From a virus, in the IMG/VR virus record IMGVR_UViG_3300021364_000079, positions 1 through 35,295 of that record: a stretch of 35,295 nucleotides of DNA; one strand, 5' to 3'. The position numbers were made by a program, and so were the translations under genes. Below are positions 1 to 35,295 of the stretch, piece by piece; the stretch's first letter is position 1; every line of letters starts with the position of its first letter. The notes beneath the pieces are model-generated. The model did no database searches and had not been told where the DNA came from. It saw only the letters and a list, made by a program, of their open reading frames with translations.

Positions 1-2
1 TC

Positions 3-1676
3 ATGGACCTCTTGGGCATTTCTTGCTCAGGTCTACCTGCAGAGTGTAAAGATGTCATTCAAGACTGCGGTGAAGGTCCGAAGACTAAAGGTAGAAGTCT
101 AGCAGATGACCTAGATGATTTGCTAGCAGCAATCTCAGCAGACACTAAACCATCACCTTCTATTAGTGCATGTGATGATGCTAAGAGTCCTGTTACACCA
201 GTATTAAATGTTGCTATCACTGGTGGTAGTTTCTTGCCAGAGACGGCACCAATTTCTCCATCACAAAATGTCCCCACACCACCAGCAGCGGGCACTGTCA
301 CTCTAGATATTATCATCGAGCCTACCAGTGCAGTAATAACACAAGGCAACACACATACATTTACTTGTGTCGGTGCTAGGTCTGACGCTGGTGCTGTAAC
401 ATATCAGTGGCAAACTTATAGTGTTAGCAGCAATACTTGGTCTAATGTATCCAGCACAACAACTGATTTTACAACAGATGTTGAAGGAAATTATAGATGT
501 GTAGTAACTGGTGATTCTACTACAATTCCTCCCTCTATTGATTCACAACCTGCATTCCTAACGGTAACACCAAATCCAAATATTCCTGCACCAGGCACTC
601 CTCCCACATCATTTGGTTTTGTTAGTGGCATTAACGTAGCATTTGCTGGGAAGTCTAGTGCTTTTACAAATCTAAATGGTGTATCATCGTTTGTTTACTC
701 TGGCACTAGCGCCAATCCTTCCTCTCCAATTATCTCAATTGGAGGCACAGCAACATCATCATTTACATCAGGTGTTAATACACCTATTGGGTCATCAGGT
801 GCCAAGTATACTCTCACTGCAACACCAGTAATAGTAAAGGCAGGTGGGACTGTAACACTTGAATTGACTACAGAAAATGTCCCCAACGGCACGGTGCTTG
901 ACTTCTATATTTTTGCACCAGAGTTAGCACTGAGTGATGTTTTAGATAACACATTGTCTTATAAGTTTACTGTCAAAGATGACAAGGCAAAGAAACTTAT
1001 CACCTTTGCGGATGAGTTGAGTTTCTCTACAACTATTGCTGTCTTTGCTGCACTTAAGAATGGATATGCAGCAACACAGTTTGCTGTAGTAGGCAACGCT
1101 CCATTCCCTCTACCTACACCAACTCCAATCACACCCACACCACCTATTGCATGTCAACCAGTGGTCTCAGAAGATGGTGAGATTATTGACATAGCAATTT
1201 GTAGTAGCGGCAGTCCTTATAGACAGGCACCGAAGATTTATATTCAAGGTAACGGAAAAGGATATGGTGCTTCAGCAGTAGCAGACTTAGATAAAGATGG
1301 ATTCCTCAAGAGAATTAGAGTCATGCGTCCTGGTAGAGGTTATCCGCCCAACCCACCAACTGACTTAGATTGTATCATCACTGGATTTACTATCATTAAG
1401 ACAGGATTTGGTTTTGATGAGCCACCAGCAGTGTTTGTTGATGGTGACTTGGATGTTGCTGAAGCAGTCATTCGTGATGGTGTGTTAGTTGACATCAGAG
1501 TGAGGGATAAGTCAAGGACATTCACAACTTATCCCAAGGTTAAAATTGTTGCATCATCACAAGGTGTAGGTGCCATTGCAATCGCTAACGTTGCTTGCCT
1601 AGATAAGCAAGATGTAAGAGAGATTGCAGAGGTCGTTGGTCCAACACCAGAAGGCGAATACATCGACTGTCCGTAG
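3..1676 (+). CDS. Virion structural protein with Ig-like domain (5' end may be truncated by window)
   Basis: The frame is open from the second codon of the window to the stop at 1676 (557 aa from the ATG at 3). Only two bases precede that ATG, so the true start may lie outside. Residues about 100-190 form an Ig-like module: a Cys after a strand (TFTCVG), the core Trp in YQWQ, and YRCVVTG as the closing Cys strand. A Pro/Thr-rich linker follows around 368-384. The C-terminal third repeats a Gly-Tyr-rich beta motif (GKGYGASAVA, PGRGYPPNPP, GFGFDEPPAV), a style that also occurs in the giant protein at 5131. A strong AGGAGA sits 3' of the stop for the next gene, so the two are probably co-transcribed as late virion genes. 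The exact virion position (neck, tail or fibre) cannot be told. Confidence 0.8.
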   Translation: MDLLGISCSGLPAECKDVIQDCGEGPKTKGRSLADDLDDLLAAISADTKPSPSISACDDAKSPVTPVLNVAITGGSFLPETAPISPSQNVPTPPAAGTVTLDIIIEPTSAVITQGNTHTFTCVGARSDAGAVTYQWQTYSVSSNTWSNVSSTTTDFTTDVEGNYRCVVTGDSTTIPPSIDSQPAFLTVTPNPNIPAPGTPPTSFGFVSGINVAFAGKSSAFTNLNGVSSFVYSGTSANPSSPIISIGGTATSSFTSGVNTPIGSSGAKYTLTATPVIVKAGGTVTLELTTENVPNGTVLDFYIFAPELALSDVLDNTLSYKFTVKDDKAKKLITFADELSFSTTIAVFAALKNGYAATQFAVVGNAPFPLPTPTPITPTPPIACQPVVSEDGEIIDIAICSSGSPYRQAPKIYIQGNGKGYGASAVADLDKDGFLKRIRVMRPGRGYPPNPPTDLDCIITGFTIIKTGFGFDEPPAVFVDGDLDVAEAVIRDGVLVDIRVRDKSRTFTTYPKVKIVASSQGVGAIAIANVACLDKQDVREIAEVVGPTPEGEYIDCP

Positions 1677-1688
1677 GAGATACAATAA

Positions 1689-3329
1689 ATGGCAAGCGAC
1701 ACATATTCTGGCGTAACTTATAACGGTGGGGATTTTAAGAGTCCTTGGGCAGATACTAATGTATCATTTGATGCATCTAATATCGATTGGACACAGACAG
1801 AAGCACTGTTTCCTTTAGAAGGATGTCAAGTTAGTTTGATTCCACCATCTGCTGACGTAGGAATTAGAAATAATAACATTTGGTTTACCGCAGAGAATCC
1901 TTACGGTGATAGTAGTTTTGGTATCATTGGTAGCACTGGGTCACACTTCAGTGTAGATGAGAAAGGCACGATTCAAGTCAAGGCAGCAAGTCCAGTCGCA
2001 GAGGACTTAACTTGTGGCAGGATTGAAATTGAATCGCAATCAAATTGCAGAGTAAATGTTGGCACATCTCTTGCTATTAATGTTAATGCATCAGGTCAAC
2101 ATGATGAGGAAGGTGATGTTAGTAATTCTAACACACAATCAGTAGATAAGAAAAGATATCCTGCATTCTCTATCAATGTAAGTAACGGTGGATTAGATAT
2201 TGAATGTGCTGATGGAGATATTTTCTTCAGCGGTAAGAATATCACCATGAATGCTGCTGAAACGTTGACACTCAACGCGACAAGAGCAGTTAATATCTTA
2301 TCAGGATATGAGCCATCACAGGTAGCAACAGCTGCACTGGGTGGTCTATTTGGTTTCGAGTTACCTGACTCTGGTGGCGGTGAAGTTGTCATCAAAGCAG
2401 GTAAGTTTAAGAATGACTGCACCACTGCAGAAACTAATTCTGTAAAGAATACAGAGAAAACAACTGGCGCTAAGACAACAGAAACTGGGTCACCTATGGG
2501 CACCAATTCTGTTAGACAGTCTGGTGATTTAAGTCTAGCAACATCAGGTAACGTCTGGATTGCTGCTGGTCAGAAGATGCGTATCGAAGCGCAAGGCACT
2601 GTCGTCAATGCAACTGGTCCTGCAGTCCCACCAATCTGGGGTGCTACACAGGTAGAGCCTCTCTCAATCATTGTCAATAAAGGTAACACACCTGGAAAGA
2701 CAATCATGAAGACTGAATTGTGGAATGGTGATTGGGTTACAACACTCAAGGGCACAGGTAATGCTGCTATCGCTACCACAACAGGTTTCATCGGTCTTGT
2801 AGGCGGTCGTGGAGATGTTACAACCCTTACAGGTAAACCAGGCGATGTCATCCTTGATTCGATGTCAGGAAGTCTCATTGGTAAAGCAAAACTCGATGCT
2901 AAATTCAAAGGTATCAAGAGTGCGGAGATTGGTATCGGTGAGGAGGCAGTAAGCACAGATTTCCTCAAGTTTGAGCCAAAACTAACGACACTAACTGTCA
3001 CCAAACCAATGACAGTTACAGGCACTGGCACACTCACCTCAACATTAACAGGTGACTTCAAAAACACCATCACTGGTGCTATCACAAATACTATTACAGG
3101 GGCAACAACAAATACATACACTGGTGCATATACAAACACAATTACTGGTGCTGTGACAGAAACTATTACAGGTGCATACACACAAACTGTATCTGGTATT
3201 TCGACCATGATTGGCACTGGCGGCGCAAGTATCTCTGGTAAGACAGTTGATATTAAATCTGACGGTGCAGTCACCATCAAGGGCACCACAGTGGACATCG
3301 AAGGACCTTCAGGCATTAACCTAAATTGA
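1689..3329 (+). CDS. Baseplate/spike-like structural protein with beta-helical Thr-Gly repeats
   Basis: 546 aa, starting at an ATG 12 nt after the upstream stop and preceded by an AGGAGA ribosome site. The N-terminal two thirds is beta-rich and low in charge. Residues about 437-515 are a short tandem repeat built on TITGA/TYTGA units (for example NTITGA, NTYTGAY, ETITGAY), followed by an alternating tail VDIKSDGAVTIKG. This resembles the C-terminal beta-prism repeat of T4 gp5 and VgrG-type spikes, which form trimeric needles. No lysozyme domain is visible. The assignment to a spike or baseplate role is inference from the repeat pattern and from its place beside other virion genes. It is the last gene of the late block before the early-type promoters at 3402. 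Confidence 0.75.
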   Translation: MASDTYSGVTYNGGDFKSPWADTNVSFDASNIDWTQTEALFPLEGCQVSLIPPSADVGIRNNNIWFTAENPYGDSSFGIIGSTGSHFSVDEKGTIQVKAASPVAEDLTCGRIEIESQSNCRVNVGTSLAINVNASGQHDEEGDVSNSNTQSVDKKRYPAFSINVSNGGLDIECADGDIFFSGKNITMNAAETLTLNATRAVNILSGYEPSQVATAALGGLFGFELPDSGGGEVVIKAGKFKNDCTTAETNSVKNTEKTTGAKTTETGSPMGTNSVRQSGDLSLATSGNVWIAAGQKMRIEAQGTVVNATGPAVPPIWGATQVEPLSIIVNKGNTPGKTIMKTELWNGDWVTTLKGTGNAAIATTTGFIGLVGGRGDVTTLTGKPGDVILDSMSGSLIGKAKLDAKFKGIKSAEIGIGEEAVSTDFLKFEPKLTTLTVTKPMTVTGTGTLTSTLTGDFKNTITGAITNTITGATTNTYTGAYTNTITGAVTETITGAYTQTVSGISTMIGTGGASISGKTVDIKSDGAVTIKGTTVDIEGPSGINLN

Positions 3330-3354
3330 AAATCGACCTTTGATTACCAAAATG

Positions 3355-3381
3355 GGCGCAAAAAAATCCCGCCAATTTTTT
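3355..3381 (+). terminator. Weak candidate terminator after the spike-like gene
   Basis: GGCG (3355-3358) pairs with CGCC (3370-3373) across an A-rich 11-nt loop, followed by AATTTTTT. The stem is only 4 bp, so it is a weak intrinsic terminator at best. Its place 25 nt after a stop codon and just before tandem promoters fits a boundary between transcription units. Confidence 0.35.
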
Positions 3382-3401
3382 AGTTAAAAAAGTTTTTATA
3401 C

Positions 3402-3430
3402 TTGACAAGACCCCTTGTCGCCGCTATAAT
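3402..3430 (+). promoter_or_regulatory. Consensus sigma70-type promoter P1
   Basis: Perfect TTGACA (3402-3407) and perfect TATAAT (3425-3430) are separated by 17 nt. The -35 and spacer contain an inverted repeat, GACAAG-ACCC-CTTGTC (3404-3419). Such host-like promoters are the early class in T4-like cyanophages. It points at the gene starting at 3508. Confidence 0.85.
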
Positions 3431-3454
3431 AACGATGTGCTCGGTTGAAGGGGG

Positions 3455-3483
3455 TTGACAGCCTCTAGAGACTCTGCTACAAT
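3455..3483 (+). promoter_or_regulatory. Sigma70-type promoter P2, tandem with P1
   Basis: TTGACA (3455-3460), a 17-nt spacer and TACAAT (3478-3483, one mismatch from consensus). It lies 53 bp downstream of P1 and 25 nt before the start codon at 3508. The spacer holds the palindrome CTCTAGAG. Confidence 0.8.
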
Positions 3484-3507
3484 ACGAAGATACAAACGGA
3501 AAGCACC

Positions 3508-3744
3508 ATGCTCGATTACGGACAAGACGGACAAATCAACGAAGTGGAGTCACGCGACGTAGAGTCGGTTATTGACCCTATTCTGGATGCTATGGAAGCA
3601 CGCATGAAGCAACTTGAGGAAACTGAGTCTTGGCGTGATATCATGTCCATTTGCCAAGAATTTCATGAGTGGGGTGCTGCCCAAGAGGGTGATGACATCG
3701 GTTATCTGTTTATGCCTCGCTTGAGTGATATGAGTGATGCTTGA
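3508..3744 (+). CDS. Small acidic hypothetical protein
   Basis: 78 aa, first gene after tandem promoters P1 and P2, with a weak GGAAAG ribosome site. The sequence is acidic and mostly helical (for example VIDPILDAMEARMKQLEE), without Cys pairs, membrane segments or a recognisable domain apart from a single Cys in MSICQEF. Its last codons overlap the start of the next frame. The promoter context suggests early expression. I do not recognise the family. Confidence 0.65.
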   Translation: MLDYGQDGQINEVESRDVESVIDPILDAMEARMKQLEETESWRDIMSICQEFHEWGAAQEGDDIGYLFMPRLSDMSDA

Positions 3745-3919
3745 TAAAACCACCAAACTGCTTGACATCATTACAGTAGACCTGTATAATAAGAAGGTAA
3801 TCGTGAGAGGGGAAGACCAATCAGTGATTACCTTCAAATGCTCTACTATTAACGAATTAGTTGAATTAGTAGACCAGTGTAAGAAAATGCTTAACTCTGA
3901 CCGAATAATTGTCAGATAA
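3737..3919 (+). CDS. Small hypothetical protein containing an internal promoter
   Basis: 60 aa from the ATG at 3737, overlapping the stop of the upstream gene by 8 nt. The protein reads plausibly (beta strand VDLYNKKVIVRG, then helix STINELVELVDQCKKML). A consensus promoter lies inside its 5' end (3762-3790), so a transcript from that promoter would lack the first codons. In-frame GTG codons at 3803 and 3824 could then start a shorter product. The stop ends one base before the tRNA-Leu gene. Function unknown; the start is the least certain part. Confidence 0.5.
   Translation: MLDKTTKLLDIITVDLYNKKVIVRGEDQSVITFKCSTINELVELVDQCKKMLNSDRIIVR
3762..3790 (+). promoter_or_regulatory. Consensus sigma70-type promoter P3 for tRNA/bilin reductase unit
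   Basis: Perfect TTGACA (3762-3767), 17-nt spacer, perfect TATAAT (3785-3790). The following AAGGTAATCGTGAGAG resembles the sequence after the -10 boxes at 34493 and 35017. It is placed to transcribe tRNA-Leu, the 88-aa gene, the bilin reductase and tRNA-Thr as far as the terminator at 5049. Confidence 0.8.
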
Positions 3920-3920
3920 T

Positions 3921-4004
3921 GGGACGGTGGCGGAATCGGTAGACGCACCAGACTTAAAATCTGTTGGGCATATGCCCGTGAGAGTTCAAGTCTCTCTCGT
4001 CCTA
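3921..4004 (+). tRNA. trnL: tRNA-Leu (anticodon UAA)
   Basis: The full type II cloverleaf can be folded by eye. The acceptor GGGACGG pairs with TCGTCCT (G-U at both ends). The D arm is GCG/CGC with GAATCGGTAGA. The anticodon stem CCAGA/TCTGT encloses CTTAAAA (anticodon TAA). The variable arm is TGGGCATATGCCCG and the T arm GAGAG-TTCAAGT-CTCTC, with discriminator A. CCA is not encoded. It decodes UUA, a codon likely commoner in an AT-rich phage than in its host. Confidence 0.95.
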
Positions 4005-4034
4005 TTTCCACTAAATAATAACGTTAGTGGAAAT
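4004..4034 (+). repeat. 11-bp perfect inverted repeat between tRNA-Leu and next gene
   Basis: ATTTCCACTAA (4004-4014) and TTAGTGGAAAT (4024-4034) are exact reverse complements around a 9-nt spacer. The right arm ends 3 nt before the start codon at 4038. There is no U-run, so it is not an ordinary terminator. It could mark tRNA 3' processing, sequester the ribosome site, or bind a protein. ACTAAATA (4010-4017) inside it resembles a late promoter core. Confidence 0.7.
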
Positions 4035-4037
4035 GTT

Positions 4038-4304
4038 ATGAAATACACACTATCACAAGCCTACGTTTTCTACTTGGGTCAAGTAGTTAGAATGTATTTC
4101 ATTCAAGGTCTGCCGTATACTTTTGACGAATTGCCAAAAGTTATACAAGACCATCCAGAGATACAAGCAGAAGCATTAAAATTTCGCGATTTTGATGACG
4201 AAGAATTGTATCAAGTGTGCAACTACCTTATCATGGAAGAGTGCCATCCATTAATGTTTGAAATAGAAGTAAACGACCCCGCCTTGCTTCCCATCGACGA
4301 TTAG
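4038..4304 (+). CDS. Small hypothetical protein upstream of bilin reductase
   Basis: 88 aa, from the ATG at 4038; any upstream start in the same frame would read through tRNA-Leu and is unlikely. The N-terminus is hydrophobic-aromatic (YVFYLGQVVRMYFI), followed by an acidic helical part with two Cys and a DPALLPIDD tail. It could be weakly membrane-associated, but no clean membrane segment is present. It sits 10 nt before the bilin reductase gene and is probably co-transcribed with it. I do not recognise the family. Confidence 0.6.
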   Translation: MKYTLSQAYVFYLGQVVRMYFIQGLPYTFDELPKVIQDHPEIQAEALKFRDFDDEELYQVCNYLIMEECHPLMFEIEVNDPALLPIDD

Positions 4305-4314
4305 GAGTGTTTTT

Positions 4315-4962
4315 ATGTTTTGGGGTAAATATCATGATTTGCTATTCAAGTATATTGACTTGAATCAAACATACCGCAACACTCTTACTCACAAAGACAT
4401 TACGATGGACTCCTTCCTTCTGGAAGGTAAGTATGTCAAAAAGGCAAGAGTCACTGATATTAATCAGGGCAAAACTGCCATATACAACAACATCATCTAT
4501 CCAAAGACAGGAAGTAATCTACCCTGTCTAGGAATGGACCTGATGGCGTTTTTTGAGAAAAAAGTTATTTTAACATTCGACTTCCAGCACCCTAAACCTC
4601 ATTATGATTTTGACCATGACATTATAAGGGAATGTATGGGCGAGTATGCGGGCAATACCAAAGAAATTCGTTTTTTTGAGCCTGGTAATCATTTTTCTCG
4701 TTATGTATTTGTGCGTAAGTGCCATATGGACGAAGTTGAGCAATTTTTGCCCGATTTTGAGAAATATGTTAGCACTTACGCCAAACTACTAGAAAATGCA
4801 AAACCAACTGGTGATGATGTAACAGAATTTGGCGCTTTTGACAAATATATGTTAGAATTAGACCCAGTAACAGGTTATATGCAATCTAATTTTGGAAAAG
4901 AAGTTGGTGAAAAATATACTCACGAATTTCTTTTTGAATATGCAAAATATGCGCCACTTTAG
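4315..4962 (+). CDS. pebS: Ferredoxin-dependent bilin reductase, PebS-like phycoerythrobilin synthase
   Basis: 215 aa with a good TAGGAG ribosome site. It matches the phage PebS family along most of its length: YPKTGSNLPCLGMDLM, the active-site strand FDFQHP (88-93, D89 matching PebS Asp105), FFEPGNHFSRYVFVR, and ELDPVTGYM with D183 matching the second catalytic Asp (Asp206 in P-SSM2 PebS). PebS converts biliverdin IXalpha to phycoerythrobilin by two successive two-electron reductions from ferredoxin, so the phage would supply pigment during infection. The related PcyX and PcyA reductases share the fold, so the exact product is inferred from similarity. It is slightly shorter than P-SSM2 PebS (about 233 aa) at the N-terminus. 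Its last codons and stop lie inside the tRNA-Thr gene. Confidence 0.9.
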   Translation: MFWGKYHDLLFKYIDLNQTYRNTLTHKDITMDSFLLEGKYVKKARVTDINQGKTAIYNNIIYPKTGSNLPCLGMDLMAFFEKKVILTFDFQHPKPHYDFDHDIIRECMGEYAGNTKEIRFFEPGNHFSRYVFVRKCHMDEVEQFLPDFEKYVSTYAKLLENAKPTGDDVTEFGAFDKYMLELDPVTGYMQSNFGKEVGEKYTHEFLFEYAKYAPL

Positions 4963-5026
4963 CTCAGCTGGATAGAGCAACGGTTTTGTAAACCGTAGGT
5001 CGTCGGTTCAAGTCCGACATGTGGCT
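4953..5026 (+). tRNA. trnT: tRNA-Thr (anticodon UGU)
   Basis: The cloverleaf is clear. The acceptor GCCACTT pairs with ATGTGGC except for one U-U mismatch at pair 6-67. The D arm is GCTC...GAGC and the anticodon stem ACGGT/ACCGT encloses TTTGTAA (anticodon TGT). The T arm is GTCGG-TTCAAGT-CCGAC, with discriminator T and no encoded CCA. Its first 10 nt are also the last codons and TAG stop of the bilin reductase gene. Confidence 0.93.
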
Positions 5027-5048
5027 TCCGTGTGAAGGAAGTGACAAA

Positions 5049-5075
5049 AACCTCAGGTTTCTCCTGGGGTTTTTT
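5049..5075 (+). terminator. Strong rho-independent terminator closing the tRNA/pebS unit
   Basis: AACCTCAGG (5049-5057) pairs with CCTGGGGTT (5063-5071) with one G-U, a TTTCT loop, then a T-run. An A-run on the 5' side makes it potentially bidirectional. It separates the early-type cassette from the late promoter 3 nt downstream. Confidence 0.85.
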
Positions 5076-5077
5076 CT

Positions 5078-5085
5078 TATAAATA
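5078..5085 (+). promoter_or_regulatory. T4-type late promoter (TATAAATA)
   Basis: Exact TATAAATA, the T4 late -10 consensus and the NATAAATA motif of T4-like cyanophages, 45 nt before the start codon of the giant structural gene and just after a terminator. No -35 box is expected for this class. Confidence 0.75.
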
Positions 5086-5130
5086 AGTTGAGAAAGAATT
5101 CTTTGTGCCACCTAGGGGTCCCTGAAGACT

Positions 5131-8100
5131 ATGCCATTAACTAAGTTAGAGAATCTAATTTCCAGTAAAACTGGAAGATATCTATATGTTTCACCTGATG
5201 ATTTCAATGCTTCTGACGCATTAGACAATAGAGGTAATTCGCCAACGAGACCCTTTCTCACAATTCAGAGAGCATTCCTAGAGGTTGCTAGGTATTCGTA
5301 TGTTCCTGGTCAGGAGAATGATAGATTTGACCAGTTTAGCATCATGTTGTCGCCAGGCAACCACTATATTGATAACCGTCCTGGTATTCTAAATCCTGAG
5401 GAAATTGCTCCTTTCGCTTATAATCAAGCAACTCAGGAGTGGGAAGATGAGTCTATTGTTGACCTCAGTAACCCTAATAACATTCTGTACAAGTTTAATG
5501 GTCCTAATGGCGGTGCCACTATTCCCAGAGGCACCTCGCTGGTGGGTATGGACCTTCGTAGGACTCGTCTTCACCCTCTCTATGTACCTGACCCTGCTGA
5601 TTCTGATATTGGCAGAACAACACTCTTCAATGTTACAGGCGGCTGCTACTTCTGGCAGTTTACTATTCTAGATGGTGATGTAGAACCTAATTCACCACTT
5701 TATGATGCACAAGAAGGAATTGGTAAAGTTTACTATCAACCAGGCAACACTCTTACCACAATTCCTTATTATTCACACCACAAAATTTGTAACTTTGAGT
5801 TTGCAGATAGAGAAGACCTAGGTCTACTTTATAGAAAGATTGCTCGTGCATTCTCACAATTCCAACCAACTATTGACGATCCAGGCGAATTTGAGCAGAG
5901 ACCACAGGAAAACAGAATTGTTGGTCCTCTCCAAGACGCTATTCGTATTGACACAATCGAAGTCAATAATGTTGCTGGCACAACTGCACTTGACGTTACT
6001 GTTAAGACTAAGACCAATCACGGTTATTATGTTGGTCAGGCAGTTGCGATGGCAAATCTACGCTCTACGCTACCTGCAGGTGCGTCTGAGCCTATTCCTC
6101 TATCAAATGACCCCTTAACAGGTGTATTCTCTGTTAGAGAAATCAGTATTACTGACCCTAAAGAATTTACTTATCGTGTTATCGGTAAGAATGCAGCTGC
6201 TGTTGGTCTTGGTGATAAGATTGGCACTCCTATTGCTCCACCAGACCTCGATACAAACGCTATCACACAAGCAGAGATTGACTCTGTAGAATCTGCATCA
6301 CCATACGTCTTTAACGTCTCTATCCGCTCTACCTGGGGTATCTGTGGTATCCACGCTGATGGTAGTAGAGCGACTGGTTTCAAGTCGATGGTTATCGCAC
6401 AGTATACGGGTGTTTCGCTACAGAGAGACGACCGTGCGTTTATTCGCTATGATGAATTCTCCAACACTTGGAATCAAGCATCTCTAACTGATGCTTTTGC
6501 TACGACACCTTATCACGCAAAAGGTGACGCATATTGGAAGGATGATTGGAGAAACTTCCACGTTAAAGCATCTAATGATGCATTCATTCAGAACGTTTCT
6601 ATCTTCGCTGTTGGTTTCGCTGACCACTTCTTGATGGAATCTGGTGGTGACATGTCTATCACCAACTCCAACTCCAACTTCGGTAATACATCACTACATG
6701 CTATTGGTTACAAGGGATATGCATTCTCCCAGGACCAAGGTGGTTACATCTCACACATCATTCCACCTAAGAAGGTTACTACCACAACTAAGAAGTATCA
6801 ATACTTCACCTTCGACCAGACCAAGATTAGAGGTAACAGTGCATTAGATACAAGCCTTGGTACTTATAATCTTGTTAGATTGTATCTTGCTAATGATGAG
6901 TCAAACGACCCACTACAAAAACCTGCAACTACTGTTAATGGTTTCCGTCTAGGTGCTCAATCACATGACAAAATCTATGTAAAACTTGACCCTGCAACTG
7001 GATTTACTGGGTCTATTCGTGAAGCAGAACTTGCTCCAGCTGGTTATAGAAAGTTTGATGTTGCTCTTTCCATTCTTTCTCCAACTACAAATAATGCGGT
7101 TGTTTCTAACAATGACCAAGATGCAGCAAATCTACTTGACCTTAACAGAGACTTTATTGCGTCTGAAGTATACGGTTACATCACTCGTAAATATCCTTAT
7201 CTACTCACCAAAGAAGGTCTTACCATTGGTAAGTGCCGCCGTGATGTTGGATATATCCTAGAAGCAGTTGCTAATGACCTTCGCGTTGGTGGTAACGTCA
7301 ACAGCGTCCAAGCAGGTCAAGCATACTATACTGGCAATCAATTAGACTTCATTGAAGGTGAAAGAGAAGAGACTCTAGAGGCATTCTCATATGCTAGAAG
7401 TCTTGCAGTTGCTGCAATGCGTAACTGGGAATTCCGTATTGAAAATTGCAGCACAACGCTCAATAATGATGTTGTAACTATTCCTGCAGCAATCACCACT
7501 ATTGGTATTGTTGAAGGTATGTCGGTTACGGCAACACCTGCAGGTGGACAGAATAATCCAATTCCTGCTGGCACATATGTCAAGGAAATTATTAGCACAA
7601 CTCAGATTAGACTTGGTAATGCTAATGATACTGATACCGTAAATGCTACTGCTACTATTCAAGCAACTGGTCCTGCTGCTGGCGGTATTACACTCAATTT
7701 TGAATTAAATCAACCTAAGTTTGCTAGTTCCTCAGGTAGAGCATTTGATGCTGGCACTCTTATTACACTTAATAAGGACTTCATTGCTGAGGAAGCACTT
7801 ATCCTTGCTAAGCAGTGGGACCCTTCAACTACTGTCCCCGATGAAACCAAGTGTAAGCGTGATATTGGTCTAATCCTCGATGGTCTTGTTACTGACCTCA
7901 GGACATTTGGTAACGCTGGTATCGTTGATGCAGCAACTTCTTATGTTGGCGCACCATCACGTTACTTTGATGCTAAGAATCTAATTCTCTCCAACAGAAG
8001 AGAGATTATTGACAAAGCAGCTGCAAAACTTGCTATTGAATATCCTGATTTCTACTACGGTGGTAGTGGATTTAGCAACGGTGGCGATGCCCAAACTAAT

Positions 8101-11100
8101 GTATATTCTCGCTATAAAGATTCTTATCGTTTAATTCAGCAAAACAAGCAGCATATTACTGATTATGCCACTGCTGAAGTTGCTGTTAATCATCCAGATT
8201 TTTATTTCCCAGATGATCAACAAACTGATAATGGGTCCAGATTTGCTGATTCTTATCGTTTAATTAAGCAAAATAAGACAGAAATTGTACAAGCAGCATA
8301 TGATGAAATTGCATTGCAACATCCTGGTTTTGTAAATCCAGACCCTGCTGCTTGCCTTCGCGATTTAGGTATTTTTGTTGATTCTATAGCACTTGACGTG
8401 TTTACTGGTGCTAACAGATATACCAGACTATTTACTCTAGAGTATTTCAATGGTCCTGGTGCTAATTCACTGTCTGGCGAAGAAGCAGAAACAATCACTG
8501 CTTTTACTAAAGCTGGGCAAATGATGAAAGATGCAGTCACAAATCAATTGACTGTTAAAGATTTAACAATTACTGCAGATTCTACCACTGGAAGTAATAC
8601 TGACCCATCTTCCTGTGCTAATGTCCGATCAACTATTGATAGTTTAACAACTATTGTCACTAGCACTATTTCTGCAGGCAATACTAATGGTTTGGTAGGT
8701 GAATCTGCTAGTGCTATTATTACGGATGGAGAATCTAAGTGTAAGCGTGATATTGGATATTTTATTGATGCTATTTCTACAGACCTTACAACACTTGGTA
8801 ACTCTTATTCGATTGACTTCATCAAACAGTATTTTGTTGAAGGTGCAGTAAATGGTAAGATTCTTACTTTCACAAATTCTGCTGGCACAACACTTCTAAA
8901 CAGAGCAGATAGAATTTATAACGGGGTTGACACAACCAGTGCTAATGGTGTAGGTGCTACTTTCAGAGTAACCAGAGATTCTAATGGTGTTGTTGATAGC
9001 GTAACTATTCTAGAGGGTGGTTATGGATATGCTGCTACTGACCTAGTAACTATTCCAGGCGGTAAGATTGGTGGCGTTGATATTGCTGACGATATCACTG
9101 TCACAGTTTCTACAGTTGAGCAAGCATGGATTACTGGTGGTCTTCAAGGTGAAGAAGCACCTTCTATCACTGCATACACTGCAGCAGTAGAAGCGATGAA
9201 ACTCGCTATTAATAACCAGTTATTTGTTAAGGACTTGACTCTAACTGGCGACCCACAACCTGGCAATCCTGGATCTGGTCTCAGTGTATTCGGCACTCCT
9301 GGTGTCACTACAAACAATCAAGATACACAATCTTGCTCTAACGTCCAAGCAACTTTAGATACTCTATCAGAGCTCATCTTTACGAGAATTCGTCAGGGTG
9401 ATATGGTTACTGGCACAGCAACCAACCCTGCACTTCCTGAGATTAACTATGGTAGCGCACCTACATTCCAAGAGAAGTGTAAGCGTGACATTGGCATCGT
9501 TGTTGATGCAATCGCAGAAGACCTTGCTTTAGGTGGTAACTATAATATTATTCAGGCAACCTTATCTTACTTTGATAGCACTGGTAATACTCTTATTAAT
9601 AATGGTCTTGCTGGTGAGTTGGCACAATCAGTCACTGCTTTTGAAGAGGCAAGACAACTTTGCTTCAAGGCAGTAACTAATCAACTCAATGTAAGAGATT
9701 TCGACATTTCTGAGGGTCCTGCTGAATTGGGTGTCCCTGGTCCAAATATTCCAAATGATAACCCGAATTCCTGTTTAGATGTAAGAAACAGTATTGATAC
9801 TCTCTTTAGTGTCCTCATTGATAAACTTAATAACGGTACACTTGCTCTACCAGCAGTTAACTATAATGCTGGGTCTGAATCACTTGCTGGTGAATTAAAC
9901 ATCAGCGTTTATGCATATAAGAAGGTTAGAGACCTTGCTATCCTCGCAATGCGTAATTGGAGGACTGGCGATGGCCAAGATACTGACCCACTATATGTTA
10001 AGGACCCAACTAATCCATTAGACCTTCAAATTGATGCAACAATTGATACTTCAACTGCAGGTATTCCACGTTGTGCAGATGTAGCATATACTATCGCTAC
10101 TGAGTTTGATATCCTCATTGAAGCACTTGAGAATACTGGTCCTCTACCTCCTAGAAATAGTGGTAGTGACGAATATATTGTCAAATATGCTCCTCAAACA
10201 GATGACAGCATTACAGTTGATACTAGCAATAACAAGTGTGCAAGCACTAAGGATGCTATTATTGAGAAGATGCGTGTCATTGACAGCATTATCCGTAATG
10301 GTGTAGATGCTGAGCCTCTAGTTTCACAACTTGTCAACACTTCTGACTTTGCAACCAGAGCAACTTTATTCCGCGTTGGTGGTGCTAATCCACACAATAT
10401 GGAAACTGGCACACCAGTCAGACTGGTCCCAGTTGCTGCAAATGATAGCGTAGATAAGCGTCTCATTAGACTACCTAAAGGATTTGACACCAATACTAAG
10501 TATTATGTCATTGCTCCTGGTAAGATTACACAACCAGAAGATTATTCCTCTGGTGGTGCAACTGCACAGTTTAATGATTCTCAGACATTCATGCTTGCAA
10601 CCAGCATCGAAAATGCTACTGCTGGTAACTACATCTATTCGTCTGAGACAACTAGCATCAGCCCAGATATTAAGATTGAAGTCCATCAGTATCTAACTGA
10701 TGTCAACTATGACTTACATCGTTATACTTGCTCACTAGTTAGCTCCAGAGTATTTGAGACTACTACAAACCATGTCTTTGATACCGCTATCAATGGTGTC
10801 CAAGTCCAACAGGTCTTCTTCTATCCATTAGAAGAGAATCTAATCAATGGTGAGGCAGTTGGTGCTGCTCTCGATACTCTACCCACCAAAACTTCTGGTG
10901 ATAGACTAGAGATTGATAGACCATACTATGTTGGTCGCCCAGCAACCTACACTAAGAATAATGAATTCTCTCTATATCTTACTGTCCAGAATGCTATTGA
11001 TAAGCAGAATGCTGTCCAATTTAACTTCCCAAGTGGACAGTCATTCCATGTCTTTGCAACTAAGAAGAGAAGTCCTCTAGGTTATGATCCTGCACAGCAG

Positions 11101-14100
11101 TGCTGGTATCTCAAGTCTCTAGAGTCTGGTAACGAGATTTACCAGAGAATCACGATGTCTGATGCATCGAGAGGAAGTCTTTATGTCAACAAACCACCTC
11201 GCACTCCTGACTCATTCTTCTATAGAGCAGATGATACCAGAGAGAAAGAGGATAAGTCATACAAATTACGTTATGTCATTCCTAACTATCGTGATGATGT
11301 TAGAGACCCACTTGAAGGTTTCGCAATCAGAATTAGGACTGACGAGAAGAGAAAACTTCTACCACAAAAACTACTCCTCAAACCAGTTGCTGCTGGTGTC
11401 CAGAAGGATGCTACATTCTTTGAAGAAGGTCCATCACCAAGAGAAAGACTTGGTGTTGCAGCTGCTCTAACTGAGTATGACCCATACAACCCAATCTACG
11501 CTAAGCGTATTGAGGGCACAAAGACAGAATCTAACGTATCATTCACCATTCAGTCTGCAAGGACCAATGATGATGGTTACCTAGAGATGACCGTCTTTGA
11601 CCATGGTCTAGACCTTGAGTCACTCAAAGCAGAAAGATTTGTAACCGTCAAGGTTGGTCAACCACAAGGTGGCAACGGTGACTTTGTTGAAGGGTCTGTT
11701 GTCACATGGTATGGTGATTATACTGGTAGTGCAACAGTCCACGCATGGTTTGGTAATGAGAATGTTGAGGGTGGTCTACAAGAGTTTAACTATCTTATTC
11801 TAAAGGGTGTCCAAGGTGAATTAGACTTTGCTGATAACAAGCAAACCTTCATCAGACAAACTATTGCAGGTCAGGCAGATGTTACTGCTGAAGTTCTAGA
11901 TAGACCTAACTTCGGTAAAGAAGACAAAGATGAATATCTCTATGGTGTTGAGGCATCTAATGTCTACTGCATCACTCCTGGTGATGTTGTTACTGACGAT
12001 GCTGCTAGACAGTATAGAATTGTCAGTGTCGAAGATGTATCTGACCTAACTGAAACATACTATATCTACAGCATTGAAGAGATTCAGAGAAGAATCCCAC
12101 GTCAGCAAGATGGTGTTTACTATCTAACTGTTGTCCGTGGTGACATTTCACCTCTACCTCTTGGGTCTGGTGTTGGCACAAACTTCAGAAAATTCAAGTT
12201 TAGTCAGCCCGTATCTAGACTCTATCCTCTCACTTATAAGAATGACCCACTACTCTTCCAGTATGATGGTAGTGATGAGCAGGGTGGTAATCAGGATGCT
12301 ACACTCCTCGACCCACCTGCAGCATCTTGTGCCGCTGACAATTATATCCATGGTTTAGTTACAATCAACGATGCCAAGAATTCTGCTACCAAAGAAATGG
12401 TCTTGGATTTCATTAACAATCCTGGATCTGGTGAGCATACTTACACTGGTGTAAATGCTATCAAGGCACAAACTGGTGCAGCATCATCTGGCGCAGAAGA
12501 GCGACTCATTCCTATTGCGGGTGACTCTGGATTCCCACTAGAGCAGAAACTCTATGTTGAATTACGTCGTCCATCTATCGCTCGTGCTGGTAACCACACG
12601 TTTGAATACCTTGGTTTCGGTCCTGGTAACTACTCAACTGGTTTCCCTGCAAGACAGACAGTTATTCTAACTGATGTCCAAGACTACTATGCACAGGCTA
12701 AGAAGCAAGATGCTGGTATCGTCTTCTACACTGGTATCAACTCCAATGGTGAATTATATATCGGTAATCGTAAGATTAATGCTATTACTGGTGAAGAAGA
12801 ATTCCTAGATGCACTCATCCTAGAGGAAGATGATTCGGAAGATGGTGAATTCGGTAGTCTCGTTACGGTCTTTGAGGACCCCGTAACGTTTGAGAATATC
12901 ATTACTCTAAACGCTCCACCTAATCTAACTAACTTCTTCAACTCACCTGTCATCGTCAACGTTGACCCTGAGTTTGAAGCGAAGATGACTCCTCCTTCAC
13001 TTAGAATTGTATCACGTCCTGGTGATAGACAAGGTGTAGTCCCTGGTGATGATGACCAACTACTTGACACTACGAGAGCTGGTGACATCTTAATTGATAA
13101 AAATAGAGTCAGAGCTGCCATCTTTGACCTCAACCCAAGAGGCACTCAGAGATATACTCTTAGGTCTGGTGTTGACAATACGACACCCAACCAGGATACT
13201 TCTGGCACAAAAGCGAGATTTAGTTCTTCACAAACATTATCTTTTGGGTCTAGTGTCCCTCTATCTGGCGACATTCTATTCAAGGGTGGTGAAGTAGGTA
13301 ATACTGGATCACTGGGTTGGATTTATGCTAACTCTTACACACCATTCACTCTAAGTGCAAGTCCTGGTAATGAGTCTGCTATTGATATCACTGGTATTGA
13401 ATTCTTCCCTAATCTGAATGTTGTTAAACTTATCTTCCAAGTTGGTAAGGTTAACTTTAGCTCAACTAATCCTGGCGCATCGCTTGGTATTACATTAAGT
13501 AGTCAAATTAAGATTACTGGTGGTCAAGACAGACTTGCAACTCTTGAAGGTGTCCATACCGTATATAATAATGCTGCTGAAGGTTATGAATACCTAGAGT
13601 CTAATGGATATGTTTATCTCCTCACTGAGAGAGCATCTGAGGCAGTATTAACTGGCAATGCTCCTTATATCTCTTCGACAAATCCAACTGCACAAGGAAA
13701 TCTAGAGATTTCAATCGGTGTTTCTGCATGGAAGGAAACTGGGGTTATTGGTGCTGAGGCACTAAGGACAGAAACCGCTGTATATGGTGATTATAAACTA
13801 GGTATCAACACTATTGCTAGAGCAGTTTCTACAGATTATGAAGATGGATTTGTTTCTACTGCAACATATCCAAGAGCAAACCTTGATGTTGTTGGTAACA
13901 CATTTATTAGTGGTAGGACTCAAACCACACTATCTGATGGTAGTGGTGGCACACCAGTAGCAACTAAGCACGCATTTATTGTTGGTGGTGACAGTGCAAA
14001 TCCCGATTCTACTGCTGAATTTAGAGTTACAACTACAACACTATCTCAAGATGGACGCACTGAAGGTGCAACTGCCGATATTGATAATGGTAGAGTTGGT

Positions 14101-16968
14101 ATTAACGTCAATGACGCAGCACTAGATAAAAACTTCGTTGTTTCTGGTGACGCAAGAATTACTGGTGACTTCACCTTTGAATCTGACATTGATGTTGATG
14201 GTGGCGATATTCGCTCTACTGCTGCTACATTCAACATTGCTAATCAGACCAGCACTACATCATTGAATCTCACTGGTTATGCTGTAAATGTAGCGATTGC
14301 TGACCTAGCAACGGCAGACCAAACAATCAATATTGGCACTGCGGTAACAGGCACAAGCACACTCAATGTCCACACAGATTCTATTAATTCTACTGTTAAT
14401 GTAGGCACGGTTGAAAATACTGGTGCTGGAAATATTTCCAGAATCACTTTAGGTGGTGCATTTGCTAACAAGCAGGCAAGTATCTTTAACATTAAGAATT
14501 ATCAGACAATCGTTGATGGCATTCTCACTATTAATGGTGGAGAAATCAATACAACATCTCCTGATGGTGAGTTTACTCTCTTCCCATCTGGTATCACCAA
14601 GTTAAATATTGGTCTATCAGTTGGTGAGTTGACTCTTGGTGGTGTTGCTGGTGAGACTCAAATCAGAAATGGCATTAGAGTCCAAGGATCTGCATTCTTC
14701 GAGTCAGACATGACTCAAAATGGTGGTCTTAAGAATACTAATCTCGGTATCGATAGAAACATCTTCGGCACGATTCGCATTGCTACCTTGGCGAGAAGTA
14801 GTAACGTTGCAACGGTAACTACTATTGACCCACACAACTTAACCACTGGTGATACAGCAGAGATTGATTCTAGTGTAGATTCATTCAATACTGTAAATGC
14901 AGTATCTCTAACTGTTGTAGACAACACCACATTTACTTATAGCAATACGGGCAGTAATTTCTCTGCCGCAGCTGCTACAGGTACTGTTATTACTGGTGTT
15001 GGTCTCAATCAGTCAACAGGCACACTTGCAAATCTAAACATCGACTTCTTCAGTGTTGTTGATGACTTTAGTGGAGTTGTCAATATCACTACAGTAACTG
15101 CTAATAAGATTATTGTTGATACAAGTGGTCACTTCTTCAATACTAATGAGTCAGTCCAGTTTATTGATGTTGGTAATTTAACTGGTGTCAATACGACTTC
15201 TACTTATTATATTGAAAGCAGAGATGCTCTAGGATTCGTCCTTAAGGATGTTAATGACAACACGATTACCGTTTCTCTTCAGCAAGGTAGCACCGATGCT
15301 GGCACTGCAAGAATGGTTCTTGCAGAGACAACTGTTGATACAGTTGGTGGACAACCATGGGGTGATGATTCATATAAGAATCAGATTCTGAATGGTGTCC
15401 AGACATACTTGCTACCAATCAGCAATCCATCTGGCATTGGTATCAGTGAGTTGTATTTGGTTGGCACAGAAATTGTGCAGACGGTCAACTTCCCAACAAC
15501 TTATGTCCCAGATTCTCCTGTCCCATATACCGTTGAGGTTATTAGAGGACAAAGAGGTACCGCACAATCTGCACAACCAGATGGACAAAAGGTTGTAAGA
15601 TTGATTGAGCAGCAAAATGCTTCTTACATCTCACCTAACCCAGTCACTGCTCTTGATACTACAATTAACGTTGCAGAATTCTCTGCTGCTATCAAGGCAG
15701 GTGACCTATTCCGTCTCAATAAGACGGACTTAAACACTGGTGGTGAATATACAAGAATCACGGTAATTAACCCTGCTGATGCTCAGTCCTTCACTATTAA
15801 TAATGGTGATTTCGGCACCACTGTCTTGCCTAAGGACCCACTTGAAGTCTTTAAGACTATCTCTACCACTGGTAACACACAAATTAGTGGCGACGTTGTA
15901 ATCGGTTACGATACTACGAAACCATTCATCAACGCTGCAAATGACCAGAATCTTGCTGATGCTTACGGCAAGACTAATAGTGAAGCAACTGGTAGCACAC
16001 TAGAAACAACTGGTGGTGGTAATCTAACGGTCCACAACTCAATCGAGTTGAGTGGTAATACTTCTACTTCTACTCCTGAAAAACAATACTTCGTTATCAC
16101 TAATGGCACTCTACCTAAATTCTATGTTGAGTCTGCTTCTGGTGACACAAGTCTATACAATGGTGCAGACCTCAAGATTTTCAAAGATTCCTTCTTTGCA
16201 ACTGGGTCATTCGACAAAGGCAGGACTAACAGTGCAACTAATATCGCACTTGAGGTATTGGGTGCAACTGGTAACACTAAGATTGCTGGTACACTAAGGA
16301 CTGGTGACGACTTTGCAGTTGGCACACTTGCTAATCCTGCAAATCCTGAGAGTGGAAGCAATGCTCATACCTCTAGATTCACAGTTGATGCACAAACTGG
16401 TGACACATACGTTGGTAGATATCTAGAAGTCAACGGTGTATCTTCTGCAAATCCTTCTGACGCTACTGAGATTGTCCAAATCAACAACTTGGGCGTCAGT
16501 GGTAATAAACCATTCACATTCAGGCAAAATGCTTCTATTGAGGCATTCGGTCACGAAAACTTCTACAACGCAAACGGTGGTAGAAAGACGGTGTTTATTT
16601 CTACACAGGGCAATACAGATGCATCTGCTGAGTCACTAGAGTCTAACTTACAATATCTCGTCATTCCTTCATCTACACTTGTATTGAGATTGCCTAACGA
16701 TGCAATCACTGGTGATACAATCAGAATTGTAGACGTTGGTGGTGCTCTCAACTTTGCTAATAATCTAGTTGTTAGAGCGCCAAGTGGTATTAAGGTCCAA
16801 GGGTCAGATACAGGTAGCAACTTGGGTGGTGTTTCTAACTATCCTGGTGGTGAATTAGTTGTCAACACTCCGAATGCTGCTTTCGGTCTCATCTTTGTGG
16901 GTGACCAAGATTTAGATGGCAACGGTATTCCCGATGCATTCCAAGGTTGGTGGTTAATGGAGATTTAA
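5131..16968 (+). CDS. Giant (3945-aa) fibre-like virion structural protein
   Basis: One uninterrupted reading frame behind a late promoter. Residues about 20-560 look like a right-handed beta-helix of the pectate-lyase type: entry motif NRGNSPTRPFLTIQRA, later rungs such as FNVTGGCYFWQFTILDGD and DAFIQNVSIFAVGF. Residues about 690-1720 are helical with five KCKRDIG-like repeats (near 700, 907, 1073, 1203 and 1449), each followed by a DL..GN turn, alternating with SC-x-VR-x-TID repeats. Residues about 1720-2900 are mixed beta. From about 2910 the chain becomes a Gly/Thr/Asn-rich beta repeat (TGDFTFESDIDVDGG, TLNVHTDSINSTVNVG) typical of fibre shafts, ending in GWWLMEI. No peptidase or chaperone domain was seen. 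Very large structural proteins followed by collar fibres occur in cyanomyoviruses; host recognition or a fibre base role is inferred. Confidence 0.85.
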   Translation: MPLTKLENLISSKTGRYLYVSPDDFNASDALDNRGNSPTRPFLTIQRAFLEVARYSYVPGQENDRFDQFSIMLSPGNHYIDNRPGILNPEEIAPFAYNQATQEWEDESIVDLSNPNNILYKFNGPNGGATIPRGTSLVGMDLRRTRLHPLYVPDPADSDIGRTTLFNVTGGCYFWQFTILDGDVEPNSPLYDAQEGIGKVYYQPGNTLTTIPYYSHHKICNFEFADREDLGLLYRKIARAFSQFQPTIDDPGEFEQRPQENRIVGPLQDAIRIDTIEVNNVAGTTALDVTVKTKTNHGYYVGQAVAMANLRSTLPAGASEPIPLSNDPLTGVFSVREISITDPKEFTYRVIGKNAAAVGLGDKIGTPIAPPDLDTNAITQAEIDSVESASPYVFNVSIRSTWGICGIHADGSRATGFKSMVIAQYTGVSLQRDDRAFIRYDEFSNTWNQASLTDAFATTPYHAKGDAYWKDDWRNFHVKASNDAFIQNVSIFAVGFADHFLMESGGDMSITNSNSNFGNTSLHAIGYKGYAFSQDQGGYISHIIPPKKVTTTTKKYQYFTFDQTKIRGNSALDTSLGTYNLVRLYLANDESNDPLQKPATTVNGFRLGAQSHDKIYVKLDPATGFTGSIREAELAPAGYRKFDVALSILSPTTNNAVVSNNDQDAANLLDLNRDFIASEVYGYITRKYPYLLTKEGLTIGKCRRDVGYILEAVANDLRVGGNVNSVQAGQAYYTGNQLDFIEGEREETLEAFSYARSLAVAAMRNWEFRIENCSTTLNNDVVTIPAAITTIGIVEGMSVTATPAGGQNNPIPAGTYVKEIISTTQIRLGNANDTDTVNATATIQATGPAAGGITLNFELNQPKFASSSGRAFDAGTLITLNKDFIAEEALILAKQWDPSTTVPDETKCKRDIGLILDGLVTDLRTFGNAGIVDAATSYVGAPSRYFDAKNLILSNRREIIDKAAAKLAIEYPDFYYGGSGFSNGGDAQTNVYSRYKDSYRLIQQNKQHITDYATAEVAVNHPDFYFPDDQQTDNGSRFADSYRLIKQNKTEIVQAAYDEIALQHPGFVNPDPAACLRDLGIFVDSIALDVFTGANRYTRLFTLEYFNGPGANSLSGEEAETITAFTKAGQMMKDAVTNQLTVKDLTITADSTTGSNTDPSSCANVRSTIDSLTTIVTSTISAGNTNGLVGESASAIITDGESKCKRDIGYFIDAISTDLTTLGNSYSIDFIKQYFVEGAVNGKILTFTNSAGTTLLNRADRIYNGVDTTSANGVGATFRVTRDSNGVVDSVTILEGGYGYAATDLVTIPGGKIGGVDIADDITVTVSTVEQAWITGGLQGEEAPSITAYTAAVEAMKLAINNQLFVKDLTLTGDPQPGNPGSGLSVFGTPGVTTNNQDTQSCSNVQATLDTLSELIFTRIRQGDMVTGTATNPALPEINYGSAPTFQEKCKRDIGIVVDAIAEDLALGGNYNIIQATLSYFDSTGNTLINNGLAGELAQSVTAFEEARQLCFKAVTNQLNVRDFDISEGPAELGVPGPNIPNDNPNSCLDVRNSIDTLFSVLIDKLNNGTLALPAVNYNAGSESLAGELNISVYAYKKVRDLAILAMRNWRTGDGQDTDPLYVKDPTNPLDLQIDATIDTSTAGIPRCADVAYTIATEFDILIEALENTGPLPPRNSGSDEYIVKYAPQTDDSITVDTSNNKCASTKDAIIEKMRVIDSIIRNGVDAEPLVSQLVNTSDFATRATLFRVGGANPHNMETGTPVRLVPVAANDSVDKRLIRLPKGFDTNTKYYVIAPGKITQPEDYSSGGATAQFNDSQTFMLATSIENATAGNYIYSSETTSISPDIKIEVHQYLTDVNYDLHRYTCSLVSSRVFETTTNHVFDTAINGVQVQQVFFYPLEENLINGEAVGAALDTLPTKTSGDRLEIDRPYYVGRPATYTKNNEFSLYLTVQNAIDKQNAVQFNFPSGQSFHVFATKKRSPLGYDPAQQCWYLKSLESGNEIYQRITMSDASRGSLYVNKPPRTPDSFFYRADDTREKEDKSYKLRYVIPNYRDDVRDPLEGFAIRIRTDEKRKLLPQKLLLKPVAAGVQKDATFFEEGPSPRERLGVAAALTEYDPYNPIYAKRIEGTKTESNVSFTIQSARTNDDGYLEMTVFDHGLDLESLKAERFVTVKVGQPQGGNGDFVEGSVVTWYGDYTGSATVHAWFGNENVEGGLQEFNYLILKGVQGELDFADNKQTFIRQTIAGQADVTAEVLDRPNFGKEDKDEYLYGVEASNVYCITPGDVVTDDAARQYRIVSVEDVSDLTETYYIYSIEEIQRRIPRQQDGVYYLTVVRGDISPLPLGSGVGTNFRKFKFSQPVSRLYPLTYKNDPLLFQYDGSDEQGGNQDATLLDPPAASCAADNYIHGLVTINDAKNSATKEMVLDFINNPGSGEHTYTGVNAIKAQTGAASSGAEERLIPIAGDSGFPLEQKLYVELRRPSIARAGNHTFEYLGFGPGNYSTGFPARQTVILTDVQDYYAQAKKQDAGIVFYTGINSNGELYIGNRKINAITGEEEFLDALILEEDDSEDGEFGSLVTVFEDPVTFENIITLNAPPNLTNFFNSPVIVNVDPEFEAKMTPPSLRIVSRPGDRQGVVPGDDDQLLDTTRAGDILIDKNRVRAAIFDLNPRGTQRYTLRSGVDNTTPNQDTSGTKARFSSSQTLSFGSSVPLSGDILFKGGEVGNTGSLGWIYANSYTPFTLSASPGNESAIDITGIEFFPNLNVVKLIFQVGKVNFSSTNPGASLGITLSSQIKITGGQDRLATLEGVHTVYNNAAEGYEYLESNGYVYLLTERASEAVLTGNAPYISSTNPTAQGNLEISIGVSAWKETGVIGAEALRTETAVYGDYKLGINTIARAVSTDYEDGFVSTATYPRANLDVVGNTFISGRTQTTLSDGSGGTPVATKHAFIVGGDSANPDSTAEFRVTTTTLSQDGRTEGATADIDNGRVGINVNDAALDKNFVVSGDARITGDFTFESDIDVDGGDIRSTAATFNIANQTSTTSLNLTGYAVNVAIADLATADQTINIGTAVTGTSTLNVHTDSINSTVNVGTVENTGAGNISRITLGGAFANKQASIFNIKNYQTIVDGILTINGGEINTTSPDGEFTLFPSGITKLNIGLSVGELTLGGVAGETQIRNGIRVQGSAFFESDMTQNGGLKNTNLGIDRNIFGTIRIATLARSSNVATVTTIDPHNLTTGDTAEIDSSVDSFNTVNAVSLTVVDNTTFTYSNTGSNFSAAAATGTVITGVGLNQSTGTLANLNIDFFSVVDDFSGVVNITTVTANKIIVDTSGHFFNTNESVQFIDVGNLTGVNTTSTYYIESRDALGFVLKDVNDNTITVSLQQGSTDAGTARMVLAETTVDTVGGQPWGDDSYKNQILNGVQTYLLPISNPSGIGISELYLVGTEIVQTVNFPTTYVPDSPVPYTVEVIRGQRGTAQSAQPDGQKVVRLIEQQNASYISPNPVTALDTTINVAEFSAAIKAGDLFRLNKTDLNTGGEYTRITVINPADAQSFTINNGDFGTTVLPKDPLEVFKTISTTGNTQISGDVVIGYDTTKPFINAANDQNLADAYGKTNSEATGSTLETTGGGNLTVHNSIELSGNTSTSTPEKQYFVITNGTLPKFYVESASGDTSLYNGADLKIFKDSFFATGSFDKGRTNSATNIALEVLGATGNTKIAGTLRTGDDFAVGTLANPANPESGSNAHTSRFTVDAQTGDTYVGRYLEVNGVSSANPSDATEIVQINNLGVSGNKPFTFRQNASIEAFGHENFYNANGGRKTVFISTQGNTDASAESLESNLQYLVIPSSTLVLRLPNDAITGDTIRIVDVGGALNFANNLVVRAPSGIKVQGSDTGSNLGGVSNYPGGELVVNTPNAAFGLIFVGDQDLDGNGIPDAFQGWWLMEI

Positions 16969-16971
16969 TAT

Positions 16972-18081
16972 ATGGCATTTGCAGACGCAGCAAAATATAA
17001 CGAAGTAAGAAAAATGAGGGGGTTGCCCATCGGGACTATTGTCCCTTGGGCAGCTGAATCTTCTGCGATTCCTACTGGTTGGTTGGTTTGTAATGGTCGC
17101 AATAACGATATTGATGAATATCCTCTATTGTATGAAGCTATTGGTAATGTATATGGAGGCACTGCAGGGTCAACTTTCAAAGTCCCTGCCTTGACAAATA
17201 ATCAGAAAGGTATTGTAGATATTTCTGAAGGTTATTTCACTGTTTTGCAAAGTAAAGGTGCTGCTCATGAACCACAGTATAGCAGTAAATCTGATGATGA
17301 ATTTTGGAAATTAGTCGGCGGTGGAAATAATGGTAATGAAGCTGCTAATACACAAAGCACTTGGCAATCAACAATTGATTTAGTTGGTGAATTTTCTGGG
17401 TCTCCAGATTTCTTAGCAACCTATGATGATATTACCATGACTGAGGGTAGTTATTTTGGTATCTCTATTTACAATTCATATAATTTGATGGATTACCATA
17501 TGAGTATGCATAGTCATGGTATTGCTAACGAATCTTCAACAGAAACAACAGCATATAATCATGATAGTCCTGGTCAAGCAGTCCGTTGTCCTAGTGGTGG
17601 ATGGCCTGTTGGTAGTTGTAAGATGGTTTGCACTCAAACTCCTTGTTTGAGAACCAGAAATGGTCTTAAGTATGCAAACAATAGTGGTGACTTGAATAAT
17701 TCTTTTGGTTACTGGTCATCACCAGCTGCAGGTGGAGGTAGTGTCCAACCTGTTCCAGGTGGTGAAACTGCATCTGGTGGTTATTATCCTGGTGATGGTA
17801 GATGTGGAGGCAATATGACTTGTGCTTCATTTAGTGGTAATGACCTAATTACCTTTACTAGCTTGTCTAGTGATGAGAAGGCAGATTCTCAACCACATAA
17901 CCACACATCCAGTCAATTTGACTTTGAAGCAGATTTTTCGGTGACAAGTCCTGGTATTGTTGATAATGTGAAAATAAATACAGTTAAGATTGTTAATTCT
18001 TCTGGAGAAAATTTTGGCAACATAACCGCTACAACAGTTACTCCAACTTTAGATATGGTTTTCATTATCAGAGCATATTAA
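16972..18081 (+). CDS. Tail-collar domain fibre protein 1
   Basis: 369 aa, starting 3 nt after the giant gene. Residues 15-74 carry the phage tail-collar signature (GLPIGTIVPW, then PTGWLVCNG, then STFKVPAL), the fold of T4 gp12-type short fibres. The distal part has two HxH motifs (H180/H182 and H309/H311), a Cys-rich segment (CPSGGWPVGSCKMVCTQTPC) and a Gly-rich stretch, as in trimeric metal-binding fibre tips. Length and layout match the next gene, indicating a duplicated family. The protein probably forms a trimer at the distal tail. There is no strong ribosome site, so translational coupling to the giant gene is likely. Confidence 0.85.
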   Translation: MAFADAAKYNEVRKMRGLPIGTIVPWAAESSAIPTGWLVCNGRNNDIDEYPLLYEAIGNVYGGTAGSTFKVPALTNNQKGIVDISEGYFTVLQSKGAAHEPQYSSKSDDEFWKLVGGGNNGNEAANTQSTWQSTIDLVGEFSGSPDFLATYDDITMTEGSYFGISIYNSYNLMDYHMSMHSHGIANESSTETTAYNHDSPGQAVRCPSGGWPVGSCKMVCTQTPCLRTRNGLKYANNSGDLNNSFGYWSSPAAGGGSVQPVPGGETASGGYYPGDGRCGGNMTCASFSGNDLITFTSLSSDEKADSQPHNHTSSQFDFEADFSVTSPGIVDNVKINTVKIVNSSGENFGNITATTVTPTLDMVFIIRAY

Positions 18082-18085
18082 TAAA

Positions 18086-19009
18086 ATGGCAAGTTATTCT
18101 TACGAAAAAGGTAAATATGGCGGACCTTGTGGGGCAATCTTCCCATTTTTTAGGCAGATACAAGGAAATTTGCCTACTGAGCAAGATTATGAAGATTTTA
18201 TTCCTGCTGGATATTTGAAATGTAACGGTCAAATTTTATCTGCTGACCAATTTCCACAACTTGCCGATTTGTTAGGAGTTGGCGAAGCTTGTCTTTATAA
18301 GAAAGCTAATACTACATTGGCAGAAAGAAATGACTCGGGCACTGGTGGCACATTTCAACTACCAGATTTAGGTAGTAAATATATTACTACAGCATCTAAT
18401 CCTGGTATCTATAGTAATGATACTACCCTCAATCCAACAACAAATTTGGAAGTCCAACGTGCTGGTATTGCAGTACAACTTGCTTCAAACGGTGATGAAG
18501 TTGATTTCACATATACAGGTGAATTCAAATCAAATGGTGTATCTTCATTGAATTTTGTTGGTGTGTGGAGGACAGTTTCTCCTCCAAGTAAAACACCCTC
18601 GACTACACTTCAAATTGGTAACTTTATTGCTCATGGTCATAGAGGCACACATACTATTGCTCACTCCATCAACCAAAATAACCAGGGTATGGCAACTGGG
18701 TCTTGGGCTGGTGCTTTTTATGGCGGTGGTATTTTATGCTATCAACCAGCAAAAGTTATATGTACTGCTGACCAAAACTATGGCGTGACTTTTGTTTCTT
18801 TGGACATTACAGAATCTGGTACAGAATCTGAACATACACACTCATTAAGTAGTGTTAACTTGAGCACATCATATAGTGGCAGTATTCCTTCTACTACTAT
18901 GACAGCATCTGGTTTGACAACTACTGTTAAAATGAAGACAAAAAATACTTTTAAAATGGATGATATTGCACCAAAATTCATTCTCTGTGAGTATCTAATC
19001 AAGTATTAA
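18086..19009 (+). CDS. Tail-collar domain fibre protein 2
   Basis: 307 aa, 4 nt after the previous stop. Residues about 15-112 repeat the collar layout (CGAIFPFF, IPAGYLKCNGQILSADQFPQLADLLG, GGTFQLPDLGSKY). The distal part has HGH at 183-185 plus H189 and a second HTH at 250-252, with CYQPAKVIC between them. It ends FILCEYLIKY, like the YFRLRYMIKAY and MVFIIRAY ends of its neighbours, so the three are paralogues. The role, short or distal tail fibre, is inferred. Confidence 0.85.
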   Translation: MASYSYEKGKYGGPCGAIFPFFRQIQGNLPTEQDYEDFIPAGYLKCNGQILSADQFPQLADLLGVGEACLYKKANTTLAERNDSGTGGTFQLPDLGSKYITTASNPGIYSNDTTLNPTTNLEVQRAGIAVQLASNGDEVDFTYTGEFKSNGVSSLNFVGVWRTVSPPSKTPSTTLQIGNFIAHGHRGTHTIAHSINQNNQGMATGSWAGAFYGGGILCYQPAKVICTADQNYGVTFVSLDITESGTESEHTHSLSSVNLSTSYSGSIPSTTMTASGLTTTVKMKTKNTFKMDDIAPKFILCEYLIKY

Positions 19010-19015
19010 AGACCT

Positions 19016-22000
19016 ATGGCAATCACTATTAGCTCACTGACTCCTGCGGAACCCATTGTTGTAACTGAAGGAGATACTATCAACTTTGCTGTAACAGCAA
19101 GTGATGATGGTGGTGCCTCTTTGTCTTATGAATGGCAAATTTCTAATGATGGGGGAAGCACTTATTCTGCTAGTGGTCTAACTGGAAATACTAATACTTT
19201 CTTTAATTTAGGACCTGTAGATAGTGGTGTCAATGGCATTTTTGTGCGTGTTGCCATTACTAATGGTGTTGATACAATATACAGCGACCAAGAATCTGTA
19301 GGTAGTAGGTCTGTTACTGTTACTGCTGCTCCAATTATTTTGGCATTGGTTGAAGGTACGGTAGATGATTATCCTGTATCAGAAACTATCGATGTTAATG
19401 ACCCATTTGATTTTACAGTAACATCATCTCTACAAAATGAAGATATTTCCAATCCTTCTAATGTAAACCAAATTACTATTGTATGGCAAGAAAGCACAGA
19501 TGATGGTAGCACCTGGACAAATATCAGTGCGGGTGGAGATTATAGTATAACTACTTCTACGGAGCAGTTTACAACTGGTGGCACGACTGCATACTATAGA
19601 AAATCTACTCTTACTGTAACTAATAGTGGATATTCTAGAAACTTATATCAGTATAGGTCTAGAATAAGTTATACTGGCGCAAGCAACACTCCTGTAGATA
19701 CTGCTGCAATTATTTTGTATGTGCAACCAGTTATTAGTATCTTTAAGCAACCTGGCGTTGACCCTCTAGACACAGAAACATTCCAATGCTATAAAACTGG
19801 TATTGCAAATAGTGGTCAATTAAGAGTAAGTGTAGGCGCTGTTTCTACTGCTGGACAACCATTATCATATGAATGGCAGTTATCTGTAGAAGATGCGAAT
19901 GGATTCCCAGAACCATGGGCAGTTGCTGATGATGGCACAGCTGGCGGCACTAATCAGGGAGGAGCATTAACAAACTCATATAGATTGAAGAGTGGCACCA
20001 ATCACACATCACCTGTTTTAGAGTTAGATAGATTTATTTTCTATAATGTAATTGCATTTAGATGTCAAATTACTGGGTCTGCATCTGAACCTCCAGTAAC
20101 TACAAATACTTACTATGTTTATCCTAATGATGTGCAAACTGCGCCAGTTTTGCCAGCATCATTTCAAAACATTGAAGATAAGTATGGTAACATCACAAAC
20201 AGAGACATCTATCCCGATCCTGAGCAAACGGCATCAATCATTGGCGAATTAAATATCGCTAGAAATACTGGATTGAATGGTGATGTCCAGATGGTTATGC
20301 AACGTCAAAACCCAGGTGAAACCACTTGGAATGATGTATTGACTGGCACGGAAGAACCTACAGAAGATTTTCTGGTATCATATACAGCATTTCCAACAAA
20401 TGATGTTGAAAATGTTGAGTTAACATATGAAACTCCCCCACTTAGAGTTGCTGATGATGATGGTGCTAAGTATAGAGTTAAAGTAACATCGTCTGCGGTT
20501 TGGACTGGTAGCAATACGTCCAAAACATTAACAGAGTTTTATTCAAATGAAGCAACATTAAATGTATATCGCACAGTATACATTTCTAACCAACCATCTG
20601 ATGCTTCTGCGTTTCCAAATGAAGGTGCTGCTTTCTCTGTAACTGCAACTCCATCTAGTGGCACTGCTAATGATATTTCATATCAATGGCAGTATAGTAC
20701 AGACAATCTAACATTCATCAATCTCAGTAACGGTGGAATTTATTCTGGTGTTACTACGTCTTTGCTTCAAATTTCTTCAGTGCCTTCAACTATAACATAT
20801 CCCCACTATAGATGTGTGCTTTCGGTGCCTAATCAATTAGCATCGGTAACAACTCAATCGGCAGAATTATATGTAAAACAGGATTTATTTACGTCTATTA
20901 CAAATTTAAATGACCAACAAGTAGATGAAAATTCTGTAGTTTCTTGGACTGTAGTTGCTACGTCACTATCTGCTTCTGCTCCTTCGTATCAATGGGAGAA
21001 GAGCACTAACTTTGACCCAAATAATGCTGCACAAGCAACTTGGACTACTATTATTGGCGAGACATCAGCAACATTTAATATACTTAGTGCGGCATTATCT
21101 GACGCTGCTTTCTATAGATGTAAAGTTACCAGTTTTGGTGGAACAGTGCAATATACTAATGCGGCACAACTATCAGTTACTGCACTAGTTATTAGTATTT
21201 TGACGAATATCGCCACCACTTATGAAGTGTTAGAAGGAGTTTCTGGATCCCAAACATTTGAGACAGAGGCACTTGCTTCCAATAGTGGAGTAATTACATA
21301 TCAGTGGGAGTATAAACAACCTGGCGGTTCATATCAAGCTGCTGGTAGTGGATTTAATAATTCTGATGATGACACTAGATTTTATACACCAGATGCTTTT
21401 ACTAGAAGTGAAAATGGCATTAAATTAAGATGTAAAATTACTGCTGATGGTATTCCAAATCCAGTTTATACCAATGAATGCACTATCACAGTTAACAGAA
21501 GATTGACATATGTGAAGGCACCTAGCAATCTCGCAGTCACTATTGGCACAACTCTAGTTATTGATATCAACCCTACATGGACTGGTGGTACTCCATCATT
21601 CCAATGGCAAGATGGTGGCAATGATATTAATGGAGCAACAACATCTTCACTCATTATTCCAAATATTGACTCTTCGTATAATGGTAAAGTTTATAGATGT
21701 GAAATTACGTTAGCAGATTGCAATCAATATGCATATACACAAAATAATGCTGTTGTGGTGCAATCTGTTAATGCGACAGATTATACTCAAACTGTCACTA
21801 TTGCTACACAAACTGCTGCCCAAAAACCAAAATATTATAGTAAAGAAACTGAAAAGTCTGGAGCATCTATTGGCACAGTTATTTGTATTCCAAAACCTGA
21901 TGGTTATACACACAACCCCGCTTCAACTTCTGATGATATTAATGATTGGGATTGTGCTAAATCTGGTACTAATGGCACATCAGCAACGTCTACAGTAACG

Positions 22001-23002
22001 TCTGGTAGCGTTTATAACGCAAATAAACAATCCTGGGTGAATCCTTCTGGATATCTAGGATCACCAAAACCTACTCATTCTACACCTAAGTGGCTTCTAG
22101 AAGATGATAGATTTAAAGGATTCATTGAAATGCGTGGTCAGTATGTAAAAGCTGTAGACTTCCCAGAGTTAGCGAGGATGCTTGGCACTACATATGGTGG
22201 TAGCATTACTGGCACATATCCAGCATATAATACTTCTGATTACTTTAGACTGCCACTTACATATGGCAAGAAGATGATGGGCACTGGTAACGTCAGTGGC
22301 AACTCTGGTAGTGTTTCTGTTATTCCTGAATATGCTCCTGATGGCACATCTGGTGGTGATAAATTACAACCAGGATCTATTGGTGGTGTATATAATTACA
22401 TTAAATCTGCTCAGCTTCCACCAGGGTCAACTGGCATTACTGGTGACCCAGATGGCACAGCAGATGGTAGTATTAACGCAGAGACATTTACTATCGGCAC
22501 ATTCCAGACAAACGGTTGGGAAACCGTAGAAGGATTTGTCCAACCTGTATTCTCTGGCACAGTTACATATACATTGCCAAATGCTGGAGATGCCTTTACA
22601 GCAAATCCAGTACACGCACATAGTGCAGTCTCGATTGGCGCACTGGATAATTATTATGCAGTTAATAGTGGTTGTAATGGAAACAACGAGTGTTTGAATA
22701 CATGTGGTTTCCCAGGATCTTTTAGACCTACTGCTGGCGGTGCTGGCGAGATTATAGAAGGTCCATATGGATTAACAGACTCTACTGCTGGTCAGTTGCA
22801 TACACATACTGCAACTGGTCTGAATGGTAGTTTTGATATGGTCACAGATGCTGGTATGATTATCAGCGATACTACAGCAAGAATGAATTTACAATCTAAA
22901 CAGTTATTTGATAATGCTACTAGTTTCTATCTCAGAAACAATGAAGCAATTCCTGTCAATGCAGCATACTTTAGATTGAGATACATGATTAAAGCATACT
23001 AA
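19016..23002 (+). CDS. Adhesin: tandem Ig-like domains plus C-terminal tail-collar domain
   Basis: 1328 aa. About eight Ig-like modules run from residue 8 to about 914, each with the core Trp (YEWQ, VWQE, YQWE, FQWQ) and a closing YRC/FRC/YRV strand. Approximate module limits are 8-103, 104-235, 236-365, 366-517, 518-620, 621-721, 722-825 and 826-914. Modules 1, 2 and 4 lack the closing Cys. A linker leads to a collar-type region around 1026-1092 (GFIEMRGQYVKAVDFPELARMLG, DYFRLPL) and a tip with HAH (1200-1202), HTH (1262-1264) and a Cys-rich segment (CNGNNECLNTC). The Ig domains probably bind cell-surface glycans or extend the fibre. The C-terminal tip is homologous to that of the two preceding genes. 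Confidence 0.85.
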   Translation: MAITISSLTPAEPIVVTEGDTINFAVTASDDGGASLSYEWQISNDGGSTYSASGLTGNTNTFFNLGPVDSGVNGIFVRVAITNGVDTIYSDQESVGSRSVTVTAAPIILALVEGTVDDYPVSETIDVNDPFDFTVTSSLQNEDISNPSNVNQITIVWQESTDDGSTWTNISAGGDYSITTSTEQFTTGGTTAYYRKSTLTVTNSGYSRNLYQYRSRISYTGASNTPVDTAAIILYVQPVISIFKQPGVDPLDTETFQCYKTGIANSGQLRVSVGAVSTAGQPLSYEWQLSVEDANGFPEPWAVADDGTAGGTNQGGALTNSYRLKSGTNHTSPVLELDRFIFYNVIAFRCQITGSASEPPVTTNTYYVYPNDVQTAPVLPASFQNIEDKYGNITNRDIYPDPEQTASIIGELNIARNTGLNGDVQMVMQRQNPGETTWNDVLTGTEEPTEDFLVSYTAFPTNDVENVELTYETPPLRVADDDGAKYRVKVTSSAVWTGSNTSKTLTEFYSNEATLNVYRTVYISNQPSDASAFPNEGAAFSVTATPSSGTANDISYQWQYSTDNLTFINLSNGGIYSGVTTSLLQISSVPSTITYPHYRCVLSVPNQLASVTTQSAELYVKQDLFTSITNLNDQQVDENSVVSWTVVATSLSASAPSYQWEKSTNFDPNNAAQATWTTIIGETSATFNILSAALSDAAFYRCKVTSFGGTVQYTNAAQLSVTALVISILTNIATTYEVLEGVSGSQTFETEALASNSGVITYQWEYKQPGGSYQAAGSGFNNSDDDTRFYTPDAFTRSENGIKLRCKITADGIPNPVYTNECTITVNRRLTYVKAPSNLAVTIGTTLVIDINPTWTGGTPSFQWQDGGNDINGATTSSLIIPNIDSSYNGKVYRCEITLADCNQYAYTQNNAVVVQSVNATDYTQTVTIATQTAAQKPKYYSKETEKSGASIGTVICIPKPDGYTHNPASTSDDINDWDCAKSGTNGTSATSTVTSGSVYNANKQSWVNPSGYLGSPKPTHSTPKWLLEDDRFKGFIEMRGQYVKAVDFPELARMLGTTYGGSITGTYPAYNTSDYFRLPLTYGKKMMGTGNVSGNSGSVSVIPEYAPDGTSGGDKLQPGSIGGVYNYIKSAQLPPGSTGITGDPDGTADGSINAETFTIGTFQTNGWETVEGFVQPVFSGTVTYTLPNAGDAFTANPVHAHSAVSIGALDNYYAVNSGCNGNNECLNTCGFPGSFRPTAGGAGEIIEGPYGLTDSTAGQLHTHTATGLNGSFDMVTDAGMIISDTTARMNLQSKQLFDNATSFYLRNNEAIPVNAAYFRLRYMIKAY

Positions 23003-23005
23003 ATA
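22998..23005 (+). promoter_or_regulatory. Candidate late-type promoter core (ACTAAATA)
   Basis: ACTAAATA overlaps the stop codon of the Ig/collar gene and lies 23 nt before the next ATG. It shares TAAATA with the T4 late consensus but differs at two positions. The same octamer occurs at 4010, 21 nt before another start. Suggestive only. Confidence 0.3.
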
Positions 23006-23027
23006 CTTTTATCCCTAGGAATTCACG

Positions 23028-24158
23028 ATGGCAATCAAAGTTGGTGATCGCGTAATTACTCTGCGATTACAAAGGCAGTCACATTACGGAGATCTCGTAG
23101 AAAGATATATTAACTACAATGGTAGTAGGTTAGATCTTTCGGAATCGGAGTTTAATGATTTCTTATCAAAAATGCCATCTTTGTGGAATTCTGATAAGGA
23201 TAAATTAACTTATTTTGTACTATTTGAAGACAAGTCATATCTTGCACAAAGATATAAAGAAGTATATAACTTTGGCACTAGGGAAACAGAAGAAAAGTTA
23301 TATAATTTTGATGAAGCAAATGAGACAGAATTGAATGCATTTGTTGCTTTCATTGCAAATTATTATACTGCATTAAAACTACAAAGGACTGAGAATTTTT
23401 ATGAGTCCATTGTAGAGAAAGTTGCTGATGTTTCATACATGAAGTATCAGTTGCTAGAAATGAGAGCAAAACAGTTGAAAGAAACTGATTATATTGTGCT
23501 ACCTGATTATCCAATCAGTGACGAAGAGAAGCAACAATGGATTGCATATCGTCAAGAATTGAGAGATATTACTAATCAACAAGCGTGGTTAGATAATAAT
23601 TTCCAATCTGTGGTAGTCCCTGTAAGTCCTAGACCTAAGGACCAAATTGTTGATATGTTTAATATGGTTGGTAGTGCATATGCAAATGCTGCTGATTTGC
23701 CACCATCACTACTAGAATCTGTCAAGGAAAATATTGACGGTCTTGGTATCAGTGGTATTATTGAAAAGTGGACAGAAATCACACTTAAGGTTGAGATTCT
23801 TAAGGGTATTGCAAGCTTGAAAGTACCTGAAGGATTAACCACTGATGAATTAACTGCTATCGAACAATTAATTCCTCATGGTGCTACTGATTTAGTCCCA
23901 GAAGACCAACTAGAGAATCTAGATGCTGCTACTAGAGGTCAGTTAGATAATTGGAATGATTATCTAAGGTCCGTAGATGATAAAGTTGATGCTGTAAATG
24001 CTAAACTTCAAGAGCTTTCTGCTAACTTTACGCTATCTGATGTTATTCAGAAGATTGCAGCAGACATGAAAGAAAAAGCAGATGCTCATGATGCCCAAGT
24101 TGCTGCAAGTAGATTACTTGAAGACCTAACAATCGATGATATTACGGGTGAAGAATGA
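23028..24158 (+). CDS. Tail-fibre-associated protein with tail-assembly-chaperone motif
   Basis: 376 aa behind an AGGAA ribosome site. Residues 171-181 read WIAYRQELRDI, the W-x2-YRQ-x-LRDI signature of phage tail (fibre) assembly chaperones such as the Phage_tail_APC family, which assist folding or attachment of fibres. The chain is much longer than a typical chaperone (100-200 aa). The N-terminal 100 residues may be a separate beta domain (AIKVGDRVITLRLQ, LTYFVLFEDKSY), and residues 290-376 are helical and acidic. Its place directly after three fibre genes supports a fibre-assembly or attachment role. The extra domains leave open that it is itself structural. Confidence 0.7.
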   Translation: MAIKVGDRVITLRLQRQSHYGDLVERYINYNGSRLDLSESEFNDFLSKMPSLWNSDKDKLTYFVLFEDKSYLAQRYKEVYNFGTRETEEKLYNFDEANETELNAFVAFIANYYTALKLQRTENFYESIVEKVADVSYMKYQLLEMRAKQLKETDYIVLPDYPISDEEKQQWIAYRQELRDITNQQAWLDNNFQSVVVPVSPRPKDQIVDMFNMVGSAYANAADLPPSLLESVKENIDGLGISGIIEKWTEITLKVEILKGIASLKVPEGLTTDELTAIEQLIPHGATDLVPEDQLENLDAATRGQLDNWNDYLRSVDDKVDAVNAKLQELSANFTLSDVIQKIAADMKEKADAHDAQVAASRLLEDLTIDDITGEE

Positions 24159-24508
24159 TGAATTTTAACGAAGATTATTTCTATGTAGAGTCTGTTTTAC
24201 ATCAGTTATCTAAGAAATCTGGTGGACCTGTAATGTATATGAGAGCAGATGGTCCTAAGTCAGTGACTGATGCTGCACAATTAGAAGATATCTGGGATTT
24301 TTACATTGGTAAGTGTCCTCTAGATATTATCAATGCATTAAAGTCTAGGGGAGAAGTTTACTACTATCCTAGGACACAGACAGCAGCAGATAATGCTTTC
24401 CATGACTGGTTTCCTCAAAAGAAACAGTTGTTGGATGAGGAAATGGGATATTACATTTATGCTGAGGTTATAAATGTATCTGAGGGAGTGCATAATGTGA
24501 ATGGGTGA
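24155..24508 (+). CDS. Hypothetical protein
   Basis: 117 aa, starting inside the upstream stop (AATGATG; ATG at 24155 or 24158) and therefore translationally coupled to the fibre-assembly gene. The sequence is aromatic-rich (YFYVES, WDFYIG, YYYPRT, YYIYAEV) with no clear motif. An N-terminal helix precedes a mixed alpha/beta body. Position at the end of the tail block suggests a late protein, possibly structural. I do not recognise the family. Confidence 0.7.
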   Translation: MMNFNEDYFYVESVLHQLSKKSGGPVMYMRADGPKSVTDAAQLEDIWDFYIGKCPLDIINALKSRGEVYYYPRTQTAADNAFHDWFPQKKQLLDEEMGYYIYAEVINVSEGVHNVNG

Positions 24509-24513
24509 TAACT

Positions 24514-25464
24514 ATGAGTCTATATTCTGGTAAAGCGAAACAATATATCACTAATTTATTTGGAAAGCACAACGTCAAGTTAGAATTTGAAAACCCACAA
24601 GAATTATCTAATGCTCTAGAAGATGTCATTAGAAATTCTGTAATACTTCATATTGCATCATCAAAGAAGAGACTTTGTGGTGCGGAGATGAAAGAGTATG
24701 ACGTATTCAAGCGAGAGTATCTCTCTAATATCAGAGGGTATACTTATGCGTGGCTGGGTATTCTAGCAGACGAAAAGATTGCCACTCAGATACAATCAAT
24801 TAAGAAAGCATATTATTACTTTGATGGATTGCTTGACCTAGCATCTCCATGGGCAATTTCATATATTCAGAATACTAATTCTATTGAAGGGTATTACTAT
24901 TCATTTTCAGAGAAGAATCTTTTGGGTAAAGACTCTGAATTTGTTGAGCAAGTATATGATAGCATGGAGTTATCCGAGAAGAGTAGAGTATTTCTACGAA
25001 ATCTGAGAGATACCAATCCAGATACATTTAGTGTGCATTACTTAGCATTTGATACTAATAATATCCCTAGAAAGATGGGATATAGGAGCACGGTTGGTGA
25101 TGCAGTAGCAAGTAACTTAGAAGATGTGTATGGTGATTACATGCATATGTCACAGGTATTTGAGTGCCTTAAAAGAGCATCTGATTACTCTACAGAGGTA
25201 GGATTTCAATTTATACCAAAGAAAAATTATTTTGGTATTGATATCAATGTAGTAAATGATGATGTGATGGGATGTGTAGATGCTATGCAATCATTAGGTA
25301 TCATTGGTGATGAAGAATCTGCATACATGAAGACATTATTTGTGCAGGGATTGGAGAGAGATATTTCTAATGTGACCTGGAAGTTTAGGTGGTCATCTCC
25401 AACGAAATTTACAATCAAACAGTATAATTATTACGATAGGGACAAGCACCCACGATTTGTTTGA
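24514..25464 (+). CDS. Unrecognised 316-aa protein
   Basis: The ATG at 24514 is preferred; a GTG at 24505 would add three residues. An N-terminal helical half carries AEMKEYDVFKREYLSN and DGLLDLASPW. The C-terminal half alternates strands and helices: VHYLAFD, GFQFIPK, FGIDINVVNDD, VTWKFRWSS, KFTIKQYNYYDR. No nucleotide-binding, metal-binding or membrane motif is evident. The repeated strand-helix alternation in about 300 aa is reminiscent of ABBA-type barrels, but I could not confirm any family. Its last codon overlaps the -35 box of the promoter at 25461. It may be the last gene of the late unit. Confidence 0.75.
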   Translation: MSLYSGKAKQYITNLFGKHNVKLEFENPQELSNALEDVIRNSVILHIASSKKRLCGAEMKEYDVFKREYLSNIRGYTYAWLGILADEKIATQIQSIKKAYYYFDGLLDLASPWAISYIQNTNSIEGYYYSFSEKNLLGKDSEFVEQVYDSMELSEKSRVFLRNLRDTNPDTFSVHYLAFDTNNIPRKMGYRSTVGDAVASNLEDVYGDYMHMSQVFECLKRASDYSTEVGFQFIPKKNYFGIDINVVNDDVMGCVDAMQSLGIIGDEESAYMKTLFVQGLERDISNVTWKFRWSSPTKFTIKQYNYYDRDKHPRFV

Positions 25465-25489
25465 CAAAACCTCTAGGATGCTATATACT
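25461..25489 (+). promoter_or_regulatory. Sigma70-type promoter for the small-gene cluster
   Basis: TTGACA (25461-25466), 17-nt spacer, TATACT (25484-25489, one mismatch), followed 8 nt later by AAGGAGA, a strong ribosome site for the ATG at 25510. It marks the start of the accessory cluster. Confidence 0.8.
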
Positions 25490-25509
25490 GTTGTGGCAAG
25501 GAGAAACCA

Positions 25510-25635
25510 ATGACGACCCCCAACTGGCAACATCACTCAAAGAAGGACCAGAAGCGTCATCTGAAACCACAAGCAATGCGCCAAGCAAAAGCAAGGCGTC
25601 AAGCACTCAAGCGCAAACTGACATTATCAAAATGA
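25510..25635 (+). CDS. 41-aa very basic microprotein
   Basis: Starts at the first ATG after the promoter, with AAGGAGA 4 nt upstream, and ends at TGA 25633-25635. The product begins MTTPNWQHHSKKDQKRHLK and continues with many Lys, Arg and Gln, so it is strongly positive and helical, like small nucleic-acid-binding or host-takeover peptides. The next gene starts within its stop (ATGA). A longer overlapping frame that begins with the TTG of the -35 box is rejected because it starts upstream of the transcription start. Confidence 0.7.
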   Translation: MTTPNWQHHSKKDQKRHLKPQAMRQAKARRQALKRKLTLSK

Positions 25636-25823
25636 CGCATTATGATAGACTGATGGACCGTATTTCATCAGAAATTTATTTGTTTTGGGAAGATGGTAAA
25701 AAAGGATTTGATTGGGATGAGGGCTTGGCAGAAGAAAAATCTTATGCTATACTCAAACTGGTCGAAGAGTTTCAACAAACTAGAGTAGATTTGAAAAAAA
25801 CACGATGGCGAGCTTCAGATTAA
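25632..25823 (+). CDS. Small hypothetical protein
   Basis: 63 aa from the ATG at 25632, overlapping the upstream stop as ATGA. It reads MTHYDRLMDRISSEIYLFW, then acidic and helical, ending KKTRWRASD. Reading the same frame upstream to 25461 would add residues that are a shadow of the basic 41-aa gene. It overlaps the next gene by 19 nt. Family not recognised. Confidence 0.65.
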   Translation: MTHYDRLMDRISSEIYLFWEDGKKGFDWDEGLAEEKSYAILKLVEEFQQTRVDLKKTRWRASD

Positions 25824-26356
25824 AAATATTTGATAATTACTCGCCTGATGTGGATGCTATCAGACAACATGCTATAGAAGATACATACTATCCACCAACA
25901 GTAAATGATTGGTGGTTAGGATTTAGGTCCAGAATGTATACTGATAAAGAAAATAATGTTGTTGGTGAATTGTGTAGACATATTGTCAAAGATTTAGATA
26001 ATCAATTTTATCGTGGCAATAAATTTAAATTTGAAGGATACTTTCACTATTGTCCGTTAGTGTCTCAGCAATTTGCTGGTCCTGAAGTATGGGAAACTCT
26101 TCGTTTTCATCGTGATTACAAATCAAACTTTGCTGGTCTATATTTTATAGCACCAAATCCTACTGAATATTCAGGCACATCATTTATTAAAGATGATGAG
26201 GAGCATAAAGTTGATAATGTATTCAATCGTTTGATTATGTTTGACTCAAAAGTTTTACATGGTCCACAAGACTTCTTTGGTGATGATATCACTGATGCAA
26301 GACTAAATTTTGTTTTCTTTTCAGAAAAGGTATTTGACTTATATGGCACTAACTAA
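25805..26356 (+). CDS. 2-oxoglutarate/Fe(II) oxygenase-like protein 1
   Basis: 183 aa. The facial-triad pattern is visible: H102-R-D104 (RFHRDY) and H152 (KVLHGP), with R166 (ARLNFVFF) as the candidate 2-oxoglutarate-binding Arg on the last strand. Around these are double-stranded beta-helix strands GLYFIAPNP, GTSFI and NRLIMFDS. It shares this pattern with the protein at 29527, including N-terminal DAI and GFRS/GVRS motifs, so the two are paralogues. Families of this kind hydroxylate proteins, small molecules or nucleic-acid bases; the substrate here is unknown. It overlaps both neighbours and belongs to the early-type cluster. Confidence 0.75.
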   Translation: MASFRLKIFDNYSPDVDAIRQHAIEDTYYPPTVNDWWLGFRSRMYTDKENNVVGELCRHIVKDLDNQFYRGNKFKFEGYFHYCPLVSQQFAGPEVWETLRFHRDYKSNFAGLYFIAPNPTEYSGTSFIKDDEEHKVDNVFNRLIMFDSKVLHGPQDFFGDDITDARLNFVFFSEKVFDLYGTN

Positions 26357-26549
26357 ATCAGTTGAAGATTCACTCAACGAAGCATCTGCACATTTACGCA
26401 ATGCACTTGCATTTGCTGCAAGAAATGAGCGACCAGTTATTTGCAATCAAATTGCAAAGGTGTTGAGTGATATTGATGGTATCGGGTCTATGGAGACTAT
26501 TTTTGATACTCTAGAAGAAAAAATTGCAGAGATGGAAGACGATGATTAG
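26343..26549 (+). CDS. Small helical hypothetical protein
   Basis: 68 aa from the ATG at 26343, which overlaps the end of the oxygenase gene by 14 nt. Helical throughout (SLNEASAHLRNALAFAARNE) with an acidic tail EEKIAEMEDDD. No known domain recognised. The overlap suggests coupled translation. Confidence 0.65.
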   Translation: MALTKSVEDSLNEASAHLRNALAFAARNERPVICNQIAKVLSDIDGIGSMETIFDTLEEKIAEMEDDD

Positions 26550-26754
26550 TAGACATGAATTGATGCACCATCGCCTACAAGCATGGTTGCGTGAAAATAG
26601 TTGTGATGAGTTAGAATATCTGGGAGTCCGCCCAGATATTACTGGTGAAGATAATCACTGGTATCGTATTGGATCACATGAAGTAACCGTAGATTGTATT
26701 GAAGATATCGAATTAGTTGGACCTGTTGATGAAGAAAGTCAAAACTACGCCTGA
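26542..26754 (+). CDS. Small hypothetical protein
   Basis: 70 aa from the ATG at 26542, inside the end of the upstream gene. N-terminal basic helix (ISRHELMHHRLQAWLREN), then a beta segment (HWYRIGSHEVTVDCIEDIELV). No family recognised. It overlaps the next start by 26 nt. Confidence 0.6.
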   Translation: MISRHELMHHRLQAWLRENSCDELEYLGVRPDITGEDNHWYRIGSHEVTVDCIEDIELVGPVDEESQNYA

Positions 26755-26941
26755 AAACGTAAGAGAAGCACATGAAGCATTGTTTCATGTTACAATGAAT
26801 CTCCCTGAAGCTGCAGCACACTGTGGCATGACAGAAAAAGAAATGAAGATGACATTCTGGGAGTATCTAAAGTATAACCCACCATCATATAATTATGACA
26901 CAGAGACAATGGCAGGAAGTCTTCACGATAGTGAGACGTGA
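26729..26941 (+). CDS. Small protein with possible helix-turn-helix
   Basis: 70 aa from the ATG at 26729. Residues about 10-48 read ENVREAHEALFHVTMN then LPEAAAHCGMTEKEMKMTF, a helix, short turn and helix in which LPEAAAHCGMTEKEM has the A-x3-G-x-T pattern of DNA-binding helix-turn-helix domains (as in sigma region 4 or homeodomain-like repressors). DNA binding is inference. If correct, it is the only obvious regulator candidate in the cluster and could act on the inverted-repeat promoters. The end is Tyr/Asn-rich (YNPPSYNYDTE). Confidence 0.6.
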   Translation: MKKVKTTPENVREAHEALFHVTMNLPEAAAHCGMTEKEMKMTFWEYLKYNPPSYNYDTETMAGSLHDSET

Positions 26942-27041
26942 GCAAAAGAAACATTTAGAGTTTTTTGATGAAGATAGATATAATGAATTGACAGACATTC
27001 TAGATAACTTGTATGACTATGCCTACCCTTCAACCCAATGA
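26895..27041 (+). CDS. 48-aa hypothetical protein in an overlap gap
   Basis: ATG at 26895 inside the end of the HTH-like gene, stop TGA at 27039-27041 inside the next gene. The product starts MTQRQWQEVFTIVRREQKK, then an acidic helix with ELTDILDNLYDYAY. It fills the only gap (26942-27012) between two genes, and its start and stop both overlap neighbours as elsewhere in the cluster. Function unknown. Confidence 0.55.
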   Translation: MTQRQWQEVFTIVRREQKKHLEFFDEDRYNELTDILDNLYDYAYPSTQ

Positions 27042-27237
27042 TAGAGTTAGATTTCTTGGTTGCACACTAGAGCAGCAACGATGGGGAAATAATGATTTTC
27101 CACCATGTATTGTTGGTCGTGTGTATACTGTGACGGATGTTGAAGTCCATTCACAGCACACCAAAGTATCTCTCAAAGGCATGATGGGTAAGTTTAACTC
27201 AGTGTGTTTTGTGTTGGTAAATCCTAATGACGAGTGA
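27013..27237 (+). CDS. Small beta-rich protein
   Basis: 74 aa (72 from the second ATG at 27019). It reads as a small beta barrel: NDRVRFLG, GRVYTVTDVEVH, KVSLKGM, CFVLVNP. This is reminiscent of SH3-like or KOW-like folds, seen here only as strand pattern. It has three Cys. It overlaps the oxygenase gene at 27227 by 11 nt. Confidence 0.65.
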   Translation: MTMPTLQPNDRVRFLGCTLEQQRWGNNDFPPCIVGRVYTVTDVEVHSQHTKVSLKGMMGKFNSVCFVLVNPNDE

Positions 27238-27820
27238 GTTATTCAATCAGCAAGGATATTTACATATACCTAACTTTATTGATGAGACAACTATGTCTCT
27301 GTTGAAACATTATTTGTTTCTACGCATTAAAGCAGGACATTCAAATTATTCTGCTACAGAGAAACAAGACTTTCAAGCACCATTCTCGCATTCATTTTAT
27401 GCTGATCCATTATCAGAAACTATCTTAGATAGAAGTGCAAAATCAATCTCATCTTATATTGGTGAGGATGTAGTCCCCACATATGCATATACAAGAATGT
27501 ATGGCCGCGGCGATGAGTTAGTAAGGCATAGAGATAGAGAAGCATGTGAAATCTCTGCTAGTCTACACATTGCCAGACCAAAAGGTAGTGAAATAAGTCC
27601 ATTGTATTTCAGTAAGAATAGAGATGGTAGTGATGCTTCATCTGTATTATTAGAGTCAAGTGATATTGTCATTTACAAAGGATGTGATATCTGGCATTGG
27701 CGAGAAAAGTTTGAAGACCACAAGTGGTATCTACAAATGTTTCTGCATTATGTTAGAAAAGATGGTCCCAACAAAGGACACATATATGATAAAAGACCAA
27801 TGCTAGGTGTAAGAAAATAA
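27227..27820 (+). CDS. 2-oxoglutarate/Fe(II) oxygenase-like protein 2
   Basis: 197 aa. The N-terminus GYLHIPNFIDETTMSLLK is typical of phytanoyl- or prolyl-hydroxylase-like oxygenases. The metal motif H101-R-D103 (VRHRDREACEIS) precedes beta strands ASLHIA and PLYFSK. The distal His is probably H157 in DIWHWREKF, followed by LQMFLHYV. This GC-x2-HWRE form differs from the other two oxygenases in the cluster, so it is a separate subfamily. Substrate unknown; protein or small-molecule hydroxylation is the family norm. The next gene starts 20 nt after its stop. Confidence 0.8.
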   Translation: MTSELFNQQGYLHIPNFIDETTMSLLKHYLFLRIKAGHSNYSATEKQDFQAPFSHSFYADPLSETILDRSAKSISSYIGEDVVPTYAYTRMYGRGDELVRHRDREACEISASLHIARPKGSEISPLYFSKNRDGSDASSVLLESSDIVIYKGCDIWHWREKFEDHKWYLQMFLHYVRKDGPNKGHIYDKRPMLGVRK

Positions 27821-27840
27821 AACCACATTAAAGGATTCTA

Positions 27841-27924
27841 ATGGCAACACTATTCATTTTTTCATTTGTTATACTACTCGTCGTTACCCTTGAAACCACA
27901 TGGCCTATCAAAAAGAGGAAATAA
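27841..27924 (+). CDS. 27-aa single-pass membrane microprotein
   Basis: ATG at 27841 with AAAGGA 5 nt upstream, stop TAA 27922-27924. The product is one hydrophobic helix (LFIFSFVILLVV) followed by a short positively charged tail ending PIKKRK, so an N-out/C-in membrane peptide is likely. It overlaps the next gene by 25 nt. The T-rich stretch could be non-coding by chance, but the ribosome site, the gap it fills and the charge layout favour a gene. Confidence 0.5.
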   Translation: MATLFIFSFVILLVVTLETTWPIKKRK

Positions 27925-28103
27925 TTGCTGCTCTCGTTAAAGAGTATGAATGGTTATGCCATGATGACTTTGACCCAGAGCAAGACCCCACTCCAGAGGA
28001 GTACCTTGACAGTATCAAGGATCTGTCCTATGATGAGTTGGTAGAGGAGACCCAGACCGACGACCTCTTCACCCTTGATAATTTCATGGATGCTTACTCA
28101 TGA
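27900..28103 (+). CDS. Small acidic hypothetical protein
   Basis: 67 aa, very acidic and helical (HDDFDPEQDPTPEEYLDSIKDL), with no basic patch or Cys pair. It resembles small acidic proteins found widely in cyanophage accessory regions. The last bases overlap the next start (ATGA). Its reading frame also contains the possible promoter at 28006. Confidence 0.65.
   Translation: MAYQKEEIIAALVKEYEWLCHDDFDPEQDPTPEEYLDSIKDLSYDELVEETQTDDLFTLDNFMDAYS
28006..28034 (+). promoter_or_regulatory. Possible internal sigma70 promoter
   Basis: TTGACA (28006-28011), 17-nt spacer, TATGAT (28029-28034, one mismatch), about 66 nt before the start at 28100. It lies inside codons for LDSIKDLSYDEL, so it may be coincidental. 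Confidence 0.3.
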
Positions 28104-28504
28104 CCTACGAAGCAACTGTTGAGTTTAAGTTTGATGCAACCTTCACACCAACCTATGGGACATCCTCCTGGACTTCAGATGATTTTATCCCTGAAGAGCA
28201 TTATCTCATCACTGCACCAGCAGCAGACCTTAACGCCAAACAATATTTCAAACTTTTTGAAAAGTTTCTCCTCTGTGTAGGAATGGACCCTGCATCTATT
28301 CGTTCTGGTGCTATGTCATTGGTATTCAATGACTGTGTGCGTGAAGATGAGCAGCGTAAGGTATGTAATGAGTATGAATTGACTATGGATGAAGACCTGG
28401 AGAAGAAATACCAGGAGTTTATGAAGCGTGATGCAGAATGGGCACGACTGAATAAGAGTGAACCAAAGATCAAAGGTGATGATAGTCCATGGGATGCAGA
28501 ATGA
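28100..28504 (+). CDS. Hypothetical protein
   Basis: 134 aa, starting within the upstream stop (ATGA). The N-terminal half is beta-like (YEATVEFKFDATF), then a helix AKQYFKLFEKFLLCVGM, then a highly charged C-terminus ending DDSPWDAE. No catalytic motif recognised. The next gene starts within its stop. Confidence 0.7.
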   Translation: MTYEATVEFKFDATFTPTYGTSSWTSDDFIPEEHYLITAPAADLNAKQYFKLFEKFLLCVGMDPASIRSGAMSLVFNDCVREDEQRKVCNEYELTMDEDLEKKYQEFMKRDAEWARLNKSEPKIKGDDSPWDAE

Positions 28505-28659
28505 GAGATAAAATTGTTTTCATTCTTCCATTCTTTCAGGTCATCATTGCACTGGTGACACTTTCTAAAATACCCGAACCACCGCCACAGTATTTCTGTA
28601 AGCAAGCACAAGATACTTATGGCAATTATGCAGACTTTATTATTTGTAACCCACAATGA
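28501..28659 (+). CDS. 52-aa membrane-anchored protein
   Basis: ATG at 28501 overlaps the upstream stop (ATGA) and its own stop overlaps the next start the same way. Residues 5-20 are hydrophobic (IVFILPFFQVIIALVT), followed by a Pro-rich bend (IPEPPPQYFC) and a short polar segment with a second Cys near the end. A signal anchor with the two Cys outside the membrane is a reasonable reading. The layout of start and stop supports a real gene. Confidence 0.65.
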   Translation: MRDKIVFILPFFQVIIALVTLSKIPEPPPQYFCKQAQDTYGNYADFIICNPQ

Positions 28660-29033
28660 GTATCCCTAATTTTAAATCTAACCACGACTGGGAAGCATTT
28701 ACCCAAATCTTTGATAGTCAGTGGCATTGTAAGCGAGCACTGCTGAATCGTGTCAAGGATGATATGTTCCCTGGTTATGAGTGGTCTGCACTCACATCAA
28801 AGACTATTGAAGTCATCAATGACATCGTAACAAGTATGTTGTATGATGTTGATCGTAAGTTTAAAGAGACACATCAGGACTATAAGACTGAGGATGATGA
28901 GTTATTCATTCCTTATCGCTCATTCAAAGAGAATGTGCTTGAGGCATTGAATGAAGCACTCACACCCTATGAGTTGCAATACAAGAATGAATGTGATACA
29001 CTAGCCTGTGCAGACCACTTGACTGATGAGTGA
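28656..29033 (+). CDS. Hypothetical protein
   Basis: 125 aa, helical with many aromatic residues (HDWEAFTQIFDSQWHCKRALL, PYRSFKENVLEALNEAL) and an acidic end. No motif recognised. It is coupled to both neighbours by 4-nt and 1-nt overlaps. Confidence 0.7.
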   Translation: MSIPNFKSNHDWEAFTQIFDSQWHCKRALLNRVKDDMFPGYEWSALTSKTIEVINDIVTSMLYDVDRKFKETHQDYKTEDDELFIPYRSFKENVLEALNEALTPYELQYKNECDTLACADHLTDE

Positions 29034-29527
29034 TGAAAGAGTTTGATTATGACCTGGATTATAAGCAACTTGACTTCACAGATGCAGAAACTCGCAAACT
29101 TTATCGTATTGGAAGGGGAGAGCAAGGAGTGCTACTGGTACGCCCTTACACTGACGATATTCGACCTTATTGGAGGTTTAGAAGTATCCCTGTAGCAGAG
29201 GACTCTTCTAGGACAATTTACAACCTGTATAACAAATACAAGGAGCGTAAAGATTTCATCGGTATGGATATGTGTCGCAAGTTTCTAGAGATGGGTTTCA
29301 CTCGCTCTAGACGTTATGCTAATCATAAATCTGGTCGTAAATATGTAACCAAGCCACCTTATTACCACACTGGTGATAGAGGTGGCACTCCCATATTGCC
29401 ACAAGAAACTGATGCTCTCACCAGTGAAAAAGCAAAGTGTGCCTCAATCTTTAAAGTTGTTAGAGACTTGGTTGCTGGCGACCCTGTGTATCAACAAATG
29501 AGAAAAGAATGGAGGGCATCAGAATAA
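29033..29527 (+). CDS. DUF4385 family protein
   Basis: 164 aa from the ATG at 29033, which shares its A with the upstream TGA stop (TGATG); a GTG at 29030 is an alternative. The sequence carries the family hallmarks FDYDLDYKQLDF, YRIGRGEQGVLLVRPY, PYWRFRSIP, MCRKFLEMGFTRSRRYANH and KSGRKYV. DUF4385 is a conserved family of unknown function in bacteria, fungi and phages. The invariant Arg/Lys-rich and Gly-rich segments suggest a nucleic-acid or nucleotide ligand, which is inference. Full length for the family. Confidence 0.85.
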   Translation: MKEFDYDLDYKQLDFTDAETRKLYRIGRGEQGVLLVRPYTDDIRPYWRFRSIPVAEDSSRTIYNLYNKYKERKDFIGMDMCRKFLEMGFTRSRRYANHKSGRKYVTKPPYYHTGDRGGTPILPQETDALTSEKAKCASIFKVVRDLVAGDPVYQQMRKEWRASE

Positions 29528-30177
29528 TGTATCCTACTACTATCGTTGAAAACTTTTTTAGTGACCCAGATGCTATTGTAAAATATTCAGAAAATCTTGA
29601 ATATTTCCCCTCTCAATCTGGACAGTGGCCAGGTGTACGCTCAAAACATATTGCAGAATTAGATTCCAATCTTTTTCAGCATATTGGAGATAAAATATAT
29701 TCTTTATTTTATCCAGCACCACCAGAAAGATGGTCTCTAGATATGTGGTTTCAACTTATAACACCATATCACGAAGATAAGTGGCACCCTTCCAATAGAG
29801 GATGGATTCATCGTGATGTATATTGTAATTTTGGTGGAATTATCTATTTAACAAAAGACCCAGAAAAAGATACTGGCACCTCAATTTATAGAGAAGCGTT
29901 AGGATATTCTTATCAACCAAAGAATGAAACTACCATCAAGAAAAATCATTATTTGGGACATGATGTTTTAGAAAATGAATTGTCTGAAGCATGGCAAAGA
30001 AATCAATCTCAATACTTACAAACAGTTAGTGTTGAAAATGTATACAATCGTATGCTTTTGTTTAATCCTAGTGTATTCCATGGAGTGAAAACTTTTGGGA
30101 CTAAACCAAGACTTACTATTGCTTTCTTTTCAAAGGGAGAGATTGGTAATGATATACATCCACCATTGTATAGATAG
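29527..30177 (+). CDS. 2-oxoglutarate/Fe(II) oxygenase-like protein 3
   Basis: 216 aa from the ATG at 29527, sharing its A with the upstream TAA (TAATG). Triad: H95-R-D97 (WIHRDVYCN), H185 (SVFHGV) and R195 (KPRLTIAFFS). Strands GGIIYLTKDP, GTSIYRE and NRMLLFNPS align with the protein at 25805, as does the N-terminal DPDAI and GVRS. It has an extra 40-residue insertion (KNETTIKKNHYLGHDVLENEL) between strands, perhaps a substrate lid. This matches proteins annotated as 2OG-type or DUF6445-like in phages; substrate unknown. Confidence 0.75.
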   Translation: MYPTTIVENFFSDPDAIVKYSENLEYFPSQSGQWPGVRSKHIAELDSNLFQHIGDKIYSLFYPAPPERWSLDMWFQLITPYHEDKWHPSNRGWIHRDVYCNFGGIIYLTKDPEKDTGTSIYREALGYSYQPKNETTIKKNHYLGHDVLENELSEAWQRNQSQYLQTVSVENVYNRMLLFNPSVFHGVKTFGTKPRLTIAFFSKGEIGNDIHPPLYR

Positions 30178-30195
30178 TATAGAGGCAGAGATACT

Positions 30196-30603
30196 ATGGG
30201 AATGTTTGATTATTTCAGGTCATCATATGACCTAGGAGAAGAATTTACAGACGTTGAATGTCAAACAAAAGACATTGAAGATGGCATTGGTGGCACAATG
30301 TCTCACTATTGGTTAGACCCTGCAGGATATCTTTACATCATTGATTATTCACATACTGCCGACTTTGTTGAGTTATATCCTGGAGATGAAGGATATAATG
30401 AGGACAGAAAGTTTTTAAACTTTCAGTGGCAACCTAATGGCACTAGAGGTAAAGTATCACCATATCACCTAACAAAATATATTGAAGTGTATCCTGCTGA
30501 CTGGAAAGGTGAGTGGGAAGATTGGCCTCGCTTGCGTATTCACTTCAAATATGGTAGACTAATGGACTGCGACATCATTACAGGTAGGACCTATGGACGG
30601 TAA
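30196..30603 (+). CDS. Hypothetical protein starting MGMFDYF
   Basis: 135 aa, 18 nt after the previous stop with a GAGG ribosome site. Tyr/Trp-rich beta protein: YWLDPAGYLYIIDYSH, FLNFQWQPNG, RLRIHFKYGRLMDC. The MGMFDYFRSSYDLG opening is common in small phage proteins of unknown role. No active-site motif. It overlaps the next gene by 11 nt. Confidence 0.75.
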   Translation: MGMFDYFRSSYDLGEEFTDVECQTKDIEDGIGGTMSHYWLDPAGYLYIIDYSHTADFVELYPGDEGYNEDRKFLNFQWQPNGTRGKVSPYHLTKYIEVYPADWKGEWEDWPRLRIHFKYGRLMDCDIITGRTYGR

Positions 30604-30934
30604 TAGCAAGACTACACTCCACCACCGACGCGATGGATTCTCTGCTCACGGAGATTATTTCCCTGGAGTTGATGTAGAGATTACTATTGACAGCACAGAT
30701 GCTGACGTGTATACTATGGTGGACTACTTCAAACGATTCCTTATTTCTGCTGGTTACTATGAAGAAAGCTTCATCGATGCGTGCTACAAAATCACAGAAG
30801 AGCACGAGCTCAAAGAGCAAGTCAAGAAGCAAAAAACTAGAAGCCACCACAGACACCGCATGGGAGAAACTGGCATCGACTCCAACAACTTCACCTTCAA
30901 CATTGGAGACTACGACACCCAGGAAGACTACTGA
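30593..30934 (+). CDS. Hypothetical protein, possibly frameshifted into the next gene
   Basis: 113 aa. Residues 1-80 look conserved-protein-like (FSAHGDYFPGVDVEITIDSTD, VDYFKRFLISAGYYEESF). After an A6 run at 30831-30836 the sequence turns into His/Arg-rich and then Asn/Asp-rich residues (TRSHHRHRMGE, DYDTQEDY). Removing one A would continue the chain into the frame of the gene below, giving KQKLEATTDTAWEK. The C-terminus is therefore doubtful; N-terminal function is unknown. Confidence 0.6.
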   Translation: MDGNSKTTLHHRRDGFSAHGDYFPGVDVEITIDSTDADVYTMVDYFKRFLISAGYYEESFIDACYKITEEHELKEQVKKQKTRSHHRHRMGETGIDSNNFTFNIGDYDTQEDY

Positions 30935-31130
30935 TAAGTTTCCTTGGGAATCTTTTCCCATCCGACTTGACATCAAGAAGGAGAATCGTGTATGCTGGTT
31001 TGAGTGTGAAGACCACCTGAATAAACTTATTCTACGCGAGCAACTGACACCAAAGGACTATACTATTAGCACCAATGGTGTTAAGTTGGTAGGACTTCCC
31101 ACACCTAAGCGTAGGAGAAAAACCAAATGA
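30777..31130 (+). CDS. Basic protein with CWFECEDH domain; start uncertain
   Basis: 117 aa from the ATG at 30777, overlapping the previous gene by 158 nt in another frame. An earlier ATG exists at 30759. A Lys/Ser/Thr-rich linker is followed by a compact domain: DKFPWESFPIRLDIKK, NRVCWFECEDHLNKLI and a basic tail PTPKRRRKTK. The long overlap is unlike the 1-26 nt overlaps elsewhere in the cluster, so the domain may really be the C-terminus of the gene at 30593 joined through a frameshift at the A6 run. Function unknown. Confidence 0.55.
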   Translation: MRATKSQKSTSSKSKSRSKKLEATTDTAWEKLASTPTTSPSTLETTTPRKTTDKFPWESFPIRLDIKKENRVCWFECEDHLNKLILREQLTPKDYTISTNGVKLVGLPTPKRRRKTK

Positions 31131-31282
31131 AACTGAGAGTAACTATGAGACAATTCGTTGATAAGAATGGCAACACCTGGGAGTGGGAGGAGACTGAAGA
31201 GACTCGTCAGGCACTCAAGAAGTTGCATAAAACTTCGGCAGAGACAAAATTACACACACCACCTACTAAACCAACAAAATGA
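31127..31282 (+). CDS. 51-aa hypothetical protein
   Basis: ATG at 31127 overlaps the upstream TGA as ATGA, and its own TGA overlaps the next ATG at 31279 the same way. The product begins MKLRVTMRQFVDKNGNTWEW, then a charged helix EETEETRQALKKLHK and a Thr/Pro/Lys-rich tail. The double 4-nt overlap is strong evidence that this is translated. Function unknown. Confidence 0.7.
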   Translation: MKLRVTMRQFVDKNGNTWEWEETEETRQALKKLHKTSAETKLHTPPTKPTK

Positions 31283-31500
31283 AGACACTTACACTAGACG
31301 ATTACAAACGCGCAGGTGAAGAGTTTTGGCCTAAGTATTGGTATGTTGCCAAAGAATTAGGTGAAGACGCTAAACCTGAGCAGATTCTCAAGGTTATGGA
31401 AGCAGTTGGCACTGTTGCCCTTAAAATTGCAGTCGAAGATAAACTAGCACCATTTGGATTTAATAAGAAGAAAGATGACGGAGACACAGCAGAAGCGTAA
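31279..31500 (+). CDS. Small hypothetical protein
   Basis: 73 aa, helical (LTLDDYKRAGEEFWPKYWYVAKELGED, EQILKVMEAVGTVALKIAVED) with a charged tail. It is coupled to the previous gene and overlaps the next by 26 nt. No recognised domain. Confidence 0.7.
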   Translation: MKTLTLDDYKRAGEEFWPKYWYVAKELGEDAKPEQILKVMEAVGTVALKIAVEDKLAPFGFNKKKDDGDTAEA

Positions 31501-31771
31501 AGTAAAACTATCTGACTCTTTCGGTGGCACCGTAGAGAAAGATATTCCTGATGATGTAGTGTGGATTGATGATGCTTTCTACATTAAAAAGACTCGCTTC
31601 GGTCTCTATACATCTATCTTAAGAAATCCTCTGGGTCAGCACTTTATCACTGGTGCTACAGAAGAGGGAGTGCTCACAGTATCACGTTGGCATCTCAAAT
31701 CTATACAAGAGGGCACACTCGATGAAAATACTAGAGTGGTAAATAGTGGCGTTGTTGGTGGTAAACTATGA
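31475..31771 (+). CDS. Small beta-rich hypothetical protein
   Basis: 98 aa from the ATG at 31475 (MTETQQKRK); earlier codons in the frame would overlap far into the upstream gene. Strands DVVWIDDAFYIKKTRFGLYTSILRN and GVLTVSRWHLKSI suggest a small beta fold. It overlaps the next ATG by 4 nt. Function unknown. Confidence 0.65.
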   Translation: MTETQQKRKVKLSDSFGGTVEKDIPDDVVWIDDAFYIKKTRFGLYTSILRNPLGQHFITGATEEGVLTVSRWHLKSIQEGTLDENTRVVNSGVVGGKL

Positions 31772-31998
31772 AACCTACAGAAAACTATGAGCAGTTGATT
31801 GAGCGATTCACCAAACGGACTGCACAATTAACTGCTAGAGCAGATGAGTTGTATGATGCATACTCTGAATATGTTAAGATTCAAGAGGACCTAACACGTT
31901 TGGTTGGGTCACTACAAGCAGTAGAATACCTAGCATATGGTAAACTGCCTGGTGATGGAAATCACGATGGCATGAAAAACCATAAACCTGAGAATTGA
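31768..31998 (+). CDS. Small coiled-coil hypothetical protein
   Basis: 76 aa, starting in the previous stop (ATGA). Helical with coiled-coil-like heptads (YEQLIERFTKRTAQLTARADELYDAY), ending in a polar Asn/His/Lys tail. No domain recognised. It is the last gene before a 77-nt AT-rich gap. Confidence 0.65.
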   Translation: MKPTENYEQLIERFTKRTAQLTARADELYDAYSEYVKIQEDLTRLVGSLQAVEYLAYGKLPGDGNHDGMKNHKPEN

Positions 31999-32026
31999 AT
32001 AATAAAGAGAAAATTAAGAAATCTCA

Positions 32027-32054
32027 TTTTTTGAGGATTCCCTGATAATATAGA
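32027..32054 (+). promoter_or_regulatory. Weak promoter candidate in AT-rich gap
   Basis: TTTTGA (32027-32032), 16-nt spacer and TATAGA (32049-32054), 22 nt before the ATG at 32076. Other -10 readings (GATAAT at 32044) are possible. It lies in the only gap of this cluster longer than 70 nt. Confidence 0.3.
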
Positions 32055-32075
32055 TATGTTGAATCACCAGACTCC

Positions 32076-32231
32076 ATGTCAGCACCAAAATCCTCAAACC
32101 AACCACTTTCTCAAGAAGAGCAGGAAGAAATGAAAGCACTTAGTGAGGCAATCAAATTCCACCCAGCATCTGTACATCCAGACAAAATGGAGAAATATAC
32201 TGAATACCTTGTGAGGTCTCTGGCAGCATGA
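32076..32231 (+). CDS. 51-aa hypothetical protein
   Basis: ATG at 32076, stop TGA 32229-32231 overlapping the next ATG at 32228. It begins MSAPKSSNQPLSQEEQEEMK and continues as a helix (ALSEAIKFHP, DKMEKYTEYLVRSLAA). The 4-nt coupling with the next gene and the preceding intergenic gap support it as a real gene. Function unknown. Confidence 0.65.
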   Translation: MSAPKSSNQPLSQEEQEEMKALSEAIKFHPASVHPDKMEKYTEYLVRSLAA

Positions 32232-32422
32232 AAAAAATCGAATTGCAAGCACAAATTGAATTTTTAGAGCAAAGAGTTGCTATTCTTGAGAGAGAAAATG
32301 CTGGCACGACTAATGCATTGTATGAGATTGAAAATAGATTGCAAGCACAACTTGATGCCTTGACTAACTATACTATGCTTAATCGTGAAAATCTGGAGAA
32401 ACTAAATGACACAGCAGAATGA
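32228..32422 (+). CDS. 64-aa coiled-coil protein
   Basis: A single predicted coiled coil: IELQAQIEFLEQRVAILERE followed by further Leu heptads, with no other motif. It is probably an oligomeric small protein. It overlaps the next gene by 17 nt. Confidence 0.65.
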   Translation: MKKIELQAQIEFLEQRVAILERENAGTTNALYEIENRLQAQLDALTNYTMLNRENLEKLNDTAE

Positions 32423-32573
32423 CTCACTTATTGTAGAAGAAACTGAAGACGGTGGACTAACAATCTCATGGGATAAAGAGGACCCAAAATATTCTTGGAT
32501 GAATGACTTGACAGAAGAAGAAATCAAGAGTATGCTGGCAGTAGCAATCCACGAGATGACGGAAAATGAGTGA
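32406..32573 (+). CDS. 55-aa acidic hypothetical protein
   Basis: ATG at 32406 inside the end of the coiled-coil gene, stop TGA 32571-32573 inside the next gene. It reads MTQQNDSLIVEETEDGGLTI, then SWDKEDPKYSWMNDLTEEEI and a short helix. It fills the 143-nt gap between neighbours. The composition (acidic, one strand and one helix, Trp-rich) looks like a real protein. Function unknown. Confidence 0.65.
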   Translation: MTQQNDSLIVEETEDGGLTISWDKEDPKYSWMNDLTEEEIKSMLAVAIHEMTENE

Positions 32574-32844
32574 CCACGCATACACTGACATGGAAATGGA
32601 CCTGATGATTGCTACTCAAGAAGCCAAACAATGGCGTGAGCGGTTTGAATCTCTCAAGAAAAACTATGAGATGCTGCTTGATGACTACGAGAAGTTGCAA
32701 AACATCTATGTAGAAACTGAGGATGAAATGGTTGGTTATCGTGATAGTTTCCTCAGAGAATCTCTCAAACATGATAGAGAAATGACTGAGGTTAAGGCAC
32801 GCATATCGACGCTAGAGGCAATGATGAGGTCTGCTAATGGTTGA
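32566..32844 (+). CDS. 92-aa coiled-coil protein
   Basis: Helical throughout with heptad patterns (QWRERFESLKKNYEMLLDDY, EMTEVKARISTLEAMM). No catalytic motif. Its stop lies at the first bases of the terminator hairpin at 32843, so it is the last gene of the cluster. Confidence 0.7.
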   Translation: MSDHAYTDMEMDLMIATQEAKQWRERFESLKKNYEMLLDDYEKLQNIYVETEDEMVGYRDSFLRESLKHDREMTEVKARISTLEAMMRSANG

Positions 32845-32867
32845 GGGGTTGACACCCCTCTTTTTTT
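32843..32867 (+). terminator. Strong rho-independent terminator overlapping the next -35 box
   Basis: GAGGGGT (32843-32849) and ACCCCTC (32854-32860) form a perfect 7-bp stem with a TGAC loop, followed by seven T. The TTGACA of the next promoter spans the top of the left arm, the loop and the first base of the right arm. Confidence 0.9.
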
Positions 32868-32888
32868 GTACTATAATTACTTTGTAAT
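32849..32888 (+). promoter_or_regulatory. Consensus promoter with inverted repeat, for nuclease-methylase operon
   Basis: TTGACA (32849-32854), 17-nt spacer, TATAAT (32872-32877), perfect consensus. ATTAC-TTT-GTAAT (32876-32888) is an inverted repeat overlapping the end of the -10 box and running across the expected start site. It precedes the ATG at 32900 by 11 nt, so the transcript would have a very short leader. Confidence 0.85.
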
Positions 32889-32899
32889 CAGTTTTCACC

Positions 32900-33616
32900 A
32901 TGACTAACTACATCCGCGTCATTGATGGCGTCACCTACGATTTCAATGACTTCGATGTTACCTGGCAATTCGTGAATGACAAGATTGTCGGCATTGTGCA
33001 AGAGATTATTGACACTTTTGTGCAGTCTCGTAAGCGTCTGCGTGATGGACGAGAGACCTTTGAATCTTATCTACGACGCATTGAAACTGATAAGAAGCAG
33101 CAAACACAGGCAGTCACAAAGCGTGTGCAATATGATATTAACGATGCTCTAGATGAGTTGATTGAGCGTTACAGTCTCCAAGACATTATTAAAGGTGGTG
33201 ATGGGTCTGGTAAAGATTACATGCACGTCCCCACAGAAACTCCTGTAGAGTTAAAGACATCTGGTGGTGAAGATAAGCATGATGCTTGTCTTGGTAACAT
33301 CAGTAGTAGTGTGAAGGTAGATGATACTATTGTGATGAGATATAAATTGACTGGCAATCGTCTCAGTCATTGGCAATGCTTCCGCATGAAGAATAGTGGT
33401 GAGAAGTGGAAAAACTACAATCCCATTCGCTACAAGAAAGACAAGAAAACTGGAGAGTTTCTTGTTGATGCTGACGGCAACAAGATTCGTCAGGATAGCA
33501 GTTATTCCAGTCTGAAAGCACAGGTTAAAGACAAAGACGATATTGTGTGCTATTCTGGTAGCATCGACCTCAAAGACCTCTGGATTTACTACATCAAAGA
33601 AGAAATCAATGCTTGA
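32900..33616 (+). CDS. Candidate PD-(D/E)XK endonuclease (restriction-type)
   Basis: 238 aa. The N-terminal 95 residues are helical (VQEIIDTFVQSRKRLRDGRETFESYLRRIETDKKQQ). A nuclease-like core follows: GKDYMHVPTETPVELKT, where D106 and E117-L-K119 fit the D-x10-E-x-K pattern of PD-(D/E)XK enzymes. A basic beta region (MRYKLTGNRLSHWQCFRM) and SGSIDLKDLWIYYIK come after. The next gene, a DNA methyltransferase, starts within its last codons (8-nt overlap), the usual arrangement of a type II restriction-modification pair. The nuclease call rests on one motif plus context. It could instead be a host-DNA-degrading nuclease protected by the methylase. Confidence 0.6.
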   Translation: MTNYIRVIDGVTYDFNDFDVTWQFVNDKIVGIVQEIIDTFVQSRKRLRDGRETFESYLRRIETDKKQQTQAVTKRVQYDINDALDELIERYSLQDIIKGGDGSGKDYMHVPTETPVELKTSGGEDKHDACLGNISSSVKVDDTIVMRYKLTGNRLSHWQCFRMKNSGEKWKNYNPIRYKKDKKTGEFLVDADGNKIRQDSSYSSLKAQVKDKDDIVCYSGSIDLKDLWIYYIKEEINA

Positions 33617-34487
33617 ATTAAACACTGTCTACAATCAAAACTGCATCGATGGCATGGATGCTATGGATGCTGAATCTGTTGACCTGTGTGTAACCTCACC
33701 ACCGTATGATGACCTGCGGACATACAACGACAGCAGCAAGTGGGACCACGAAGTATTCAAACGTGTTGCTAAATCACTCACCCGTGTGTTAAAGCCAGGT
33801 GGTGTAATCATGTGGAATGTTGGTGATGCAACCATCAAAGGTGGTGAGTCTGGTAGTAGTTTCCGTCAGGCACTATATTTCATGGAGGAGTGTGGATTGC
33901 GTCTGCACGATACTATGATTTACGAAAAGTCTGGCATTGCATTTGCTGCTGGTCCACATAGTGTGAGATACTCACAAGCATTTGAGTATTGTTTTATTCT
34001 GTCCAAGGGCAAACCTAAGACAGTCAATATCATCATGGACAAGAAGAATAAGTGGGCAGGTATCTCCTCATGGGGCAATGCTAAGGCACGAAAGAAGAGT
34101 GGAGAGCTAGAAGATGCTGGCAAGAAGAGTAAAGCAACGCGAGAGTTTGGTGCTCGCACTAACATCTGGCGAATCATCAATAGCGGTGGTTTCGGTCAAT
34201 CTTCCAAAGAAGCATACAAGCATCCTGCAACAATGCCTGAGGCACTTGCGCGGGACCATATCATCTCCTGGAGCAATCCTGGCGACGTTGTTATTGACCC
34301 CTTTATGGGCAGTGGGACTACTGCTGCAATGGCGATTGACCAGGGACGTAATTACATTGGTTTCGAGATTGATGACGAATACTATCAACTATGTCAGGCG
34401 CGTCTCAAGACGCTAGGAGCACGTCTCACGTCCTTCCTGGAGGACACCCAGGAAAGTGGCACAGAGGCGGTTTCCAGCGCCTCCTGA
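33609..34487 (+). CDS. Beta-class DNA methyltransferase (m4C or m6A)
   Basis: 292 aa from the ATG at 33609 (MLELNTVYNQNCIDGM). This start is preferred over upstream codons because it opens the family's N-terminal strand and overlaps the nuclease stop. Catalytic motif IV is T29-S-P-P-Y33 and the AdoMet motif I is D230-PFMGSGTT near the C-terminus; the order IV then I defines the beta class. VLKPGGVIMWNVGD and NYIGFEIDDEYY are further family strands. SPPY is commoner in N4-cytosine enzymes, but N6-adenine cannot be excluded. The Lys-rich middle (about residues 140-205) is the likely target-recognition region. The 3' end holds the hairpin and start of the next promoter module. Confidence 0.9.
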   Translation: MLELNTVYNQNCIDGMDAMDAESVDLCVTSPPYDDLRTYNDSSKWDHEVFKRVAKSLTRVLKPGGVIMWNVGDATIKGGESGSSFRQALYFMEECGLRLHDTMIYEKSGIAFAAGPHSVRYSQAFEYCFILSKGKPKTVNIIMDKKNKWAGISSWGNAKARKKSGELEDAGKKSKATREFGARTNIWRIINSGGFGQSSKEAYKHPATMPEALARDHIISWSNPGDVVIDPFMGSGTTAAMAIDQGRNYIGFEIDDEYYQLCQARLKTLGARLTSFLEDTQESGTEAVSSAS

Positions 34488-34520
34488 TGCCCTATAATTA
34501 CAAGGTAATCGAGAGACACA
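34486..34520 (+). promoter_or_regulatory. Promoter module copy A with inverted repeat
   Basis: GATGCCCTATAATTAC followed by AAGGTAATCGAGAGACAC, with -10 TATAAT at 34493-34498 and inverted repeat ATTAC-AAG-GTAAT overlapping it. No good -35 box (best TTTCCA at 34471). A GAGGCG/CGCCTC hairpin (34464-34483) lies just upstream. It matches copy B at 35010 at 33 of 35 positions. Confidence 0.7.
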
Positions 34521-34521
34521 C

Positions 34522-34968
34522 ATGGGCACCCGCGCTCGCATCGGCATCCAACTGGCAGACAATTCTGTCCTGTCTTCCTATCACCACTGGGATGGTTATC
34601 CTGAGTGGTTGGGTCGCATCTTGACCACACATTACAACAGCAAGGATAAAGCATCCTACCTGATTGATGGTGGTGACATGTCCTGTGCCTGGACTAAAGA
34701 GCGTTGGACTGGTAAAGAATTGGCACCATATGTCAAGGAGATTAAAGAGAATGAGGAGTATGGTCCTCAGTATTACTCTCAGCGTGGTGAGGATTGTCCT
34801 CCTCGCCTAGATGATAGCGTCTTTGAGTATCTCGACAAAGACAATAACGAAGAGTATGCTTACATTTGGACTCTCAGTAATGGGTGGGTATGTTACAACA
34901 TGCACTCATTTGACAACCGTAAGCAACCCGAACCCGTACAAATCCCTACGGGAGCACTCGCCTGCTGA
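34522..34968 (+). CDS. Conserved phage protein of MGTRARIGIQL type
   Basis: 148 aa. The opening MGTRARIGIQLADNSVLSSY, then HHWDGYPEWLGRIL, is a pattern common in small proteins of phages and bacteria whose function is not established. A YIWTLSNGWVCYN strand lies near the end. The HWDGYP segment suggests a conserved active or binding site. It is expressed from its own promoter module and stands alone. A short CCCGTA/TACGGG hairpin lies inside the end of the coding region. Confidence 0.8.
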   Translation: MGTRARIGIQLADNSVLSSYHHWDGYPEWLGRILTTHYNSKDKASYLIDGGDMSCAWTKERWTGKELAPYVKEIKENEEYGPQYYSQRGEDCPPRLDDSVFEYLDKDNNEEYAYIWTLSNGWVCYNMHSFDNRKQPEPVQIPTGALAC

Positions 34969-35009
34969 CCAGTTGGCAGACTGTCCACCATTTCCCCACA
35001 GGGCACCAG

Positions 35010-35044
35010 GATGCCCTATAATTACAAAGTAATCGAGAGACACC
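35010..35044 (+). promoter_or_regulatory. Promoter module copy B with inverted repeat
   Basis: GATGCCCTATAATTAC then AAAGTAATCGAGAGACAC, with -10 TATAAT at 35017-35022 and inverted repeat ATTAC-AAA-GTAAT. The ATG is 29 nt from the start of the -10 box, exactly as in copy A. Again no convincing -35 box. Confidence 0.7.
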
Positions 35045-35045
35045 C

Positions 35046-35288
35046 ATGCAACTCCAAACCTCTGCCACTCAAGTTGATTTCTATCCCGTTGGCACTGGTA
35101 AGCGTTACGTCAAGCGCGTAATCTGGCACCCCACTGAGGAGATTTCACAGCAGATGACTTCTTTCTCTACTCGCACCAAGTCTGATATGGTGTATGATGT
35201 AAATAACTACATCGCCAATGGTGCTGAGGTTACTGACTTCAACCTTACCGAATACACTGGTAAGGATTACTCTCCCGTATACTGCTGA
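35046..35288 (+). CDS. Small hypothetical protein
   Basis: 80 aa directly behind promoter module B, with a leader of only about 20 nt. Beta-leaning start (LQTSATQVDFYPVGTGKRYVKRVIWHP), a Ser/Thr-rich middle and a Tyr-rich end (YTGKDYSPVYC). No recognised domain. The last base lies 7 nt before the window end, so it is complete. Confidence 0.7.
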   Translation: MQLQTSATQVDFYPVGTGKRYVKRVIWHPTEEISQQMTSFSTRTKSDMVYDVNNYIANGAEVTDFNLTEYTGKDYSPVYC

Positions 35289-35295
35289 TAACGAG

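Follow-up and report, generated by a model that had tools for sequence, protein, structure and literature searches.

A 35,295-nucleotide stretch of viral DNA (the window, meaning the whole sequence analysed) carries two overlapping genes which, judging from sequence comparison and structure prediction, probably make up a phage-borne type II restriction-modification (R-M) operon with an exchangeable nuclease. This 35-kb viral record resembles the T4-like cyanophages, which are abundant aquatic viruses; scattered pieces of positions 28000-35295 are ~70-80% identical to Synechococcus phages, and no near phage relative was found for the tail-region DNA of the window. The largest gene (5131-16968) specifies a tail-fibre protein of 3945 amino acids, makes up one third of the window and matches PHROG tail-fibre families. 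The gene pair and the elements surrounding it are as follows.

32843..32867, + strand: terminator-like hairpin GAGGGGTTGACACCCCTC (32843-32860) and seven T, putatively closing the upstream gene
32849..32877, + strand: sigma-70 promoter by sequence match (TTGACA, 17-nt spacer, TATAAT; 12/12 consensus)
32900..33616, + strand: predicted PD-(D/E)XK restriction endonuclease (P0001, 238 aa, family type A)
33215..33217, + strand: codon of D106, invariant, predicted catalytic
33248..33256, + strand: codons of E117-L118-K119; E117 and K119 invariant, predicted catalytic
33609..34487, + strand: beta-class amino-DNA methyltransferase (P0002, 292 aa)
33693..33707, + strand: methyltransferase motif IV, TSPPY, residues 29-33
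34296..34322, + strand: methyltransferase motif I, DPFMGSGTT, residues 230-238

The 8-nt overlap between the genes, reported in an earlier sequence-only reading of this DNA, is exact (32900-33616 against 33609-34487), with the methyltransferase start taken as an internal ATG giving 292 aa (a mechanical ORF caller begins at TTG 33543). The strong promoter placed ahead of the pair in the same reading was likewise recovered, with all 12 of 12 positions agreeing with the sigma-70 consensus; it is the best-scoring promoter in the region scanned and ends 22 nt before the first ATG of the nuclease gene, and at most of the related loci, too, a promoter-like site is found ahead of the nuclease gene. 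The nuclease and methyltransferase genes thus form an apparent single transcription unit with a sigma-70-type promoter. The -35 box of this promoter sits in the loop and 3′ stem of the hairpin, so that termination and promotion would occupy one shared sequence, and a hairpin with TTGACA (or TTGACG) in its loop is also present upstream of the nuclease in L007, L008, L011, L012 and L026. Three intact copies of TATAATTACnnnGTAATC occur in the window, at 32872, 34493 and 35017, each shortly ahead of a start codon; two of them run into CGAGAGACAC, and a variant, TATAATAAGAAGGTAATC, lies at 3785. TATAATTACnnnGTAATC resembles a promoter or leader element present in several copies.

Both methyltransferase motifs noticed previously, TSPPY and DPFMGSGTT, are present, and the protein matches Pfam N6_N4_Mtase (E 2.8e-43); since TSPPY precedes DPFMGSGTT, the enzyme is assigned to the beta class, the product of which is N6-methyladenine or N4-methylcytosine. 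The protein is about 70% identical to the methyltransferases of syn9, S-MbCM6, S-H35, S-RIM4, P-TIM40 and S-MS29. It also matches the PADLOC profile 'orphan methyltransferase' (oMTase, 2.9e-83), a label that was set aside because it presupposes the absence of a neighbouring nuclease and here a predicted nuclease gene overlaps. That such methylases are taken for orphans is due to the nuclease, which is fast-evolving and unannotated and matches no family of known function. Purifying selection is evident on both genes, dN/dS being 0.05-0.12 for the methylase and 0.09-0.28 for the nuclease.

Searches of Pfam, PHROGs, NCBIfam, PADLOC and PDB sequences with the window nuclease returned nothing significant, tblastn against phages gave no match and a direct IMG/VR scan no relative, and library and PDB searches detected no sequence similarity between its family and any known restriction enzyme. 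Weaker candidates were rejected, namely a Pfam T7 capsid match (E 0.022) falling under the family cut-off, a PDB profile match for the family (E 0.07), and Rab15_effector (4.8e-6) and similar single-member matches, found in 1 of 39 members with no agreement among them. The family was uncovered only through the genes adjoining known methylases: all five named cyanophages inspected have a hypothetical protein of ~180-220 aa immediately upstream of the methylase, with which the window nuclease shares D106, E117, K119, S121, G132, N133, S136 and K139. Family members are interconnected by BLAST, the syn9-type nuclease corresponds to phrog_11812 (function listed as unknown), and syn9 gp61 is about 20% identical to the window nuclease. 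In a 39-sequence alignment, which takes in three sequences of the E type described below, the only invariant columns are D106, E117, K119, G132 and G220. The three acidic and basic residues previously singled out at positions 106, 117 and 119 are therefore no chance match, as they account for three of five invariant columns and reproduce the PD-(D/E)XK signature D...(D/E)xK in all 39 sequences.

A second ExK nuclease type, the E type (GGD...EIKTG, GATHSPKE), occurs in L081-L085 upstream of methylases ~56-61% identical to that of the window; it was treated separately, having a single weak BLAST link to the other types. An E-type relative in Synechococcus phage DSL-LC02 (L164, 2441-3097) adjoins a ParB-like gene and not a methylase. 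As regards a cellular origin of the nuclease, a plasmid search gave no match and a search of genome contigs gave four, among them L159 (NZ_RMVE01000006.1, filed as Nonlabens xiamenensis). The latter was rejected as a cellular source, as its 188-kb contig is a cyanophage contig, 98.3% identical to P-TIM40 over the 10.4 kb compared, and hence is likely to be phage contamination of a bacterial genome assembly.

Structure prediction assigns the nuclease a PD-(D/E)XK-like fold with a restriction-endonuclease-like core, closest among known structures to type II restriction enzymes, in agreement with the nuclease reading proposed from the letters alone. The AlphaFold2 model of the window protein, built from the 39-sequence alignment, has a pLDDT of 92.6 and a pTM of 0.87, and places D106 just before strand 107-109 and E117 and K119 inside strand 114-121, positions compatible with a clustering of the three residues. 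With VIA-align the top match was NaeI (Z 9.4 over 152 residues, 3.5 A, 11% identity), followed by EcoRV (6.7), SwaI (6.6), DpnI (6.5), NlaIV (6.2) and SfiI (6.0) and, lower, HincII (5.8), BglI (5.5) and PvuII (5.0), where all Z values except that of NaeI lie within the range reached by models without clear relatives. The list nevertheless consists almost entirely of one superfamily with one function, the type II PD-(D/E)XK restriction enzymes. Foldseek gave no PDB match for the window model at E <= 0.001, its best hits being Eco15I, NhoI and PvuII, and the resemblance to NaeI is one of predicted structure (Z 9.4 at 11% identity), PDB searches giving no match by sequence. A second model, of syn9 gp61 (pLDDT 90.0), again had NaeI at the top (9.5), ahead of SwaI (7.6), DpnI (7.5), BglI (7.4) and SfiI (7.0), and its list also holds the resolvases Hjc and RecU at Z 4.5-5.0; the two models are not wholly independent, as their alignments have some rows in common.

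The association of nuclease and methylase was established from both sides. Among 80 IMG/VR loci gathered by scanning with the window methylase, 64 have a member of the nuclease family immediately upstream (53 overlapping, 1 abutting and 10 separated by 28-62 nt), 5 have an E-type ExK nuclease and 11 have neither adjacent, although in one of these 11 (L062) a family member lies one gene away and, in several cases, a contig with no nuclease next to its methylase has one elsewhere. In a collection of 50,697 phage records, a methylase of this kind (>= about 68% identity) occurs in 17, and a relative of syn9 gp61 occurs in exactly the same 17; these represent about six distinct lineages, and relatedness among the 80 loci and among the 17 records means that neither count is a tally of independent events. 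Viewed from the nuclease, a methylase lies directly downstream in 47 of 69 IMG/VR loci, the other 22, without a methylase inside 3 kb, belonging for the most part to a C-type group from fresh water, present on short contigs. In L104, L108 and L103 a C-type nuclease and a methylase are found on one contig ~7 kb apart, so that the pair is split in that lineage. Two further arrangements were seen: an unrelated gene lies upstream of the distant methylases (45-48%) of phages A-1(L) and Mel-JY01, and in L079 a different, second DNA methyltransferase (2144-3010) sits immediately ahead of the methylase, where the nuclease would otherwise be. Homologues of the first gene thus adjoin a methylase in most loci (64/80 and 47/69), and the expectation that a paired nuclease would be unusual in T4-like cyanophages did not hold, pairing being the rule for this methylase clade, syn9 included. 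Taken with the invariant motif and the predicted fold, this conserved pairing supports the interpretation of the two genes as a nuclease and methyltransferase pair.

The partner nucleases sort into types A (that of the window), B (that of syn9), C and D, and their distribution is a pattern that itself needs explaining: the nuclease appears to be exchanged, or to diverge very fast, at a sharp boundary beside which the methylase is nearly constant. In the pairs window/L011, window/L012, L036/L041, L052/L055 and L011/L012 the methylases are 90-97% identical, yet the nucleases are 20-30% identical. Ungapped comparison of window DNA with L011 and L012 gave 32-42% identity over the 60 nt that precede the methylase start as against 87-90% over the 60 nt that follow it, and the central part of the methylase, the presumed recognition region, is nearly identical in all three. 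When partner types were placed on the methylase tree, 10 changes were needed where the least possible is 3; well-supported branches force at least 5 of them for type A. Synonymous divergence is mismatched in both directions, dS between the window and L007 being 0.60 in the nuclease and 0.11 in the methylase, and 0.18 and 0.96, respectively, between L036 and L060. The mosaic boundary at the methylase start and this mismatch show that the two genes move independently.

If the pair acts as an R-M system, the operon would be transcribed early by the host RNA polymerase, the methyltransferase would mark phage DNA at a site and the nuclease would cleave unmarked DNA inside the infected cell, with rival phage DNA as its likeliest target and the host chromosome possibly cut too. 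Granted an R-M pair, we put rival DNA as the main target at about an even chance, and host DNA in that role at a lesser, albeit appreciable, one. Rivals are favoured because nuclease exchange at constant modification better fits a conflict driven by inhibitors, whereas the finding that chlorovirus restriction enzymes do not produce mutual exclusion (PMC7019647) counts against them. Repeated exchange of this kind would fit an arms race against nuclease inhibitors, and we tentatively suggest, as a possibility short of the probable, that lytic cyanophages have a single modification in common but trade nuclease cassettes, the cutter being replaced at the gene boundary time and again in such a race against the inhibitors of rival phages. 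Were this so, the shared and constant methylase would give many phages mutual protection, and restriction would serve as an inter-phage weapon of which the specificity is kept and the cutter replaced.

The same pair could instead be aimed mainly at the host chromosome, for nucleotide salvage and shut-off, the methylase shielding phage DNA, a reading we consider unlikely but one to be taken seriously. Cyanomyoviruses are without denA, denB and ndd of T4, for which a review suggests an undescribed route of host-DNA degradation (PMC2984593); host DNA is gone within hours of infection by syn9 (PMC7852597), which has the pair, and host-DNA cutting has been credited to the chlorovirus enzymes (PMC7019647). 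However, P-HM2 and P-SSP7 degrade host DNA as well (PMC7852597), and P-HM2, which was in the phage collection searched, is absent from the 17 records that have the pair; moreover, digestion of the host alone leaves the repeated nuclease exchange at a constant methylase unexplained. Whether the genes act jointly at all was also weighed, as an orphan methylase could counter host restriction while its neighbour serves recombination or repair, for instance as a junction resolvase. The PADLOC classification, the appearance of Hjc and RecU at Z 4.5-5.0 for the syn9 gp61 model and the ~7 kb separation on some freshwater contigs are in keeping with such a division of labour, but restriction enzymes outscore resolvases and align over a larger part of the protein, one would not expect a resolvase to be swapped on one side of a methylase, and the 17 against 17 co-occurrence and the gene overlap argue for joint function, which leaves separate roles improbable. 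Least probable, and in our estimation very much so, is that the pair or the nuclease alone is a selfish element persisting through homing-like or addiction behaviour and not through benefit to the phage. Such an element could account for the independent movement of the genes seen in the mosaic boundary and the mismatched synonymous divergence, but post-segregational killing has little room to operate in a lytic phage, the fold resembles that of restriction enzymes and not those of the homing endonucleases reported from cyanophages, and both operon structure and purifying selection on the two genes speak against it.

Type II R-M carried by a virus is already known, and R-M pairs occur also in jumbo phages. 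As far as checked, neither this nuclease family nor its occurrence across lytic cyanophages nor its replacement beside an unchanging methylase has been described, and no description of the pair was found in the open-access literature: a comparison of oceanic cyanomyoviruses speaks of an N6A-methylase without mention of restriction (PMC3037559), and in the S-MS29 paper methyltransferases only are named (PMC10436341). The methylases of T4-like cyanophages have so far been regarded as solitary genes; should the pair prove functional, lytic cyanophages own complete R-M systems whose nuclease family is missing from the databases searched. With syn9 in culture, both host-DNA degradation in cyanomyoviruses without the T4 host-DNA nucleases and the use of restriction by phages against one another become testable.

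One close parallel lies in other lytic viruses of photosynthetic cells, the chloroviruses (PBCV-1 and others), where a restriction endonuclease gene is likewise adjacent to a viral methylase, albeit with a eukaryotic host, packaged enzymes and known short sites (PMC7019647); no sequence relation to them was seen. In melbournevirus the nuclease of the Marseillevirus R-M system (mel_015/mel_016) also adjoins a methylase and was also missed by standard domain searches, and exclusion of rivals has been proposed for it; unlike the pair described here, that system belongs to a giant virus of amoebae and is GATC-specific by methylome data (PMC7253447). Jumbo-phage R-M systems are phage-encoded, and a role against rival phages and plasmids has been suggested for them, the review concerned describing neither this nuclease family nor nuclease exchange (PMC7824862). 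NaeI, EcoRV and other type II PD-(D/E)XK enzymes share the predicted fold and the ExK-type signature with the window nuclease at no detectable sequence similarity, and NaeI, the longer protein, aligns only up to residue ~170. The same pair with the same invariant nuclease residues is found in syn9 (gp61/gp62), S-MbCM6, S-H35, S-RIM4, P-TIM40 and S-MS29, where the methylase is about 70% identical to that of the window and the nuclease, annotated as a hypothetical protein, only about 20%, the syn9 nuclease being of type B and that of the window of type A.
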